Part shown: positions 1 to 64,000 of the stretch, piece after piece
Layout of the letters: each line of letters starts with the position of its first letter
Position numbering within the stretch: position 1 is the first letter of the stretch
NCBI RefSeq assembly: GCF_900101505.1
Contig: NZ_FMZI01000001.1
Span: 1-64,000, forward strand
Direction: 5' to 3'
Source: Antarctobacter albus
GTDB lineage: Bacteria > Pseudomonadota > Alphaproteobacteria > Rhodobacterales > Rhodobacteraceae
Length of the DNA: 64,000 nt
Position numbers and translations under genes: made by a program
The notes under the pieces: generated by a model
What the model saw: the letters and a program-made list of their open reading frames with translations, nothing else
What the model was told of the DNA's origin: nothing
The model's database searches: none

Positions 1-117
1 TTCAAGGCATACACCATACGTGTCATGACATGGACAACAGCTTGATTGATGCCGCACCTGGCATGGTTGGGTGTGGGCTCCCGTGACATTTGCTCCGCAA
101 ATGCACTGACGCCCACC

Positions 118-148
118 AAAACCATCGCCGCGTCGCGGCAATGGTTTT
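118..148 (+). other. hairpin in the spacer before 5S rRNA
   Basis: Arms 118-132 and 134-148 are complementary except at one position, ending in AAAACCAT and ATGGTTTT. The hairpin lies just upstream of the 5S gene, where rrn transcripts are usually cut by RNase III or RNase E. Bases 1-117 show no recognisable gene and are most simply 23S-5S spacer. Confidence 0.5.
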
Positions 149-154
149 TACTCG

Positions 155-271
155 GTTTGGTGGTCATAGCGTGAGCAAAACACCCGGATCCATTCCGAAC
201 CCGGCCGTTAAGTGCCACCGCGCCAATGGTACTGCGTCTCAAGACGTGGGAGAGTAGGTCGCCGCCAAACC
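155..271 (+). rRNA. rrf: 5S ribosomal RNA
   Basis: The roughly 117-base stretch has the conserved 5S elements of alphaproteobacteria. Terminal stem halves GTTTGG and CCAAAC close the molecule, and the internal CCGAACCCGG loop B/C segment and the GGGAGAGTAGG segment near the 3' side are present. It is followed about 100 bases later by tRNA-fMet, the usual end of an rrn operon in Rhodobacteraceae. Ends are estimated from the terminal stem and could be off by one to three bases. Confidence 0.93.
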
Positions 272-368
272 TAGTAAAAACCAAATCACTCTATGCAAAA
301 AGTCAAAATCGACCATTGGTGCACCAACCAATGTCGCCCAAAATACCGGAAGACAAACCCGGAATTGG

Positions 369-1376
<1,008 letters not shown>

Positions 1377-1427
1377 GTGAACCGTCCCGGATCTACCGGA
1401 GAGTAAAGTGCTCGAAGGATACCCGTG

Positions 1428-1552
1428 ATGAGCAAGAGACCCCACACGAGCCTCGACGGGCTCACCCCGTGGGAGTATCATCAACGGTCGGTAGAGGGCC
1501 AAACCCTGAACAGAGCGAACTCATAAACGCGGACTCAATGGGGACCGGGTCA
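1428..1552 (+). mobile_element. remnant of an IS3-family insertion sequence, transposase C-terminus
   Basis: Codons 1428-1526 encode a peptide beginning MSKRPHTSLDGLTPWEYHQ and ending NRANS before TAA. The RPHTSLxGLTPxE motif is the hallmark C-terminal end of IS3-family OrfB transposases. The DDE catalytic core is missing. The following bases, ending near GGGACCGGGTCA at about 1552, look like the terminal inverted repeat of such an element, but only one end is present so this cannot be confirmed. The fragment abuts the point where recombinase homology is lost, so the IS probably caused that truncation. Confidence 0.7.
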
Positions 1553-1853
1553 GTCATGTCGGCAAGCCAGATCGGCTGGCGTGGATTTCAGGGTAATATA
1601 ATGAAATTAAATTGAAAAGTGGAGGCGATTTGGCGTGGCGCGTCCCTCTTCACGTTTGCATCTGACGGTTTTGCCCTGACATCGGCCGCCGGGGTCCGAG
1701 ACCGTGCTAGCGCGGAAATCTTTCAGCGACTTCCTGCTGAAATCCGGCGGTGTCCGAATTTCAATGTGGCACTCGCCTCTCAACGCTTTAGCCAGAGCAA
1801 AAACGGGGCGAGGCGACTCGCTACCGAAAAACGAGCAGGAGCAGAGCATCATC
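1553..1853. other. intergenic region before minC, no gene seen
   Basis: About 300 bases separate the IS remnant from the minC start. Frames open through here do not resemble any family I recognise. The segment 1704-1853 is open in the minC frame but lacks MinC-like sequence, so I treat it as leader. An AT-rich patch near 1596-1616 could hold a promoter, but no clear -35/-10 pair was found. Confidence 0.5.
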
Positions 1854-2600
1854 GTGTCGTCACGTCACGCCAATGAACGGCCCACGCGCGCGCGGGCAGT
1901 CGTCAAACCATTCCAGATCCGCGGCCGTTTCCTGACTGCGCTCGCGCTCCGGCTCGAAGGCGGCCCACCCGATGTCGCGTTTTACGAAGCGCTAGACGAG
2001 CAGTTGCAGCAGACGCCGCAGTTCTTTTCCGCGGCGCCGGTGGTGCTCGATTTCGCCAGGGCTCCCGGCATCGCCACACCAGAGAAGATTCGCGACCTTG
2101 CGCATGAGCTTCGCGAACGGAACCTTTTGGTCTTCGGCGTTCAGAACGCGGGTCCCATCGATCAATCGGCCCTGCAGTCCATGGGGCTCATCCCACTCGG
2201 TCCCGGGCGGGACGAGCCGGGCCCGGATGACGCGGCACGCCGCAAACGCGGCGTCGAAAAACTGTTGCCGCCCGATAACAAGATCGTCACCGCGCCGGTT
2301 CGTTCGGGGCAGATCGTGGTTGCAGAACGCGGCGATCTGACCGTGGTCGGCTCTGTGGCGTCGGGCGCAGAAGTGGTCGCCAGTGGCAACATCCATATCT
2401 ACGGCACCCTGCGAGGCCGGGCCGTGGCAGGCGTACATGGCAACGTGAACGCGCGTATCTTCTGCCGGAAACTTGACGCTGAACTCGTGGCCATCGCCGG
2501 ACTTTACAAGACCAGTGATACGCTCGACCCCGCGGCACGCGACCGGTGCGCGCAGATCTTCCTCGAAAAAGAAAAACTATGCATGGAGGCGATCGCATGA
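1854..2600 (+). CDS. minC: septum site-determining protein MinC
   Basis: MinC (248 aa with this start) is the MinD-activated inhibitor of FtsZ polymerisation that blocks septa away from mid-cell. An N-terminal MinC_N-type domain (about residues 10-90) is followed by a linker and the C-terminal beta-helical MinD/FtsZ-binding domain. The repeated beta turns GQIVVAERGDLTVVGSV, NIHIYGTLRGRAVAGV and NARIFCRKLDAELVAIAG are diagnostic. I chose GTG 1854, preceded by AGGAG, because the in-frame extension back to 1704 does not look like MinC. The stop overlaps the minD start. Confidence 0.93.
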   Translation: MSSRHANERPTRARAVVKPFQIRGRFLTALALRLEGGPPDVAFYEALDEQLQQTPQFFSAAPVVLDFARAPGIATPEKIRDLAHELRERNLLVFGVQNAGPIDQSALQSMGLIPLGPGRDEPGPDDAARRKRGVEKLLPPDNKIVTAPVRSGQIVVAERGDLTVVGSVASGAEVVASGNIHIYGTLRGRAVAGVHGNVNARIFCRKLDAELVAIAGLYKTSDTLDPAARDRCAQIFLEKEKLCMEAIA

Positions 2601-3445
2601 CGACGCAAATGAAAGCAGAACCGCCCCTCGGTCGGGTCATCGTGATCACATCCGGCAAGGGCGGCGTTGGCAAGACCACCTCGGCTGCTGCCATCTCTGC
2701 CGGCCTTGCCAAGCTGGGCCATAAGACGGTGGTCATCGATTTCGATGTAGGTCTCCGCAACCTCGACATGACGATGGGCTGCGAGCGGCGCGTGGTGTTC
2801 GACTTCATCAATGTCATTCAAGGGGATGCACGGCTCAAACAGGCGCTAATTCGTGACAAGCGGCTGGAGACGCTCTCGATCCTGCCAACGTCGCAGACGC
2901 GCGACAAGGATGCTCTGACAAAGGAGGGCGTCGAGGCAGTGTTGGACGAATTGAAGAGGGAGTTCGACTACATCATTTGCGACAGCCCCGCCGGGATCGA
3001 GCGCGGTGCGCATCTTGCGATGTATTTCGCTGACGAGGCCGTTGTCGTGACCAATCCCGAGGTCTCTTCCGTGCGCGACAGCGACCGAGTGCTGGGACTG
3101 CTCAGCAGCCAGACACAGCGCGCGGAAACCGAGGGTGCCGAACCTGTCAAGGCCCAAGTCCTGCTGACGCGCCACGATCGCGCCCGGGTCGACAGGGGCG
3201 AGATGATGACGGTCGAGGACGTGCTGGAAATCCTGGCGGTGCCTTTGCTGGGGATCATTCCGGAAAGCCAGGCGGTGTTGCGGGCATCAAACGTCGGCAC
3301 GCCGGTTGTGCTGGACGAACCCTCCGCCGCCTCCAGAGCCTATGAGGACGCGGTCGCTCGGCTGACCGGCCAGGAAGTGGAGATGCGGGTTACAGGCGAG
3401 CGCCGCCCGGGGCTGTTCCATCGGCTTTTCGGACGGTCGGCATGA
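2597..3445 (+). CDS. minD: septum site-determining ATPase MinD
   Basis: MinD (282 aa) is a membrane-cycling ParA/MinD-family ATPase that recruits MinC and is displaced by MinE. The deviant Walker A GKGGVGKTT lies at residues 20-28 with signature Lys21. Further conserved segments are DFDVGLRNLDMTMG and DYIICDSPAGIERGA (Walker B). The extreme C-terminus RPGLFHRLFGRSA is the amphipathic membrane-targeting helix expected of MinD. ATG 2597 was preferred over an upstream in-frame start at 2546 because it has GGAGG upstream and gives the usual N-terminus. It overlaps the minC stop by ATGA. Confidence 0.96.
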   Translation: MTTQMKAEPPLGRVIVITSGKGGVGKTTSAAAISAGLAKLGHKTVVIDFDVGLRNLDMTMGCERRVVFDFINVIQGDARLKQALIRDKRLETLSILPTSQTRDKDALTKEGVEAVLDELKREFDYIICDSPAGIERGAHLAMYFADEAVVVTNPEVSSVRDSDRVLGLLSSQTQRAETEGAEPVKAQVLLTRHDRARVDRGEMMTVEDVLEILAVPLLGIIPESQAVLRASNVGTPVVLDEPSAASRAYEDAVARLTGQEVEMRVTGERRPGLFHRLFGRSA

Positions 3446-3726
3446 GCCTGTTCGGTCTGTCTCTCAGGTCGCGCCGCGCGAAATCGGCGCAGACGGCGAA
3501 AGATCGCCTGCAGATCCTGCTGGCGCATGAACGCGGTCGGGGTTCGGGTGCGCCGGACTACCTGCCGGCTCTTCAGCGTGACATCGTGCAGGCGGTTCGG
3601 AAATACGTGGATATCGAGATGGACGATGTCGACGTCCGGATGGACCGGAGCAAGGACGTTTCGAGCCTCGAGATCAATGTCGAGATTCCCGCGGCCAAAA
3701 CGGCTCGATTGCGCTCAAAGGACTGA
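3442..3726 (+). CDS. minE: cell division topological specificity factor MinE
   Basis: MinE (94 aa) stimulates MinD ATPase and confines MinCD to the poles. The N-terminal segment SLFGLSLRSRRAKSAQTAKDR followed by LQILLAHERG is the MinD-interacting region. The C-terminal half, with YVDIEMDDVDVRMDRSKDVSSLEINVEIP, is the dimerisation/topological domain. The start overlaps the minD stop (ATGA at 3442-3445), giving a tight minCDE operon. Length is normal for the family. Confidence 0.94.
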   Translation: MSLFGLSLRSRRAKSAQTAKDRLQILLAHERGRGSGAPDYLPALQRDIVQAVRKYVDIEMDDVDVRMDRSKDVSSLEINVEIPAAKTARLRSKD

Positions 3727-4023
3727 TGGGCGCGATGGTGGTGACGTTCACCAAATTGTACGTCCGGCTGCTGGATCGGACATGCCGCTGTTCTTCGGTC
3801 CGAGTGAAGTATCGCTTTTGGGGGACAGGGGCGGGCAGGGCTCGCTTGGGCGTCACCTCAACAGGTGTTTCGCCACAGTCCAGCCGCTGCGCCTGTCGGG
3901 CAGGACGAAATCCCACCAGATCGCTCCTACGCTCTCGCAAGGGGACACCATTTTGACGGCGCGCGCGCGGCATCGGGGCTACGCCGAAACTTGGGCCAAA
4001 GACGGTATCACTGCTACCTCTCC
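3727..4023. other. intergenic region, probably decayed DNA
   Basis: Roughly 300 bases lie between minE and a sulfotransferase relic. Open frames on both strands are arginine-rich and show no motif I can place. No terminator hairpin with a T-run was found after minE. The absence of any intact gene beside a frameshifted relic suggests degraded sequence. Confidence 0.45.
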
Positions 4024-4339
4024 TCACCCTGAATGGTTGCGGTGGCGGGGCCCGGTCAGGCTCGCCGCCTCTGTCATGAAGGCGCGTCTTTCGGCGTCCA
4101 GCCGGTCTGCCTGTTCGGCGGCCTGTCCCGGGTAGGCCTCGGCGCGCACGGCCCCCAGGATGCGCAGTCCGTCAGGCTATGGCCGCAGGTGCAGGGGACA
4201 TCGGGGGCCAACCCGCCCAGACATCGCGCAACTGGCCGATGTTCAAGACGTTTTCGCCTTGCGACAAAAGAATGCTGAGGTTCGTCGTTCGCGAACGGCC
4301 GGAGCCCGAGATCATCAGGCCAATTGCTCTGTCGCGCAT
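4024..4339 (-). pseudogene. frameshifted sulfotransferase relic
   Basis: Reading the minus strand from ATG 4339 gives MRDRAIGLMISGSGRSRTT and then LSQGENVLNIGQLRDVWAGW, a sulfotransferase N-terminus with the 5' PAPS-binding loop GSGRSxTT. Homologous sequence then continues in a second frame (VPCTCGHSLTDCASWG, matching the usual CxCGxPLxxCxFW segment). A third frame follows (AEAYPGQAAEQADRLDAERR), ending at a TGA at 4024-4026. At least two frameshifts are needed, and the 3' PAPS motif and C-terminal half are gone. The first Gly expected after GSGRS is Arg. Confidence 0.72.
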
Positions 4340-4429
4340 CGTCTGCCTCGCTCCGGTCAATGCGGGGATTTAGTGCCACCTGCCTCGATCATTTTGAAGA
4401 CCATTCAACCCTTTTCAAGCCTACCTGCG

Positions 4430-5500
4430 TCAGTTGCGCGCCCCCCTCGCGAACAGGTCGAACAGGCTCCGGCGGCCCGCTGCAAGGCGGGCAATCTCTG
4501 CCTGCAGGGCCTCGATCCGGTCGGGGTCGGTGACGCAGACGTCCGAAACCCTGCTCAGGCCGCGGATGCGCTGCTCCGCCTCTTCTGGCGATAGGGCGGG
4601 CTGGCCGATTTCGGGAAAGCGGACACCGAACGTCTGGTCCAGCCAGTCGAGGTCCTGTGCCCGGGCCTCGATCGCCTCTTTCAGACCGTCGCGCAAACGC
4701 GGCCGCGAAAAGCCGGGGCAATTGCCGTCGGCCTCCTGCACAAGCGCCTTCATCCGTTGCGTGCGTTTGGCGTGATAGCGGGTCGGGGCGTCGATCTCGC
4801 CGCGCAGGTAGCGCTGCATGATTTCCATCGCCTCGGGGCTGAGGCTCGTGTTGTCCTCGGTGGCCGAGTGTTTTGCGCCGGCAGGATCGATCCCGGCGAA
4901 GCGCTGGCAGAAATCCGTCACCACGTCCTGGCTGGCCAGTTCGGACCGGGCAAAGCGCACGCAGGTCAGGGGGCCGGGGCCATGAAGGCGCCAGGGGTCC
5001 AGCGTGTCACGGAAATAGCTGCGCGAGGGAATCGCGAAATCGGGACGTTTCTTCAGGTCTTGCTGGGCGGAGGACAGGAAATGCGAAGCCGGGTCGCGCA
5101 GGTAGGCACAGACGTCGATGTGGCTGAAAAGGGGGCGCAGTTCTTCGGTCAGACGCTGAAGCGCTGCAGCGGGAAAGGGGCGGAACTGGTTTTCGCAGGA
5201 CAGGATCACGAGCCGTGGGTTGGTCTTGCGGATGGTGTCGCGGGCATCTTTCCAGAACGCCTCGCCCAGGGCCCGTTTGCGGTTGTCGGCACGGGCGCCA
5301 CTCAGCCGGGGATCGTGCTGTTTCACGTCGTCGGTGAGATAGGAAAAGATGTCCTGGTGATTGGTGTGCTTGCCGGTCTCGGGGAACAGCACACCCGCGT
5401 CGCGCAGCATCTCGGGATTGGCGCGCAGGAAGTTCTGGATAGAGGTCGAGCCGGTCTTTCCCTGGCCGATGTGGATCAGAAGATTGGGCATCTTGGACAC
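4430..5500 (-). CDS. sulfotransferase-like protein
   Basis: The 356-aa protein begins with MPNLLIHIGQGKTGSTSIQ. The motif GQGKTGSTS at residues 12-20 fits the 5' phosphosulfate-binding loop of PAPS-dependent sulfotransferases. Later conserved-looking parts are RLVILSCENQF and IDVCAYLRDPASHFLSSAQQD, the latter resembling the 3' phosphate-binding segment (R-x(7)-S). Substrate cannot be deduced; this branch often acts on cell-surface glycans. It stands alone on the minus strand, 69 bases from another broken sulfotransferase. The start may be the second Met, three codons in. Confidence 0.7.
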   Translation of the reverse strand: MSKMPNLLIHIGQGKTGSTSIQNFLRANPEMLRDAGVLFPETGKHTNHQDIFSYLTDDVKQHDPRLSGARADNRKRALGEAFWKDARDTIRKTNPRLVILSCENQFRPFPAAALQRLTEELRPLFSHIDVCAYLRDPASHFLSSAQQDLKKRPDFAIPSRSYFRDTLDPWRLHGPGPLTCVRFARSELASQDVVTDFCQRFAGIDPAGAKHSATEDNTSLSPEAMEIMQRYLRGEIDAPTRYHAKRTQRMKALVQEADGNCPGFSRPRLRDGLKEAIEARAQDLDWLDQTFGVRFPEIGQPALSPEEAEQRIRGLSRVSDVCVTDPDRIEALQAEIARLAAGRRSLFDLFARGARN

Positions 5501-5650
5501 GCTTGGCTACAGAGGAAATGCGCAGGATGGGCAGAGTGCCGCCCTCAGCACCTGATACACGCCTGCGTGATCACCTGCAAACCGCGCTTTTGCCGCCTGC
5601 GCCCCCGTCCTCGGTGTTTCCTCCCGGGAACTGTCATGTACGCGCGCCGC

Positions 5651-6895
5651 CTATCCCCACTTGTCCAGCGAGGCCCGCAGCTCTGGATGCTGCTGCGCCT
5701 TGTCCTGCAGCGACAGGCCTTCGGCGGCGGCCTCCCAGGCTTGCCGGATCGCCTGAACGCCTGCGGCGGCGCCCATCGGGTGCCCGTGAATGCCGCCACC
5801 GCCCAGGTACATCAGGTCCAGTGTCCGGCCCGTGCGGTTGTAGGTCTCGACCGCCTGTCCGCCCCACTGGCCCGAACAGACGACCGGCAGGGGCCTGTCG
5901 TCCTCGGAAAAGATGGGGGTCATCACGTCATGGAAGCTTTTGACAAAGCTCTCGTCCGGTTCCCAGTACTTGGCCGCGATGCCATTGATCTGGAACTGGT
6001 CGGCGCCCAGCAGGCGCCAGAGCTTTTGGTAGGCGCGGAATTCCATCCCCAGCGCCGGATGGCGGGTCAGGATGTCCCAGCCGTTGCGATGCGCGTGCAG
6101 ACACAGCTGCGAGCGTTTGCGCAGGAAGCTCATGCCGCCCGGTCCGATCGAGTTGATGTTGATGACCGCCGCGTTGCCGCCGCGTTTCACGACATGGTCG
6201 TGCCCGCGCATCATCTGGTCGGGATCGGCCGACGAAATGCCAAAGGCATACATCACCCGCTTGCCGGTCTTCTGCGCATGGGCGTCGATCACCGGCATGA
6301 TGGCATCGACCCGCGCCTCTAGCGAGGCGTAGCCGGGGTTCATCATCTTTTCGTCGTCCTTGATGAAATCGACCCCGGCGGCGCAAAGCTCGGCCACCAC
6401 TTCGGCGGTGTCCTCGGGTGTCAGCCCCAGCGAGGGCTTGATGATCGAGGCGATGATCGGCCCTTCTTCGACGCCGGTCAGGCGCCGGGACCCCCTGATG
6501 CCGAATTGCGGTCCGGGATGGCAGGACCAGGCATCTGGCAGGTCGAAGTCCATCACCCGCACCCCGGTCAGCCCACGTGCGGCATAGACGCCGCCGACCG
6601 TCACCGTCATCAGCGCCGCGATGTCGGTGCCGATCGCTTCCAGCGGATAGGCGATCACTGCGTCGCCACGGTTGTAGGGGCCGGGGGTGTCGGTCGGAAA
6701 GCCGGGCCGGTCCACAGGGGGCAGGGCGGTCACGCTTTCCACCCGGGCCGCGCAGCGTTTGCGCACCGCGTCGGTTTCGCCAGGCAATTCCGTGAAGGTC
6801 CCGGTGGATTGGTCCGAGGCGATCTTTGCCGCCATCGCCTCGACGCTGCCGGGGCATTCGATGCGATAGGTCACACGGATGAAATCGTCGATCAT
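5651..6895 (-). CDS. oiaX: RuBisCO-like protein, 3-oxo-isoapionate-4-phosphate transcarboxylase/hydrolase (OiaX-type)
   Basis: The 414-aa protein belongs to the RuBisCO large-subunit superfamily. It keeps IIKPSLGL (Lys153, equivalent to the RuBisCO proton-shuttle lysine), the metal/carbamate motif GVDFIKDDE (Lys179, Asp181, Glu182) and the phosphate loop GGGGIHGHPMG. It lacks the small subunit and Calvin-cycle context. In D-apiose catabolism OiaX converts 3-oxo-isoapionate 4-phosphate to 3-phosphoglycerate and glycolate. The neighbouring apsD, apnL, apnO and oiaK make this assignment likely, though other RuBisCO-like reactions remain possible. ATG 6895 follows an AGGAGA ribosome site; an in-frame extension to 6949 lies in the promoter region. 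Confidence 0.88.
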   Translation of the reverse strand: MIDDFIRVTYRIECPGSVEAMAAKIASDQSTGTFTELPGETDAVRKRCAARVESVTALPPVDRPGFPTDTPGPYNRGDAVIAYPLEAIGTDIAALMTVTVGGVYAARGLTGVRVMDFDLPDAWSCHPGPQFGIRGSRRLTGVEEGPIIASIIKPSLGLTPEDTAEVVAELCAAGVDFIKDDEKMMNPGYASLEARVDAIMPVIDAHAQKTGKRVMYAFGISSADPDQMMRGHDHVVKRGGNAAVININSIGPGGMSFLRKRSQLCLHAHRNGWDILTRHPALGMEFRAYQKLWRLLGADQFQINGIAAKYWEPDESFVKSFHDVMTPIFSEDDRPLPVVCSGQWGGQAVETYNRTGRTLDLMYLGGGGIHGHPMGAAAGVQAIRQAWEAAAEGLSLQDKAQQHPELRASLDKWG

Positions 6896-6928
6896 GAGGT
6901 CTCCTGTCAGGGGGGGACTGTAGTACTC

Positions 6929-6966
6929 ATCATACCTGTTGACAATCATGTAATCATATCACAGGT
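6929..6966. promoter_or_regulatory. candidate operator/promoter between oiaX and the sugar transporter
   Basis: The divergent region holds ATCATACCTGTT (6929-6940), which is nearly repeated as ATCATACCAGTT upstream of apnO. It overlaps CCTGTTGACAAT (6935-6946), shared almost exactly with CCTGTTGACATT at 16253-16264; both carry a TTGACA -35 box. An inverted repeat ACCTGT...ACAGGT spans 6934-6966 and contains the imperfect dyad TGTAATCATATCACA (6949-6963). Binding by the GntR-family regulator encoded at 14146 is inferred. Confidence 0.5.
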
Positions 6967-7023
6967 TAACCGTGATCAGGGAGGTAGGACCCGTAACGGG
7001 CCGACTGATCTTTGGAGGAATGA

Positions 7024-7980
<957 letters not shown>

Positions 7981-7988
7981 TTGACCCC

Positions 7989-8016
7989 GGCGGCCCGGCT
8001 CTGAAGCCGGGCCGCC
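7989..8016 (+). promoter_or_regulatory. intra-operon hairpin after the binding-protein gene
   Basis: A perfect 12-bp GC-rich stem (7989-8000 with 8005-8016, loop CTGA) starts eight bases after the binding-protein stop. No T-run follows, so it is not a standard terminator. Such hairpins between binding-protein and transporter genes usually stabilise the upstream mRNA and give the binding protein higher yield; that role is inferred. Confidence 0.65.
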
Positions 8017-8043
8017 CCATCCTCGAACAACACCGGAAGTCCC

Positions 8044-8694
8044 ATGCGCCAAGCGATCCTGTCGGGTGCGCTGGTCTGTCTGTTGCTGCCTGCGGCGGCC
8101 TGCAAGATCGTGCCCAATCCCGATCCCAACGACCAATCCGAAGCCCTGGCAAGCCGGACCGACGAGGCCCGCATGGCGGCCTATGTCGACGCGAACTGGG
8201 AGTCGCAGGTATTGCCGGTCATCGCCGAACATGAGGTGGCGTACGACACCTGGCGTCAGGCGCTGGCACAAGGGCTGGACGCGGCCGGCGAAGCGCACGG
8301 CCTGCGCCCGGACGGTGAGGCCAACCCCTGGAATTTCGTCGTCTCGGGCACCGGGACCGTAACAGAGGCCAAGCTCGACAGCCGTGCCGCCAAGATGCAG
8401 GTGGACATGGACAGTGACGGCGCCGCCGACGTGGTGCTGCAGCTGGGGCCGATCATTCGCGGCACCGCCATGCGCGACGCCATGCCATTTGTCGTTTTCA
8501 CCGATTTCCGCGACCAGATCGAATTTGCCAAGCTGGCCCGTGCGATGAACGAACGTGCCAGTGCCGGGCTGACCCGGCCCGAAGGCGACGTGATCGGCCA
8601 GACGGTCAGTTTCACCGGTGTCTTCACCCTGCGCGCCGCAGGTGACACGCCGGAAATCGTGCCGGTCGAAATCGAGATGGGGGCCACTCCATGA
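8044..8694 (+). CDS. DUF2291 family lipoprotein of a sugar ABC transporter operon
   Basis: The 216-aa protein has a lipoprotein signal peptide with lipobox LPAAAC (Cys near residue 20). The remainder fits DUF2291, including NPWNFVVSGTGTV, LQLGPIIRGTAMRDAMPFVVFTDF and the tail region GQTVSFTGVFTL. DUF2291 proteins are found almost only beside RbsABC-type importers. Their role is unknown, and a periplasmic accessory to the transporter is the usual guess. The stop overlaps the next ATG by four bases (ATGA at 8691). Confidence 0.82.
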   Translation: MRQAILSGALVCLLLPAAACKIVPNPDPNDQSEALASRTDEARMAAYVDANWESQVLPVIAEHEVAYDTWRQALAQGLDAAGEAHGLRPDGEANPWNFVVSGTGTVTEAKLDSRAAKMQVDMDSDGAADVVLQLGPIIRGTAMRDAMPFVVFTDFRDQIEFAKLARAMNERASAGLTRPEGDVIGQTVSFTGVFTLRAAGDTPEIVPVEIEMGATP

Positions 8695-10265
8695 CCCTCG
8701 ATCCCGACCCCGGCAGCGCCCACCCGATCGGCCTGTCGATCCGTGGCGGCACCAAGGTCTATCCCGGCACCATCGCCCTCAAGGAGGTTGATTTCGACCT
8801 GCGCATGGGGGCGGTCAACGTGCTGGTGGGCGAGAACGGTGCAGGAAAATCCACCATGATGAAGGTCATCGCCGGGGTCGAACAGCTGACCTCGGGCACG
8901 GTGACAATGAACGGCGAAGAGGTGAATTTCACCTCCACCGACGATGCCGAACGGAATGGCATCGGCATCGTCTTCCAGGAACTCAACCTGTTCCCGAACC
9001 TGACCGTGGCCGACAATATCTTCATGGCGCATGAAAAGACCCGCGGCGGCATCGATATCGACATGTCGGCGCAGCGCGAGGCCACGCGCGCCCTGATGCA
9101 ACGTCTGGAACATGACATCGACCCGGACACGCTGGTCGGTGATCTGAAGGTCGGGCAACAGCAGATCGTCGAGATCGCCAAGAGCCTGTCGCGCGACGCC
9201 CGCATTCTGATCCTGGACGAGCCGACCTCGGCCCTGTCGAACGCAGAGGTCGAGATCCTGTTTCGCGTGATCGAGGAACTGAAGGCCGAAGGCGTCGGCA
9301 TCGTCTACATCTCGCACCGGCTGGAGGAACTGATCCGCGTCGGAGACTACATCACCGTCCTGCGCGACGGGACGATCACCGGGGCGCAGTCGATGGAAGG
9401 CGTCGATATTCCCTGGATCGTGCGCAACATGATTGGCGACAGCTCCAAGGATTTCGCCAAGGAGATCGAACATCCCTTTGGCGACGAGGCCCTGCGGGTC
9501 GAGAACATGCGCCTGGCGGATACCAGTGGCGGCTTTGCGGTGGACGGCGTGTCCCTGTCGCTGCGCGCGGGTGAGATCCTTGGGATCTACGGGCTGATGG
9601 GCGCCGGACGGACCGAACTGCTGGAGACGATCATCGGCCGGCATTCCCATGCCGTAGGCGATGTCTGGGTGCAGGGCGACAAGATGGGCCGGCCCTCGGT
9701 CCCCGACCGGATCGCCAAAGGACTGGCCCTGATCCCGGAGGACCGCAAGCATGACGGGCTGGTCCAGATCCTGTCGATCCGCGAGAACATGACGCTGTCC
9801 TCTGTCGGCAGCTTCACCCGGGGCGTGCACATGGACCTGGGCAAAGAACGCTCGCGCGTGGCGGATTTCGTGCGCCGCATGGTGATCAAGATCGCCTCGC
9901 CGGAACATCCGGTGTCCGCGCTCTCGGGCGGCAACCAGCAGAAGGTGGTGATTTCCAAGGCGCTGATGACCGGGCCCAAGGTGCTGTTGATGGACGAACC
10001 CTCGCGCGGGATCGACATCGGCGCCAAGGCCGAGGTCTTTCGCGTCATGCGCCAGCTGGCCGCCGAGGGGCTGGGCATCGTCTTTGTCACATCCGACCTC
10101 GAAGAGGTCATGAGCCTGTCGGACCGCATCATCGTGATGTCGGACGGGCGGATCACCGGAGAATTCAGCAGGGAGGAGGTCACGGAAACGGCGCTGGTCA
10201 GCGCATCCGCCGTCGGCCACGCGCCCCTGTCAGAACAGGACGCGGAAAGGGAGACCGCACAATGA
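8691..10265 (+). CDS. sugar ABC transporter ATP-binding protein, two ABC domains
   Basis: The 524-aa protein is an RbsA/MglA-type duplicated ATPase. The first domain has Walker A GENGAGKST (about 47-55), VGQQQIVEIAKSLSRDARILILDEPTSALS (signature and Walker B) and the H-loop YISHRLEEL. The second half has the degenerate P-loop LMGAGRTE, the signature LSGGNQQKVVISKALM and DEPSRGIDIGAKAEVF, as in ribose/galactose importers. It is translationally coupled to both neighbours by ATGA overlaps. It energises uptake of the cluster's sugar, probably apiose. Confidence 0.95.
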   Translation: MTLDPDPGSAHPIGLSIRGGTKVYPGTIALKEVDFDLRMGAVNVLVGENGAGKSTMMKVIAGVEQLTSGTVTMNGEEVNFTSTDDAERNGIGIVFQELNLFPNLTVADNIFMAHEKTRGGIDIDMSAQREATRALMQRLEHDIDPDTLVGDLKVGQQQIVEIAKSLSRDARILILDEPTSALSNAEVEILFRVIEELKAEGVGIVYISHRLEELIRVGDYITVLRDGTITGAQSMEGVDIPWIVRNMIGDSSKDFAKEIEHPFGDEALRVENMRLADTSGGFAVDGVSLSLRAGEILGIYGLMGAGRTELLETIIGRHSHAVGDVWVQGDKMGRPSVPDRIAKGLALIPEDRKHDGLVQILSIRENMTLSSVGSFTRGVHMDLGKERSRVADFVRRMVIKIASPEHPVSALSGGNQQKVVISKALMTGPKVLLMDEPSRGIDIGAKAEVFRVMRQLAAEGLGIVFVTSDLEEVMSLSDRIIVMSDGRITGEFSREEVTETALVSASAVGHAPLSEQDAERETAQ

Positions 10266-11326
10266 CCGACATGACCGCAAGTGCCGCCGGGGCCTCCAGC
10301 CCCAACGCGACGCTGTTATTGATCCTGAAGGCGCGAACCTTCATCGCGCTGATCCTCGTCTTCGTGTTCTTTTCGATCTTCGCGCCGAACTTCCTGTCGG
10401 CGGCGAACATGGTCATCATGTCGAAACACGTGGCGCTGAACGCCTTTCTGGCCATCGGGATGACCTTTGTCATCGTCTCGGGCGGGATCGATCTGTCGGT
10501 GGGCTCCATCGTCGGGCTTTGCGGGATGGTGGCGGGCTACCTGCTGCTGAACGGGATCGACATCGGGCTTGGCTGGTCGATCCAGTTCAACACGCTGGAA
10601 ATCTGCCTGATGGTCGCGCTGGTGGGGATCGCCATCGGGGCGCTGAACGGGTTCCTGATCACCAGGCTGAACGTGGCGCCCTTTATCGCCACGCTCGGGA
10701 CGCTTTACATCGCGCGCGGGGCGGCAATGCTGTCCAGCGACGGCAAGACTTTTCCGAACCTCTCGGGCAACGCGGAGTATGGCTCGCAGAGCTACCGCAT
10801 GATCGGATCGGGCGATTTCCTGGGCGTGCCGATCTCGATCTGGATGCTGATCGCGGTGGGTGTCCTGGCGGCCTATATCGCGCGCCGCACGCCCCTGGGC
10901 CGGTTCATCTATGCCGTCGGCGGCAACGAACGTGCGGCGGGCCTGTCGGGGGTCAAGGTCACCCAGGTCAAGTATTTCGTCTACATGTTCTCGGGCTTCT
11001 GCGCCGCGCTGGTGGGGATCATCATCTCTTCGCAGCTGGTTGCGGCCCATCCGGCCACCGGCGACACTTTCGAGCTGAACGCCATCGCGGCGGCGGTTCT
11101 GGGCGGGACCTCCATGTCCGGCGGGCGCGGGCGCATCGGCGGGACGATCGTCGGCGCCTTCGTGATCGGTGTGCTGTCGGACGGGTTGGTGATGATGGGG
11201 GTGTCAGCCTTCTGGCAGACCGTTATCAAGGGGCTTGTCATCATCGCGGCCGTGGTCATCGACCAGGCGCAGCAAAAGGTCCAGGCCAAGGTCGCGCTGC
11301 AGGCCCAGGCCGCGCTGGGCAAGTAA
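10262..11326 (+). CDS. sugar ABC transporter permease
   Basis: The 354-aa inner-membrane protein is of the RbsC/XylH type (BPD_transp_2). It has about eight to ten hydrophobic segments. Diagnostic stretches are MTFVIVSGGIDLSVGSIVGL, TRLNVAPFIATLGTLYIARG and NAIAAAVLGGTSMSGGRGRIGG. The start overlaps the ATPase stop (ATGA). A ribosome-binding AGGAGG follows its stop and drives the next gene 13 bases on. Confidence 0.95.
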   Translation: MTDMTASAAGASSPNATLLLILKARTFIALILVFVFFSIFAPNFLSAANMVIMSKHVALNAFLAIGMTFVIVSGGIDLSVGSIVGLCGMVAGYLLLNGIDIGLGWSIQFNTLEICLMVALVGIAIGALNGFLITRLNVAPFIATLGTLYIARGAAMLSSDGKTFPNLSGNAEYGSQSYRMIGSGDFLGVPISIWMLIAVGVLAAYIARRTPLGRFIYAVGGNERAAGLSGVKVTQVKYFVYMFSGFCAALVGIIISSQLVAAHPATGDTFELNAIAAAVLGGTSMSGGRGRIGGTIVGAFVIGVLSDGLVMMGVSAFWQTVIKGLVIIAAVVIDQAQQKVQAKVALQAQAALGK

Positions 11327-11339
11327 GAGGAGGGATGGC

Positions 11340-12359
11340 ATGAAGGGCGCACTTATCGGCTGCGGTTTCTTTGCCCGCAATCAACTGCACGGCTGGGCGG
11401 ATGTGACGGGGGCCGAGATCGTCGCGATCTGCGACCGGGACGAGACCCGCCTGGCCGAGGCGGGCGAGGCTTTCGGCATCGACCGCCGCTACGCCGATGC
11501 GGCGGAGATGTTTGCGGCAGGCGGGTTCGATTTCGTCGATATCGCGACCACCGTCCCCTCGCATCGCCCGCTGGTCGAAATGGCGGCAGCGGCCGGTGTG
11601 CATGTCATCTGCCAAAAACCCTTTGCTCTGAACATGGACGACGCCCGCGCCATGATCGCGGCGGTCGAGGCCACGGGCAAGACGCTGATGGTGCATGAGA
11701 ACTTTCGCTGGCAATCGGCGGTGCGCGCGGCCATCGAGGCCCTGCGCGGCGGAGCCATCGGAACGCCCTTCTTTGGCCGGGTGAGTTTCCGGTCCGGCTA
11801 TGACGTCTTTTCCGGGCAGCCCTACCTTGCCGAAGGCGAGCGTTTCATCATCGAGGACCTGGGCATCCATATCCTCGACATTGCCCGTGCCCTGTTCGGG
11901 GACGTGGACCGGATCAGCGCCACCACCAGGCGGATCAACCCGAACATCCGTGGCGAGGACGTGGCCACCATGCTGCTGTCCCACGGTGGCGGAGTGACCT
12001 CCATGGTGGATTGTTCCTATGCCACGCGGCGGATGCCCGAAACCTTTCCCGAAACCCTTCTGGAAATCGACGGCACCGAGGGCTTCTTGCGGCTGGACGC
12101 GGGCTATCGCCTGACGATCCAGCGCGACGGGCAGGAGGAGGTACGCGATGTCTCGCCGCCTGTGCTGCCCTGGGCGGAACGGCCCTGGCACAACATCCAG
12201 GAAAGCGTGGCGTTGATCCAGCAGCATTTCGTCGATTGCCTCGCGGCGGGCCGCACGCCCGAGACCTCGGGCGCGGACAACCTGCGGACCTTTGCGCTGG
12301 TCGAGGCGGCTTACCTGTCGGCGGCGGAGGGGCGCAACGTCGCGTTGTCAGAGCTATGA
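11340..12359 (+). CDS. apsD: Gfo/Idh/MocA family dehydrogenase, probable D-apiose dehydrogenase
   Basis: The 339-aa protein has an N-terminal Rossmann motif GCGFFARNQ (residues 7-15), a CQKPFAL segment (Lys93, the EKP-type catalytic lysine) and EDLGIHILD with Asp173 and His177. These are the expected catalytic residues of Gfo/Idh/MocA enzymes. ApsD oxidises D-apiose to D-apionolactone with NAD, the first pathway step. The assignment rests on context, since the family has many sugar substrates. ATG 11340 follows AGGAGG; in-frame codons back to 11235 lie inside the permease gene. The stop overlaps apnL. Confidence 0.8.
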   Translation: MKGALIGCGFFARNQLHGWADVTGAEIVAICDRDETRLAEAGEAFGIDRRYADAAEMFAAGGFDFVDIATTVPSHRPLVEMAAAAGVHVICQKPFALNMDDARAMIAAVEATGKTLMVHENFRWQSAVRAAIEALRGGAIGTPFFGRVSFRSGYDVFSGQPYLAEGERFIIEDLGIHILDIARALFGDVDRISATTRRINPNIRGEDVATMLLSHGGGVTSMVDCSYATRRMPETFPETLLEIDGTEGFLRLDAGYRLTIQRDGQEEVRDVSPPVLPWAERPWHNIQESVALIQQHFVDCLAAGRTPETSGADNLRTFALVEAAYLSAAEGRNVALSEL

Positions 12360-14083
12360 GCCTGGCGCTTTATGGCACCGATCAGCCGCCCGCTGTTTCC
12401 GAGGAGATCCGGCATGGCGAGGTGACACTGCACCTGCAGGACGGCGCGCTGCGCCACATCCGCTTGGGTGGTGTCGAAATCATCCGCTCCGTCGCTTTCC
12501 TGGCACGGGATCGCGACTGGGGCACCATCGCGCCGACCCTTGGGACGCTGACCCGCGACAACCGGGACGGTGCGCTGCACCTCTCCTTGCCGATGTGCTT
12601 CGACACCGGGACGGCGCGGCTGGATGTCGACCTGATGATCTCCCTCGGGGCAGGGCGGCTGACGGTCCATGCCCGGGGCAAGGCCTCCGGGGATTTCGAA
12701 ACAAACCGCGCCGGCTTTACCCTGTTGCATCCGATCGAGGGTGTCGCGGGCTGTCCGGCGCGTGTGACCCATGCGGACGGGCAGGTCGAGGACAGCCACT
12801 TTCCCGAGTTGATCGACCCCTGGCAGCCCTTCATGGACATTGCCGCGCTGGAGCATCGGGCCAACGGGTTGCGCGTGCGCTGCGCCTTACTGGGCGATAC
12901 CTTCGAGATGGAGGATCAGCGCCAGTGGGGCGATGCCTCCTACAAGACCTACAACCGCCCGCTGGCCTTGCCCTGGCCCTATGTCATCCCGGATGGCGGG
13001 GCGCTGGAGCAATCCGTCGAGATCACCTGGGAAGCGTGCCAGACGGCGCCTATCGCCACCTGTCCCGCGCCGGAGGAGGCGCGCTTTCCGGAAATGGCGC
13101 TGGTGCTGGATGCGACGGACGCAGGACGGCTGGCGGACAATCCCGGCGATCTGGACCCGGTGTGTCCGCAGCGCCTGTTGTGCCACGTGGACGCGGCCAA
13201 AGGGCCTGTCGCGCCGCAGATCGCGCCCTTTGCGCGGGCACAGGCGGCACGGCCCGACGTGGCCTATGACCTGGAACTGGTCTGCCGGTTCGACGGCACG
13301 CAGACGCCGGAGGCCGAATTGCAGGCCCATGCCGACGCCGTCGCGGCCAGCGGTTTTGCCCCGGCCTCTGTGCTGGTCGTGCCCTCTGTAGATCGGCAAT
13401 CGACGCCGCCGGGGTCCGAATGGCCTGCCTGTCCGCCGCTGGCAGAGATCCACGCCGCCGCCGCGCGGGCCTTTCCCGGCCTCGTCCGGGGCGGCGGGAT
13501 GGCAAGCCTGTTCACGGAACTCAACCGCAAACGCCCGCCACTGGCGACGCTGGATTTCGTCAGCCACGGGCTTTGCCCCATCGTCCATGCCGCCGATGAC
13601 CTGTCGGTGATGGAAACGCTGGAGGCCGTGCCCCATATCGCAAGATCCGCCCGCGCGCTCATCGGGGACCGCGCGTATCGCATCGGACCGGCGACCATCG
13701 CCATGCGCCAGAACCCTTATGGCTCTCGCACCATTCCCAACCCGGACGCCGGGCGCGTCTGCATGACCGATGATGATCCGCGCCACCGTGGAGCCTTTGG
13801 CGCGGCCTATGCCCTGGGCCTGGCAGCGGCTCTGGCGCCGTTCGACATTGCCGTCTGGACGCCAGCGGCGCTCTATGGTCCGCGCGGAGTGGTGGGCAAT
13901 CCGGGACCCTTGCCGCAGGTCCTGCGGGCCCTGTCCGGGATCGCGGGGCAACACGTGCAAGAGGCCGCTGTCCGCGACGGGCTGGCGGTGCTGGACGCCG
14001 GGACCACGCGGCTGCGCGCCAACCTGACCCCGCAGGACGGACATGGGCTGATGCCCTATGGCTGGTCCGGCGGTATGGATTGA
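12356..14083 (+). CDS. apnL: probable D-apionolactonase (ApnL-type)
   Basis: The 575-aa protein begins MSLALYGTDQPPAVSEEIRHG and has no signal peptide, so it is cytoplasmic. It has no classical hydrolase serine motif that I can identify. Length, position straight after the dehydrogenase (ATGA overlap at 12356) and the surrounding pathway match ApnL, which hydrolyses D-apionolactone to D-apionate. Segments such as TYNRPLALPWPY and the C-terminal RQNPYGSRTIPNPD are candidates for conserved family sequence. Confidence comes mainly from synteny. Confidence 0.75.
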   Translation: MSLALYGTDQPPAVSEEIRHGEVTLHLQDGALRHIRLGGVEIIRSVAFLARDRDWGTIAPTLGTLTRDNRDGALHLSLPMCFDTGTARLDVDLMISLGAGRLTVHARGKASGDFETNRAGFTLLHPIEGVAGCPARVTHADGQVEDSHFPELIDPWQPFMDIAALEHRANGLRVRCALLGDTFEMEDQRQWGDASYKTYNRPLALPWPYVIPDGGALEQSVEITWEACQTAPIATCPAPEEARFPEMALVLDATDAGRLADNPGDLDPVCPQRLLCHVDAAKGPVAPQIAPFARAQAARPDVAYDLELVCRFDGTQTPEAELQAHADAVAASGFAPASVLVVPSVDRQSTPPGSEWPACPPLAEIHAAAARAFPGLVRGGGMASLFTELNRKRPPLATLDFVSHGLCPIVHAADDLSVMETLEAVPHIARSARALIGDRAYRIGPATIAMRQNPYGSRTIPNPDAGRVCMTDDDPRHRGAFGAAYALGLAAALAPFDIAVWTPAALYGPRGVVGNPGPLPQVLRALSGIAGQHVQEAAVRDGLAVLDAGTTRLRANLTPQDGHGLMPYGWSGGMD

Positions 14084-14145
14084 GCCGCGCAGTTGAAACG
14101 GCTACTTATCATGTTACCTGACGAGTCCGCGCCGGAGCCCATGAA

Positions 14146-14868
14146 ATGGACAGCCCCATGAAACCTGCCCCCGACAAGATTGTCCGCCGCAAATTGTCGG
14201 AACAGGTGCTGGAGCGTCTGCACGAGATGATCCGCACGCGCGAGCTGAAGCCCGGCGACTACATGCCCTCTGAGCGCGCCTTGATGGAACGGTTCGGCGT
14301 GGGTCGCCCGGCGGTGCGCGAAGCGCTGCAATCGCTGCACAACAGCGGGTTGATCACCATCAGCCACGGCGAACGGTCTCGGGTGAACGAACTCAATGCG
14401 GCCAGCGTGCTGACCCAGTCGGACGAACTGGCACGGCTGGTACTGGATTCAGCGCCCGCCAACCTCGACCATCTCAAACACGCCCGCCAGATGTTCGAAC
14501 TGGGCATGGTGCGCGTCGCCGCCGAGAATGCGACGCCGGACGACGTGGCGGAACTGCGCGCCCTGATCGACCTGCAGCGCAGCCAGTTGGGCGATGCCAA
14601 TGCCTTCATCACCACCGACATGGCCTTTCACCGCAAGCTGGCCTCGCTGGCGGGCAACCCGATCATCCAGTCGGTGTCGGATGCCATGCTGGGCTGGTTG
14701 TTCGAATATCATGTCAGCCTGTTGCACCGTTCCGGCAGTGAGGACGTGACCCTGGCCGAACATGCCAAGATCGTCGATCACATCGAGGCGCATGACGCCG
14801 AGGGCGCGGTCGAGGAGATGCGCCGCCACCTGGAACGCTCACGCGTGTCCTTCGGGCCGCACGGTTAA
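14146..14868 (+). CDS. GntR-family (FadR/NanR-like) transcriptional regulator
   Basis: The 240-aa protein has an N-terminal winged helix-turn-helix (about residues 15-80: LSEQVLERLHEMIRTRELKPG, PSERALMERFGVGRPAVREAL). An all-helical FCD effector domain follows (about 95-230), with metal-site-type histidines in MAFHRKLASLAGNP and LAEHAKIVDHIEAHD. The N-terminus is close to NanR-like regulators. It lies inside the apiose cluster, tail-to-tail with oiaK (four-base overlap), and is the obvious local repressor; the inducer may be an apiose intermediate. Candidate sites lie upstream of oiaX, oiaK/apnO and possibly its own gene (ATCATGTTACC near 14110). Confidence 0.9.
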   Translation: MDSPMKPAPDKIVRRKLSEQVLERLHEMIRTRELKPGDYMPSERALMERFGVGRPAVREALQSLHNSGLITISHGERSRVNELNAASVLTQSDELARLVLDSAPANLDHLKHARQMFELGMVRVAAENATPDDVAELRALIDLQRSQLGDANAFITTDMAFHRKLASLAGNPIIQSVSDAMLGWLFEYHVSLLHRSGSEDVTLAEHAKIVDHIEAHDAEGAVEEMRRHLERSRVSFGPHG

Positions 14869-16217
14869 CGCGGCCCGCCGCCGTCGCGGATCCAGCCAAA
14901 GTAATCCTCGCTGCCCATCTGGCCGCCCTTGAGCGCGATTTGCAGCCCGTCATGGGCACTGCCGCCAAAGCCCTGGCAAAGCGCCGCGCCGGGGATGGTG
15001 GGGGCCAGTGCCTGCAGTGCGTCCAGCCCCAGCGCGCGCATCCCGTGGCCCGAGGTGTCACCGCCCGAGATGACGGCGCGGCGCAAGCCGGTTTGCTGAA
15101 GCACGCGGTCCAGGATGCGGCCCAGGGACAGGCCGATCCGGGCATTGGCGGTTTCCGCCGACACGCCGCTGGTGGCCAGGGCGGTGCGGAACGCCGCGAC
15201 GCGCGGATCGTCGGGACCCTGGGCCGAGGTGACAAGCGGGCTGGCCCCGGTCTGCGCCGCATCGGTCGCGGCACCTGCGCAACGGTCGATCTCACCCGCC
15301 AGCGTACCGGGATCGCCCAGCACGGATACGGTATCGAAGGGGATCACCGCAAAGCCATTTGCGGCGGACCAGTCCAGCTGCCGCGCCGTGCTGGGCGAGA
15401 CGGAGCCGGAGACGGCGGCGATCTGCGCCACCTTGCCGGCGCCCTGCACCGGCGGGCGCGGTGGCAGCTCGCCGGTCTGTTGCCAGTGACGCACCAGCGC
15501 ATATTCCAGTCCCTGAGAACCGACCGCCACGCGCAGGCGATTGCGGTTCTCCCAGATCAGCTTGCCGACGGCAGTTTCACTGAGCGGCTCCATGCTGTCG
15601 CAGGACAGGATGCGTGCACCGTTGTCCAGGGCGTGATCCAGTGCCGCCTGGGCCTCGCCGGACCAGAGCGTTTCCAGGTCCAGCAGGGCAGAGGGCAGGT
15701 CGGTCTGCGCCGAGAGGTGGCGCAAGAGGTCGGACTCGGTCATCGGGGTGACCGGGTGGCGGGACATCACCGGGTGGCGGTCCAGCCGAAAGACACCGTC
15801 GAAGGTGCCCGCAAACAGGTGCCCGAACGCCTGGTAGCGCCGCATTTGCGGGGCAGCGGTGACCAGCGGCACACCAGCCGAGGCGCGCTGGGCCAGGCAC
15901 AATTCGATGGCGGTGCCGATGTTGCCGCTGTGCCGTGCGGAATCGAAGGTGGAACAGACCTTGTAATGCAGGATCGGTGCGCCCGTCGCGTCCAGCCAGG
16001 CGAGGGGGGCAGGCAGGTTGGCCCGCATGGCGTCGGGGCTGTCGGTGCGCGCGGTGGTGGCGATGCCGACCGCCTCGACATCGGCGAAACGGGCGGCCAG
16101 CGCCTCGGACGGAGGGCCGGAAAACAGCACCGTCCGCAGGCCCGCAAAGGCCAGCACCTCCATCACGGCGGCCGATCCGGTGAAATCGTCGCCCAGCCAG
16201 GCCAATCTTGGCGTCAT
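14865..16217 (-). CDS. oiaK: four-carbon acid sugar kinase family protein, probable 3-oxo-isoapionate kinase
   Basis: The 450-aa protein is of the DUF1537/four-carbon acid sugar kinase family. The N-terminal substrate domain starts WLGDDFTGSAAVMEVLA (Asp-Asp motif). The C-terminal nucleotide-binding domain has VISGGDTSGHGMRALG and CQGFGGSAHDGLQIALKGGQMG. In the apiose pathway OiaK phosphorylates 3-oxo-isoapionate at C4 to make the OiaX substrate. ATG 16217 was chosen because AAGGA precedes it and the family motif begins there; the frame is open to 16301, through the promoter. It is divergent from apnO. Confidence 0.82.
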   Translation of the reverse strand: MTPRLAWLGDDFTGSAAVMEVLAFAGLRTVLFSGPPSEALAARFADVEAVGIATTARTDSPDAMRANLPAPLAWLDATGAPILHYKVCSTFDSARHSGNIGTAIELCLAQRASAGVPLVTAAPQMRRYQAFGHLFAGTFDGVFRLDRHPVMSRHPVTPMTESDLLRHLSAQTDLPSALLDLETLWSGEAQAALDHALDNGARILSCDSMEPLSETAVGKLIWENRNRLRVAVGSQGLEYALVRHWQQTGELPPRPPVQGAGKVAQIAAVSGSVSPSTARQLDWSAANGFAVIPFDTVSVLGDPGTLAGEIDRCAGAATDAAQTGASPLVTSAQGPDDPRVAAFRTALATSGVSAETANARIGLSLGRILDRVLQQTGLRRAVISGGDTSGHGMRALGLDALQALAPTIPGAALCQGFGGSAHDGLQIALKGGQMGSEDYFGWIRDGGGPR

Positions 16218-16268
16218 GAAATGTGGTCCTTCCCGTGGCAAGAGGCCTGTCGCCTGTTGACATTGTTC

Positions 16269-16290
16269 GTATGATATTATCTGATCATAC
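16269..16290. promoter_or_regulatory. palindromic operator candidate between oiaK and apnO
   Basis: GTATGAT (16269-16275) and ATCATAC (16284-16290) are perfect inverted 7-mers separated by eight bases. They directly follow a TTGACA box at 16257-16262. Together with ATCATACCAGTT this matches sequence upstream of oiaX. Position and symmetry suit binding by the cluster's dimeric GntR-type regulator. Confidence 0.6.
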
Positions 16291-16322
16291 CAGTTAAGCA
16301 AGCCTTACCGGAGGATTCCATA

Positions 16323-17150
16323 ATGACCAAAGTCGCGCTTTTCGGAGCTGGCGGCAAAATGGGGGTCCGTCTTTCGCTGAACCTCGCGAAGACGGATTTC
16401 GACGTCAGCCATATCGAGATCAGCGACCCCGGAAAGGCGCGCCTGAAGACCGAGGTCGGTGTCGAGGCCGTCGATGCCGAAACCGGGTTGCAGGGGGCAG
16501 AAGTTGTCATCCTTGCGGTGCCGGACACCGTGATCGGCAAGGTTGCGGCGAACGTCGTGCCGACGCTGGCACCGGGCACGATGGTGGTCATCCTGGATGC
16601 GGCCGCGCCCTATGCCGGGCACCTGCCGGAACGGGAGGACATCACCTATTTCGTGACCCATCCCTGCCATCCGCCGATCTTCAACGACGAATCCACCGAG
16701 GCCGGTCGCAAGGACCATTTCGGCGGCGTCGCGGCGCAACAGGGCGTGGTCAACTCGCTGATGCAGGGGCCGGAAGAGCATTACGCGCTGGGCGATGCCA
16801 TCGCCCGCGCGATCTATGCCCCGGTCGCCCGCACCTATCGGGTCACCGTCGAACAGATGGCCCTGCTGGAGCCGGGCCTGTCGGAAACCGTCTGTGCCTC
16901 GCTGCTGGTGGTGATGCGCGAGGCGATGGACGAGGTCGTCAAACGCGGTGTCAGCTATGACTGCGCGCGGGATTTCCTGCTGGGGCACATGAACATCCTC
17001 GGCGCAGTGATCTTCGACGAGGTCGAGGGCCAGTTCTCGGACGCTTGCAACAAGGCCATCGAGTTCGGCAAGCCCGCCCTCATGCGCGACGACTGGAAAA
17101 ACGTCTTTGAAATGGACGAGATCGCCGCCAGCATCCGGCGCATCACGTGA
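16323..17150 (+). CDS. apnO: probable D-apionate oxidoisomerase
   Basis: The 275-aa protein starts MTKVALFGAGGKMGVRLSLNL, a Rossmann NAD(P)-binding motif, and continues as a 6-phosphogluconate dehydrogenase-like fold. A THPCHPPIFNDES segment (about 113-125) and the helical C-terminal domain (KNVFEMDEIAASIRRIT) follow. ApnO oxidises and rearranges D-apionate to 3-oxo-isoapionate. The match of cluster content supports this over a generic hydroxyacid dehydrogenase. GGAGGA lies eight bases before ATG. Confidence 0.82.
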   Translation: MTKVALFGAGGKMGVRLSLNLAKTDFDVSHIEISDPGKARLKTEVGVEAVDAETGLQGAEVVILAVPDTVIGKVAANVVPTLAPGTMVVILDAAAPYAGHLPEREDITYFVTHPCHPPIFNDESTEAGRKDHFGGVAAQQGVVNSLMQGPEEHYALGDAIARAIYAPVARTYRVTVEQMALLEPGLSETVCASLLVVMREAMDEVVKRGVSYDCARDFLLGHMNILGAVIFDEVEGQFSDACNKAIEFGKPALMRDDWKNVFEMDEIAASIRRIT

Positions 17151-17158
17151 CTTGAATG

Positions 17159-17181
17159 GGCCGCCCCTGTTCGGGGCGGCC
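17159..17181. terminator. bidirectional hairpin terminator between apnO and the amidase gene
   Basis: A perfect 9-bp stem GGCCGCCCC/GGGGCGGCC with loop TGTTC lies nine bases after the apnO stop, between convergent genes. There is no long T-run on either side, so efficiency is uncertain. Confidence 0.6.
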
Positions 17182-17198
17182 TACTTGGCTTGACGCGG

Positions 17199-18338
17199 TC
17201 ACGCCTGCATCTGGCGCGCCAGTGCAATCAGCGCCCGGTCACTGCCACGCGGACCGACCAGCGACAGACCGACAGGCAGCCCGGCGCGGGTGCGCATCGG
17301 CAGGCTGACCTGCGGCAGCCCGGCGTGACCCGCCAAGGACAGCAGCGTCAGTGCGCGGTTGCGGTAGTCTTCCATTTCTTCGCCCTTGACGGACAGCAGC
17401 GGGGCAGGACCCGGTACCGTGGGCAGGACGATCACGTTCCGCTCTCCAAGACTGGCGACCAGGTGGTCCTCGATCCGGGCGCGGTCCTTGCGCGCCTGCG
17501 CGATCTCTTCGACCGTCAGGGCAAGCGCGCCTTCGAACCGCTGTTGGATGCCGGGGCCGAAGGCCGGCGCGGTCTCTGCGATCCAGTCGCGGAAATTCGC
17601 GGCCACCTCTGCTCCCTGGCAGATCCGGAAGGTCGGCAGCAGCAGGGTGCGCAGGCAATCGGAAAACAGCGGGGGACCAAGATCCTGGCCGGGGGGCAGC
17701 AGCGCCTCGGCAGTCTCCGGCTCTGCCAAGTGCCAGAGGTCTTCGGGATACAGGAACGCGCCGTCCAGGGGGGCGGCCGCCGGTGCGAACTGCTCCGCCA
17801 CCAAGGCAAGCGTTTCCGCGTCCCGCGTCAAGAAGCCCGGCACGTCATAGCTCTGCGCCAGCGGCACAAGGCCCTCTGCCGGCAACAGGCCGTGGGTCGG
17901 GCGCCAGCCATGGACACCGCAAAAGGCCGAAGGCAGGCGCACGGACCCGCCGGTATCCGTCCCCAGCCCAATTTCGACGGCACCGGAGCCCACCGCCACG
18001 GCGGAACCGGACGAGGAACCGCCGGGCATCCGGTCCGGCGTGATCGGGTTCACGGGGGTGCCGTAGCGCGCGTTCTGTCCCATCAGGGAATAGGCCAGTT
18101 CGTCCATCTGGGTCTTTCCGATGGCCTCGGCCCCGAGGTCCAGCAGCCGAGCGACAAGGGGGGCGGTCGTTTCGGCCACCTCATGCGTCGCGGCCCATTC
18201 GGGGTTGCCACAGCCGGTGACATGCCCGGTGACGTCGAAATTGTCCTTCACGGCAAGGCGCAGACCCGTCAGTGGCCCCTTGCCCGCGGACAGCGGCGGA
18301 TCGAAGATCGAGACGAAGGGAGGGGCGCTGAAATGCAT
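17199..18338 (-). CDS. amidase signature family hydrolase
   Basis: The 379-aa protein has the Ser-cisSer-Lys triad of amidase signature enzymes. Lys is in LRLAVKDNFD (about 32), cis-Ser in PGGSSSGSAVAV and the nucleophile Ser in GLGTDTGGSVRLPSAFCG. It is shorter than typical 450-500-aa members and lacks an AtzF- or GatA-like C-terminal extension. It is the last gene of a four-gene operon (cupin, cysteine hydrolase, AtzH-like, amidase). The ATG overlaps the AtzH-like stop by one base (TGATG). It probably cleaves an amide or carbamoyl group of the cluster's unknown substrate. Confidence 0.9.
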   Translation of the reverse strand: MHFSAPPFVSIFDPPLSAGKGPLTGLRLAVKDNFDVTGHVTGCGNPEWAATHEVAETTAPLVARLLDLGAEAIGKTQMDELAYSLMGQNARYGTPVNPITPDRMPGGSSSGSAVAVGSGAVEIGLGTDTGGSVRLPSAFCGVHGWRPTHGLLPAEGLVPLAQSYDVPGFLTRDAETLALVAEQFAPAAAPLDGAFLYPEDLWHLAEPETAEALLPPGQDLGPPLFSDCLRTLLLPTFRICQGAEVAANFRDWIAETAPAFGPGIQQRFEGALALTVEEIAQARKDRARIEDHLVASLGERNVIVLPTVPGPAPLLSVKGEEMEDYRNRALTLLSLAGHAGLPQVSLPMRTRAGLPVGLSLVGPRGSDRALIALARQMQA

Positions 18339-18727
18339 CACGATCCGTCCTGCATCAGCGAGACATGGGCCGCGACCACGCGCCAGCCGTCTTCGGTGCG
18401 AACCCAGGTCTGGCTCTGGCGGCCAATGCGGGTCGAGCCGACGCGCTGGAACTGCAGGTTGCAGATGCCGACATCCGGGCCAAGTGTCGTGATCTCGCGC
18501 CGGATGACCTCACGTTGGGGCGATCCGCCGGTGCGGCCCTTGCGGAAGGCGCGGATTTCCTCGATCCCGTAGAGGTTTTCGCCCACGCCGTATCGCAGCG
18601 TGTTTGGATTGTCCCAGAACAACCCGTCCAGGACCTCCAGATCATTGTCCATCAGCGCCGTCTCGTAGAGATCGCATGCGGCGGTCAGCTCTGCCAGCGC
18701 CTCGGGCTGGTTCAACGTCACGGTCAT
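18338..18727 (-). CDS. AtzH-like (DUF3225, NTF2-fold) protein
   Basis: The 129-aa protein MTVTLNQPEALAELTAACDLYE... has the segments LDGLFWDNPNTLRYGVGENLYG and QSQTWVRTEDGWRVVAAHVSLM of AtzH-like proteins, which adopt the SnoaL/NTF2 fold. Such genes often sit beside amidase-signature genes and appear in s-triazine/biuret-type operons. ATG 18727 overlaps the stop of the upstream hydrolase gene (ATGA), and its own stop touches the amidase ATG, so stoichiometric co-production is likely. Exact function here is unknown. Confidence 0.78.
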   Translation of the reverse strand: MTVTLNQPEALAELTAACDLYETALMDNDLEVLDGLFWDNPNTLRYGVGENLYGIEEIRAFRKGRTGGSPQREVIRREITTLGPDVGICNLQFQRVGSTRIGRQSQTWVRTEDGWRVVAAHVSLMQDGS

Positions 18728-19515
18728 GCGCCGTCTCCGATCGCTTTCAGGATGTCCTTGCTGTCTCCGACAAAGCCGAAACACTGTCGCACGTTGTAAA
18801 GCGTCGCATCCATGCAATATCCGGGCGAGGTCGTGCCCGAGCAGTCCTCGAGCATGATGACGTCGTAGCCGAGGAAATTGGCGTCCTGCAGCGTGCACAG
18901 CACGCATTGATCGGCGTTGACGCCCGCGAACAGCACGGTGGTGATGCTGAGGTTGCGCAGGATGCTGTCCAGTTCGGTGTCCTGGAACCCGGACATCCGG
19001 TATTTCGACACGGCGATGTCGCCCGGTTCCGGCGCCAACTCATCGACCACGGCGGCGGCCCAGCTGCCTTCCTCCAGCACATGCGACCCGTTCGAGGGCA
19101 GCGGCTTGCCGATGCCGGTCGACCGACCGTCGGGATCGTAGACATGCAGCACCGAGGGCGGCAGGTTCATGCGGTCGGGCCGGTTGCCCCAGTTGAGCCA
19201 GATGACCGGCACGCCCTGTGCCCTGAGTTCAGGCAGCAGCGCCTGCAGCGGGGCGATCTGCGCCCGCGCGGGGGATACGTCGACGCCAAGGTGAGCCAGC
19301 CAGCCGTCGCCGTGGCAAAAGTCGTTCTGCATGTCGATCACGATGATCGCTGTGCGCGACAAGTCGATGGTGACGGTGCGGTCGCGGTCGCGCAGGGTGA
19401 CGGGACGTACCGGCGGCTGGCTGCGGGTCATGTCGACGCTGGATTTGCTGACATGCCATGCGTTGCGCGGCGTGGCACCAAGGGGCAGGGGGGTGTCGGG
19501 GGAAAGATCCGTCAT
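18724..19515 (-). CDS. isochorismatase-like cysteine hydrolase
   Basis: The 263-aa protein carries the cysteine hydrolase triad. Asp61 is in IVIDMQNDFCHGDGWL, Lys171 in AVSKYRMSGFQDT and Cys204 in LFAGVNADQCVLCTLQDA. Relatives hydrolyse amide or carbamoyl bonds of nicotinamide, N-carbamoylsarcosine, ureidoacrylate or biuret. The N-terminal 40 residues are an extension without known role. Between a cupin gene (one base from its stop) and the AtzH-like gene, it is probably a deamidating or decarbamoylating step. Confidence 0.88.
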   Translation of the reverse strand: MTDLSPDTPLPLGATPRNAWHVSKSSVDMTRSQPPVRPVTLRDRDRTVTIDLSRTAIIVIDMQNDFCHGDGWLAHLGVDVSPARAQIAPLQALLPELRAQGVPVIWLNWGNRPDRMNLPPSVLHVYDPDGRSTGIGKPLPSNGSHVLEEGSWAAAVVDELAPEPGDIAVSKYRMSGFQDTELDSILRNLSITTVLFAGVNADQCVLCTLQDANFLGYDVIMLEDCSGTTSPGYCMDATLYNVRQCFGFVGDSKDILKAIGDGA

Positions 19516-19516
19516 T

Positions 19517-19942
19517 TCAGGCCTCTGTCAGGACGCGCAGGTCTTCGTCGTCCAGCTCTACCCGCTCTCCCGACCGGATCAGCTCGGAGAAATCCTGGTT
19601 CGGGGTCATGACCGTCAGGGTATAGAGCTTGCCCGCGCCGGTGTTCTCGACGACGTGGACGGAACCGGGGTTCAACAGCAGCGCGTCGCCTTTCGCGATG
19701 GGCAGGCGGTCGCCATCGGACGAGGCATAGCCCTCGCCCTCGATGACGTAAAAGAACTCATGCGCCTTGGAATGGCTGTTCGGCGGGGTCGCGCCGCCCT
19801 TGGTGAAGATCTCGACGACGTAGATGTTGTCGGTGGGCGCATTGGCGGGGTCGAAGAGCATCACGAAATAATTGCTGTCCGAGGGTGCGATCTTCCAGGC
19901 TTCGGCCTTGGCGACCTGTTCATGTGAGAAGGATTTGATCAT
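19517..19942 (-). CDS. single-domain cupin protein
   Basis: The 141-aa protein has a double-stranded beta-helix cupin fold. The first metal motif is seen as NSHSKAHEFFYVIEGEG and the second as LLLNPGSVHVVENTG. Histidines near 59-63 and 98 and a Glu could bind a metal ion. It may be an isomerase, lyase or dioxygenase acting on a pathway intermediate; sequence alone does not say. It is the first gene of the minus-strand operon and is divergent from the LysR gene across a 60-base gap. Confidence 0.8.
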   Translation of the reverse strand: MIKSFSHEQVAKAEAWKIAPSDSNYFVMLFDPANAPTDNIYVVEIFTKGGATPPNSHSKAHEFFYVIEGEGYASSDGDRLPIAKGDALLLNPGSVHVVENTGAGKLYTLTVMTPNQDFSELIRSGERVELDDEDLRVLTEA

Positions 19943-20002
19943 CTGGGGAACCTCTTGTCAGTACGCAGTCTTGCGGGATGGTGATGAGGGGGCGGACGTG
20001 CC

Positions 20003-20944
20003 ATGAATGGCATCGAAAACCCGAGTTTCGATGACGGATTGGCAACGGAGAAACGGATGCACGCGAGGGTTCTGACCTATGTGGACGAGGTGGCGCGACA
20101 GGGGTCGATCCGGGCGGCGGCGGACAAGCTGAACGTCGCGGCCTCGGCGATCTCGCGGCAGATCAAGTCGCTGGAGGATGACCTGGGCACGCCGATCTTC
20201 AACCGGGCGCCCCGGTCGCTGACGCTGACGGCGGCAGGGGAAATCCTGCTGGTCCACATCCGTGAGACCCTGCGCGAGATGGACCGGAACCTGGCCCTGA
20301 TCGAGGACCTCAAGGGGCTGCGCCGGGGCGAGGTTTCGGTCGTGCTGATGAGCGGGCTTGCCTCGAACATCGTGCCGCGTGTGGTGATGCAGTTCCGCAA
20401 GGCCAACCCCAAGGTCGCGGTGCGTCTGCAGCTGATGACCGACCCGGACGAGATGATCGCCGCCGTGGCCGAGGGGCATTCGGACCTTGCCATCGGCTTC
20501 GACTTTCCACCGCGTCCCAACGTCCGGCAACTGGCGGTCGCGATGGTCAACCTGGGCGTCGTCGTGCCGCCGGACCATCCCTTTGCGGGCCGTTCCAGCG
20601 TCCGGCTGGACGAATGCGCCGACTACACGATGGTGGTCGCGGATACGAGCATGGTGATCCGCCCGCACCTGGAAAAGCTCTTTGCCCGTTCCGGTGGACG
20701 ACCCAGCGACCTGATCGAGACGAACTCGATCGAGATGATGCGCCACCTGACACGGCTGGGGGGCTGCATCACCTTCCTGACGCCCTTCGACATCGAGACG
20801 GAGGTGGCCGCAGGTCAGCTTGCCTTTGTTCCGGTCGAGGAATTCGCCCGCGAGACGCAGCGGCTCATCCTGCTGGGGCCGGACCGGAACCCGTCCGCGC
20901 TGGGCAGTGTCCTGGCAGAGCATTTCCGCGCCGCCCTGGGCTGA
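20003..20944 (+). CDS. LysR-type transcriptional regulator
   Basis: The 313-aa protein has the LTTR winged helix near residues 22-80 (YVDEVARQGSIRAAADKLNVA, SAISRQIKSLEDDLGTPIFNR) followed by a periplasmic-binding-like effector domain. It lies between the cupin-hydrolase-amidase operon, from which it diverges, and the importer operon, with which it converges. An internal ATG at 20057, preceded by GGAGA, could be the true start because the first 18 residues are not LTTR-like. A perfect TTGCC...GGCAA palindrome upstream of the creatininase gene is a possible target. Confidence 0.92.
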   Translation: MNGIENPSFDDGLATEKRMHARVLTYVDEVARQGSIRAAADKLNVAASAISRQIKSLEDDLGTPIFNRAPRSLTLTAAGEILLVHIRETLREMDRNLALIEDLKGLRRGEVSVVLMSGLASNIVPRVVMQFRKANPKVAVRLQLMTDPDEMIAAVAEGHSDLAIGFDFPPRPNVRQLAVAMVNLGVVVPPDHPFAGRSSVRLDECADYTMVVADTSMVIRPHLEKLFARSGGRPSDLIETNSIEMMRHLTRLGGCITFLTPFDIETEVAAGQLAFVPVEEFARETQRLILLGPDRNPSALGSVLAEHFRAALG

Positions 20945-20961
20945 GAGACGTTCCATCGGCG

Positions 20962-22650
20962 TCACCTCGAATAGAGCCGGTCGAGGCGCACGAACTTGCC
21001 CAGCAGCGCCAGCGCCACCGTGGTGACGACGATCAGCAGGGCAGAGATCGCATGCGCCGTTGGTTCCAGCGCAAAGGTTGCCTCGGAATAGATCCGGACC
21101 GGCAGTGTCGTCAGGCGGGCGGTGGTCAGGAAGCTGGTCACCGTGACCTCGCCAAAGCTCATCAGGAAGCCGACCAGCGCCGCCGCGAAGATCCCCGGCG
21201 CCATGCCGGGCAGCGTCACCAGCAGGAAACAACGCATCTTGTTCGCACCCAGGCTGGCGGCGGCCTCTTCCAGCGAGCGGTCGAGGGACATGGCAGAGGT
21301 GGTGAGCAGGGTGATGATGAAGGGCAGGATCACGACGACGTGGATCGAGACCAACCCGGCAAAGGGCGGGATGATCAGGTAGACCTGCAGCAGCTTCAGC
21401 ATGCCGACGGCGATGGCTACGCCGGGCAGCGACAGGGGCAGCATCCAGAAGGCCAGCAGAACGGGCCGCATCCGGAAGGGATAGCGCGCCAGGGCAAAGG
21501 CCGCCGGCATGGCCAGCGCGACCGCGATGGCCACGGCGACCAGGGCCAGCTTGACCGACACCACGAAGTTGGAGGTGTAGTCCCCCTCGATCAGGACGCG
21601 GCGATACCATTCCAGGGTAAAACCCTTGAACCCGGCCGCGGTGGCCAGCGGCACGTCGTTGAAGCTCTGGACCATGACCAGCACCAGCGGCAGTATCAGC
21701 AGCCCGATCGAGCAGAACAGCAGCAGGTAGCGCAGCGGCGCCCCGACGGTGTCGACCAGGGTCGCCACCCAGGCGGGGATCGTCCACGGCGAGGACGGCA
21801 CGCCCTGGCGCCAGCGCATGAAGCGGTTGAGCCAGAGGGTCGCCAGCGCGATGAAGCCCAGACCGACCGTCGTCATGACCAGCGACAGGGCCGAGGCCAT
21901 CGTTGCGTTGAGGTTGCTGATCGCCTCGTTCAGGACCAGCATCCCCATCGTCCAGACCTTGCCACCGCCCAGCAGCGTGGCAGAGACGTAAGAGGTGGTT
22001 GCCATCAGGAAGACCACGATCACACCCGACCGCAACCCGGGCAGCGACATCGGGAAATCGACGGTCAGAAAGCGCATCCCCGGCGAGGCGCCCAGGCTTT
22101 CGGCGGCCTCGTGGATGCGTGGAGAGGTGTTCTGCAAGTTGTCATAGAGCGCCAGCACCATGAAGGGCATGAAGACCTGCGCCAGCGCGATGATGACCGC
22201 CCCGTGGTTGAACAGCATGGTTTCCACCGGCGGAATGCCGAACCATCCCGTGAAGGTGTTGATCAATCCCTGCGGCGACAGCAGCAACATGATCCCCAGC
22301 GACCGGACAACCACGTTGGTCAGCAGGGGAATGAGGATCACCGCGAAGGACAGCGCACGCCATTTCGATGGCATGCGCGCCAGCCAGTAGGCCAGGGGGT
22401 ATCCGAGAAGAGCCGAAATGGCGGTCACGGCCAGGCCGAGCAGCACCGTTTCGGCAATCACCGAAAGATAGAATGGATCGGTCAGGATCTTGACGAATTG
22501 TACCAGGGACGGGCTCTGGATCACCGGGCCGAAAGGACTGGGGTATTCGTGCAGCGACAGCAGCACGACCACGATCATCGGCGCCGCGAAGGCCAGAAGC
22601 AGCCATGCGGTTACGGGAAAGGACAGAACCGGACCGATCCAACGTTTCAT
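20962..22650 (-). CDS. fused ABC transporter permease, two PotB/PotC-like domains in one chain
   Basis: The 562-aa protein contains two complete binding-protein-dependent permease domains. The first is about residues 1-280 with EAA loop EAAESLGASPGMRFLTVDFPMSLPG (cited from its conserved core). The second is about 300-562 with EAA loop EAAASLGANKMRCFLL. About twelve membrane segments are visible. Spermidine/putrescine-type importers normally encode two separate permeases, so this is a fusion. ATG 22650 overlaps the binding-protein stop (ATGA); the frame is open further upstream but inside that gene. It is the last gene of the operon. Confidence 0.9.
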   Translation of the reverse strand: MKRWIGPVLSFPVTAWLLLAFAAPMIVVVLLSLHEYPSPFGPVIQSPSLVQFVKILTDPFYLSVIAETVLLGLAVTAISALLGYPLAYWLARMPSKWRALSFAVILIPLLTNVVVRSLGIMLLLSPQGLINTFTGWFGIPPVETMLFNHGAVIIALAQVFMPFMVLALYDNLQNTSPRIHEAAESLGASPGMRFLTVDFPMSLPGLRSGVIVVFLMATTSYVSATLLGGGKVWTMGMLVLNEAISNLNATMASALSLVMTTVGLGFIALATLWLNRFMRWRQGVPSSPWTIPAWVATLVDTVGAPLRYLLLFCSIGLLILPLVLVMVQSFNDVPLATAAGFKGFTLEWYRRVLIEGDYTSNFVVSVKLALVAVAIAVALAMPAAFALARYPFRMRPVLLAFWMLPLSLPGVAIAVGMLKLLQVYLIIPPFAGLVSIHVVVILPFIITLLTTSAMSLDRSLEEAAASLGANKMRCFLLVTLPGMAPGIFAAALVGFLMSFGEVTVTSFLTTARLTTLPVRIYSEATFALEPTAHAISALLIVVTTVALALLGKFVRLDRLYSR

Positions 22651-23687
22651 CCAGCGATCTCCCGGTCGTATTTCGCCTGCCACTCGGAGCGGTGGGCGTT
22701 GATGTAATCCCAGTCGAAATCGACAAGGCTGTCGACATTGCCGGCGGTGATGACCTTGCCCTGCAGCTCGGGCGGGATCTCGACGTTGTTGACCGTGGGC
22801 GAGTAGTAGATCTCGTTCGCGTAGGCGAGCATGGTCTCGGGGCTGAGGTGGAGGTTCACCCATTCCTCGGCCAGCTTCTGGTTGCGCGTGCCCTCGGTGA
22901 TGCAGGCCACGTTCATCGTCACGGCCTGGCCCTCGATCGGCTCTGCGATGGCGCAGTTCGGGTTGCGGCTTTCGGCGTACATGCGGGTGAAGGAGGCGAA
23001 CTCGACCGACAGGTCGGCGACGTTCTGGTCCAGCATGTCGAACAGTTGTGCCTGGCTGCCCTGGATGCCGGCAAAGGGTTTCAGCTCCTTGACCTTCTCG
23101 ACCACCTTGTCGAACTCGTCGATGCCGTAGCCCCAGGCCTTGGCGGTCATCATCAGGGCCGAGATGCCCTCGGCGCCCAGGCCGTTCGGCCAGGCGATCC
23201 GGCCTTTCCATTCCGGGTTCCACATGTCCTTCCACGAGGTGATCGGCGCCGAGGCGGCGGTCTTGTCGTAGACGATGGTGCAGGGGTTGAAGGCCACGCC
23301 GTAACCGCCGTTGCGGGCCAGCGGGTAGAGGTATTCGTAGTTCGGCACCGCGGGGCTTGCGGGCTGGGTGACGCCATCGGCAACGGCCTGGCGGCTTTCG
23401 TAGATGTTCAGGTACAGCACGTCAAAGCTGGGCCGGCCACGTTCCGCATAGGCGCGCGCGCGGCGTTCGCCGGTGCCGCCAAGGACGTAGGACACCTTGC
23501 AGCCGTATTTCTCGACCAGCTTGGGTTCGATGTGCTTCTTGACGATCTTTTCCTGCGCGCCGCCCCAGATGCCGACGACCAGTTCGTCGCCGGGTTTGGG
23601 CTGGGCGTAGGCCGGGCGGATGATCGACGCCGGGGCGGCGAGGCCCGCGGCCATCAGGCCGGTAAACTGTCTGCGGTTCATAGCCAT
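22647..23687 (-). CDS. extracellular solute-binding protein, PotD/PotF-like
   Basis: The 346-aa protein has a twin-arginine signal peptide (MNRRQFTGLMAAGLAAPASI, cleavage near AYAQ). The mature protein is a type 2 binding protein of the spermidine/putrescine family, with GIWGGAQEKIVKKHIEPKL and SWKDMWNPEWKGRIAWPNG. ATG 23687 has AGGAG eight bases upstream and is better than the GTG three codons earlier. Ligand is unknown; many relatives bind polyamines, quaternary amines or small organic acids. It lies between the ATPase (34-base gap) and the fused permease. Confidence 0.9.
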   Translation of the reverse strand: MAMNRRQFTGLMAAGLAAPASIIRPAYAQPKPGDELVVGIWGGAQEKIVKKHIEPKLVEKYGCKVSYVLGGTGERRARAYAERGRPSFDVLYLNIYESRQAVADGVTQPASPAVPNYEYLYPLARNGGYGVAFNPCTIVYDKTAASAPITSWKDMWNPEWKGRIAWPNGLGAEGISALMMTAKAWGYGIDEFDKVVEKVKELKPFAGIQGSQAQLFDMLDQNVADLSVEFASFTRMYAESRNPNCAIAEPIEGQAVTMNVACITEGTRNQKLAEEWVNLHLSPETMLAYANEIYYSPTVNNVEIPPELQGKVITAGNVDSLVDFDWDYINAHRSEWQAKYDREIAG

Positions 23688-23721
23688 GTTAGTCACTCCT
23701 GTTGGTTGGTGGTTGGGTCGT

Positions 23722-24750
23722 TCAGATGAAGGTCACGGCGCCGGGCAGGGCCTCGACAGAGGCGGTCGCGCCCGCGGGCGGGGCGGTCAGGTCCGAGGGA
23801 ATGGTCAGCCGGACCGGTCCGCTGGCCGAGGCAAGGTCGATCTCGAAGGTCTCGCCCAGGTAGTTGACCGAGGTGACGGTGCCCGACAGGGACAGCGGCC
23901 CGGTCGGGGCGTCGCCAAGGCGCAGGCGCGAGGCGCGGAGCACCATCTTGGTCGCGCCGTCCGGCGCGCCTTCGCAGCGCACGCCCTTGGTCTGGAACAC
24001 GCCGTTGTCGACGCTGCCGTTCAGCACCGTGCGCGCGCCCAGGAACTTGGCCGTGAAGGCCGACGTCGGCGCATCGCACAGCTGTTCCGGGGTGCCCAGT
24101 TCCGAGATCAGCCCGCCGTCCATGACGGCGATGCGATCGGACATCGACAGCGCCTCTTGCTGGTCGTGGGTGACGAAGATGGTGGTGATGCCGAGGCGCT
24201 GTTGCAGGGCGCGGATCTCGTCGCGCATTTCCGAACGCAGGTTGGCGTCGAGGTTTGACAGCGGTTCGTCCAGCAGCAGGACCTCGGGTTCGATCACCAG
24301 CGCGCGGGCCAGGGCGACGCGCTGTTGCTGGCCGCCGGAGAGATTGCCGGGCAGGCGGTCGGCAAAGGCCCCGAGGCCCACGGTGTCCAACGCCGCACGG
24401 GCGCGTTCCTGTCGCTGGGCCTTGGGGATGTTGCGCATCCGCAGGCCGAAGCCCACGTTTTCCAGTGCCGAGAGGTGCGGGAACAGAGCATAGGCCTGGA
24501 AGACCACGCCGATGTTGCGCTTGTGCGGGGGCAGGCGCGTGATGTCCTGCCCGTTCACCATGATGTGCCCGGAGGAGGGCTGGATGAAACCGGCGATCAT
24601 GCGCAGCGTCGTGGTCTTGCCGCAGCCCGAGGGGCCAAGCAGGGACAAAAGCTCGCCGCGTGCGATTTCCAGCGTCAGCTGGTCGACCGCGACAGTGTCT
24701 CCGTACATGGCGGTAATCGCGTCAAGAATGAGATAGTTGCGGTCACGCAT
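23722..24750 (-). CDS. ABC transporter ATP-binding protein, PotA-like
   Basis: The 342-aa protein has Walker A GPSGCGKTT, signature LSGGQQQRVALARAL, Walker B LLLDEPLSNLDANLR and switch His in FVTHDQQEALSM. A C-terminal TOBE domain (about 260-342) follows. ATG 24750 overlaps the CocE/NonD stop by eight bases. It is part of a five-gene operon with creatininase, CocE/NonD hydrolase, binding protein and fused permease, so uptake and hydrolysis are co-expressed. Confidence 0.93.
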   Translation of the reverse strand: MRDRNYLILDAITAMYGDTVAVDQLTLEIARGELLSLLGPSGCGKTTTLRMIAGFIQPSSGHIMVNGQDITRLPPHKRNIGVVFQAYALFPHLSALENVGFGLRMRNIPKAQRQERARAALDTVGLGAFADRLPGNLSGGQQQRVALARALVIEPEVLLLDEPLSNLDANLRSEMRDEIRALQQRLGITTIFVTHDQQEALSMSDRIAVMDGGLISELGTPEQLCDAPTSAFTAKFLGARTVLNGSVDNGVFQTKGVRCEGAPDGATKMVLRASRLRLGDAPTGPLSLSGTVTSVNYLGETFEIDLASASGPVRLTIPSDLTAPPAGATASVEALPGAVTFI

Positions 24751-26335
24751 GGGGTGTTTCCTGATCTGCGGTAAAGACGAGTAGCCGGCTGGCGTCGTGG
24801 TGGATGGCGATGGTCGTGGCACGCACGCCTGGATCGGCCAGCGTGGTGGCCGGATAGGGCTGGAAGTCGGGCAGGGGGGCGGCCTGCAGGGACAGGCGCA
24901 GGGACTGTCCGGGGTGCAGGCTGTGAAAGAGGCCTTCGAACACCAGGCGCAGCGTCCCGCCTTTCAGGCGCACGACGGTCGTGGCCAGTGCCGTGGCGGT
25001 GCCTTGCCGGTCGACGACCGCCAGCGTGGCCGCCAGCCCGGGATGGGGGCCATCGACGTCCAGAGCGATCTCGGCCTCGACCCGGTCGCGCAACTGCACG
25101 CATGCGGTCATGGGGGCGGTAGTATAGCAGGCCACGTCGGACCGGTCGTGCAGAGGGCCAAGATCGACCGGACCGGTGAAGGCGCCCCCACAGAGCGGCG
25201 CCTGCCGGGTGGGGTCGAGGACCAGCATGTCTGTCCCCGGCGTCGCGGGGGCTGTCGTCAGGCGGCCATCCGTCACCATCTGCGCGGCAAGGCCGTCTGA
25301 CGCAAGGTGATAGACCTTTGCGCCGGACCCTTCGAGCGTGTCGGTGTTATGCCAGCTGTCCTTGCCCGCATCATAGGCGGTGATGGCGGCGGGCCGTGGG
25401 CCGTGGTCCTTGAGGTAGTGATCGAAAAAGGCGAGCTGCGCCCGGTCGACAGAGAATTCCGCCCCAGGGGCCAGCCGCGCCGCGCCGGCGGAGCGGTTCC
25501 AGCCGATGTGTCCCCAGGGACCAAGGACAAGATGCGTGGTGTCAGGTGAGACCGCGCGAAAGGCCCTGTCGGCGGCCAGCGTGCCCCGAAGGAAGAAATC
25601 GGCGGTCCCGGCGGTCTGGATCAGGGGCACGGCGGGGGGCGGGGCCAGGTCGGCAGCGGGGTCTGCCCCCGGCTGGCCCTTGGCCCAGCGGGAAAGATGC
25701 GACAGGTCCGGGCGTGACATGAGAAAGTCGAAATGCGCCTGCCAACCCCGCTCCGGCGCCAAGGCCGCCAGCGCGACTGGATCACCCATCCGGCGGGCCT
25801 TCAACCGGGCCATCTGCGCCGCCCAGGAGGCCGACATGCGGCAGCGGAACAATCCGCCCTCGGAGAGCCAGTCGGTCAAGGGCGACCACGATGCCATCGA
25901 GACGGCCATTGCGTCGGGCCGCGCGCCGTCGGCCAGCATCTGGAACTGCGTGGTGCCCTGGTAGGAGAATCCGTATGTACCGACCTTGCCGTTCGACCCC
26001 GGCAGGTCGCGCGCCCAGTCGAGGGTCTCGGCGCCGTCCGCCGCCTCGTTGACCAGGGCATCGAAATCGCCCTCGGAGTCGCCGGTGCCGCGCACGTCCT
26101 GGACGGCGACGATATAGCCGCGCGCCGCGTACCATGCGGGATGGGCCAGTGTGACGGTCGAGGCGATGGCGCGGCCATAGGGCTGGCGCATCAGCAGGAC
26201 CGGCAGGGTGTCCTGCGTGTCCGGTCGCCACGTGTCGGCGACCAGCCGGGTTCCGTCCTTCAGGCGCAGCTCCTGCCGGACAGGGGCCTGCACCGGCAGG
26301 AGGGACCGTCGAGGGCTGTCCACCATGTCACGCAT
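24743..26335 (-). CDS. CocE/NonD family (S15) hydrolase
   Basis: The 530-aa protein is an alpha/beta hydrolase of the X-Pro dipeptidyl-peptidase S15 family. The nucleophile elbow is GTYGFSYQG with Ser124. VQDVRGTGDSEGDF is the conserved oxyanion-side segment, and LGPWGHIGWNR carries the catalytic His. A C-terminal galactose-binding-like jelly roll (about 340-530) follows. Relatives are cocaine esterase, glutaryl-7-ACA acylase and X-Pro peptidases, so an ester or amide bond is the likely target. There is no signal peptide. The ATG overlaps the creatininase stop by eight bases; a second Met three codons in is possible. Confidence 0.9.
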   Translation of the reverse strand: MRDMVDSPRRSLLPVQAPVRQELRLKDGTRLVADTWRPDTQDTLPVLLMRQPYGRAIASTVTLAHPAWYAARGYIVAVQDVRGTGDSEGDFDALVNEAADGAETLDWARDLPGSNGKVGTYGFSYQGTTQFQMLADGARPDAMAVSMASWSPLTDWLSEGGLFRCRMSASWAAQMARLKARRMGDPVALAALAPERGWQAHFDFLMSRPDLSHLSRWAKGQPGADPAADLAPPPAVPLIQTAGTADFFLRGTLAADRAFRAVSPDTTHLVLGPWGHIGWNRSAGAARLAPGAEFSVDRAQLAFFDHYLKDHGPRPAAITAYDAGKDSWHNTDTLEGSGAKVYHLASDGLAAQMVTDGRLTTAPATPGTDMLVLDPTRQAPLCGGAFTGPVDLGPLHDRSDVACYTTAPMTACVQLRDRVEAEIALDVDGPHPGLAATLAVVDRQGTATALATTVVRLKGGTLRLVFEGLFHSLHPGQSLRLSLQAAPLPDFQPYPATTLADPGVRATTIAIHHDASRLLVFTADQETPHA

Positions 26336-27146
26336 CGTTGAACATGGTTTTCTGCGTCACGCGTTCGATTGGGAAATCCCGGACCTCCTTCAACAGCGCG
26401 ACGAACCGGTCGGCGGCACGGTCCAGCGCGATCCGGCCGCGTTTCGCATCGGCGGCGGCTGCATTGCCGCATGCACCGGAAGGATGCAGGTCCTGCGTCT
26501 GCCAGCCGAAACCGATGCGGCCTTCGGGGGTCAGAATACCGCCCGCCTTTTCCATCTCGACGGAGTGCGGTTCGAAATCCTCGGCCAGGTCCATGTCCAC
26601 CAGCTCGGGGTGAAGTTCCAGCAGCAGCGAGGTTTCGAATTCGCCGCCGTGAATGCCGTGCTTCATCTCTTGTCCGTCGAAGAGGTCCGAGACATCGAGG
26701 TCCGCCGAGGCATTGGCGCTGACCGCGAACATGCCCAGCTTGACCCGCAACTCGCGGCAGACGATTTCCATCACCTGGGGTTGGCCGCCGTGCCAGTTAG
26801 CAAAGACCAGCTTGCGGCAGCCGGTGCGCGCGACGCTTTCGCCGATCTCGAACCAGACCCGGGCGAGGGTCTCGTAGCTGTGCGTCAGGGTGCCGGGGAA
26901 TTCCAGGTGTTCGACCGATTTGCCCACCGCCTGCATCGGCAGGATCAGGGCGTGCAGGTCGTCCGGGATGCGCTGGGCGACGCGCTCCATGATGCCGGCA
27001 TTGATGGCGCTGTCGACGCGGACGGGCAGGTGGGGGCCGTGCTGTTCCACCGCGGCCGTGGGCAAAACGGCGACGACCTTGCTCATGTCCAGTTCGGAAA
27101 AATCCTTGGTGGAGAGGTCCCACCACCAGTTCGATTTGAGCTTCAT
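26328..27146 (-). CDS. creatininase-family metal-dependent amidohydrolase
   Basis: The 272-aa protein has the creatininase metal-site motifs. AAVEQHGPHLPVRVD gives Glu34, His36 and Asp45. VFANWHGGQPQVMEIV and GIHGGEFETSLLLELHP (His and Glu ligands) follow. Creatininase opens the cyclic amide of creatinine; relatives act on other lactams or formamides. It is the first gene of the importer operon and may catalyse ring opening of the imported compound. GGAGA is about nine bases before ATG 27146; codons back to 27251 are in the leader. Confidence 0.88.
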   Translation of the reverse strand: MKLKSNWWWDLSTKDFSELDMSKVVAVLPTAAVEQHGPHLPVRVDSAINAGIMERVAQRIPDDLHALILPMQAVGKSVEHLEFPGTLTHSYETLARVWFEIGESVARTGCRKLVFANWHGGQPQVMEIVCRELRVKLGMFAVSANASADLDVSDLFDGQEMKHGIHGGEFETSLLLELHPELVDMDLAEDFEPHSVEMEKAGGILTPEGRIGFGWQTQDLHPSGACGNAAAADAKRGRIALDRAADRFVALLKEVRDFPIERVTQKTMFNDA

Positions 27147-27160
27147 CTGCGCCGTCTCCG

Positions 27161-27185
27161 TCAGGTGTTCGAGTGATTCACCTGA
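27161..27185. promoter_or_regulatory. inverted repeat in the creatininase-operon leader
   Basis: TCAGGTG (27161-27167) and CACCTGA (27179-27185) are perfect inverted 7-mers, 11 bases apart, 15-39 bases before the creatininase start codon. It could be an operator or a leader RNA hairpin that affects translation. Confidence 0.4.
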
Positions 27186-27234
27186 CTGTTGTCGCGGTTT
27201 TTGATGCAGTAAAAGCGGCGAAATTAGAGGTTTG

Positions 27235-27253
27235 CGTTGCCAAAATGGCAACG
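27235..27253. promoter_or_regulatory. LysR-type palindrome upstream of the creatininase operon
   Basis: The 19-base sequence CGTTGCCAAAATGGCAACG has perfect 8-bp arms around a 3-base centre. It contains TTGCC-N5-GGCAA, with the T-N11-A spacing of LysR-regulator boxes. It lies about 90 bases before the start codon, a normal activator position. The LysR encoded at 20003 is the likely binder (inference). Confidence 0.55.
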
Positions 27254-27816
27254 GTTGGCGGAGGTGGCCCCATGGATGTCGAGGTTAAACGGCGTCCGGG
27301 TGACAGTGCCTCGGCAGCCTAGCCGGCCTTGGCCGGGGATGCATCCCGGCTGTCCTGATCGCAATATTCGCATGTTTTGCAAGGGACTGCGGACCTCGGA
27401 CAGGGGGCGGACCGTCCGTGTCAGGCTGGCCCCTCTCCGGTCGAGGCGCAGGCGTGGATTGCGCCGTTCAGCAACCGGGTGCTGCGGGTTCAGTCCGGTT
27501 ATCGCGCAGGAGGGGCGCCGCAGGGGGAATGCTGCGGTGCCGAATAGATGGGCGCAAACAGCGGAATTGCATAAAATCAAGGCGCGACCGGGGCGTGTCC
27601 CGATGACCGCGGCGGGATGACAAGCGCAGTTTGCAGATAGGGCGCGCGGAGGCGAAACGCGCTCATCGGACTGTGCCGCAGAGTTGGGCGAACCTTGCCA
27701 CTTTTCGGAAAACCAAAGTCCCCGGCCCGAACCTTTTTGACTCTCCCGTAGGCTGTGCCAAAGTGTCGGCAGTGAACGATCGTCAAAAAAACTGTTCGAC
27801 AACAAGGGAGAAACTC
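27254..27816. other. long intergenic region between divergent operons, no gene seen
   Basis: About 560 bases separate the creatininase-operon control region from the amino-acid transporter operon. Open frames here show no recognisable family. A perfect 12-bp palindrome GGGATGCATCCC lies at 27336-27347. The last 100 bases presumably carry the promoter of the downstream operon, but I could not fix a -35/-10 pair. Confidence 0.4.
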
Positions 27817-28656
27817 ATGAAACGATTTATCACAACGGCACTTGTGACGTCGACCGCGCTGGCCCCGCTGAGCCTGGCGGCACAGGAATGCACCAACGAC
27901 ACATGGAAAAAGATCATGGAGAGCGGCACGCTCACCGTGGGGGTCAAGGCCGATTACAAGCCCTGGGGCTACCGCGGCACCGACGGGTCCATCATCGGCA
28001 TGGAGCCGGACATGGCCCAGATGATCGCCGACACGATGGGCGTCGATCTTGAACTGGTGGCCGTTGTCAGCTCGAACCGGATGCAGTTTCTTGAACAGGG
28101 GCAGATCGACCTGATGATCGCCACCATGACCGACCGCCCCGACCGGCGCGAACTGGTGGGCATCGTCGGCCCCAACTACTACACCTCGGGCACTAACGTC
28201 ATGGCGCCCAAGCAACTGGGCTTTACCGAGTGGAGCGACCTGACCGGCAAACCGGTCTGCGGCATCCAGGGCGCCTTCTACAACCAGATCGTCGAGGACC
28301 GCTATGACGTCGAGGTCGTGGCCTTCTCCGGCACTGCCGAGGCCAAGCAGGCGCTGCGCGACAAGAAATGCGTGGCCTTCGTCTACGACGACAGCTCGAT
28401 TGGGTCGGATATCGCCAGCGGAAACTGGGACGATTTCGAAATGCCGCTGCCCTCTGAGGATGACAGCCCCTGGGCGCTGGCCGTGCCCAAGTCCGAGGAA
28501 AATTGCGTCTTCGGGGCCTTCATGAAAGGCATGCAATACCAATGGCACCTCGACGGTACTCTGGTCGAGCTGGAAGAAAAGTGGGGTATCAAGCCCACCG
28601 CCTTCCTGGCCAAGCAGCAGGAGCTGATCCAGCAGACGACGCCGATGCCGGAATAA
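27817..28656 (+). CDS. polar amino-acid ABC transporter substrate-binding protein
   Basis: The 279-aa protein has a signal peptide (MKRFITTALVTSTALAPLSLAAQ) and the SBP_bac_3 fold. Visible segments are GTLTVGVKADYKPWGYRG, GMEPDMAQMIADTMGVDLELV and QIDLMIATMTDRPDRRELVG, where the Arg binds the ligand carboxylate. Four cysteines in the mature protein are unusual for the family and may form disulfides. GGGAG is eight bases before ATG 27817. Two permeases, a PPOX flavoprotein and an ATPase follow. The exact amino acid is unknown. Confidence 0.92.
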   Translation: MKRFITTALVTSTALAPLSLAAQECTNDTWKKIMESGTLTVGVKADYKPWGYRGTDGSIIGMEPDMAQMIADTMGVDLELVAVVSSNRMQFLEQGQIDLMIATMTDRPDRRELVGIVGPNYYTSGTNVMAPKQLGFTEWSDLTGKPVCGIQGAFYNQIVEDRYDVEVVAFSGTAEAKQALRDKKCVAFVYDDSSIGSDIASGNWDDFEMPLPSEDDSPWALAVPKSEENCVFGAFMKGMQYQWHLDGTLVELEEKWGIKPTAFLAKQQELIQQTTPMPE

Positions 28657-28657
28657 C

Positions 28658-29410
28658 ATGAACGGATTCGAGGAGTTCTTTCGCGAACTCGCCGCCGAGC
28701 ATGCGCGGTGGAACTTCATCTGGCTCTATGACGAGAAACAGGCCGGGCGGATTCTGTCCGGCCTGTGGATGACCATTCAGCTAAGCATTGCCTGCGTGCT
28801 GCTCTCGGTCATCATTGGCGTTTTCGGCGCCTGGGCGCAGGGCGCCCAGAACCGCGTGCTGCGCGGCGTGGTGCAGGGCTATATCCAGTTCTTCCGCAAC
28901 ACGCCGCCGCTGGTGCAGCTCTTGTTCTTCTACTTTGCGCTGGGCCAGTTCACGCCGTCCTACAGCCCGGACGGCTGGCTGGAGGTGCCGATCATCTCCA
29001 ATGTCGGCTGGGCGATCATCTCGCTGTCCTTTTTCGCGGGCGCCTTCAACGTGGAAATCTTCCGCGCAGGCATCGAGGCGGTGCCTGACTCCACTGTCGA
29101 GGCGGCGGAGAGCCTGGGCATGACGCGCACGCAGACCTACCGCGAGGTGGTCTTTCCGCTGGCACTGAGGGTGTCGATCCCGTCGCTGAACAACAATCTG
29201 GTGAACCTGGTCAAGACGACGACGCAGGCCTATGCCATCGCCGTGCCGGAACTGCTGTATGAAAGCGTGTCGGTCTGGAACGATTTCCCCTCGGCGCAGA
29301 ACCCCACGATGCTGTTGCTATTCGTGACCTATATCCTGCTGGTCGGCATCCTCGTGATGGGCATGAACCGTTGGGAACGCAAGATGAGGATCCCCGGCTA
29401 TGGACAGTAG
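28658..29410 (+). CDS. polar amino-acid ABC transporter permease (HisM/GlnP type)
   Basis: The 250-aa membrane protein begins one base after the binding-protein stop. It has the typical FFRNTPPLVQLLFFYFALGQF segment (core cited) and the EAA loop EAAESLGMTRTQTYREVVFPLALR. Five membrane segments are expected. Its last codons overlap the next permease gene by eleven bases. Confidence 0.93.
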   Translation: MNGFEEFFRELAAEHARWNFIWLYDEKQAGRILSGLWMTIQLSIACVLLSVIIGVFGAWAQGAQNRVLRGVVQGYIQFFRNTPPLVQLLFFYFALGQFTPSYSPDGWLEVPIISNVGWAIISLSFFAGAFNVEIFRAGIEAVPDSTVEAAESLGMTRTQTYREVVFPLALRVSIPSLNNNLVNLVKTTTQAYAIAVPELLYESVSVWNDFPSAQNPTMLLLFVTYILLVGILVMGMNRWERKMRIPGYGQ

Positions 29411-30269
29411 GCTGCACGGGCAGACCGACCTGCCGGTCATGAAACCCTATGTCCTGCGTGGACACCAATACGACGAGATGTTCCTGGTGCGCTGGCTGGG
29501 CAGTCTGCCGCCGTGGAGCTTTCTTGTCCTGCTGGCGCTCTGGCCTGCGGCGGCCTTTGCGCAATCGGCCAGTTTCGGCACGGCGGATGCCTTTGTCGCG
29601 CTCTGGCGCTGGATCCCCTTCCTGACCTTCCAGGGGTTCCTGTTCAACGTGTTGATCTCGCTGTTTGCCATGTTGATCGGCACGACTCTGGGCGCGGCGC
29701 TGGGCCTGGCGCAGGTGTCGCGCAACAAGGTGACGCGCGGGATTTCCTGGTCAATCACGCAGCTGTTCCGAAATTCGCCCTGGCTGGTGCTGCTCTTCGT
29801 GGTGCTGCTGGCTTTCCCGTTCGAGATCAATGTTTTCGGCCTGACCATCCCGATCCCGGCCTGGGTCAAGGCGGTGATCGGGCTGAGCCTGCCGGTCATG
29901 GCCAATATCTCCGAGATCGTGCGCGGTGCGGTCAACTCCGTGCCTTCGGCCCAGTGGGAGGCCGCGGAAAGCCTGTCCTTCACCCGCACGCAGACCCTGT
30001 GGCAGATCATCCTGCCGCAGTGTTTCAAGCGGATGATCCCGCCCTGGATGAACTGGTACGCGATCCTGACAATGGCGACGCCGCTTTGTTCGCTCCTGGG
30101 CGTGGGCGAGATCATCACCTTTTCCCGCCAGGCGATGGAGGCCGAGAACAACCACCCCGAGCTGCTGATGCCCTTCTATGGTTACGCGCTGGTGCTGTTC
30201 TTTGCCTATTGCTACCCGATCGCCCGGCTGACCATCGCGCTGGAACGGCGCTATTCCGTGAAACTCTGA
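29400..30269 (+). CDS. polar amino-acid ABC transporter permease, second subunit
   Basis: The 289-aa protein has an N-terminal extension of about 45 residues, then the His/Glu/Gln permease fold. Diagnostic parts are QLFRNSPWLVLLFVVLLAFPF and the EAA loop EAAESLSFTRTQTLWQIILP. It pairs with the preceding permease as a heterodimer. The start lies inside the previous gene, indicating translational coupling. Confidence 0.92.
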   Translation: MDSRLHGQTDLPVMKPYVLRGHQYDEMFLVRWLGSLPPWSFLVLLALWPAAAFAQSASFGTADAFVALWRWIPFLTFQGFLFNVLISLFAMLIGTTLGAALGLAQVSRNKVTRGISWSITQLFRNSPWLVLLFVVLLAFPFEINVFGLTIPIPAWVKAVIGLSLPVMANISEIVRGAVNSVPSAQWEAAESLSFTRTQTLWQIILPQCFKRMIPPWMNWYAILTMATPLCSLLGVGEIITFSRQAMEAENNHPELLMPFYGYALVLFFAYCYPIARLTIALERRYSVKL

Positions 30270-30276
30270 GGCTGCC

Positions 30277-30915
30277 ATGTCCGATCTCCACGCCATCGCC
30301 ACCCGCGAAGACCTGCGCGCCATTACCGGCGAGGCGGGTGAGCGGCCCGCCGGCAAGGTCATCGACCATATCGACCCGCTCTGCGCGCGGTTCATCGCGG
30401 CATCGCCCTTTGTCCTGCTGGCGACCCGGGGGGCGGACGGGCTGCTGGATCTTTCCCCAAAGGGCGATCCGGCGGGATTCGTGGCCGTGCTGGATGACAA
30501 GACGCTGGCGCTGCCGGACCGGCTGGGGAACAAGCGTTTCGACAGTTTCGAGAACGTGCTGCACAGCCCCGAGGCCGCGCTGATCTTCCTGATCCCCGGC
30601 CACAACGACACGCTTCGGGTTGCGGGCAAGGCGCGGCTGACACGTGACCCCGACCTGTGTGAACGGCTGGCCGTCAACGGGCGCCCGGCGCAATTCGTCC
30701 TGCTGCTGACGGTCGAAGAGGCCTATCTGCATTGCGCGAAATGCATGATCCGCTCGCGGATGTGGCAGCCCGATCACTGGCCGGACACCTCGGACGTGCC
30801 CAGCCTTGCCGAGGCGATGGTCGCCCACGGCAAGCTGGTCGAGAAAAAGCTGGTCGCGGACGTCGACGAGATGGCGCAGATCATCGCCGACGACGCCAAG
30901 AACCGCCTCTACTAG
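30277..30915 (+). CDS. PPOX-type flavoprotein, MSMEG_1061-like
   Basis: The 212-aa protein belongs to the pyridoxamine 5'-phosphate oxidase-like split-barrel family. FVLLATRGADGLLDLSPKGDPAGFV and LALPDRLGNKRFDSFENVLH are the FMN-binding-type segments. LHCAKCMIRSRMWQPD near residue 150 is characteristic of the MSMEG_1061 subgroup. It is inserted between the permeases and the ATPase of an amino-acid importer (7- and 11-base gaps). It may therefore act on the imported compound, with FMN or F420-like cofactor use unproven. Confidence 0.82.
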   Translation: MSDLHAIATREDLRAITGEAGERPAGKVIDHIDPLCARFIAASPFVLLATRGADGLLDLSPKGDPAGFVAVLDDKTLALPDRLGNKRFDSFENVLHSPEAALIFLIPGHNDTLRVAGKARLTRDPDLCERLAVNGRPAQFVLLLTVEEAYLHCAKCMIRSRMWQPDHWPDTSDVPSLAEAMVAHGKLVEKKLVADVDEMAQIIADDAKNRLY

Positions 30916-30926
30916 GAGAGACAGGC

Positions 30927-31673
30927 ATGAGCTGGACCCCCGATTTGCCCATCGTGTCCCTCAAGGACGTGCACAAGAGTTTTGGCGACTTCGAGGTGCT
31001 GAAGGGCGTCAGCCTGGACGTGATGAAGGGCGAGGTGATCTGCATCATCGGGCCTTCGGGATCGGGCAAATCCACCCTGATCCGCTGCATCAACGCGCTG
31101 AACGACATCCAGGGCGGGTCGATCACCGTCGAGGGGCAGGAGGTCAGCGACCCGAAACTGGACAAGCTGGCGCTGCGCAAGAAGGTCGGCATGGTGTTCC
31201 AGCAGTACAACCTGTTCCCGCACAAGACGGCGCTGGAAAACGTCATGATGGCGCCGTTGAAGGTGCTCAAGGAAGATCCCAAGACGGTCGAGGACCGGGC
31301 GCGCTCGTTGATCAAGAAGGTGCGGCTGGAGGGGAAAGAGGACAATTACCCCGGAGAGCTGTCAGGCGGCCAGCAGCAGCGCGTGGCCATCGCACGCAGC
31401 CTTGCGATGCGGCCCGACGTGATGCTGTTCGACGAGGTGACGGCGGCGCTGGACCCCGAGACGGTCAAGGAAGTGCTGGTCACGATCAAGGACCTCGCCG
31501 CAGAGGGGATGACCTGCATCCTTGTCACGCATGAAATGGGCTTTGCCCGCGAGGTGGCGGACCACATCTATTTCACCGACCGGGGCGTGATCGTGGAACA
31601 CGGGCCGCCCGCCACCTTCTTTGCCGAGGCAAAGGACCCGCGCACCAAGGAATTCCTCAGCCAGATCCTGTAG
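30927..31673 (+). CDS. polar amino-acid ABC transporter ATP-binding protein (GlnQ type)
   Basis: The 248-aa protein has Walker A GPSGSGKST (42-50), LSGGQQQRVAIARSLAM, Walker B VMLFDEVTAALDPE and VTHEMGFAREVADH. The usual DEPTSALD of GlnQ proteins reads DEVTAALD here. ATG 30927 follows AGGAGAG. It ends four bases from the convergent tonB gene without a clear terminator. Confidence 0.95.
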   Translation: MSWTPDLPIVSLKDVHKSFGDFEVLKGVSLDVMKGEVICIIGPSGSGKSTLIRCINALNDIQGGSITVEGQEVSDPKLDKLALRKKVGMVFQQYNLFPHKTALENVMMAPLKVLKEDPKTVEDRARSLIKKVRLEGKEDNYPGELSGGQQQRVAIARSLAMRPDVMLFDEVTAALDPETVKEVLVTIKDLAAEGMTCILVTHEMGFAREVADHIYFTDRGVIVEHGPPATFFAEAKDPRTKEFLSQIL

Positions 31674-31677
31674 CGGT

Positions 31678-32772
31678 TCAGCGTCCCTGGATCTGGATCG
31701 AGAAGCTGCGCCTTGCGCCGTTGGGCGGCTGCGGGAAGGGGGCCGCGCTGCGCACCACGCCCAGGGCCGCGCGATCCAGCGCCGAAGACCCGGAACTGCG
31801 CGCCAGCGAGAGAGAGGCCAGGCCGCCGCCCGAGGAAATCGAAAAGGCGACGACGGCGGTGCCGCGTGCATTCACGCGCGGCCGTCCGGCGCGGGACAGC
31901 TTGCGCATGACAAGCCCGGGATAATTGCTGGCCGCCGCGTTGCCGGGCGCGGCCTTGCGACCGTTGTTGCCTGAGTTGCGCGCCTTGGCCGCGTCGTTTC
32001 CGGTGGGGTTGCCGGCGCGGGCGTTGCGCGCGGCGCCGCCGCCCTGCGGTGCGGGTTTCGCCCTTGGCTTGGCCACCGGCCTGGGTTTGGGGGCTGGCTT
32101 GTTCGCGGCCTCGAATTCCGGCGTGCGCATCTTCGGTCGCAGCGAACGGGAGACTGCCGCGCTCTTCGGTGCTTCGCCGGTCACCCGTGCCGTCGTGGGG
32201 GCGCTGTCCGGTGCGACGGGTTTGATCGCGGGCGCGGGGTCTGGCCGTTCCGGTGTGACCCGTTCCGGCGCGGGGGCCAAGGCGGCAAGGTCCTGCGTTT
32301 CGGGAGTATCGGGTTTCTGCGACACCAGGCGCGGGCCGGTGTCCTTCTGTGCCGGGTCGACCGCAGCCAGACGGCGGGCCATCGGTTCCGGCGGCGTGGG
32401 ATCGGGGCGCGCGGTCTCGGCCCTGTCCCTGGGCCGTTCCGGTGCCGCTTTTTCCGGGGCGGGGCGGTCGGCGCTATCCCTCGTCCGGTCAGGTGCGGTT
32501 TCGTCCGGTTTTGCCTGCTCCACAGGATCCTTGGCCCGCTCGGGTGTCAGTTGCTCCGGTTCGGCGCCTTCTGCCGGGGTCTTTGCCGGCTCGGGTTGCA
32601 CCCGGCCAGCGGCCATGTCGGCGAATGACGACCCAAGCCGCACCTCGGCCCCGCCCGAGGCGCCTTCGGTCCGGGGGTCTTCGGGGCTGGCAAGGGTCAG
32701 CGCCACGGCGCCGTGGGCCAGCAGCGCCAGCGACACGGCGGAGGATTTGGCAAGTCGGGACGAGACGATCAT
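31678..32772 (-). CDS. tonB: TonB-like energy transducer of the haem uptake system
   Basis: The 364-aa protein has an N-terminal membrane anchor (about 7-28). A long Pro/Glu/Lys-rich periplasmic spacer (about 55-270) contains repeated PE-x-P and RPDP elements. The C-terminal TonB domain is YPGLVMRKLSRAGRPRVNARGTAVVAF (core cited) to the end. The ATG overlaps the exbD stop (ATGA). It is the last gene of a twelve-gene unit that begins with hmuS and is dedicated to haem receptor HmuR by context. Confidence 0.87.
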   Translation of the reverse strand: MIVSSRLAKSSAVSLALLAHGAVALTLASPEDPRTEGASGGAEVRLGSSFADMAAGRVQPEPAKTPAEGAEPEQLTPERAKDPVEQAKPDETAPDRTRDSADRPAPEKAAPERPRDRAETARPDPTPPEPMARRLAAVDPAQKDTGPRLVSQKPDTPETQDLAALAPAPERVTPERPDPAPAIKPVAPDSAPTTARVTGEAPKSAAVSRSLRPKMRTPEFEAANKPAPKPRPVAKPRAKPAPQGGGAARNARAGNPTGNDAAKARNSGNNGRKAAPGNAAASNYPGLVMRKLSRAGRPRVNARGTAVVAFSISSGGGLASLSLARSSGSSALDRAALGVVRSAAPFPQPPNGARRSFSIQIQGR

Positions 32773-33155
32773 TCCACGGCCTTCTCGGTGACAATGACAA
32801 TTTTTTCGGCGCCAGCCCCGCGCAGCGCCCGACCGATCCGGACCAGATCGGCGGCGTTCAGATCCCGGTCGGGAATCACGCGCAGCCGGGCGCGCGCCTC
32901 TGCAGGCAGCTGGGTCATGAAGCTGGCGGCACTGTCCTGCGAGGCGCCGCGCCATGTCATGCGTCCGTCCGCGTGGATCACCAGCGCATCGGCGGGCGCG
33001 GCGGTGTCCAGATCCGCCGTGCGCACCAGCGTCAGATCCTTGTCCAGCGGGCGGGCCAGTGTCCCCGCCACAAGAAAGAAGATCAGCATCAGGAAGACGA
33101 TGTTGATCAACGCGATGGTCGGTTCACGTTCGGTTTTCTGGCGGCGCGCTCTCAT
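32769..33155 (-). CDS. exbD: ExbD-like biopolymer transport protein, second copy
   Basis: The 128-aa protein has a single N-terminal membrane helix (IALINIVFLMLIFFLVAGTLA, cited as a core segment) and a periplasmic domain ending RGAGAEKIVIVTEKAVE. The usual membrane aspartate of ExbD (MTPxIDV) is replaced by Asn in ALINIVF, while the first paralog has LIDVIF. The ExbB/ExbD motor needs that Asp for proton flow, so this copy may be structural. It overlaps both neighbours by four bases. Confidence 0.85.
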   Translation of the reverse strand: MRARRQKTEREPTIALINIVFLMLIFFLVAGTLARPLDKDLTLVRTADLDTAAPADALVIHADGRMTWRGASQDSAASFMTQLPAEARARLRVIPDRDLNAADLVRIGRALRGAGAEKIVIVTEKAVE

Positions 33156-33538
33156 GAGGCCTCCAGTACCGTGAGTTTGAGGCCGGGCAGGGCGCGGATT
33201 GCCACCAGCAGGTCGGTCAGGCGCTGGGCTGTGACCTCGCCCTGCAGGGCGACGATGACGGGCAGGTCGGTTTCCGTGTCGGTTTGATGCTGGCGCAGCG
33301 CTTTGGGCAAAGCCGTGAACTCATGCGGGGTGCCGTTGAGGCTCAGCCCGTCCGGCGCCAGCCGCAGGAACACCGGGCGCAGGTTGGAGGCGGCGCCAGT
33401 CCCGGCGCCGCCCGCAGCCAGTTCGACCTCGGCAAAGCGCGAAAAGGTCGAGGAAAGCATGAAGAACAGCAGCAGAAGAAAGATCACGTCGATGAGCGAG
33501 GTCATCGACAGCTTTCGCCGCCGGTGACGCCTACGCAT
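33152..33538 (-). CDS. exbD: ExbD-like biopolymer transport protein, first copy
   Basis: The 128-aa protein starts with a basic stretch MRRRHRRRKLSMTSLIDVIF; Asp16 in the membrane helix fits the essential ExbD proton-path residue. The periplasmic domain follows (LPVIVALQGEVTAQRLTDLL). ATG 33538 lies inside the end of exbB (eight-base overlap). It works with ExbB to energise TonB. Confidence 0.88.
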   Translation of the reverse strand: MRRRHRRRKLSMTSLIDVIFLLLLFFMLSSTFSRFAEVELAAGGAGTGAASNLRPVFLRLAPDGLSLNGTPHEFTALPKALRQHQTDTETDLPVIVALQGEVTAQRLTDLLVAIRALPGLKLTVLEAS

Positions 33539-34187
33539 GGGCCGGCGCTGCGGTCGCTGCAGGGGCAAAGGTCTGGGCCTGGCCGGCGGGGGCCAGGATC
33601 GTGCGCAGGGCCTTTTGCGCCAGCACTCGTTCGGCATCCATGCGGCCTTCGAACCAGCTCAGCACCAGCGCGGTGGGCATGGCGACGGCCAGCCCCACGG
33701 CGGTGGTCAGCAGAGCGACCCAGATGCCGCCCGCGAGGATCGAGGGATCGACCTGCGCCCCGGCCTCCTGCAGGGCCTGAAAGGCCGAGATCATGCCCAG
33801 AACCGTGCCGAAAAGCCCCAGAAGCGGCGCCAGTTGCGCGATGGAATCCAGCAGGCGAAGCCCGGATTCCAGCCGCGCAAATCGCGCTTCCGCCTCGGCT
33901 TCCAGCCGGTCGGCATCGCCCTGGCCGTCCAGCGCCATCGCCACCACCGGGCGCAAATAGCTGCGCGACAGGTCCAGGTGGCGGCGCGCGGCCAGACGGT
34001 TGCCCATGTCCCAGGCCTCGATTGCCTCGCGCAGGGCGCGGTGGCGCCCGACGCCCGCGGTGGTGAACTGCCAGAACTTGTAAAGCACGACCGCCGAGAC
34101 GACGATCGACAGCGCACCCAGCAGGATGACGACCGGGCCGCCAAGGTCAAAGATCCGTTGCAGGGCGTCTCGCAAAGTCTCGATCAT
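33531..34187 (-). CDS. exbB: ExbB/MotA/TolQ-family proton channel protein
   Basis: The 218-aa protein has three membrane regions. One is near residues 15-40 (GGPVVILLGALSIVVSAVVL). The other two, about 110-185, are LLDSIAQLAPLLGLFGTVLGM and ILAGGIWVALLTTAVGLAVAMP, the conserved ExbB/TolQ motifs. There is no N-terminal periplasmic extension. The start overlaps the stop of an exported-protein gene (ATGA). Confidence 0.92.
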   Translation of the reverse strand: MIETLRDALQRIFDLGGPVVILLGALSIVVSAVVLYKFWQFTTAGVGRHRALREAIEAWDMGNRLAARRHLDLSRSYLRPVVAMALDGQGDADRLEAEAEARFARLESGLRLLDSIAQLAPLLGLFGTVLGMISAFQALQEAGAQVDPSILAGGIWVALLTTAVGLAVAMPTALVLSWFEGRMDAERVLAQKALRTILAPAGQAQTFAPAATAAPAHA

Positions 34188-34612
34188 CCGATGATCTCCA
34201 CGTCCGTGCGGCTGCGCAGGTCCAGGTCCTGCGTGCAGGCGTCGGCACTGTCGGCCTCGCAGGTCTCGGCGCCGTTGATCAGAAGGCGGCCCAGGTCGGA
34301 ACAGGCCAGGCCGGAAACAAGGAACTGGCGCACGCGGGGGCGGGCGGCGGGAAGATCCCCGAAATCGAACAGGGTCATACGATCCACGCGGCCCTCGGTG
34401 TCGAACAGAACCGCCTCGTAGACGGCCTGCGCGATGTCGTTGGTGTGGCCGTTCTGGATCAGGAAGCTGATGCGACAGGCGCCGTCGACCGGCTCCAGCG
34501 CGTTGAGTTCCAGCGAGACATGCGCACCCTGCACGGTTTCTGCCTGCGCGGGTGCCGCAAGGGTGATGGCAAGGGCGCAGAGCGCCGGAATGTCAAAGGA
34601 CGGAAGGTTCAT
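34184..34612 (-). CDS. small exported protein of the haem/Ton operon
   Basis: The 142-aa protein has an N-terminal signal peptide (MNLPSFDIPALCALAITLAA, cleavage after AQA). I do not recognise the family. The mature part has three or four cysteines (GACRISF, SGLACSDLG, ETCEADSADAC) that could form disulfides. It is fused to exbB by an ATGA overlap and so is probably a periplasmic accessory of the Ton motor or haem system. Codons upstream of 34612 are open but not gene-like. Confidence 0.7.
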   Translation of the reverse strand: MNLPSFDIPALCALAITLAAPAQAETVQGAHVSLELNALEPVDGACRISFLIQNGHTNDIAQAVYEAVLFDTEGRVDRMTLFDFGDLPAARPRVRQFLVSGLACSDLGRLLINGAETCEADSADACTQDLDLRSRTDVEIIG

Positions 34613-34697
34613 CAAACCAGCCCCCATCGGTGGGTTTTCGTGTCTGGCTGGGGCTGGACACCCGGGCTGGTTAATCATGTGCCTAGCAGGCGGGGTC

Positions 34698-34718
34698 CTG
34701 TCAGGCAATACCTGACAG
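34698..34718. promoter_or_regulatory. perfect 21-bp palindrome inside the haem operon
   Basis: CTGTCAGG (34698-34705) and CCTGACAG (34711-34718) are perfect inverted repeats around CAATA. The site lies in the 116-base gap between a 55-codon gene and the exported-protein/exbBD/tonB genes, about 90 bases before the 34612 start. No T-run follows on either strand, so an operator for a second promoter is more likely than a terminator. Confidence 0.5.
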
Positions 34719-34728
34719 AAAGAATTGG

Positions 34729-34896
34729 CTATTGAGGGCGGCGCGGATCGGGCGCCGGTCCCGTCGCCCGCTGCAGGTCGATCAATTGTTCCAGCGCCAG
34801 ACCCGTGCTGTCAGACGGATCCGTGCCGGATTGCAGAATCTCGCGCCAGCAGACCGTGCGGAAACGGTCGTCCTGATCCTGGCAGGGGGCGCTCAT
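34729..34896 (-). CDS. small protein (55 aa) of the haem operon
   Basis: A 55-codon frame starts at ATG 34896, overlapping the stop of the haem monooxygenase gene (ATGA). It encodes MSAPCQDQDDRFRTVCWRE through GLALEQLIDLQRATG to a proline/arginine tail. No family is recognised. Two cysteines (C5, C16) are present and there is no signal peptide. Coupling to the monooxygenase and codon use typical of the region support it as real. Confidence 0.6.
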   Translation of the reverse strand: MSAPCQDQDDRFRTVCWREILQSGTDPSDSTGLALEQLIDLQRATGPAPDPRRPQ

Positions 34897-35216
34897 GCCG
34901 CCCGGGCCTCGATGCTCTGGATGGAGGTGAAGCCCTCGAACCGGGGCGCACCTTCGTGCAGCTTGCGGCTCTGGCCGGCGCGGGCGTGGGCGGCACGGAA
35001 TTCCTCGCTGCCGGTCCAGGCGCGGAAATGCACCTCGGTTTCCCAGACGGTGTGCGAGGCATAGAGGATCCTGCCGTCTTCCTCGGGGCCGCGCAGCATG
35101 TCGAAGGCGACAAATCCCGCCATGTCGCGGAGGTGGCTTTCGCGCGACAGCCAGAGATCCTCGAACTCGGCCGCGTTCTCGAGCAGGACGGTAAAACGGT
35201 TCATTGCCAGGTACAT
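34893..35216 (-). CDS. IsdG/HmoA-like antibiotic-biosynthesis-type monooxygenase, probable haem-degrading
   Basis: The 107-aa protein has the dimeric ferredoxin-like ABM fold. It starts MYLAMNRFTVLLENAAEFED with Asn6, then has LWLSRESHLRDMAGFVAFDML and TVWETEVHFRAWTGSEEF. IsdG-type enzymes use an Asn/Trp/His set that has candidates here. Its position beside hmuSTUV and ChaN supports haem breakdown to release iron. GGGAGA precedes ATG 35216. Confidence 0.82.
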   Translation of the reverse strand: MYLAMNRFTVLLENAAEFEDLWLSRESHLRDMAGFVAFDMLRGPEEDGRILYASHTVWETEVHFRAWTGSEEFRAAHARAGQSRKLHEGAPRFEGFTSIQSIEARAA

Positions 35217-35228
35217 GGCGGTCTCCCC

Positions 35229-35972
35229 TCAGTTTGTTTTCAGGCTGGCGCAGGGATCGTCACGCTCTGCCGGGGGGACGATGGTGACCGTGTCGAAGGG
35301 CATGTCGGTCGGGCCTTCGACAAAGCCCGTTGCATGGGTCGTCACCTCTGGCGCGGCTCGGGCGATCATGGCGGGAACGCCCCAGTCGGTGCGGGCATGA
35401 CCATTGCCCGCGATCACCGCGACGGGCGGGCCGTAGCGGTCCAGCGCCTCCAGCGCGGCGCGGGCAAAGACGGCGTCACGGTAGCGCTGGACCTCGACCA
35501 TGCCCGCCATCATCTCGCGCGGCATGGCCCGGCAATGGGCCTCGAACTGCATCTCTTCGCGTTGGGTCTGCTGTGCCCCGGGCAAGGGGGCATCCAGGCC
35601 GAACCTTGGCGCATCGCTGCCAAAGAGCGCGGCGGCGCCATCGCCATAGACCGCACGCACGTTCTCGCGCGGTGCTGCAGCGCCGACGATGCGCGCCGCG
35701 CCCAGGGCGTCGAAGATCGGGGCGTACAGCGCGTAGTCCGGCCAGCCAGAATTGCCCCAGATCGCGGGGATCTGGTCGCGGTCCTGATCGGCGCGGCGTG
35801 CGTCGTCGGGTGTCAGCATCTCAAAGACCACGGCGGTGGGCTGCAAGGTTTCCAGTGCTCGCGCCTGCCCGATGTGCGCGTCGGGATTGTCGTGGACCTC
35901 TCCGAGGATGACGATATCGGGATCGGCGAGCGCGGGCGTGGCAAGGCAGAATATGAGGGCGGCAAGGCGCAT
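35229..35972 (-). CDS. ChaN-family haem-binding protein
   Basis: The 247-aa protein has a signal peptide (MRLAALIFCLATPALA) and the ChaN/DUF399 fold: IVILGEVHDNPDAHIGQARAL (core cited), VFEMLTPDDARRADQDRD, MAGMVEVQRYRDAVFA and VIAGNGHARTDWGVP. ChaN of Campylobacter binds two haems between two monomers. Unlike that protein this one has no convincing lipobox, so it may be free in the periplasm. ATG 35972 was chosen because the signal peptide begins there. Confidence 0.85.
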   Translation of the reverse strand: MRLAALIFCLATPALADPDIVILGEVHDNPDAHIGQARALETLQPTAVVFEMLTPDDARRADQDRDQIPAIWGNSGWPDYALYAPIFDALGAARIVGAAAPRENVRAVYGDGAAALFGSDAPRFGLDAPLPGAQQTQREEMQFEAHCRAMPREMMAGMVEVQRYRDAVFARAALEALDRYGPPVAVIAGNGHARTDWGVPAMIARAAPEVTTHATGFVEGPTDMPFDTVTIVPPAERDDPCASLKTN

Positions 35973-35982
35973 GGGTGACCTT

Positions 35983-36765
35983 TCAGGCGGATGCTGCGTG
36001 CGGCAGGATAAAGGGAATGTCCGCCGGCGGCGGGGCAGAGACGCGCAGCGCACAACCGTAGGCGCGCGACAGGGTGTCGTCGGTCAGGACGTCGGCAGGG
36101 GGGCCGAAGGCCACGCGCCGCCCCTCGGCGAGGACGGCGATCCGGTCGGCGAATAGCGCGGTCAGGTTCAGGTCATGCATGACGGCCAGGACCCCGCCAC
36201 CGCCGCGCGCAAAATCCCGCGCGATCTCCATCACCTGCAACTGGTGCGCGATGTCGAGGCTGGAGACCGGTTCGTCCAGCAGGAGCCACCGGGGCGCGCC
36301 GTCCTCGACCGGCGCCCAGACCTGTGCCAGCACTCGCGCCAGCATGACGCGCTGTGCCTCTCCGCCCGAGAGATCCTGGAACAGCCGGTCGGCGTAATGC
36401 GCCAGCCCGACGCGGGCCAGCGCCTGCATCGGCACCTCTGGCCGGTCGCCCGCCGTGCCCGCCTGCAACCCGATGCGCACGACCTCGATCACCGTAAAGG
36501 GAAAGGCCAGGCGAGAGGCTTGCGGCAGGACGGCGCGGGTGGCGGCCAGTTTCCAGGCGGGCTGCCCCGAGACGTCCTGCCCGTTCAGGCGTACGTGGCC
36601 CCGGTGCGGCAGGGTGCCGTCGATCGCACCCAGCAGGGTGGATTTGCCCGACCCGTTGGGGCCGACGATGGCCGTGACCTCGCCCGGCTCTGCGGTCAGG
36701 CTGACGCCGCGCAGCGCCTCGCGGCGGCCATAGCGGACCCGGATTTCCTGTGCCTCCAGTGTCAT
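35983..36765 (-). CDS. hmuV: haem ABC transporter ATP-binding protein HmuV
   Basis: The 260-aa protein has Walker A GPNGSGKST, signature LSGGEAQRVMLARVLAQ, Walker B WLLLDEPVSSLDIAHQ and His in AVMHDLNLTALFAD. These are FecE/HmuV-type features. The ATG overlaps the hmuU stop (ATGA at 36762-36765). It powers haem import across the inner membrane. Confidence 0.94.
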   Translation of the reverse strand: MTLEAQEIRVRYGRREALRGVSLTAEPGEVTAIVGPNGSGKSTLLGAIDGTLPHRGHVRLNGQDVSGQPAWKLAATRAVLPQASRLAFPFTVIEVVRIGLQAGTAGDRPEVPMQALARVGLAHYADRLFQDLSGGEAQRVMLARVLAQVWAPVEDGAPRWLLLDEPVSSLDIAHQLQVMEIARDFARGGGGVLAVMHDLNLTALFADRIAVLAEGRRVAFGPPADVLTDDTLSRAYGCALRVSAPPPADIPFILPHAASA

Positions 36766-37829
36766 GTTTCGACCATCCCCCGTCGTTTCAGCAGGATCCA
36801 CAGAAAGACCGGCGCGCCCAGAACGGCGGTGACGATCCCGATGGGCAGTTCGGCGGGGGCGATGATGACGCGGGCGATCACATCCGCCAGGATCAGCAGG
36901 CTGGCCCCCAGAAGCGCCGAATTCAGCAAGAGCGTGCGGTGATCCGGGCCGGACCGCAGCCGCAGAAGGTGTGGCACCACGATCCCGATGAATCCGATGC
37001 CGCCCGAGACGGCGACCGCGGCGCCGGCGGCACCCGCCACGGCAAGGATGGCGATGTTCTTCATGCGCTGGACGTTGATGCCGATATGGGCGGCGGTCGC
37101 CTCTCCCAGCGCCAGCGCGTTCAGCCCGCGCCCCAGCATCAGGGCCGCGCCGATGGACAGCAGGATCAAAGGCCCTGCCGCGAACACCTTGGCCCAGCTT
37201 GCCCCGGCGAGCGACCCCAGCCCCCAGAATGTCAGGTCGCGCAACTGCCGGTCATCGGCGATATAGACCAGGATGCCCGAGAGCGCCCCGGCCAATGCCC
37301 CCAGCGCGATGCCTGCCAGCAGCATTGTCGCGACAGAGGTGCGCCCGTGGCGGGTGGACACGCGATAAAGCAGCAGGGTCGACCCCCAGCCGCCAAGGAA
37401 AGCGGCGAAGGGCGTCAGATGGTTGCCGGTCAGCTCCTGCATCCACGCGGGCAGCAAGGCGCCCAAGACGATGGCCAGGATTGCGCCCAGCCCGGCGCCT
37501 GCGCCCACGCCGACAATGCCGGGATCGGCCAGAGGGTTGCGGAACAGCCCCTGCATGGCCGCGCCGGACACGGCCAGCGCGGCACCCACAAGGATACCCA
37601 TCGTCAGGCGTGGCAGGCGGATGTCAAAGAGGACAACCCGTTCCATCTGGCTCAGGGCCTCGCCGCTGACCAGTTTGCCCAGCAGGGCGGTCAGGGTCAC
37701 ATCGGCGGCGCCAACCTGCAGGCTGGCCAGCGCGCAGAGCAGCAGGAATGCGGCCAGCATCCAGTGCAGCGCGCGAGCGCGGGACAGCCGGTCGCGCGGC
37801 GGGACAAGAGGGTCCGTGATCGCGGTCAT
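36762..37829 (-). CDS. hmuU: haem ABC transporter permease HmuU
   Basis: The 355-aa protein is a FecCD/BtuC-type permease with about ten membrane segments. Conserved parts include LPRLTMGILVGAALAVSGAAMQGLFRNPLADPGIVGVGAGAGLG (start and end cited) and GGIGFIGIVVPHLLRL. It begins four bases after hmuT. Confidence 0.95.
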   Translation of the reverse strand: MTAITDPLVPPRDRLSRARALHWMLAAFLLLCALASLQVGAADVTLTALLGKLVSGEALSQMERVVLFDIRLPRLTMGILVGAALAVSGAAMQGLFRNPLADPGIVGVGAGAGLGAILAIVLGALLPAWMQELTGNHLTPFAAFLGGWGSTLLLYRVSTRHGRTSVATMLLAGIALGALAGALSGILVYIADDRQLRDLTFWGLGSLAGASWAKVFAAGPLILLSIGAALMLGRGLNALALGEATAAHIGINVQRMKNIAILAVAGAAGAAVAVSGGIGFIGIVVPHLLRLRSGPDHRTLLLNSALLGASLLILADVIARVIIAPAELPIGIVTAVLGAPVFLWILLKRRGMVET

Positions 37830-37833
37830 CGGA

Positions 37834-38733
37834 TCAGCCCGGCGTCCCGTAAAGTGCCGCGTTCAGCGCCTCGACCGCCTCTGCCGTGCGCGGGCCGAAA
37901 CCAAGCATCAACAGCCCGTCCATGCGCACCACGGACCGGGTCTCCGCCGCCGGGGTCAGGCGGATGGCGGGCATGTCGAACAGCTCGTCGTCCGCCGCCG
38001 CATGGTCGCCGCTGCGGTCCATCATCAGGATCACGTCGGGGGCCGAGATGCCCACGGCCTCGTCGGTCAGGTGCTTGTAGCCGGTGAAATCGTCGACGGC
38101 GTTCACGCCGCCGGCCATGCGGATGATCGCATCCGCCGCCGTGCCGGTGCCCGAGGCGTTGATCTTGCCGCCATCTGTGGACAGGACAAAGAGCACGCGC
38201 TTGCGATCCTCAGCGGGGATGTCGGCGCGAGCCTGCGCCGTATCCAGTGCCGCGCCGACCTCTGCGGCCAGTTCCGTGGCCCGGTCCGGCACGCCCAGGG
38301 CGCTGCCGATGATCTCGATCTTGGAGAGGATGCCGGCGGCGTCCAATGCGTCGGGCACCTCGACATAGGCCACGTCGGCTGCGCGGATCACCTCCAGGGC
38401 CTCGGGCGGTCCGGCGCCTTCCTCTGACAGGATCAGGCTCGGGCCGACCGAGAGCACGCCCTCGGGAGACAGCGCGCGCATGTACCCCACGTCCGGCAGG
38501 TTGGTCACTGCCGGGGGGTAGGTCGAGGTGGTGTCGCGGGCCAGCAAGCGGTGCTGCTGACCCAGGGCCACCACGATTTCCGTCACTGCGCCACCGATCG
38601 ACAGGACATCCGCCTGCGGGTGGGCGGGGGCAGGTTGCTGGGCGGAAACGGTCAGCGCCACAAGCCCGCCGAACATGGCGGTCGCAAGGCTGGTGAATAT
38701 GGCCAGGCCATTGGAAGATTTGCAGAATCTCAT
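37834..38733 (-). CDS. hmuT: haem ABC transporter periplasmic binding protein HmuT
   Basis: The 299-aa protein has an N-terminal signal peptide (to about residue 31, VSAQQ) and a class III binding-protein fold. SIGGAVTEIVVALGQQHRLL, TTSTYPPAVTNLPDVGYMRAL and the Tyr in PDVGYMRALSPE, the usual haem ligand region, are visible. The start overlaps the hmuS stop by four bases. Confidence 0.93.
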   Translation of the reverse strand: MRFCKSSNGLAIFTSLATAMFGGLVALTVSAQQPAPAHPQADVLSIGGAVTEIVVALGQQHRLLARDTTSTYPPAVTNLPDVGYMRALSPEGVLSVGPSLILSEEGAGPPEALEVIRAADVAYVEVPDALDAAGILSKIEIIGSALGVPDRATELAAEVGAALDTAQARADIPAEDRKRVLFVLSTDGGKINASGTGTAADAIIRMAGGVNAVDDFTGYKHLTDEAVGISAPDVILMMDRSGDHAAADDELFDMPAIRLTPAAETRSVVRMDGLLMLGFGPRTAEAVEALNAALYGTPG

Positions 38734-39788
38734 GCCGGAACCTCTTCGCGTGCGGGCAGCGCCGCGACGATCCGGCCCCAGTCGGGCCGCGAGTCACGGC
38801 CTTCCTTGCCGACGCCGAAGACCTGGAAGATCAGGGCGCCATCGGCGTCGAAGGCCTCGACAGAGATGGCGGGCCCGCGCTGCGTGGGTTTTTCCACGGC
38901 CCAGACCTCGGCCACCTTGTCCAGCCGCAGGTGCAGGTTGAATCCGGGGTCCATGACGTTCTGCCAGGGACCCATCGGGTGAAGGGTCTTGATCGGGCCG
39001 GAATGGATCTGGATGCAGCCCCGGTTGCCGACAAAGATCATCACTTCGACCCCGGCGTCGCGCACCGCCTCCAGCATGGCGTTGACCGCCTCTGGCGCCA
39101 GCGCGCGCACAAAGGGCGCACCCGCTATCCGGTAGGCGCCAAGACGGTTCATCTTGAGCTTGGAACACAGCAGCAGGAACTGGTGCGTGTCGGTCAGCCG
39201 CGCCCATTCCTCGCGCAGGATCTCCAGCTTGTCGGGACGCGATTTCGCCGCCTCGACGGGTGTGCGGGGCGCCACCGCCTGGCCCGGAGCCTGGTCGGGC
39301 AGCGCCAATTCGGACACCAGACCGGCCCATGCGTCATGGTTCGAGGTCTCGCGCAGGTGGATCTTGTGGATCGCGTCGCCCGCCGCATCGAAGACCTGCA
39401 ACGACCGGCGCGGGGCGGCGCCGTCCTGGCCGGGCGTTTCGACCGCGTAGGCATGCACCCAATGCGAGGGGAAGATGCGTAGGTCGATGTCCTCGGCCAG
39501 CACCATCGCGGCATGTTCTCCGGGATGATAGTTGGCATAGGTCCCGACCTTTTCGTGCACGCAGCCCTCGACCCGGGTCAGGGCCATGACCTCGCCCAGG
39601 CGCTCTGCGCCCGGCATGATCCGGTCGGGGTGGGCGTCGATGCGGGTTGTACCGTCACCGACACGGGCCGCGGCAAGCTGGGCCTCGGCGATGCCCAGCT
39701 GCGTGGCAAGATCGCGCGCGCGCATCCTGGGGTTGTCCGCCTTGGCGGCACGGATCTGTTGTGGTGACGGCGTAAGCTGCTCGGTCAT
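38730..39788 (-). CDS. hmuS: haemin-degrading factor / haem chaperone HmuS
   Basis: The 352-aa protein has two HemS/ChuX-like repeats. The first half contains VMALTRVEGCVHEKVGTY and the second VGNRGCIQIHSGPIKTLHPMGPWQNVMDPGFNLHL (partly cited), with conserved haem-contact His and Arg residues. It takes haem from HmuTUV and may degrade it or pass it on. It is the first gene of the long minus-strand haem unit and is divergent from the receptor gene. Confidence 0.93.
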   Translation of the reverse strand: MTEQLTPSPQQIRAAKADNPRMRARDLATQLGIAEAQLAAARVGDGTTRIDAHPDRIMPGAERLGEVMALTRVEGCVHEKVGTYANYHPGEHAAMVLAEDIDLRIFPSHWVHAYAVETPGQDGAAPRRSLQVFDAAGDAIHKIHLRETSNHDAWAGLVSELALPDQAPGQAVAPRTPVEAAKSRPDKLEILREEWARLTDTHQFLLLCSKLKMNRLGAYRIAGAPFVRALAPEAVNAMLEAVRDAGVEVMIFVGNRGCIQIHSGPIKTLHPMGPWQNVMDPGFNLHLRLDKVAEVWAVEKPTQRGPAISVEAFDADGALIFQVFGVGKEGRDSRPDWGRIVAALPAREEVPA

Positions 39789-39858
39789 GACGTCCTCGGG
39801 TCAGGGAAAGTCTGCTGGCTTCGCCGGACTGCTGCCCCGCGTGGCTTACGTTAATTAC

Positions 39859-39880
39859 TTGACTATTTTAGTCTGAATAT
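39859..39880. promoter_or_regulatory. divergent haem promoter with palindromic iron-responsive site candidate
   Basis: GACTA (39861-39865) and TAGTC (39869-39873) form a small perfect palindrome in an AT-rich patch midway between hmuS and hmuR. It overlaps a TTGACT -35-like hexamer. It resembles what I recall of the Iron-Rhodo box attributed to IscR in Rhodobacterales, but I cannot confirm the consensus here. Confidence 0.5.
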
Positions 39881-39986
39881 CCTAAGGCTGCAACCCGTCA
39901 CGATAAGATTTATCGCCCAGGCAACAATTCGCCCGCGCCAGCCTTCGCAAGCCACGGCACCTAAATGGACACGAAGGAAGGCGCAT

Positions 39987-42014
39987 ATGCTCACTCATCT
40001 CCTGCGCGGAACCACCGCGCTTGTCTGCATGTCGCTGGCTTTGCCAGCGGCTGCACAGGACGCCCCGGGGTTCCTTGGGACGCTGGTTCTGACCGGCGGC
40101 AAACGGGACCTCACCCATGGCACGGCGCTGTCGCGCACCGTCATCGACGAGGAAGAGATCCAGGACCGCCAGGCCAGCACGGTGGCGCAGCTTATTGATT
40201 CCGTGCCCGGCGTGACCCTGGTCAACGGGACCACGCCGCAGGGGTCCGGGATCAACATTCGCGGGTTTGGCGCGAATACCACCTATGGCTCGGACCAGAA
40301 GATCGCGGTGCTGGTGGATGGCGCCGCCGTCGGGTCAGAGGAACTGTACCGGATCGGAACGCAGCTCTTCACCGATCCGCTGCTATACAAGAACGCCGAG
40401 GTCCTGCGCGGCACCATCGGCAGCTTTGCCTACGGGTCGGGGATCGTCGGCGGGGTGGTCAAGCTGGAAAGCAAGGATGCCTCGGATTTCACCGGCGGCG
40501 TTCCGGGCTTTGCCGGTGCCCAGACCTTTGAATTCAGCTCGAACGGGGCGGGGAAGGTTAGTTCGACGACCCTGGCCTGGCAGCCTGCCGATCGCGCGGA
40601 GTTCCTGCTCAACTACACGCTCCGGGATCAGGACGACCTGACCTCGGGCGACGGGCGGACCATCGGCAACAGCGCCTTCCGCACACCCTCGGGGCTGGCC
40701 AAGGCCAAGTTCACCTTTGGCCAGGACGACGCGCATGAGCTGACCTTCAGCTATTCGCAGACCGTGGCCGATGACAAGGACGTGCCCTATGACCAGTTCG
40801 CCACCACCGGAGGCACATTCGGCAATGTCGACCGGCTGACCGACACGCGGCAGGCGGTGATCGACTACCGCTTCAACCCGGTCAGCGACCTGGTGGACAT
40901 GCGGGTGAACCTGTCCTTCGCGGACCAGGTGATCGAATATGACTATGTCCCCGGCTCATCACCGCTGGAGGGGACGCCGACCTTTCCTTTCCTTGTCGGG
41001 ACGGTCAACGCGGACCAGCGCTATCAGACGACCAAGCTGACCCTGTCGAACCGCGCGCTGTTCGGCTCGGACGCTGTCGGGCATGACCTGCTTGCGGGTG
41101 CCGAGTTCATCCACCGGGATCGCAAGGACAACGATGCCGCCGGCGCCCCGGGCGGGTCCGACCGGCGCTTTGCGCTGTTCCTCGTGGACGAGATCTCGAT
41201 GGGCGCCTTCACGGTCACGCCGGCGCTGCGCTACGAGACCTCGACCGTCGAAAGTGCCACCACTTATGGCAAGTTCACCAATGATGCGCTGATGGGCGGG
41301 CTGGCCCTGTCCTATGATATCGGCAACGGAGTCTCGGTCTTCGGCAGTGCCGCCTATACCGAGGGCCTGCCGATCATCGACGACCTGGGCGCCAGCGCCA
41401 CGGCACTTGCCCGCATGGATACCACCGAAAAATCGCATACCTTCGAGTTCGGGGCGGAATACACCGGCTCGGATGTCTTTGGCACGGGCGATACTTTCAC
41501 CATTCGCGGCAACCTCTATGCCACGACCATGTGGGACATCACCAGCTACACCGCCGCAGGGTCCACCTCGACCAACCTCGACCGGGTCGAGACACGGGGA
41601 CTGGAGCTGGAGGCCTCTTACGGGCATGCCAGCGGGGCCTATGTCGATTTCGCGGGCCACGTCGGTTCTGGTGAGGAATTCGCCCCGGGCGCGGGCGGCA
41701 TCACGTGGCGCAACACCGCCGCCGACCGCGTGCAACTAACGCTGGGCAAGAAATGGGATGACGGGTTGGACCTGAGCTGGGAGGTCGTGCATTCCGCAGA
41801 CCGCCGCGATGCGCTGGGCGCCGATCTGGACAATGTCACCCTGCACAACCTGCGCGCCACCTGGCGGCCGGACCGGGCGGCCTGGATGACGGGCACCGAG
41901 GTGCGGTTCGGGATCGAGAATGTCTTTGACGCCGATTATGTCGGGCACCTGTCCTCGCCCACGCGCAAGGCGCCTGGCCGGACCTTCAAGGTCAGCCTGA
42001 CCAAGACGTTCTGA
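39987..42014 (+). CDS. hmuR: TonB-dependent haem receptor HmuR
   Basis: The 675-aa outer-membrane protein has a signal peptide (MLTHLLRGTTALVCMSLALP, cleavage near AAAQ). The plug domain (about 40-155: TVAQLIDSVPGVTLV, GINIRGFGANTTYG, VLRGTIGSFAYGSGIVGG) is followed by a beta-barrel. It ends GRTFKVSLTKTF with the C-terminal Phe needed for outer-membrane assembly. Divergent hmuSTUV identifies the ligand as haem. GAAGGAAGG precedes ATG. It is followed by a strong terminator. Confidence 0.94.
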   Translation: MLTHLLRGTTALVCMSLALPAAAQDAPGFLGTLVLTGGKRDLTHGTALSRTVIDEEEIQDRQASTVAQLIDSVPGVTLVNGTTPQGSGINIRGFGANTTYGSDQKIAVLVDGAAVGSEELYRIGTQLFTDPLLYKNAEVLRGTIGSFAYGSGIVGGVVKLESKDASDFTGGVPGFAGAQTFEFSSNGAGKVSSTTLAWQPADRAEFLLNYTLRDQDDLTSGDGRTIGNSAFRTPSGLAKAKFTFGQDDAHELTFSYSQTVADDKDVPYDQFATTGGTFGNVDRLTDTRQAVIDYRFNPVSDLVDMRVNLSFADQVIEYDYVPGSSPLEGTPTFPFLVGTVNADQRYQTTKLTLSNRALFGSDAVGHDLLAGAEFIHRDRKDNDAAGAPGGSDRRFALFLVDEISMGAFTVTPALRYETSTVESATTYGKFTNDALMGGLALSYDIGNGVSVFGSAAYTEGLPIIDDLGASATALARMDTTEKSHTFEFGAEYTGSDVFGTGDTFTIRGNLYATTMWDITSYTAAGSTSTNLDRVETRGLELEASYGHASGAYVDFAGHVGSGEEFAPGAGGITWRNTAADRVQLTLGKKWDDGLDLSWEVVHSADRRDALGADLDNVTLHNLRATWRPDRAAWMTGTEVRFGIENVFDADYVGHLSSPTRKAPGRTFKVSLTKTF

Positions 42015-42040
42015 GCCATTCCCTCTGGCCAGGCACGGGC

Positions 42041-42071
42041 GGGCGGGTCCGGGGCTTCCCCGGGTCCGCCC
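42041..42071. terminator. bidirectional terminator hairpin after hmuR
   Basis: A 14-bp stem (42041-42054 with 42058-42071, two internal G-U pairs, loop CTT) lies 27 bases after the hmuR stop and 15 bases after the stop of the convergent gene. A short T-run (ATTT) follows on the plus strand. Confidence 0.75.
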
Positions 42072-42085
42072 GATTTCCGTTGGGT

Positions 42086-43534
42086 TCATTTCACGCGGGT
42101 GCCGTCGATGATGCGGACGCGGGTGGCGGCGCCTGCAAGCGGCCCCGCATCGCGCAGGATCGCCAGCATCGCCAGCCGGTCGGCGGGGGCAAGCCGTGCG
42201 CCGTCCAGTCCCCGCAGCGCCTGCATCAGGCCGGGCGGCAACGCGGGGTACAACAGGCACCCCAGCAGCGTCTCCGCCGGTGGCCCCATCGCGGGCCAGT
42301 AGACATGGTTCCCGCCGGGCAGCGGTGGCAGGTCGTCGGGCAGGGTGAGCCTCTGACCCGCATTGACCCGCACATCAGGCGCATAATCGGCGGGCAGGAC
42401 GATGTAGAACTGCCCGTGTTCATCCAGCGACAGGCAGACCAGCGCCCCGGCACGGTCGGCCCCCAGTGTCAGCCGCATCAGGCTGTCGGCGCAATCACTG
42501 GGCACGCGGGCCGCGTCCGTGGCGCGGCAAACGGGGTAGATCCCGGCCCGCCCGCCGGAGGGTGTCAGGGTCAATTGCCCCTTGCCCATCGCCGCCAGCG
42601 CGCCCGCGATCCCGTCCAGCCCGGTGCTCTGCGCCATGTTGGCCGGATCCAGCAGCGCCCGCAGATGCGCAGGCATCCGCAGCGAGGACAGGTCCAGCGT
42701 GCGCGAGGCCCGCAGGGCACCGTCCTGCGACAGGCGCAGCACCAGTTGAAAGCGGTTGCGGTCGATCAGGCGGACACTTCCGCCCAGGTAATAACCGCTC
42801 GCGGGGGGCGGGCCGCGCCGCACACGCGCCGGGGGCGCATCACGCAAGAGCGCCGTGACGGAATTGGCCGCATCCAGCCAGGCCTCGACCGCCATGTCCG
42901 CCAGCGCCAGACCGACGGGCGTTTCCAGCCCCGAGGTCTCGTTCACGAAGGCGCCGATTGTGATCTCGGCCCGCGCCTCGGGCAGCATGTCCAGGAATTG
43001 GCGGATGGCGGCGCCGATGGCGGCACGCGGATCGCCCCCGGCCTGCCCTGTCAGCCCGGTCAGTGGCCTGTCCGAGGTCTTGACGATCACGCGCCCGTCG
43101 CTGAGATCGACCAGCGTCAGCCGCAGGGTTACGTCGCCGGCCGCGATGCCGGTTTCCCCGACCAGCACGAAATCCGCCTCTTGCCGGAGGGTGGATTGCA
43201 CGGTCTCCTGCCAGGCGGCGGTGCCCTGCCGGTTCAGCACCAGGGCCAGCGAGGCGCGCAATTCGGCACTTCCGGCCAGGATCCGCGGCTTGGCGGGCCA
43301 ATCTGCGCACATTTCCTGGGCGGCGCGGCTCATGATCGCCTCGACCTGGGCCACCGGCAGCGGCGTTTCCGCCGCAAGCGGTGCCGCCAGGGCGATGGTG
43401 CTGCCCGCCGGTATCTGCCCCTCTGCCATGCGGCAGAGTTCCGCGCCCAGCACGGTTTCGGCCTGCGCCAGGGCGGGCCGGGGCAGGGCAAGCGCCAGCG
43501 AGACAAGGGCAGACAAGAGGGCAAAGCGCAACAT
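42086..43534 (-). CDS. exported protein with DUF4384-like C-terminal domain, partner of the WD40-caspase gene
   Basis: The 482-aa protein has a signal peptide (MLRFALLSALVSLALALPRP, cleavage after ALA). The middle (about 60-240) has SDRPLTG and TIGAFVNETSGLETPVG segments like penicillin-binding-activator or FlgT-type domains; this comparison is loose. The C-terminus (GALVCLSLDEHGQFYIVLP ... LPDDLPPLPGGNHVYWPAMG) resembles DUF4384, a domain often found with bacterial caspases and kinases. It starts three bases after the caspase stop, so the two are tightly linked. Its role is unknown. Confidence 0.7.
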   Translation of the reverse strand: MLRFALLSALVSLALALPRPALAQAETVLGAELCRMAEGQIPAGSTIALAAPLAAETPLPVAQVEAIMSRAAQEMCADWPAKPRILAGSAELRASLALVLNRQGTAAWQETVQSTLRQEADFVLVGETGIAAGDVTLRLTLVDLSDGRVIVKTSDRPLTGLTGQAGGDPRAAIGAAIRQFLDMLPEARAEITIGAFVNETSGLETPVGLALADMAVEAWLDAANSVTALLRDAPPARVRRGPPPASGYYLGGSVRLIDRNRFQLVLRLSQDGALRASRTLDLSSLRMPAHLRALLDPANMAQSTGLDGIAGALAAMGKGQLTLTPSGGRAGIYPVCRATDAARVPSDCADSLMRLTLGADRAGALVCLSLDEHGQFYIVLPADYAPDVRVNAGQRLTLPDDLPPLPGGNHVYWPAMGPPAETLLGCLLYPALPPGLMQALRGLDGARLAPADRLAMLAILRDAGPLAGAATRVRIIDGTRVK

Positions 43535-43537
43535 GGG

Positions 43538-45364
43538 TCAGTCTTCCGTGACGTATTCCGCCAGCACGTTGTCCTCGCTGCCGGGCAACAGGCTGGGCGA
43601 CTGGCGCAGGTCCTGCTGCGCCAATCTTTCGTCGATGTGATCACGCAATTCCGACAGGCGGATGCGCCCGTCGCCATCGGCATCCGCCGCACCGCGCAAC
43701 CCCTCCAAAGTGTAATAGCTGAAGGCGCCCTGTTCCTTGTCGTCCAGCCAATGCGCGAATTGAGGCGTGCGGAAATCGGTGGCCGTCAGGACGGACACCC
43801 GGGCCTTTTCCTGCGGCGGGGCCACCGCGACGCCGAAGGCGCCCGAGACGCCGGGCACCAGACTGCCCTGCGTCGACAGGCCGGAAAAACAGGCGTCCAG
43901 CAGGACGGTGACGGATTTCACCGGCAGGGTTTCCAGCTGGCGGATCAGCATGTCCAGCGGGTAAGCGCCAAAGCCGGGCTCGGCGGCGGGCACGTCCACG
44001 GGCAGAAGGTAGCCGCTGGGCAGGCCCTCTTCGTGAAAGACCGGGACACCGTGGCCGGAGTAGATCACCACGATCTCGTCGACAAAGCGCGCCCGGCGGG
44101 CCAGCCGCCCGTCCGGCACCTCGTCGGTGCCGAACCAGCGCGCCATGCCGATCGAGTTCAGGTCCTTTTCGACGATGATGTTTTCCTGAGGGACCTGCAG
44201 GGTCTCGCGGAAATAACGGGCAAAGGCCTCGGCATCGTTGTGGGCATAGGCGACGGGCGGCGCCTCGGCATAGCTGCGGTTGCCGATGATCAGGACCAGC
44301 GTTTCGGGCCGGGCGACGGCCACGGTGACAGGCGCCTTGAAGGCGGGCTGAGGTGCCGCGATCACCGGTTGGCGTTCGGGCAGATCGGGCCAGAGCATCT
44401 CTGGCAGCGACCACAGCCGAACCGTGCCGTCCCAGCTGGCGGTCAGCAGGCTGCGCCCGTCGGGCGCGAAATCCACCGCGTCGATCGAAGCGCCGTGACC
44501 GTCGAAGACCTGCAGTTCCTCGCCCGTTTCGACGTTCCAGAGATAGGCCTTGCGGTTCCATTCGCCCGTCAGCGCCAGCGCGCCGTCCGGGCTGAGATCG
44601 ACGGCGCGGATCGCGGCCTCATGGCCGGGAAAGCGGCGCAGGACCTTGCCGGTCTCCACTTCCCAGAGGATCGCGCTTTTATCCCAGCTGCCGGTGATCG
44701 CTTGCTTGCCTTCGGGGCCAAAGGCCACAGAGAGGATCAGCGCCTCGTGACCGTCGAGGCGGCGGATCTCCTCGCCGCTTGCCATGTCCCAGAGCCGGGC
44801 GGTGCGGTCGGTGCTGCCGGTCAAGAGGCGGGTGCCGTCCGGGCTGATGGCAAGCGAGGTGATGGTTTCCGCGTGGCTGGCAAAGCTGCGCAGCTCGGCG
44901 CCACTGCGCAGGTCCCAGAGCCGGGCGATGCCGTCATTGCCGCCGGTGACGGCCTGCCGCCCGTTGGGGCTGTAGGCGGCAGAGGTAAAGCGCCCGCCGT
45001 CCTGCGCCAGCTTGAGGACTTCCTTGCCGGTGGACAGGTCCCAGACCCGCGCGGTGCCATCGGCACTGGCGGTCAGGGCGCGGGTGCCGTCGGGGCTGAA
45101 GGCGACACCGCTGACGCGATGTTCGTGGCCTTCGAGGATGGCCAGCCCGCGCTGGGTCGAGACCTCCCAGAGTTCGGCGGTGAAATCGGCGCTGCCCGTC
45201 AGGACATGCCGCCCGTCGGGGCTGAATGTAGCGGCGTCGATGGCGCCCTGGTGGCCGGTCAGCACGGTCGAGGCCGGCTCTTCGGCCCAGAACGGGCCGG
45301 TTGGGCAAAGCACGGCCAGGGCAATCGCGAGGGCGAACCGGGGCAGGGGCGGGTTGCGTCGCAT
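43538..45364 (-). CDS. exported WD40-repeat caspase-family protease with EF-hand loop
   Basis: The 608-aa protein starts with a signal-peptide-like segment (PRFALAIALAVLCPTGPFWA, about 8-27). Seven WD40 repeats follow (about 32-325), enough for one closed propeller. A caspase (peptidase C14) domain (about 352-560) has His438 in VVIYSGHG and Cys492 in VTVLLDACFSG. Residues 561-572 (DADGDGRIRLSE) form a perfect calcium EF-hand loop. Most bacterial WD40-caspases are cytosolic, so export is unusual. ATG 45364 was chosen because the hydrophobic leader begins there; 45376 is an alternative. Substrates may be the neighbouring proteins. Confidence 0.9.
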   Translation of the reverse strand: MRRNPPLPRFALAIALAVLCPTGPFWAEEPASTVLTGHQGAIDAATFSPDGRHVLTGSADFTAELWEVSTQRGLAILEGHEHRVSGVAFSPDGTRALTASADGTARVWDLSTGKEVLKLAQDGGRFTSAAYSPNGRQAVTGGNDGIARLWDLRSGAELRSFASHAETITSLAISPDGTRLLTGSTDRTARLWDMASGEEIRRLDGHEALILSVAFGPEGKQAITGSWDKSAILWEVETGKVLRRFPGHEAAIRAVDLSPDGALALTGEWNRKAYLWNVETGEELQVFDGHGASIDAVDFAPDGRSLLTASWDGTVRLWSLPEMLWPDLPERQPVIAAPQPAFKAPVTVAVARPETLVLIIGNRSYAEAPPVAYAHNDAEAFARYFRETLQVPQENIIVEKDLNSIGMARWFGTDEVPDGRLARRARFVDEIVVIYSGHGVPVFHEEGLPSGYLLPVDVPAAEPGFGAYPLDMLIRQLETLPVKSVTVLLDACFSGLSTQGSLVPGVSGAFGVAVAPPQEKARVSVLTATDFRTPQFAHWLDDKEQGAFSYYTLEGLRGAADADGDGRIRLSELRDHIDERLAQQDLRQSPSLLPGSEDNVLAEYVTED

Positions 45365-45386
45365 GGTGGAGGCCATCCTGTATGTC

Positions 45387-46070
45387 TTACCAGGTGATGG
45401 TGATGTTGCCGTCCTTGTCCTTTTGCAGCGTGCCGGGCAGGGGCTGTTCGGGCGGGGCAACCGGCTCGACGCTTTCGACGGGCGGCGGAGCCGTCGGTGC
45501 GGCTGCTGGGGCGTTCGCCTCTGGCCTTGCGGGCAGCAGCAGCGTGACCTCGACCCGGCGGTTGATTGCGGCGGTCGGATTGCCGGGCGTCTTGAGACGC
45601 GTCTCGCCAAAGCCCACGGCCACCAGGCGTTGCGGGTCGATCGGGAAGTTCTCAACCAGAAAGCGCGCGACGCTTTCGGCGCGGCGTTCCGACAGCCAGA
45701 GATTGTAGGCATCATCGCCCGATGTGTCCGTGTGGCCCGCGATCAGGTAACGGTGCGGGCGCAAAGCCGAGGAGGCCAGCGCATGACCCAGCGCGGCCAG
45801 GTCCTCACGCGCGCGCCAGGTCAGTTCGTAACTGTCGAGCGCAAAGAAGACCTGCAGGTCGATGCTGTGCTGCGGCACCACCCAGACCGTGCGCCCGCCG
45901 ATCTGCACACCGCGTGCGGCTTCTTGCGCTGGGGCGGTGCTTTCCTGCTGGACCGGGGCCAGCGAGGTGATGATCTTCTGGATGTCTTCGGCCTGGTCGG
46001 CCTGCACGGGCAGGGCAGCGGCAAGGGCAAGGCTCAGTCCGGTGAGCCACTTGGGGGCGGTGATTGTCAT
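45387..46070 (-). CDS. OmpA-domain periplasmic/outer-membrane protein, second of pair
   Basis: The 227-aa protein has a signal peptide (to about residue 24, VQADQ). The helix AEDIQKIITSLAPVQQ is close in sequence to one in the other OmpA-like gene of this cluster. An OmpA peptidoglycan-binding domain follows (about 75-185: FFALDSYELTWRAREDLAALG, IAGHTDTSGDDAYNLWLSERRAESVARFL, INRRVEVTLL). A proline-rich tail follows. It lies 22 bases before the caspase gene. Confidence 0.9.
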   Translation of the reverse strand: MTITAPKWLTGLSLALAAALPVQADQAEDIQKIITSLAPVQQESTAPAQEAARGVQIGGRTVWVVPQHSIDLQVFFALDSYELTWRAREDLAALGHALASSALRPHRYLIAGHTDTSGDDAYNLWLSERRAESVARFLVENFPIDPQRLVAVGFGETRLKTPGNPTAAINRRVEVTLLLPARPEANAPAAAPTAPPPVESVEPVAPPEQPLPGTLQKDKDGNITITW

Positions 46071-46102
46071 GTCTCTTCTCCCTTGGGTACGGCGGCGCGG
46101 GG

Positions 46103-47044
46103 TCAGTTTCCGCGCAGCAGGTCGGTGACGCCGCCAGAGCTCAGGCCGGCCCCCGAGGGCGCGCGGCGGCTTTCCAGCGGCACGTCGGTTGCGGGGGCCG
46201 TGGGCGGCGTGGCGGGTGTTGCCGAAGCGGCGGCGCCGGTGATTTCGCGCAGCAGGCCGGAGTCTTGCAGGATCGCGCTCAACCGGGTGCTCTTGTTGAA
46301 GCTGCGGTCGTCGTTGGGGGTCATGCCGCCGGAATGGTGCAGCGCCACGGGGCGCAGTTCGCGGTCAAAGAGGATCGAGCCGGAACTGCCGGGTTGGGTG
46401 TCGCAGCGGTGGCGCAGGATCGGCCCGCCGTCCTGCTCGCGCAGGGCGAAACAGCGGAACCGCGTCATGACCTGCGGGCGGCCCAGCGGATGATGGATCA
46501 CCATCAGCGGATCGCCCGGGTCGACGGCGACATCCTCGATCAGCAGCGGCAGGACATCCTGCGGAATGTCGGTCATGCGCACGAGGCTGAAATCCAGTAC
46601 CGAATGCCAGTCGGCAGGATCAATGGACAGCGTGTAGCGTCGTGTGTCCTTGTCGCCCTGCACCAGGTAGCCGGTCAGGATCGAGCCGGCGAGCAACCTT
46701 TGCGAAGCGTTCTCGGGAATGCAGTGGTGGTTGGTCAGGACCCAGCCACCGGGCAGGATCGCGCCGGTACAGGTCACCAGGTCACGCCCGCCCCGGTCGT
46801 TCTGTTCCAGCAGGTCTACCCGACCGATGGCCGCGGCAAGGCGGCGGATGGGATCGTCGGCGGGCAGTTCGCGGATCGGCTCGAACGCACCGTCCTGGGC
46901 CGCGATGTAGGCGCTGGCATTGCCGGAGCTTTCCAGGAAGACGAGGTCGGTCTTGCCATAGTCATCGGCAGAGAAGGTCGCGACCTGGGCCAGTGCCGGA
47001 GCCGTGGCCAGCGACAGGGTGAGGGCGAAGGCGAGACGGAGCAT
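46103..47044 (-). CDS. exported trypsin-like serine protease
   Basis: The 313-aa protein has a signal peptide (MLRLAFALTLSLATAPALAQ). The chymotrypsin-fold triad is visible: His107 in WVLTNHHC, Asp151 in SVLDFSLVRM and Ser221 in DTQPGSSGS. A Cys pair around the His (CTGAILPGG, HHC) suggests a disulfide. The last 60 residues are Ala/Pro-rich, a likely disordered tail. ATG 47044 was chosen over an upstream in-frame start because the signal peptide begins there. It sits between an unknown exported protein and an OmpA gene. Confidence 0.9.
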   Translation of the reverse strand: MLRLAFALTLSLATAPALAQVATFSADDYGKTDLVFLESSGNASAYIAAQDGAFEPIRELPADDPIRRLAAAIGRVDLLEQNDRGGRDLVTCTGAILPGGWVLTNHHCIPENASQRLLAGSILTGYLVQGDKDTRRYTLSIDPADWHSVLDFSLVRMTDIPQDVLPLLIEDVAVDPGDPLMVIHHPLGRPQVMTRFRCFALREQDGGPILRHRCDTQPGSSGSILFDRELRPVALHHSGGMTPNDDRSFNKSTRLSAILQDSGLLREITGAAASATPATPPTAPATDVPLESRRAPSGAGLSSGGVTDLLRGN

Positions 47045-47116
47045 CCTGTGGGTCTTTCGATCTGCGGGGGCCTTGGGATGCGCCGAGGCACGGCGCATCC
47101 CGGTCTTCGATTGGGT

Positions 47117-48100
47117 TCAACGGTTGCCCATCAACCCGATCTTCTGGATCTCGAAGCGGTTCCCCGCCATTGCGATCCGGGCCTGGACGCCCATCGACTC
47201 GACCATCAGGCGCAGGTTGCGGTTCAGCCGCGCCACGTCCGAACAGGTCTCGTACCAGTAATCGGCGCTGGTCATGGTCACGCGGACAGGGCGGTGGTGG
47301 TCATAGCCCTTGAAGCCCGCCAGGTAACCTTCGATCAGGGTCATTTCCTGGGGCTGGAACCCGGTGAAGGCCAGCGTGTAGGCGGTGGTCAGGCCGGTGC
47401 AGCCCGCGGGTGCCGGGACGACCGGCTGCTGGGCGACGGGGGGTGTCACGACAACCGGCTGTTGCGGCATGGGTTGGGGGCTGGCAGGCGAGAGCACGTC
47501 GAGTTTCGTGGCCAGGACGCGACCGACTTCGGCGCCGATGGTCTTGGCCTCGTTGCCGACATGTTCCAGCACGCAGTCGCGGTTGCAGACACGCGGCAGC
47601 GAGGCGACGGGGATCTCGCCTGCGCCGGGGCCGAAGGCGACCTCGAAATTGCCGAGGCTCTGCATGGTCTGTGCGTGCAGCATGCGGCCCGTCACCCGGA
47701 TGCGCAGGTCCAGCACGTCGGGGATATAGGGGTTCTGGTTGGCCGAGGCGTAGATCTGGATCGGCAGGATCACGTCGATCGGCACGTTGGGCACGCGCTG
47801 GGCCAAGGCGATCAACTCTGCATCCGACCGGCGCACGCGGTTGGGATCGGTAAAGCTCATGATGACGCCGGTCTGGTCGTAGACGCGAAAGCCCATCGTC
47901 TGCATCTCGGTAATGACGGCGCGCAGCACGCGTTCGAACACGCGCGAGTTGCCGGGCACCGTGTCGAGGTCTGCGTCCTCGGGCACCGGCAGGATGTTGG
48001 GCTGGTCGCCTGCGTAGCCTGGTGCCGGGGCAAGCGAGAGGGCCAGCACGAGCGCCAGGCTCGCGAAGGCGCCCATCAGGGTCTTGGTCAGGGTTTTCAT
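47117..48100 (-). CDS. exported protein of unknown function in the caspase-trypsin operon
   Basis: The 327-aa protein has a signal peptide (cleavage near APGYAGD, about 30). The first domain (about 35-210) includes SRVFERVLRAVITEMQTMGF and PIQIYASANQNPYIP and may bind other envelope proteins. A proline/glutamine/valine linker (PMPQQPVVVTPPVAQQPVV) follows. The C-terminal domain of about 95 residues has two cysteines (PAGCTGL, WYETCSDV). I recognise no family with certainty. Conserved direction and spacing place it in the six-gene operon. Confidence 0.75.
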   Translation of the reverse strand: MKTLTKTLMGAFASLALVLALSLAPAPGYAGDQPNILPVPEDADLDTVPGNSRVFERVLRAVITEMQTMGFRVYDQTGVIMSFTDPNRVRRSDAELIALAQRVPNVPIDVILPIQIYASANQNPYIPDVLDLRIRVTGRMLHAQTMQSLGNFEVAFGPGAGEIPVASLPRVCNRDCVLEHVGNEAKTIGAEVGRVLATKLDVLSPASPQPMPQQPVVVTPPVAQQPVVPAPAGCTGLTTAYTLAFTGFQPQEMTLIEGYLAGFKGYDHHRPVRVTMTSADYWYETCSDVARLNRNLRLMVESMGVQARIAMAGNRFEIQKIGLMGNR

Positions 48101-48164
48101 GTGGGACTCCTCCAATGTGGTCCGGATTTCCGCGCAGCGCCCGGGCGGGCGCGGCGCCAATGGC

Positions 48165-49079
48165 TTAGTGAAGAACGATGATGCGGCCGTCGGGCTGGAC
48201 GATCACCCGGCCCGAGGCCGGTAGGGCCGGGTCGCAGTCGATGCCCGGCTCGGGCGAGAAATCGTCGAGGTCCAGCGCCTTGCCGTCCGGGCTGACGACA
48301 CCGGCGGGGCAGGGCGGCAGCGGCGGAACGTACTGCGCGCCGGTCTGCGGCGGCAGCATGGGTTGCGGCGCCGGCTGCTTGTCGAGGTCGCTGGTCTGCG
48401 GCGCCGGTTGCGGCACGGGCAGGGGCTGTGGGACCACCGGCTGTACCGTGTCGATCAGCGTGATCTCGACCCGCCGGTTCTCGGCAGCATAGGGATCGGC
48501 GGGGTTGCGCGGATAGCGCTCGCCCCAGCCGACCACTTCCAGCCGCCACGAGGGGATCGAGTGATAGCGCATCAGGTAGCGCTTGACCGCCCAGGCCCGG
48601 CGATAGGACAGGTCGACGTTGTAGTCCTCGGGACTGCGCGCATCGGTGTGTCCGGCAATCAGGTAGCGGTTGTTCATCAACTGCGCCGACCGCAGGGCCT
48701 GGCCGATCAGGTCCAGGTCCCGACGGGCGGGCGGCGTCAGAAAGGCGCTGTCATGGGCGAAATACACCGTCACGTCCAGGCTGTAGCCATAGTTCAGGAC
48801 GATGGGCCGCCGGTCGATGATGATGGTCGTGGGCCGCCCCAGGATCACCGGCGGCAGGAACACATCCGGCAGGGGGTGCGTGACCACGGGCGGCGATCCG
48901 GTCGGCGGCGTGGCGGGCTGACCGGCCATCGGCGCCAGCGACTTGATGATCGCGGTGACGCTGTCCGCCCGCGAGCTGTCCAGTTGCAGGGTTTCGGTAT
49001 TGGTTTGCGCATGGGCCGGAGAAAGGGCTCCGACCGCGACGGCAAACAGGATGGAAAGTCGTTTTCGGGTCTTGTGCAT
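48165..49079 (-). CDS. OmpA-domain protein, first of pair, first gene of the caspase operon
   Basis: The 304-aa protein has a signal peptide (MHKTRKRLSILFAVAVGALS, cleavage after AHA). The helix SRADSVTAIIKSLAPMAGQ resembles that of its paralog. An OmpA domain (about 100-210) has VYFAHDSAFLTPPARRDLDL, IAGHTDARSPEDYNVDLSYRRAWAV and ENRRVEITL. A proline/glutamine linker and a C-terminal piece with a Cys pair (PPCPAGV, GIDCDPALP) follow. It probably anchors the system to peptidoglycan. Confidence 0.9.
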   Translation of the reverse strand: MHKTRKRLSILFAVAVGALSPAHAQTNTETLQLDSSRADSVTAIIKSLAPMAGQPATPPTGSPPVVTHPLPDVFLPPVILGRPTTIIIDRRPIVLNYGYSLDVTVYFAHDSAFLTPPARRDLDLIGQALRSAQLMNNRYLIAGHTDARSPEDYNVDLSYRRAWAVKRYLMRYHSIPSWRLEVVGWGERYPRNPADPYAAENRRVEITLIDTVQPVVPQPLPVPQPAPQTSDLDKQPAPQPMLPPQTGAQYVPPLPPCPAGVVSPDGKALDLDDFSPEPGIDCDPALPASGRVIVQPDGRIIVLH

Positions 49080-49232
49080 GTCGTCTCCCCCACGGCGATG
49101 CGTTGGACACCCGTCAAGGAAACCGTCTGATACTGATACTGCACTGGTATTCGGGTGCCTGTGTTTTCAGCCTCCTCCAATCGGGGACAGGCCACCTTGA
49201 GGCAGATCAAGAAATATGCGTATTTTGGAATA

Positions 49233-49250
49233 CCATTTCGAGACAAATGG
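49233..49250. promoter_or_regulatory. inverted repeat upstream of the caspase operon
   Basis: CCATTT (49233-49238) and AAATGG (49245-49250) are perfect 6-bp inverted repeats six bases apart, about 155 bases before the first start codon. This 268-base intergenic stretch (49080-49347) is the only obvious promoter region for the six-gene operon. A direct repeat TGATACTGATACTG lies at about 49128-49141. Confidence 0.35.
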
Positions 49251-49347
49251 TTGCGGCGGGTTCTTGACCTTCTGAACCCGTTCGGTCGTCCGGATACGCC
49301 CTGCCGGACGATGGGACAGCTGCGCGGCCGAATCCCGCGGCCCGGCG

Positions 49348-50865
49348 TCAGTCAGAGCCGATCTGCGGCTCCAGCAACGCCTTGAACCCGGCGCGTGTCT
49401 TCGGCGCGTCGAAAGCGGCAAAGGTCTGCATGATCCGGGCGCGTTCGGCATCCTGGCGCTGATGCAGAACGGTGGTGAGCGCCCCGATGCTGCGGGCGAT
49501 TTCCAGCTGCCCGTCATGATCGGTGTCCGTCAGCCTGCCGGTGACAGAGGACAGGGCCACTTGCTGGACGACGCTGTCATTGAAATCGCCCAGGTTGTCC
49601 TGGAGCTTTTTCAGCGCCTTGATGAGGCGTTTCATCTCTGCCTTGCCAAAGAGCGGGGCAAAGAACTCCATCAGGTAGCGCAGTTTCTTGCACTGGATGC
49701 GCAGCTGGTGGATCTCCGCGTCCGCCGTGTCCGCGTCGATGGCGCGGGCGATCTTGTGGACCTTGCGATAGCGTTTCCGGATCAGCTGCCGGGCGTAGTC
49801 GCGGGCCGGGTGATCGGCCTCTTCCCCCCTACACAGGCGCTCTTGGGGATTTGCAAAAAGATCCTGCAGGGCCGTGATCTCGGCGGCGTAGGTCTCGCTC
49901 TGCAGGTGGCGGCAGAGCGCGTCATGGGCGCCGTGCCGTTCCCTGGCGAAATGGTCGAACAGAAGGCCGACGCCGGGGCGCAGGCTGTCGGGAACCATCT
50001 GAACGTAGCGAGGGCGTTCGATCAGGTAGACGTCGAGGTCACGCAGGAGGCCCGTGACGGACATGAGCGCCGACAACCGCGCCTTGAGGTCTGCGACCTG
50101 TTCGGGGTTGTAGACCCCCTTGAACAGGGACAGGACAGAGCGGATCTTGCGCAGGGCGACACGGTAGTCGTGCAGGAACTCGCTGTCGTGATCGGCGATG
50201 ATGCCCGGTTCGTTGGCGCGCGCGACGGGCAGGTGCGCGGCGATGATTGCCGAGGCCGCGTCAAAGGCCGGCATGTCCGGCAAAAGCGGTACATCCGGCT
50301 TGGGCTGGTAGGCGGTCACGCCGGGGGCAAGCGCCTCCAGCGCCTGGCGCGGGGGGCAGAGGGAAGGGTCGGACCGCAGGTGTTTCACCAGCCGCTTGAA
50401 ATCACCTTTCCGGCCGGACAAGGGGCGCAGCCCGAGCAGGCTGACCTGATGCCCGTCTTTCGTCGTCAGGAGGCGAAGGTGGCCGTGGCACAAGAGCCTG
50501 TCCTTGGCGTCGCGGAGGGCAACGTCCTGTGCACACATCTCTGCTGCCACCAGATCAAGGAGCCGTCGCAGCGGCGACAGGCGTTTTGCAAGGATGTCGG
50601 TCACGGGGCCTTCCGGCATCTCGTCGATGAACCCGGCCCGGGCGCTGTCCTGCCGGGTTTCCGCTCCGCTAGCGTCCAGCAGTGTCAGGGTTTCCTCCGC
50701 CGCGACAATAAGCATCCCGGCATGAGCCAGTTCCGTGTCGAACGTGTCGACCAGCTTGGCTTGCGTGCGTGTTTCATGGCCAAGGGGCGAAACGCGGTGG
50801 TCCCCGGCCAGCGTCGCGCGCAGATCGCTGTGGAACAGCAGGGTTGTCGGTTCGGTCTTGCTCAT
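49348..50865 (-). CDS. CHAD domain protein with degenerate CYTH-like N-terminus
   Basis: The 505-aa protein ends in a CHAD domain (about 215-500). It has the conserved histidine/arginine helices HDYRVALRKIRSVLSLFKG and IHQLRIQCKKLRYLMEFF, typical of polyphosphate-granule-associated proteins. The N-terminal 200 residues resemble a CYTH triphosphate-tunnel domain (TFDTELAHAGMLIVAAEETLT), but the ExExK metal motif is missing, so catalysis is doubtful. ATG 50865 follows GGAG. No nearby polyphosphate kinase was found. Confidence 0.85.
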   Translation of the reverse strand: MSKTEPTTLLFHSDLRATLAGDHRVSPLGHETRTQAKLVDTFDTELAHAGMLIVAAEETLTLLDASGAETRQDSARAGFIDEMPEGPVTDILAKRLSPLRRLLDLVAAEMCAQDVALRDAKDRLLCHGHLRLLTTKDGHQVSLLGLRPLSGRKGDFKRLVKHLRSDPSLCPPRQALEALAPGVTAYQPKPDVPLLPDMPAFDAASAIIAAHLPVARANEPGIIADHDSEFLHDYRVALRKIRSVLSLFKGVYNPEQVADLKARLSALMSVTGLLRDLDVYLIERPRYVQMVPDSLRPGVGLLFDHFARERHGAHDALCRHLQSETYAAEITALQDLFANPQERLCRGEEADHPARDYARQLIRKRYRKVHKIARAIDADTADAEIHQLRIQCKKLRYLMEFFAPLFGKAEMKRLIKALKKLQDNLGDFNDSVVQQVALSSVTGRLTDTDHDGQLEIARSIGALTTVLHQRQDAERARIMQTFAAFDAPKTRAGFKALLEPQIGSD

Positions 50866-51155
50866 TTTTCTCCGTGGGGTTGGCTGGGCTTTGTCGGTTC
50901 CTCTCTCTAGGGCCAGACTGTCACAGTTGCGTGCAATGGTGAACGGGCGGGGGATGGACGCCGTGTCAGGGTTCAGAAGTGCCGTCGATGTGGTCCGGTC
51001 GGCGCAGCGGGACAGTTCGGGGGCTTTATCGGATTGCCCTTGCCTGCGGGCTCTGCAAACCTCTGCCGCGGGGCGGTCGGCGATGCGCCGGGCAAGCGCC
51101 CCGGCTTTGGGCTGTCGGAGCGGGTCGCGGCGGCCGAGGGAAAGGAACCTGGCGG

Positions 51156-51674
51156 ATGATGATCTCACCCGATTATTGCCTGGTCATGGCGCGCTACAAC
51201 GCCTGGCAGAACCGGCAGATGAAACATGCCTTCGAAGCCCTGGACGAGGCGCAGCTGGGAAAGGACCGCAAGGCCTTTTTCGGGTCGATCCTGGGGACAG
51301 CAAACCACCTGCTCTGGGGCGACATGATCTGGATGTCGCGCTTTGCCGGCACCGCACGCCCCGAGGGCGGGATCACGGAAAGCCCGACGCTGACCGCGTC
51401 GCGCGGAGAATGGGAAATCGCGCGCTTCCGCACGGATGCCGAGATCCTGCTTTGGGCGGAAAGGCTGCGGGCTGTGGATCTTGCGGGGGAATTGTCATGG
51501 TATTCGGGGGCGGTGGGGCGCAACGTGTCGAAGCCGATGGCTCTATGTGTGACGCACATGTTCAACCACCAGACCCACCATCGCGGCCAGGTTCATGCCA
51601 TGCTGACCGCCGCCGGTGTCGCGGCCCCGGTCAGCGACCTGGCCTTCATGCCGGAAGAGGGCCCCTGGCTGTGA
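51156..51674 (+). CDS. DinB family protein
   Basis: The 172-aa protein is a DinB/YfiT-like four-helix bundle. ARYNAWQNRQMKHAFEALDE and ILGTANHLLWGDMIWMSRF give the first metal His, and HMFNHQTHHRGQVHAMLTAAG gives the other two. These proteins are metal-binding hydrolase- or thiol-transferase-like enzymes of uncertain function. AAGGAA precedes tandem ATGs at 51156 and 51159. Confidence 0.88.
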   Translation: MMISPDYCLVMARYNAWQNRQMKHAFEALDEAQLGKDRKAFFGSILGTANHLLWGDMIWMSRFAGTARPEGGITESPTLTASRGEWEIARFRTDAEILLWAERLRAVDLAGELSWYSGAVGRNVSKPMALCVTHMFNHQTHHRGQVHAMLTAAGVAAPVSDLAFMPEEGPWL

Positions 51675-51776
51675 CGGGCGGGCCGGACGGACGCTGTTTC
51701 GCCTGATAGCGAAAGACGCCCCGCCCGCCGCCCCGCAGGGGCCGTGTGAAACGAACAACAGGGAAGGGAGTGACCC

Positions 51777-52772
51777 ATGTTCAAGGCACTGGTTGTCGAC
51801 AAGGACGAAGAGAGCGGCAAGACCTTTGCTGCGGTACGGGAGATCGGTCCGGATGACCTGCCCCACGCCGAGGTGACGGTGGCGGTGGAATATTCGACCG
51901 TCAACTACAAGGACGGGTTGTGCATCGGGCCGGGGGGCGGGCTGGTTCGTAAGTACCCGCATGTGCCGGGTATCGACTTTGCCGGAACGGTCGAGGAGTC
52001 CTCGGACGACCGATACAAACCCGGTGACAAGGTCGTGCTGACCGGCTGGCGCGTCGGAGAGGCGCATTGGGGCGGCTATGCGCAAAAGGCGCGGGTCAAG
52101 GCCGACTGGCTGGTGCCGCTGCCCGAGGGGCTGGACACGCGCGCGGCGATGGCCGTGGGCACTGCCGGGCTGACCGCCATGCTGGCGGTCATGGCGCTGG
52201 AAGATCACGGGCTGCAACCCGGTCACGGGCCGGTCCTGGTGACGGGGGCGGCGGGCGGCGTCGGCTCGGTCGCCACGGCGATCCTGGCCCGGCTGGGTCA
52301 CGAGGTGGCCGCTGTCACCGGGCGGCCCGAACAGGAAGACTATCTGCGCGCGCTGGGCGCGACGCAGATCGTCCCGCGCGAGGAGTTTGCCGAAGTCACC
52401 CGCAAGCCGCTGGAAAGCGAGCTGTGGGCCGGCTGTGTCGACGCGGTGGCGGGGGCCATGTTGGGTCGGGTGCTGAAACAGATGAAATACGGCACATCCG
52501 TCGCGGCCATCGGCCTGGCCGGCGGCGCCGCGATCGAAGGCGCGCTGATCACGCCCTTCATCCTGCGCGGCGTCAACCTTTTGGGGATCGACAGCGTGAT
52601 GCAGCCCTATGACAACCGCGTAAGGGCCTGGCAGCGGATCGCGCGCGATCTGCCGATGGACAAGCTGGAAACGATGGTCCAGCCCGCGACGCTGTCCGAC
52701 TTGCCGCAACTTGGCAAGGATATCCTCAAGGGCCAGGTCAAGGGCCGCGTGGTGGTGGACGTGAACGCATGA
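51777..52772 (+). CDS. acuI: acrylyl-CoA reductase AcuI (MDR family)
   Basis: The 331-aa NADPH-dependent medium-chain reductase matches the AcuI/YhdH group. It contains VNYKDGLCIGPGGGLVRKYPHVPGIDFAGTVEES (ends cited), GAAGGVGSVATAIL (NADPH loop) and LLGIDSVMQPYDNRVRAW. AcuI reduces toxic acryloyl-CoA to propionyl-CoA in DMSP and 3-hydroxypropionate metabolism. Roseobacters often carry it next to dmdA; no dmdA is in this window. Its stop overlaps the HIT gene by four bases. Confidence 0.88.
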   Translation: MFKALVVDKDEESGKTFAAVREIGPDDLPHAEVTVAVEYSTVNYKDGLCIGPGGGLVRKYPHVPGIDFAGTVEESSDDRYKPGDKVVLTGWRVGEAHWGGYAQKARVKADWLVPLPEGLDTRAAMAVGTAGLTAMLAVMALEDHGLQPGHGPVLVTGAAGGVGSVATAILARLGHEVAAVTGRPEQEDYLRALGATQIVPREEFAEVTRKPLESELWAGCVDAVAGAMLGRVLKQMKYGTSVAAIGLAGGAAIEGALITPFILRGVNLLGIDSVMQPYDNRVRAWQRIARDLPMDKLETMVQPATLSDLPQLGKDILKGQVKGRVVVDVNA

Positions 52773-53185
52773 GCTATGACGATCAGAACATCTTTGCCAA
52801 GATCCTGCGGGACGAGATCCCCTCGACCCGGGTGTACGAGGACGCGGACACGCTGTGCTTCATGGACATCTTCCCGCGGGCCGACGGTCATTGCCTGGTG
52901 ATCCCCAAGACACCCTGCCGCAACCTGCTGGACGCCTCGGCCGACCAGCTGGCCAGCGTCATGGCGACCACGCAGAAGGTGGCCAATGCCGCGATGGCGG
53001 CGCTGGGCGCGGACGGGGTCACCGTGCAGCAGTTCAACGAGGCGCCGGGCGGGCAGGAGGTTTTTCACCTGCATTTCCACGTCCTGCCGCGTTGGGAAGG
53101 TGTCTCGCTGCGTCCGCCAGGGAAGCCGGGGGACATGGCGCAGATCGCCGAAATCGCCGGGAAACTGCGCAAGGTTCTGGACTGA
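52769..53185 (+). CDS. HIT family protein (Hint-like hydrolase)
   Basis: The 138-aa protein has the HIT motif EVFHLHFHVLPRW (His-x-His-x-His). IFAKILRDEIPSTRVYED and FPRADGHCLVIPKTPCRNLLD are the usual N-terminal Hint segments. It hydrolyses nucleotide phosphoramidates or similar. ATG lies in the acuI stop (ATGA), and a terminator follows. Confidence 0.93.
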   Translation: MSYDDQNIFAKILRDEIPSTRVYEDADTLCFMDIFPRADGHCLVIPKTPCRNLLDASADQLASVMATTQKVANAAMAALGADGVTVQQFNEAPGGQEVFHLHFHVLPRWEGVSLRPPGKPGDMAQIAEIAGKLRKVLD

Positions 53186-53232
53186 ACCGCGTGCCTTAGG
53201 CCGCGCCCGCCAGGGCGCGCGGTGCCAATGAC

Positions 53233-53263
53233 AGCCCCGCTGCCGGTTTTCGGCTGCGGGGCT
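53233..53263 (+). terminator. Rho-independent terminator after the acuI-HIT operon
   Basis: AGCCCCGCTGCCG pairs with CGGCTGCGGGGCT (one mismatch) around a GTTTT loop and is followed by ATTTTGTTGTTTT. This is a textbook intrinsic terminator. Confidence 0.88.
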
Positions 53264-53466
53264 ATTTTGTTGTTTTGGCAACATTTTCGCGACCTGGGAT
53301 GTCGCTTTTGGTTGATCGAGTGTCTTGATGATTTGTCCTCACCCTCGTTTCCGGGTTAGGCTTTGAAGGTCGCGACGCCGAGCAGGACGTCACGGACATG
53401 CAAGTGCCGGATGGCCGTTCCGCCCAGGACGCGCGCTTCCGGCAAAAAAATCAAAGGGAGTGGGAC

Positions 53467-53880
53467 GTGTTCAAACGGATCATGGTGCCGGTCGACCTCA
53501 AGCACATAGATCGCCTTGAAAAGGCGCTCGGATGTGCGGCCGATCTGGCACGACACTACGAGGCCACGGTGGTCTACGTGGGCGTCGCGGCGGCGACGCC
53601 CAGTTCGATCGCCCATACGCCGGCGGAATTCGCCGAGAAACTCAAGGAATTCGCCGAGGCGCAGGCCGGGGCGCACGGGGTGTCGACCGAACCCCACGCG
53701 GTCACCAGTCACGACCCGTCGATCGACCTGGACCCGACGCTGTTGAAGGCGGTGGACGAGACCGGCGCGGACCTGGTCATCATGGCCAGCCATATTCCCA
53801 ACATCACCGATTACATCTGGCCCTCGAACGGGGGCACGGTGGCGGGCCATGCCAAGGTCTCGGTCATGGTGGTGCGCTGA
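53467..53880 (+). CDS. universal stress protein UspA family
   Basis: The 137-aa protein has the UspA fold. FKRIMVPVDLKHIDRLEKAL is the N-terminal strand and helix, and ADLVIMASHIPNITDY with NGGTVAGHAKVSVMVVR are the nucleotide-binding segments. The GTG start at 53467 follows AAAGGGAG. It lies 63 bases before a BCCT transporter gene. UspA proteins such as TeaD regulate osmolyte transporters, so it may control that carrier in an ATP-dependent way. Confidence 0.88.
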   Translation: MFKRIMVPVDLKHIDRLEKALGCAADLARHYEATVVYVGVAAATPSSIAHTPAEFAEKLKEFAEAQAGAHGVSTEPHAVTSHDPSIDLDPTLLKAVDETGADLVIMASHIPNITDYIWPSNGGTVAGHAKVSVMVVR

Positions 53881-53943
53881 CGGCGAACAATTGGCGCACA
53901 GACGCCGATCATCCAAGGAAACGCAAGTACAGGGAGGCCAAAC

Positions 53944-55773
53944 ATGGCTGACACCTCAGACGATCAGGGCATACCGGAGCCGGAAGGCGTCTCGGACCTG
54001 ATCGACACCGATTACGAAATCGGGCAGGACAACATCGAAACACAGATCGGTCCCTTCGGTCTGGACATTCACAATCCGGTTTTCCTGATTTCCGGTTTGT
54101 CGATCATCGCTTTTGTCTTTTACACGCTCGCTCTGCCGGAACAGGCGGGCGAGATCTTCAGCTGGCTCTTTGGTGCCGTGACCAAGGGCTTTGACTGGTT
54201 CTTCCTCGGTGCGGCGAACATCTTCGTTCTGTTCTGCTTGCTGCTGATCGTCCTGCCGGTCGGCAGCGTGCGGCTGGGCGGTCAAGATGCGACGCCGGAT
54301 TACGGCTATGTCGGCTGGTTCGCGATGTTGTTTGCCGCCGGTATGGGCATCGGCCTGATGTTCTACGGCGTGTCGGAACCGATGAGCCACTTCTCGTCGT
54401 CCTCCGGTGGGGCCTATCACAACGTGAGCTTCTCCGGCGAAGTGCCGGAGGAAGGGGCGCCAGCCGGGTTCGAAAGCCGCGAGGCCTTTGACGCGGCGGT
54501 CGGACTGACCAACCCTGATCCGGCGGCGCTGGCCGCTGCGCTGGATGACGCGGTTCCCGCCGATCAGCGCGATGCCTTCACCGTGTCGCCGAACCGTGCG
54601 GACTGGGCACCGCTGGGCGGCGCCGCAGCGGACGAGCAGGAGGCCGTGCGGCTTGCCTTTGCCGCGACGATCTTCCACTGGGGACTGCACCCCTGGGCGA
54701 TCTACGCCATCGTGGCCCTGGCGCTTGCGCTCTTCTCCTACAACAAGGGGCTGCCGCTGACGCTGCGCTCTGCCTTCTACCCGCTGCTCGGGGATCGCGT
54801 CTGGGGCTGGTGGGGTCACATCATCGACACGCTGGCGGTCTTTGCCACGCTGTTCGGTCTGGCCACCTCGCTGGGCTTTGGTGCGACGCAGGCCAACGCG
54901 GGTCTGAACGAGCTATTCGGCATCCCCGTCGGGTCGGCCACGGAAGTGGTCCTGATTACCGCGATCACCGCCGTTGCGCTGGTTTCGGTGGTGCGTGGCC
55001 TCGACGGCGGGGTCAAGGTCCTGTCCGAGATCAACATGGGCCTCGCCTTCCTGCTGCTGGTCTTCGTTCTGCTGACCGGGCCGACGATCCTGCTGCTTAC
55101 GGGCTTCGTCGACTACCTGGTTGCCTACATCGAGTACCTGCCGGCACTGTCGAACCCGATGACCCAGACGATCGCGGGCGAAGCGGGCCGGGGCGATGTC
55201 AACTTCAGCCAGGGCTGGACCTCGTTCTACTGGGCCTGGTGGATCTCCTGGTCACCCTTCGTCGGCATGTTCATCGCGCGCGTCAGCCGTGGCCGTACCG
55301 TGCGCGAGTTCATCATCTGCGTGCTGCTGATCCCCTCGCTGGTCTGCGTTCTGTGGATGAGCGTCTTTGGCGGCACCGCGGTGCACCAGGTGGTGGCTGA
55401 CGGCTATACAGCCGCGCAGAGCGCCTCGCTGGAACTCAAGCTGTTCAAGATGCTGGATGAGTTGCCGCTGGCGGCCATCACCTCCTTCATCGGGATCATC
55501 CTTGTTATCGTGTTCTTCGTCACCTCCTCGGACTCCGGGTCGCTGGTGATCGACACGATCACGGCGGGCGGCAAGGTCGACGCGCCGGTGCCGCAGCGGG
55601 TGTTCTGGTGCATCTTCGAGGGTGCCGTGGCCATCGTGCTGCTGCTCTCGGCGGGTGGCCTGTCGTCGCTGCAATCGATGGTGATCTCCACCGGCCTGCC
55701 GTTCACGGTGGTCCTGCTGGTGATGTGCTTTGCCATCTGGAAGGGCCTGATGGCCGAGCGGAAGGCGCTGTAA
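53944..55773 (+). CDS. BCCT family osmolyte transporter
   Basis: The 609-aa membrane protein is of the betaine/choline/carnitine transporter family. It has GMGIGLMFYGVSEPMSHF (the glycine stretch) and FYWAWWISWSPFVGMFIARVSRGRTVREF (ends cited), the Trp-rich substrate box. About 70 extra residues (roughly 153-236) lie between EPMSHF and AFAATIFHWGLHPWAIY, where most BCCT proteins have about 15. The substrate is probably betaine or DMSP. It is paired with a UspA gene. Confidence 0.92.
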   Translation: MADTSDDQGIPEPEGVSDLIDTDYEIGQDNIETQIGPFGLDIHNPVFLISGLSIIAFVFYTLALPEQAGEIFSWLFGAVTKGFDWFFLGAANIFVLFCLLLIVLPVGSVRLGGQDATPDYGYVGWFAMLFAAGMGIGLMFYGVSEPMSHFSSSSGGAYHNVSFSGEVPEEGAPAGFESREAFDAAVGLTNPDPAALAAALDDAVPADQRDAFTVSPNRADWAPLGGAAADEQEAVRLAFAATIFHWGLHPWAIYAIVALALALFSYNKGLPLTLRSAFYPLLGDRVWGWWGHIIDTLAVFATLFGLATSLGFGATQANAGLNELFGIPVGSATEVVLITAITAVALVSVVRGLDGGVKVLSEINMGLAFLLLVFVLLTGPTILLLTGFVDYLVAYIEYLPALSNPMTQTIAGEAGRGDVNFSQGWTSFYWAWWISWSPFVGMFIARVSRGRTVREFIICVLLIPSLVCVLWMSVFGGTAVHQVVADGYTAAQSASLELKLFKMLDELPLAAITSFIGIILVIVFFVTSSDSGSLVIDTITAGGKVDAPVPQRVFWCIFEGAVAIVLLLSAGGLSSLQSMVISTGLPFTVVLLVMCFAIWKGLMAERKAL

Positions 55774-55797
55774 GCGGTCATCGCAATACATGACAGG

Positions 55798-55828
55798 AAA
55801 GGCCCCGGCGGTGACGCCGGGGCCTTTT
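55798..55828 (+). terminator. Rho-independent terminator after the BCCT gene
   Basis: A perfect 13-bp stem (55798-55810 with 55815-55827, loop GTGA) is followed by TTTTCC. Confidence 0.88.
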
Positions 55829-55908
55829 CCGTTTCGCCCTGGCGGCATGGGTTGACGCGCGGCGTCACAGGCGCATTGTCTCCGGCAAGCAAGAGCGATT
55901 GGGGTGAC

Positions 55909-57108
55909 ATGCTGGATATCGATTTCGTGCGGGCGCAGTTCCCCGCCTTTTCCGAACCCTCTCTTCAGGGGCAGGCCTTCTTTGAAAACGCCGGCGGGTC
56001 CTATGCCTGTCAGCCGGTGATCGACCGGCTGACGCGCTTTTACACCCAACGCAAGGTGCAGCCCTACGGCCCCTTTGCCGCCAGTGCGGCAGCGGGGGCG
56101 GAAATGGACGAGGCGCGCAGCCGCCTGGCGGCGCTGCTTGGCGTGGACAGCGACGAGCTGAGCTTTGGCCCCTCGACCACGCAGAACACCTATGTCCTTG
56201 CGCGCGCCTTCCGGCAGTTCATGCAGCCCGGAGAGGCGATTGTCGTCACGAACCAGGATCACGAGGCCAATTCCGGCCCCTGGCGGCGGCTGGAGGCCGA
56301 GGGCATCGAGATCCGCGAATGGAAGATCGACCCGGACACCGGCCACCTCGACCCCGAGGCGCTGGAACCGCTGCTGGACGAAAAAGTGCGGCTGGTCTGC
56401 TTTCCGCACTGCTCCAACGTCGTTGGAGAGATCAACCCGGTGACGGAAATCACCGCCCGCGCCCATGCGGCGGGGGCCTTTGTCTGCGTCGACGGGGTCA
56501 GCTATGCGCCGCACGGTTTCCCGGATGTGGGCGAGCTGGGGCCGGATATCTACCTGTTTTCCAGCTACAAGACCTATGGCCCGCACCAGGGGATCATGGT
56601 TGTGCGCCGCGCGCTGGCCGAGGTGCTGCCGAACCAGGCGCATTTCTTCAACGGCGACGTGCTGACCAAGAAGTTCACGCCCGCCGGGCCGGACCACGCC
56701 CAGGTGGCCGCCTGTGCCGGCATGGCGGATTACGTCGATGGGCTGGCCGCACATCATGGCTGTGAGGCGCATGAGTTGCACGACCTGATGCGCGCGCATG
56801 AAACACGGCTGTTGCAGCCCCTGCTGGACGCGGTTTCGGGACGCAATGGCGTTCGCCTGCTGGGGCCACGTGACGCGGCTAACCGTGCGCCGACCGTGGC
56901 GCTGGCCTTGCCAAGCTCGGCCGAAGCCGCGGCGGCAGAGCTGGCGACGCGTGGTATCATGGCCGGGGGCAGCGATTTCTACGCTGTGCGTCCCTTGCAG
57001 GCGATGGGGATCGACCCGGCGCGCGGCGTGTTGCGCCTGTCCTTCGTGCACTACACCAGCGAGGAAGAGGTGGCCAAGCTGATCGAGGCGCTCGACGCGG
57101 TTCTCTGA
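55909..57108 (+). CDS. class V aminotransferase (cysteine desulfurase-like)
   Basis: The 399-aa PLP enzyme has FFENAGGSYACQPVIDRLTRF (partly cited), LSFGPSTTQNTYVLARAF, CVDGVSYAPHGFPDV (PLP aspartate) and LFSSYKTYGPHQG with the Schiff-base Lys. No SufE or IscU gene is nearby and no catalytic desulfurase Cys was identified, so it may be a selenocysteine-lyase- or aminotransferase-like member. ATG 55909 follows GGGGTGA. The photolyase gene follows 65 bases downstream. Confidence 0.85.
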   Translation: MLDIDFVRAQFPAFSEPSLQGQAFFENAGGSYACQPVIDRLTRFYTQRKVQPYGPFAASAAAGAEMDEARSRLAALLGVDSDELSFGPSTTQNTYVLARAFRQFMQPGEAIVVTNQDHEANSGPWRRLEAEGIEIREWKIDPDTGHLDPEALEPLLDEKVRLVCFPHCSNVVGEINPVTEITARAHAAGAFVCVDGVSYAPHGFPDVGELGPDIYLFSSYKTYGPHQGIMVVRRALAEVLPNQAHFFNGDVLTKKFTPAGPDHAQVAACAGMADYVDGLAAHHGCEAHELHDLMRAHETRLLQPLLDAVSGRNGVRLLGPRDAANRAPTVALALPSSAEAAAAELATRGIMAGGSDFYAVRPLQAMGIDPARGVLRLSFVHYTSEEEVAKLIEALDAVL

Positions 57109-57173
57109 TCCGGGGCTTGTCCTTTGCAGGTTTGCGCTATGTCGCATCCGGCAAGCCAGAGAAGGAGCGCGCC

Positions 57174-58595
57174 TTGTCCGACACATCTCCCGTTATCCTC
57201 TGGGTCCGGCGCGACCTGCGTCTGTCCGATCATCCGGCGCTGGATGCCGCCTGCGAGGCCGGACGCCCGGTGATCCCGGTCGTGATCCGCGATGCGGTGA
57301 TGGACGGGCTGGGCGCCGCGCCGAAATGGCGGATGGGGCTGGGCATCGGGCACCTGGCAGAGCGGCTGGAGGCAAAGGGATCGCGGCTGGTGCTGCGGTC
57401 GGGCGACCCGGTGGAGGTGCTGCGGGCGCTGGTGGAGGAAACCGGGGCAGGGGCCGTCTACTGGATGCGGGCCTATGACCCGGCCAGCGTAGAGCGGGAC
57501 ACGGCCGTGAAATCCGCGCTGAAAGAGGCTGGCGTCGAAGCGACCAGCTTTGCCGGGCACCTGATGTTCGAACCCTGGCGCGTCGAGACGAAGCAGGGCG
57601 GATTCTACAAGGTCTTTACCCCGTTCTGGAAGGCCGTGCGGGGGCTGGACGTGGCCACGCCGCTGTCGACTCCGGGCCGGATTCCGGCGCCGGATGCCTG
57701 GCCGAGCAGCGAGTCACTGGAGGATTGGGCGTTGGCGGCCGCGATGCGGCGCGGCGCGGATGTGGTGCGGCCCTGGGTGCAGCTGGGCGAGGAGGCGGCG
57801 CAGGGCAGGCTGGGGGCTTTCATGGCTGAAAAGGTGGCCGCCTATGGCGACACCCGTGATCTGCCCTGGACCGATGGCACCTCTTGCCTGAGCGAGAACC
57901 TGGCACTGGGGGAAATCACTCCGCGCCAATGCTGGCACGCCGGGCGGCGCGCGATGGAGGACGGCAAGAAAGGGGCCGAGACCTTTCTCAAGGAACTGGC
58001 CTGGCGCGAGTTTGCCTATCACCTGATGTGGCACACGCCGCACCTGCTGGACAGCAACTGGCGCGAGGAATGGGAGGCCTTCCCCTGGAACGAGGACGAG
58101 ACCCGCCCGGAGGTCATCGCCTGGAAACAGGGGCGCACGGGCATTCCCTTTGTCGATGCCGGCCAGCGCGAGATGTATGTCACCGGGCGGATGCACAATC
58201 GCACCCGTATGATCGTGGCCTCATACCTGACCAAGCATCTGCTGACGCACTGGAAGATCGGGATGCGCTGGTTCGAGGATTGCCTGATCGACTGGGACCC
58301 GGCCTCGAACGCGATGGGTTGGCAGTGGTCGGCCGGCTCCGGTCCGGATGCGACGCCCTACTTCCGGGTCTTCAACCCCGTCACCCAGCGCGACAAGTTC
58401 GATCCCAAGAGAAAATACATCGACCGCTGGATCGCAGAAGGCCGCAGGCACCCGTCCGAAGAGGCGCTGAGCTATTTCGATGCGGTCCCGGTCAGCTGGG
58501 GGCTGTCCGCCGGTGACGGTTATCCCGACCCGGTCGTCGCCGCAGACGAAGGGCGCAAGCGCGCCCTTGCGGCCTATGAAAATCGCGGGTTCTGA
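57174..58595 (+). CDS. phrB: deoxyribodipyrimidine photolyase / cryptochrome family
   Basis: The 473-aa protein has an N-terminal antenna domain (VILWVRRDLRLSDHPALDAA, cited) and the C-terminal FAD domain. ELAWREFAYHLMWHTPHL, MYVTGRMHNRTRMIVASYLTKHL and WDPASNAMGWQWSAGSGPDA are the class I CPD photolyase FAD and lesion-site motifs. A TTG start at 57174, with AAGGAG six bases upstream, fits better than the in-frame start at 57117, which adds non-family residues. Light-driven repair of pyrimidine dimers is expected. Confidence 0.9.
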   Translation: MSDTSPVILWVRRDLRLSDHPALDAACEAGRPVIPVVIRDAVMDGLGAAPKWRMGLGIGHLAERLEAKGSRLVLRSGDPVEVLRALVEETGAGAVYWMRAYDPASVERDTAVKSALKEAGVEATSFAGHLMFEPWRVETKQGGFYKVFTPFWKAVRGLDVATPLSTPGRIPAPDAWPSSESLEDWALAAAMRRGADVVRPWVQLGEEAAQGRLGAFMAEKVAAYGDTRDLPWTDGTSCLSENLALGEITPRQCWHAGRRAMEDGKKGAETFLKELAWREFAYHLMWHTPHLLDSNWREEWEAFPWNEDETRPEVIAWKQGRTGIPFVDAGQREMYVTGRMHNRTRMIVASYLTKHLLTHWKIGMRWFEDCLIDWDPASNAMGWQWSAGSGPDATPYFRVFNPVTQRDKFDPKRKYIDRWIAEGRRHPSEEALSYFDAVPVSWGLSAGDGYPDPVVAADEGRKRALAAYENRGF

Positions 58596-58611
58596 TCCCG
58601 TGCCGGAAGGC

Positions 58612-59013
58612 TCAGTTGGTCACGCCGCCCATGCGGTCCATCTTGACCCAGCCGCTGGAATTGCCGGCATAGGCGATCTTGCAGACCGGCTTGGCGTCGG
58701 AACAGGTCTCGACGTAGCCGCCTTCGCCGGGTGCGAGGGTGCCGACCTTCTGCGTGAACTCGACGTCGCTATAGACCGCGATGGGCAGGGCGGACATGTT
58801 GAAGTAGGGGATGTCGCGCGCCACGTTGCGTTCCCAGGATCCGCCGGAAACCGGTTTGGGCTGCACCTCGCGGACGGGTTCGGACAGGGTCATGGCCGGT
58901 CGCGCCTGCGGAGCCTTGGTCTCGCCCTTCTCGACGCCAACGAAACTCATCACCTTGCCACATCCAGAGGTTGCAAGAGCCATGAGGCACACCGCTACCA
59001 ATTGCTTCTTCAT
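58612..59013 (-). CDS. SH3-domain lipoprotein
   Basis: The 133-aa protein has a lipobox ATSGC (Cys18) after MKKQLVAVCLMALATSG. The C-terminal half (about 65-130) is a bacterial SH3-like domain: IPYFNMSALPIAVYSDVEF (core), VGTLAPGEGGYVETC and SSGWVKMDRMGGVTN. Such domains bind cell-wall peptides. It is convergent with the photolyase gene, 16 bases apart, and divergent from cfa. Confidence 0.82.
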   Translation of the reverse strand: MKKQLVAVCLMALATSGCGKVMSFVGVEKGETKAPQARPAMTLSEPVREVQPKPVSGGSWERNVARDIPYFNMSALPIAVYSDVEFTQKVGTLAPGEGGYVETCSDAKPVCKIAYAGNSSGWVKMDRMGGVTN

Positions 59014-59158
59014 CTGTCATCTCCCGTTGTGAGGGAACGTATCGCTCCGGACTGATACCAGAAAACACCATGTTGACGAAAATCCAAAGCACAAATCCTT
59101 GCCACAGGTGGTTTGGGCCATAAACTTCGATAAAATATCGGCTTCTCGAAAGAAACTT

Positions 59159-60364
59159 ATGCTATTGACAGACACCCAGGGGCAGGAACGGCTGCCCCGG
59201 TACTTCGCGCGGGTCTTCGACATGGCCCGTGGGATGGGCAGCGGCCGGCTTGATTTCGTGCTGCGCGACGGGCGCGTGTTTCGTGCCGAGGGTCGTGTGC
59301 CTGGCCCGGTGGCAGAGCTGCACCTGCATCACGACGACATCTTTGCCCGGCTGATCCGCGAAGGCGACCTTGGGTTCTGCGAGGCCTATCTTGACGGCTG
59401 GTGGTCCACCCCGGACCTGATGGCCTTCCTTGACCTTGTGCATGCCAACGAGGAGATGTTCGACGGCTACCCCGGCGGTGGGCTGGTGCGCATGTGGGAG
59501 CGGTTCCGGTTCTGGATGCAATCGAACTCCAGGAAGCAGGCGAAAAAGAACATCGCCCATCACTATGACCTGGGTAACGATTTCTACGGCCTGTGGCTGG
59601 ACGACACGATGACCTATTCCTCGGCCCTGTTCCGCACCGGGCAGGAGAGCCTGGAAAAGGCGCAAGAGTTGAAATACGCCTCGATGATCGACCAGATGGG
59701 GGCGAGGCCGGGCGATCATGTGCTTGAAATCGGCTGTGGCTGGGGCGGTTTTGCCGAATATGCCGCCAGGGAGCGCGGATTGCGCGTGACCGGGCTGACC
59801 ATCAGCCAGGAACAATTCGCCTATGCGCAGGACCGGATCGCAAAGGCCGGGTTGACCGACCGGGTGGACCTGAAACTGCAGGACTATCGCGACGAACGCG
59901 GCAGCTATGACGGGATCGCCTCGATCGAGATGTTCGAGGCCGTGGGCGAAAAATACTGGCCCACCTATTTCGAGACCGTGCAGGCGCGCCTGAAACCCGG
60001 CGGACACGCCACGTTGCAGATCATCACGGTACAGCACAAGCGGTGGGAGATCTATCGCCGGGGTGTGGACTTTATCCAGAAGTACATCTTCCCGGGCGGG
60101 ATGCTGCCTTCTCCCGAGGTGCTGCGCGCCGAGGTCGAGCGTGCCGGCCTTCAGGTGGTCCGCAGCCTGGAATTCGGCGAGAGCTATTCCCAAACCCTGC
60201 GCCGCTGGCACGAGACCTTCAACGACCGCTGGGACGAAGTTTCCGCCCTTGGATTCGACGCGCGGTTCCGCCGGATGTGGAATTTCTACCTGGCCTCTTG
60301 CGCGGCGACCTTTCACAGCGGTAACTGTGACGTGACCCAGATCACCATCGCAAAGCCCGCCTGA
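59159..60364 (+). CDS. cfa: cyclopropane-fatty-acyl-phospholipid synthase
   Basis: The 401-aa SAM-dependent enzyme has an N-terminal lipid-binding part (about 1-100), then KNIAHHYDLGNDFYGLWLDDTMTYSSALF (ends cited). The SAM motif VLEIGCGWGGFAEYAA and the catalytic-site segment SIEMFEAVGEKYWPTYF follow. It methylenates unsaturated phospholipid acyl chains. Met 59159 gives the usual length; an upstream in-frame start at 59099 is possible. The trgA gene starts three bases after the stop. Confidence 0.9.
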   Translation: MLLTDTQGQERLPRYFARVFDMARGMGSGRLDFVLRDGRVFRAEGRVPGPVAELHLHHDDIFARLIREGDLGFCEAYLDGWWSTPDLMAFLDLVHANEEMFDGYPGGGLVRMWERFRFWMQSNSRKQAKKNIAHHYDLGNDFYGLWLDDTMTYSSALFRTGQESLEKAQELKYASMIDQMGARPGDHVLEIGCGWGGFAEYAARERGLRVTGLTISQEQFAYAQDRIAKAGLTDRVDLKLQDYRDERGSYDGIASIEMFEAVGEKYWPTYFETVQARLKPGGHATLQIITVQHKRWEIYRRGVDFIQKYIFPGGMLPSPEVLRAEVERAGLQVVRSLEFGESYSQTLRRWHETFNDRWDEVSALGFDARFRRMWNFYLASCAATFHSGNCDVTQITIAKPA

Positions 60365-60367
60365 CTG

Positions 60368-60808
60368 ATGCCCAACGCCGCGAAACTGATTGCTGCCCTC
60401 GGTCTCGCGACGCTGGGATGGATCGTCTCGGACATGATCAGGCCCCTGGTGCCCTTCAGCGTCGATTTCGGCTGGTTCAACTACGTCAACGCGGCGATAG
60501 GCGTGCTGGTCGGCTGGCTTTTCCTGGGGCCCCGGGCGGGGCAGGGCATCACGTCCGCGATCAACAACGGTATCACCGCCGCCATTGTCATGGTCATCGT
60601 GGGCCTGTTGGTACAGGGCGTAAACGAGATGGTGCGCCTGTCCTTTGCCCGCCGCTATGACACCCCGTTCGAGGCGATTGCCGCCATCTTCGAGATCAGC
60701 CTGGACTACGGGATGATCCTTCTCGACATGCAGGTGATCCTGACGCTGCTGGGCGGCGGGATCGTCGCCGCGCTCGTGGCCGAGGCCTTGGGCAGACGCT
60801 GGAGTTAA
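60368..60808 (+). CDS. trgA: TrgA family membrane protein (tellurite resistance)
   Basis: The 146-aa protein has four predicted membrane segments. MPNAAKLIAALGLATLGWIV is near the N-terminus, and VNAAIGVLVGWLFLGPRAGQG marks the TrgA family. In Rhodobacter sphaeroides trgAB and cysK contribute to high-level tellurite resistance, and here all three are close together. No biochemical role is known. Confidence 0.85.
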   Translation: MPNAAKLIAALGLATLGWIVSDMIRPLVPFSVDFGWFNYVNAAIGVLVGWLFLGPRAGQGITSAINNGITAAIVMVIVGLLVQGVNEMVRLSFARRYDTPFEAIAAIFEISLDYGMILLDMQVILTLLGGGIVAALVAEALGRRWS

Positions 60809-60810
60809 CC

Positions 60811-61947
60811 TTGTCAGACCTGTTTTTCTACGGAACGCTGCGGCATCTGCCGCTGCTGGAACTGGTGCTGGGCCATGCGCCCGAGGTCGAGCCGGCGCAA
60901 TTGGCCGATCACGCGGTGCTCTGGGCGGCGGGCCAGGCCTTTCCGATGATCGTGGCGCAACGCGGGGCGCGGGCCGAAGGGCTGCTCGTGCGGGGGCTCA
61001 GCGAGGCGGATCGCGCGGCGCTGGATTACTACGAGGGCGGTTTTGCCTACGAATTGCGCCCCGTGACGGTCGAGACCGGGGCGGGGTCTTGCGCGGCAGA
61101 GGTCTTTTTCCCCGTGTCAGAGGAGCGCTGGAAACCGGGGGCGCCCTGGTCGCTGGACGATTGGCTGGACCGTTGGGGCGGGGTGACGATGCGCGCGGCG
61201 CAGGAGGTCATGGACCGGCGCGGCGCCTATGCGGCGCGCGAGGTGGCGGGGATGCTGCCGTTTTTCCGCGCGCGGGCCTGGGCGCAGGACATCGCCGCAG
61301 AGGGCGCGCCGCAGACCCTGCGCCGCGCCAGCGGGATCGAGGACGTGGATTACCAGGGGCTGCGCGGTCGGCCCTACCGCGGATTCTTCCGGATCGACCC
61401 GTTCCGCCTGCGCTACCGTCGCTTTGACGGGGAATGGAGCGCGCCGCTGGAACGGGAGTGTTTCATCGCTTTCGACGTGGCACTTGTGCTGCCCTACGAC
61501 CCTGTGCTGGACAAGGTTCTGCTGATCGAACAGATGCGCTTTGGCCCGATCCATCGGGGCGATCCGGCCCCCTGGGTGCTTGAGGCGGTGGCCGGTGTCA
61601 TCGACGCCGGCGAAAGCCCCGAAGAGGCGGCCCGGCGCGAAACGGTCGAAGAGGCCGGGCTTGAGGTGCACGCCCTGCTGCCTGCCTGCAAGGGCTATGC
61701 CTCACCGGGGTACACCACGGAATTCTATCATGCCTTCGTGGGGCTTTGCGATCTGTCCGGTCGAGACAAGAGGATCGGCGGGCTGGACGAAGAGCACGAG
61801 GACATTCGCAGCCATGTCGTCACTTTCGATCATGCGATGGAGTTGATCGAGACGGGAGAGATCAACGCCTTGCCGCTGGCAATGCTGATAAACTGGGTGG
61901 CGGCGCGGCGGGCGGACTTGCGCGCGGGGCAGGTCGGGCAATCGTAA
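60811..61947 (+). CDS. trgB: TrgB, gamma-glutamylcyclotransferase-like domain fused to NUDIX hydrolase
   Basis: The 378-aa protein joins two domains. Residues 1-115 (LFFYGTLRHLPLLELVLGH, YYEGGFAYELRPVTVE) are AIG2/gamma-glutamylcyclotransferase-like. Residues about 180-370 are an ADP-ribose pyrophosphatase-like NUDIX domain with the box GVIDAGESPEEAARRETVEEAGL (GX5EX7REVxEE form). Both domains could handle glutathione or nucleotide damage products in oxidative stress. It uses a TTG start at 60811 with GGAG six bases upstream, overlapping the end of trgA. Confidence 0.87.
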   Translation: MSDLFFYGTLRHLPLLELVLGHAPEVEPAQLADHAVLWAAGQAFPMIVAQRGARAEGLLVRGLSEADRAALDYYEGGFAYELRPVTVETGAGSCAAEVFFPVSEERWKPGAPWSLDDWLDRWGGVTMRAAQEVMDRRGAYAAREVAGMLPFFRARAWAQDIAAEGAPQTLRRASGIEDVDYQGLRGRPYRGFFRIDPFRLRYRRFDGEWSAPLERECFIAFDVALVLPYDPVLDKVLLIEQMRFGPIHRGDPAPWVLEAVAGVIDAGESPEEAARRETVEEAGLEVHALLPACKGYASPGYTTEFYHAFVGLCDLSGRDKRIGGLDEEHEDIRSHVVTFDHAMELIETGEINALPLAMLINWVAARRADLRAGQVGQS

Positions 61948-62165
61948 GGGCACAAGGGAGTGACCCGGATTCAACGGGTTACAGGATGGGTTGGCGGGCG
62001 TTCGCGCTCGGTTGGCTGCCTTGCGCTGTGCATTGATCGCGGCGCGCCCGGGACGCCGATGGCGCGGGCCGGACTGGCGCGGCCGTGAACGGCGCGCCGC
62101 TGCGTCTTGAGTTCCCCCGACCTCGGCCCTACACCAATGGGAACACGTTTCGGAAAGGACACGTC

Positions 62166-63200
62166 ATGCGCAAATCGCAGGACCTCGCACAGGCTGTCGG
62201 ACAGACGCCGCTGATCAGGCTTCGCAAGGCATCGGAGCTTACGGGGTGCGAGATCTGGGGCAAGGCGGAATTCATGAACCCGGGCCAGTCGGTCAAGGAT
62301 CGCGCGGCGCTCTATATCATCAGGGATGCCATTGCGAAGGGACAACTTGCGCCCGGCGGCACCATTGTTGAAGGCACCGCAGGGAATACCGGGATCGGCC
62401 TGGCGCTGGTGGGCGCCTCGATGGGGTTCAAGACCGTCATCGTCATGCCCGAGACGCAGAGCCAGGAAAAGAAGGACATGCTGCGTCTTGCCGGGGCCGA
62501 GTTGGTGCTGGTGCCGGCTGCGCCCTACAAGAACCCCAACAACTATGTCCGCTATTCGGGCCGGCTGGCCGAGAAACTGGCCGCAAGCGAGCCCAACGGC
62601 GCGATCTGGGCCAACCAGTTCGACAACGTCGCCAACCGCCAGGCCCATATCGAGACCACCGGCCCGGAAATCTGGGAACAAACCGGTGGCAAGGTCGATG
62701 GCTTCATCTGCGCGGTTGGCTCCGGCGGGACGGCGGCGGGTGTCGGCATGGCGCTGCAGCCAAAGGGCGTGAAATGCGGGATCGTCGATCCGATGGGCTC
62801 CGGTATCTACAGCCTCTACAAGGACGGTGAGGCCAAACCCGAGGGCAGCTCGATCTCCGAGGGGATCGGGCAGGGGCGGATCACCGCCAACCTCGAGGGG
62901 TTCAAGCCCGACTTCCTGACCCAGGCCAGCGACGAAGAGGCGCTGCCCATCGTGTTCGACCTGCTGGCCGATGAAGGGCTCTGCATGGGCGGATCGACAG
63001 GCATCAACGTCGCAGGCGCCATCCACATGGCGCGCGAGATGGGGCCGGGTCACACGATCGTCACGGTGCTCTGTGACTATGGCACCCGCTATCAGTCCAA
63101 GCTGTTCAACCCGGACTTCCTGCGCGACAAGGGCCTGCCGACCCCGCCCTGGATGACGCGCGGACCGTCCAGCATTCCCGGTGTATTCGAGGACGCATGA
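62166..63200 (+). CDS. cysK: cysteine synthase A (O-acetylserine sulfhydrylase)
   Basis: The 344-aa PLP enzyme has the Schiff-base Lys44 in NPGQSVKDRAALY, the phosphate/substrate loop EGTAGNTGIGLA and the glycine loop VGSGGTAAGVG. It makes cysteine from O-acetylserine and sulfide; in R. sphaeroides cysK affects tellurite resistance. ATG 62166 follows AAAGGAC; the frame is open to 62085 without family sequence. It is 218 bases after trgB. The stop overlaps the next gene by ATGA. Confidence 0.94.
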   Translation: MRKSQDLAQAVGQTPLIRLRKASELTGCEIWGKAEFMNPGQSVKDRAALYIIRDAIAKGQLAPGGTIVEGTAGNTGIGLALVGASMGFKTVIVMPETQSQEKKDMLRLAGAELVLVPAAPYKNPNNYVRYSGRLAEKLAASEPNGAIWANQFDNVANRQAHIETTGPEIWEQTGGKVDGFICAVGSGGTAAGVGMALQPKGVKCGIVDPMGSGIYSLYKDGEAKPEGSSISEGIGQGRITANLEGFKPDFLTQASDEEALPIVFDLLADEGLCMGGSTGINVAGAIHMAREMGPGHTIVTVLCDYGTRYQSKLFNPDFLRDKGLPTPPWMTRGPSSIPGVFEDA

Positions 63201-64000
63201 CCTCCACTTGTCGTTTCTTTCTGCGGGCGCTGACGGCGCTTGCCCTGTCGCTTTTTCTGTGGACCGCGGCGGCCCTGGCCCAGCAGGCCACGACGCCCGA
63301 CTATTCCGCTTGGGACACGATCGCCACGCGGGCCGAGGCGATGATCGACGCCGAGCGCGCCTCTGACGACCGGCTGGAGACCCTGCGCACGCAGGTGGCG
63401 GACTGGCGGGAACAATTCCTGGCAGCACAGAACGCCAATGCCTCTCGTATCCAGACCCTGCAGGCGCAGATCAATGCGCTTGGTCCGGAGCCGGAAGATG
63501 GCACCGAGACTGCGGAGATCTCGGAGCAGCGGGCGGTCTTGAACCAGCAACTGGCCCAACAGCGGGCTCCGGTTCTGAGGGCTGAAGCTGCCTATTCCCG
63601 CGCCGATGCGATCATCGGCGGGATCGACCGGATCATTCGGGAACGGCAGGCCGATGCGCTGCTGGAATTCGGGCCGTCACCGTTGAACCCGGTGCATTGG
63701 CCGGGCGCCCTTCAGAACGTCCAGACCACCTTTGTCACGCTCTGGCAGGAGATCGTGCAGAACGTCAGCACGCCTGCCAACCGCCGGGCGGCCGTGCGGA
63801 ACGCGCCCAGCGTGCTGTTGTACCTGGTGATCGGCATAATGCTGATCGCGCGGGGCCAGTACTGGGCGCGCGCCGGTGTCGAGAAACTGCGCGCAGGCAC
63901 GCGGCGCGGCACGGGTGTGTTCCGGTTCCTGGTCTCTCTTGGCCATATCCTGTTGCCCTACCTGGGTATCGTTGCCCTGCTGCAGGCGGTGGCAGCGACC
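63197..64000 (+). CDS. MscS-family mechanosensitive channel with DUF3772-type N-terminus, partial
   Basis: At least 268 codons are present; the gene runs off the window. It has a signal peptide (LTALALSLFLWTAAALAQ) and a coiled-coil periplasmic domain with repeated acidic/Gln-rich heptads (about 45-135), as in DUF3772. Membrane segments start near residue 210 (VLLYLVIGIMLIARG). The MscS pore domain would lie beyond the window end. The start overlaps the cysK stop. Confidence 0.78.
   Translation, partial: MTSTCRFFLRALTALALSLFLWTAAALAQQATTPDYSAWDTIATRAEAMIDAERASDDRLETLRTQVADWREQFLAAQNANASRIQTLQAQINALGPEPEDGTETAEISEQRAVLNQQLAQQRAPVLRAEAAYSRADAIIGGIDRIIRERQADALLEFGPSPLNPVHWPGALQNVQTTFVTLWQEIVQNVSTPANRRAAVRNAPSVLLYLVIGIMLIARGQYWARAGVEKLRAGTRRGTGVFRFLVSLGHILLPYLGIVALLQAVAAT

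Follow-up and report, generated by a model that had tools for sequence, protein, structure and literature searches.

Gene content of the operon

The window, a stretch of 64,000 nucleotides of DNA from a marine bacterium, carries at 42086-49079 an operon of six genes that, according to the open reading frame calls, all lie on the minus strand and are read in the order g1 to g6. The intergenic gaps are 64, 72, 32, 22, and 3 bases, in agreement with the co-directional arrangement with gaps of 3-72 bases described in an earlier note on this DNA.

48165..49079, minus strand: g1, putatively exported OmpA-family protein, 304 aa (PF00691)
47117..48100, minus strand: g2 (family G2), putatively exported two-domain protein, 327 aa (AF2 model and structure alignment)
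46103..47044, minus strand: g3, putatively exported Trypsin_2 serine protease, 313 aa (domain and triad)
45387..46070, minus strand: g4, putatively exported OmpA-family protein, 227 aa (PF00691)
43538..45364, minus strand: g5, putatively exported caspase with seven WD40 repeats, 608 aa (WD40 and caspase-domain matches)
42086..43534, minus strand: g6, putatively exported DUF4384-like protein, 482 aa (PF14326 below cut-off; local DUF4384/G6 profile)

This recovers the inventory of the earlier note, which listed two OmpA-domain proteins, a trypsin-like protease with an intact His-Asp-Ser triad, a WD40-caspase with intact His and Cys, a DUF4384-like protein, and one protein that it could not place. 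A promoter scan found one promoter-like site against 0.5 expected, and a terminator scan found six terminator-like sites against 3.7 expected. The dN/dS values of all gene pairs compared (0.035-0.186) show that the operon genes are under purifying selection.

Both OmpA-family proteins exceed the PF00691 cut-off (g1, E 1.1e-19; g4, E 3.1e-20) and have an OmpA_C peptidoglycan-binding domain. A GHTD...N..LS..RA..V motif is found at 143 in g1 and at 112 in g4, and the Asp and Arg of GHTD...LSxxRA are residues that we take to be the conserved peptidoglycan-binding positions of OmpA_C. At the level of this motif, the two peptidoglycan-binding partners proposed in the earlier note are supported. The N-terminal part of g1 contains an IIKSLAP motif and g4 has IITSLAP; in a tail census, the C-terminal ALDLDDF stretch of g1 was common to Methylobacterium OmpA genes from the same cluster, and g4 ended in ITITW.

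The protease g3 matches Trypsin_2 (E 5.9e-14) and has the triad of the chymotrypsin fold, H107/D151/S221, which is invariant in five of five genus sequences and kept in all 16 aligned sequences. Thr216 and His236 are also invariant in the alignment, at positions that presumably favour Glu in V8-type enzymes. The best solved relative is the glutamyl endopeptidase 1p3c (E 2.2e-6), a V8-like serine protease to which g3 appears to correspond at these two residues, while the four cysteines, the proline/alanine-rich linker, and the conserved C-terminal tail DLLRGN belong to g3 and set it apart. An attempt to deduce P1 specificity from Asp215 by itself was abandoned, since the glutamyl endopeptidase also has Asp there.

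The protein g5 has seven WD40 stretches and a caspase domain, which matches NCBIfam NF047832 with E 4.3e-15, but at 55.8 bits against a cut-off of 140, and the PADLOC caspase model with E 1.1e-6. The His-Cys dyad of peptidase C14, in GHG and DxC motifs, is present as His438/Cys492 and is invariant in five of five genus sequences. A PF00656 scan of the source genome found two other caspase genes and missed g5, which is thus a divergent caspase. Among its relatives the [DE]xC motif occurs in 27 of 34, the seven without it including some that are perhaps cut off or divergent, and one caspase relative in the same family (G291, L051) is without such a gene cluster. The TolB propeller model also matches g5 (E 1.4e-6), far below that model's cut-off. 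An EF-hand-like loop, DADGDGRIRLSE, gave the only matches of the caspase domain in a sequence search of the PDB, to light chains at E 0.06; since the loop is present in just 9 of 34 caspases, we do not propose calcium control for the family.

Export signatures and predicted folds

The signal peptides claimed for all six proteins are found as Sec-type leaders on inspection of the sequences, and leaders are conserved in the relatives by a simple home-made heuristic score that takes the best start. Leaders were counted in 29/34 caspases, 15/17 trypsins, 25/26 DUF4384 proteins, 38/41 OmpA proteins, and 60/61 G2 proteins, leaving aside leaderless members that run off the locus edge (caspase 3, DUF4384 2, OmpA 1, G2 1); loci L010-L013, L036, and L050, duplicates of other loci, were omitted from these and from the first Cys counts. 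Independent support comes from cysteine parity. The mature forms of g1 to g6 contain 2, 4, 4, 0, 1, and 6 cysteines, so that only g5 is odd, its single mature cysteine being the catalytic one. When near-identical members and members below 150 aa are dropped, the caspases are odd in 22/25 and the others even (G2 42/44, OmpA 26/30, DUF4384 16/19, trypsin 7/7), the pattern of an oxidising compartment. Parity is random in two leaderless families of the wider cluster described below, CL2 (9/19) and CL4 (12/21), in which leaders are rare (2/25) and absent (0/23), respectively. These signatures back the export of the caspase, the trypsin, and their partners.

The family G2 protein has no credible match in scans of Pfam, NCBIfam, or PADLOC, or by sequence among solved structures. 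Its AF2 model (pLDDT 82.5) has a predicted FlgT/CsgG/PelC/LptE/TolB-N-like fold at residues 29-205 and a second small alpha/beta domain at 236-327. VIA-align superposes it on FlgT 3w1e (Z 11.2, rmsd 3.5, 150 residues, confined to 29-205) and on TolB 7mx5 (Z 9.2). For g6 the match to DUF4384 (PF14326, E 2.4e-4) stays below the gathering cut-off at 21.6 against 27 bits, while a relative in locus L040 scores 59.8 bits. Sequence searches for relatives gave only weak FlgO-domain matches (E 0.15), and a search of the order with g6 alone returned 2 of 292, the source genome and one marginal match. In the AF2 model of g6 (pLDDT 81.6) the N-terminal domain (23-160) is predicted to fold like LpoB (4q6l; VIA-align Z 10.1, rmsd 3.5, 122 residues).

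Conservation of the gene set

The six-gene order occurs in six species of Mameliella, Antarctobacter, and Maliponia, that of the window included. In Antarctobacter g6 is truncated: homology ends after about residue 161, near a contig end, and our guess is an insertion; blastn of this piece gave no match among the collected loci. The earlier note had staked a shared system on synteny in relatives. Relatives are indeed syntenic elsewhere, but among the loci examined the exact order is confined to this group, and beyond it content rather than order is conserved, with the same families rearranged and extra genes added.

Among 42 loci retrieved by a search with a G2 profile, we found OmpA at 32, DUF4384 at 27, caspase at 26, trypsin at 17, CL2 and CL4 at 20 each, CL3 at 19, and no partner at one, in a count made with profiles built on these same loci, some of them near-identical. 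A fresh phylum-wide draw had partners in 9 of 10 loci, one of which (L114) is the same contig as L087. In 20 control stretches there were no caspases, one OmpA, and one weak trypsin. Ordinary envelope genes could travel together with no joint function, and the variable order outside the Mameliella group would fit this, as would the frequent occurrence of the OmpA, trypsin, and WD40 families by themselves. Set against a partner at 41/42 G2 loci and any match in 2/20 control stretches, we regard such co-travel as highly improbable. The distances of G2, OmpA, and trypsin also correlate (rho 0.70-0.87), which argues in the same direction, although these values come from 21 hand-picked loci of the 42, with 15 to 21 per family, and may merely mirror species descent. 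Caspase distances correlate poorly with those of the other families (rho 0.22-0.40), and 16 of 42 loci have no caspase inside the DNA examined; the poor correlation suggests that the set may exchange its caspase or do without one.

Clusters in Methylobacterium and Actibacterium add the leaderless CL2 and CL4 and the transmembrane CL3, which has a mid-chain hydrophobic helix and a front part that is possibly Lon-like, a tentative assignment from weak profile matches (E 0.057). In L087, CL3 is fused to a protein kinase, a hint of signalling. Representatives of G2, CL2, CL3, and CL4 reach the cut-off of no Pfam, NCBIfam, or PADLOC model, and NCBIfam rows for CL3 (E 0.0014, 18.5 against 100 bits) and CL11 (E 0.027) were judged to be chance. 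The Mameliella operon is without CL2, CL3, and CL4. CL2 was also not found in 6/6 genomes of the genus, a search with no positive control among them, and the Mameliella set might therefore be a remnant. When neighbouring proteins of 49 loci were clustered, the large clusters C0 and C1 turned out to be known genes read on the opposite strand and were set aside. By eye, C9 resembled a TolQ/ExbB-like motor and CL8 an ExbD/TolR-like partner; hhalign gave probabilities of 0.8 percent (3-row reference alignment) and 0.2 percent (2-row reference alignment), and both were rejected.

Relation to known systems and a possible role at the envelope

To our knowledge, the bacterial caspase and trypsin modules that have been studied are read as cytosolic. 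The earlier note knew of no system with this exact set, and the full set was likewise not found in searches of open-access papers; in one point it is less novel, as OmpA in caspase operons has been known since 2012. In the available part of that study, Asplund-Samuelsson et al. (PMC3501461) report an OmpA domain in 14/217 metacaspase operons, WD40 or TPR caspase homologs, and an N-terminal helix, possibly a signal peptide; the same text describes no G2, DUF4384, or CL2-CL4-CL3 set, proposes no system, and does not contain the words "trypsin" and "periplasm". Caspase and trypsin are words often used in the paper on the vWA-MoxR ternary, VMAP, and iSTAND systems (Kaur et al. 2020, PMC7159879, as far as available), which also describes iSTAND variants that have OmpA, PEGA, PASTA, or Sel1 domains close to the membrane and the wall. 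In contrast, the proteases here are separate, apparently exported proteins, and no MoxR or vWA genes were recognised by eye among unassigned neighbor clusters present in at least four loci. DUF4384 and WD40 also accompany caspase domains in cyanobacterial orthocaspases (PMC7475262), but on one protein, and the available part of that text makes no mention of "OmpA", "trypsin", or "periplasm".

A surface or fratricidal role was proposed in 2012 for extracellular metacaspases, according to the accessible part of PMC3501461. Leaders on all six proteins would suit secreted or surface proteolysis of outside proteins or competitors, for nutrition or fratricide, with the OmpA proteins as surface anchors; the leaderless CL2 and CL4, the mid-chain helix of CL3, and two peptidoglycan-binding OmpA proteins that point to the periplasm make this quite improbable.

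A defence role would have phage entry or lysis injure the envelope, whereupon a periplasmic caspase and trypsin kill the cell. Such proteases are regulated effectors in the antiviral Canu and trypsin-nuclease pairs (PMC12799240, available part), and G2 is patchy in distribution, occurring in 12/385 genomes of the class and 11/398 of the phylum with the source genome counted. However, the operon lacks a nuclease domain, and "periplasm", "signal peptide", and "OmpA" are absent from the available text of that paper. The CL2, CL3, CL4, and G2 representatives had no PADLOC match, leaving a defence-system identity without support, and likeness to Zorya is limited to weak hits of g1 and g4 on ZorB models, chiefly across the OmpA region, with no match of the six operon proteins and ten wider-cluster proteins to other Zor models (PADLOC). 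Five flanking proteins were of haem uptake, CHAD, and alcohol-dehydrogenase types rather than defence genes, and searches returned nothing from phage records and a single match from plasmids. G2 is strongly conserved inside the genus group (g2 dN/dS 0.035-0.105) in a way that does not resemble an arms race. We therefore consider an anti-phage or programmed-death module unlikely.

The operon resembles Tol-Pal in combining an OmpA-type wall-binding protein, a TolB-N-like fold (g2, predicted), and a beta-propeller (g5). It differs in that the propeller is fused to a caspase and not to the TolB-N-like domain, and the motor genes TolQ-TolR-TolA are missing. The likeness of G2 to the ring and secretion accessory proteins FlgT, CsgG, PelC, and LptE, and of g6 to LpoB, could instead indicate an envelope assembly or export machine in which caspase and serine protease mature a client as processing proteases rather than acting in a stress cascade. 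A lytic transglycosylase in 9/42 loci, and an ABC-transporter ATPase (7/49) and permease (5/49) at scattered positions in the clustered loci, would fit. Inspection by eye of clusters present in at least four loci revealed neither an outer-membrane pore nor an obvious client gene, the proteases are missing from many loci, and C9 and CL8 are not tied to TolQ/ExbB or ExbD. This reading is rather unlikely, though less so than defence.

The recurrence of relatives of the gene set in distant bacteria suggests an undescribed proteolytic system outside the cytoplasm. We take the set to be a wall-anchored periplasmic proteolytic module with a probable role in envelope surveillance, and give about even chances that the six genes are the part of such a surveillance module that lies outside the cytoplasm. 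In the scheme that we infer for the complex, its trigger, the sequence of activation, the substrates, and the result, g1 and g4 would tether the module to peptidoglycan, and G2 and the LpoB-like g6 would serve as scaffold or sensor at the outer membrane or the wall. As the two effector proteases, the WD40-caspase and the serine protease would be freed or switched on allosterically by a disturbance of the envelope and would then cleave envelope or partner proteins; the protease cascade or damage sensor suggested in the earlier note is likewise a hypothesis. In Methylobacterium and Actibacterium, CL2, CL4, and CL3 may relay the signal through the inner membrane, while in Mameliella, whose operon lacks them and in whose genus genomes CL2 was not found, the periplasmic arm would sense alone. 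More tentatively, and with the odds somewhat against it, the whole could be a trans-envelope caspase pathway, with the exported caspase and serine protease under the joint control of CL2/CL4 in the cytosol, CL3 as a Lon-like membrane-spanning protein, and a wall-anchored periplasmic complex of G2, OmpA, and DUF4384, Mameliella having a self-contained periplasmic version.

If this conserved set does export both proteases with wall-binding partners, caspases would gain a role in envelope biology. In relatives the set would add a membrane-spanning link, and it offers G2, CL2, CL3, and CL4 as families with no model over cut-off.

Operon layout and conservation

The six genes lie on the minus strand at 49079-42086 of the window and run from g1 to g6, with intergenic gaps of 64, 72, 32, 22 and 3 bases.

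Genes of the operon, as assigned by domain scans
g1, minus strand, OmpA protein
g2, minus strand, unknown protein (family G2)
g3, probable start 47044, minus strand, Trypsin_2 protease
g4, minus strand, OmpA protein
g5, minus strand, WD40-caspase
g6, minus strand, DUF4384-like protein

Position 47044 is most likely the start of g3, with the starts of its relatives lying close by. The scanned flanks in this 5.26-Mb genome encode a CHAD protein upstream and haem-uptake proteins downstream (a TonB receptor, a HemS-like protein and a periplasmic binding protein). The TonB receptor had no match in the 5.6 kb searched past g6 of a relative (G002, locus L011), and g1-g6 are therefore taken as a unit of their own. 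The haem/iron uptake neighbourhood, whose TonB-dependent receptor adjoins the operon, spans 29400-42014 and holds ABC genes, an ExbB-type protein (33531-34187) and, judged by eye, ExbD- and TonB-like ORFs, in addition to the HemS-like and periplasmic binding proteins.

The order of g1-g6 is kept in four genus relatives at 74-97% identity and is identical in Maliponia aquimaris (L055), and dN/dS is 0.035-0.186 for every gene pair. Homology of g6 ends after about residue 161, near a contig end, in Antarctobacter heliothermus (genome G001; L010/L054), where there is perhaps an insertion behind the break. Neither g2 nor the CHAD gene was matched in a fifth relative (G003). Counting its own genome, g2 is present in 5 of 61 genomes in the relatives set (each of the five belonging to the genus), in 12/385 class genomes (E up to 0.01) and in 11/398 phylum genomes (E up to 1e-5). 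A caspase domain (E up to 1e-10) was found in three of 244 order genomes: this one, G230, where it accompanies the cluster, and G291, where it occurs without it. Two more caspase-domain genes lie elsewhere in the A. albus genome, on contigs 20 and 27 (L001, L002).

Encoded proteins and export signatures

By a home-made leader test, with the best start codon chosen, leaders were found in 29/34 caspases, 15/17 trypsins, 25/26 DUF4384 proteins, 38/41 OmpA proteins and 60/61 G2 proteins. Among families recurring beside G2 in related loci, they are rare in CL2 (2/25), absent in CL4 (0/23) and present in 8 of 22 CL3 proteins. Compartments that form disulfides favor even cysteine counts. When cysteines after residue 28 were counted in non-redundant sets, even numbers prevailed in G2 (42/44), OmpA (26/30), DUF4384 (16/19) and trypsin (7/7), parity was random in CL2 (9/19 even) and CL4 (12/21 even), and 6 of 20 CL3 proteins were even. 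Caspases were mostly odd (22/25), as would be expected of one free catalytic cysteine plus disulfide pairs. At the sequence level, cysteine parity agrees with the leader test. The mature proteins of the window contain 2, 4, 4, 0, 1 and 6 cysteines from g1 to g6.

The AF2 model of g2 (pLDDT 82.5) resembles FlgT over residues 29-205 in predicted-structure comparison (Z 11.2, 150 residues), and also PelC, CsgG, LptE and TolB (8.8 to 10.6). These five share one superfold and are outer-membrane-associated accessory proteins; a rival reading of the operon is assembly or export machinery with processing proteases. The G2 proteins of L089, L090, L091 and L092 have an N-terminal extension, and that of L089, the sole one of the four scanned, shows weak FlgT_N likeness (E 0.024). 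Residues 23-160 of the g6 model (pLDDT 81.6) resemble LpoB in the same kind of comparison (Z 10.1), and its C-terminal part has beta-sandwich likeness only (Z < 8).

The closest solved relative of g3 is glutamyl endopeptidase. In 15/17 trypsins a Pro/Ala linker is followed by an LLRGN- or ILRGR-type tail (one has T replacing R), which in g3 could possibly be a docking or self-inhibiting peptide. At window 46103-46200 and in relatives, this C-terminal tail is kept behind a disordered-looking linker. Both g1 and g4 retain the wall-binding motif; 15/41 OmpA proteins, g4 among them, end in I-x-W or V-x-W, and 13/41, including g1, carry DLDDF close to the end. The caspase g5 has seven WD40 stretches. 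CL3 proteins, for the most part leaderless, have a mid-protein hydrophobic helix by eye and weakly resemble Lon; the CL3 copy of L087 (13159-14500, Alteromonadaceae bacterium) is a fusion with a Ser/Thr protein kinase domain (PF00069, E 2.6e-34).

G2 loci in wider bacteria

A G2 profile search of the genome collection gave 42 loci, in hosts including Methylobacterium, Methylorubrum, Microvirga, Actibacterium, Terasakiella, Rhodospirillaceae bins and a few gammaproteobacteria. Neighbor profiles made from the 42 loci together with earlier ones placed G2 near OmpA in 32 loci, DUF4384 in 27, caspase in 26, CL2 and CL4 in 20 each, CL3 in 19, trypsin in 17 and a lytic transglycosylase in 9. At least one partner from these families or CL8, CL11 or CL20 is present in 41 of the 42. 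The nearest partner shares the strand of G2 for OmpA (32/32), DUF4384 (26/27), caspase (24/26) and trypsin (17/17). These loci include near-identical ones and some that come from a single genome (L057 and L060 sit on the same contig), several lie on short contigs, and the profiles derive from the loci counted. A fresh phylum-wide draw was therefore made, in which 9/10 loci had partners (L114 and L087 being one contig) and L117 had none. Twenty 19.9-kb control stretches, drawn from ten genomes in which G2 was matched, contained no caspase, G2, DUF4384 or CL gene, and one OmpA and one weak trypsin match.

All sufficiently long Methylobacterium and Actibacterium contigs show the order caspase, DUF4384, CL2, CL4, CL3, trypsin, OmpA, G2. 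CL3 and CL4 are absent from the window, and CL2 was not found in any of the six genus genomes searched, none of which is a positive control. The L057/L060 contig, its G2 58% identical to that of the window, bears one cluster per strand. Both clusters have G2, OmpA and DUF4384 genes of their own; caspase and trypsin belong to one of them and CL2-CL4-CL3 to the other. In L074, L080, L085, L040 and L113, the lipoprotein-like CL11 and CL20 are accompanied by two more recurrent neighbors, C6 of about 138 aa and C9 of about 177 aa, the latter with several hydrophobic stretches. A relative of G2 (43% identity) is encoded at 415761-416606 of NZ_AP014706.1, a 463-kb Methylobacterium aquaticum plasmid typed as mobilizable.

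Among loci picked by hand (at most 21), the pairwise distances for G2, OmpA and trypsin are correlated (rho 0.70, 0.80 and 0.87), those of DUF4384 with these three less so (0.46-0.67) and those of caspase little with any (0.22-0.40). Common species descent alone could explain the correlations; either the caspase would be exchanged more readily than the other parts, or the caspase lying nearest may not always be the ortholog.

Possible roles

No description of this gene set was found in the open-access papers searched. Asplund-Samuelsson et al. (2012; PMC3501461) describe 14 metacaspase operons with OmpA, report N-terminal helices on metacaspases as possible signal peptides, and suggest that surface roles may exist; outward-directed proteolysis is a rival reading here. 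In cyanobacteria, caspases are known that carry DUF4384 or WD40 as attached domains (PMC7475262). Kaur et al. (2020; PMC7159879) report OmpA effectors in conflict systems, namely vWA-MoxR systems.

The reading that fits best is a periplasmic, wall-anchored two-protease module, with a cytosolic and membrane arm in relatives. A proteolytic cascade within it is proposed only. Phage defense is a further rival reading, and the role we infer and prefer for the module is envelope surveillance.
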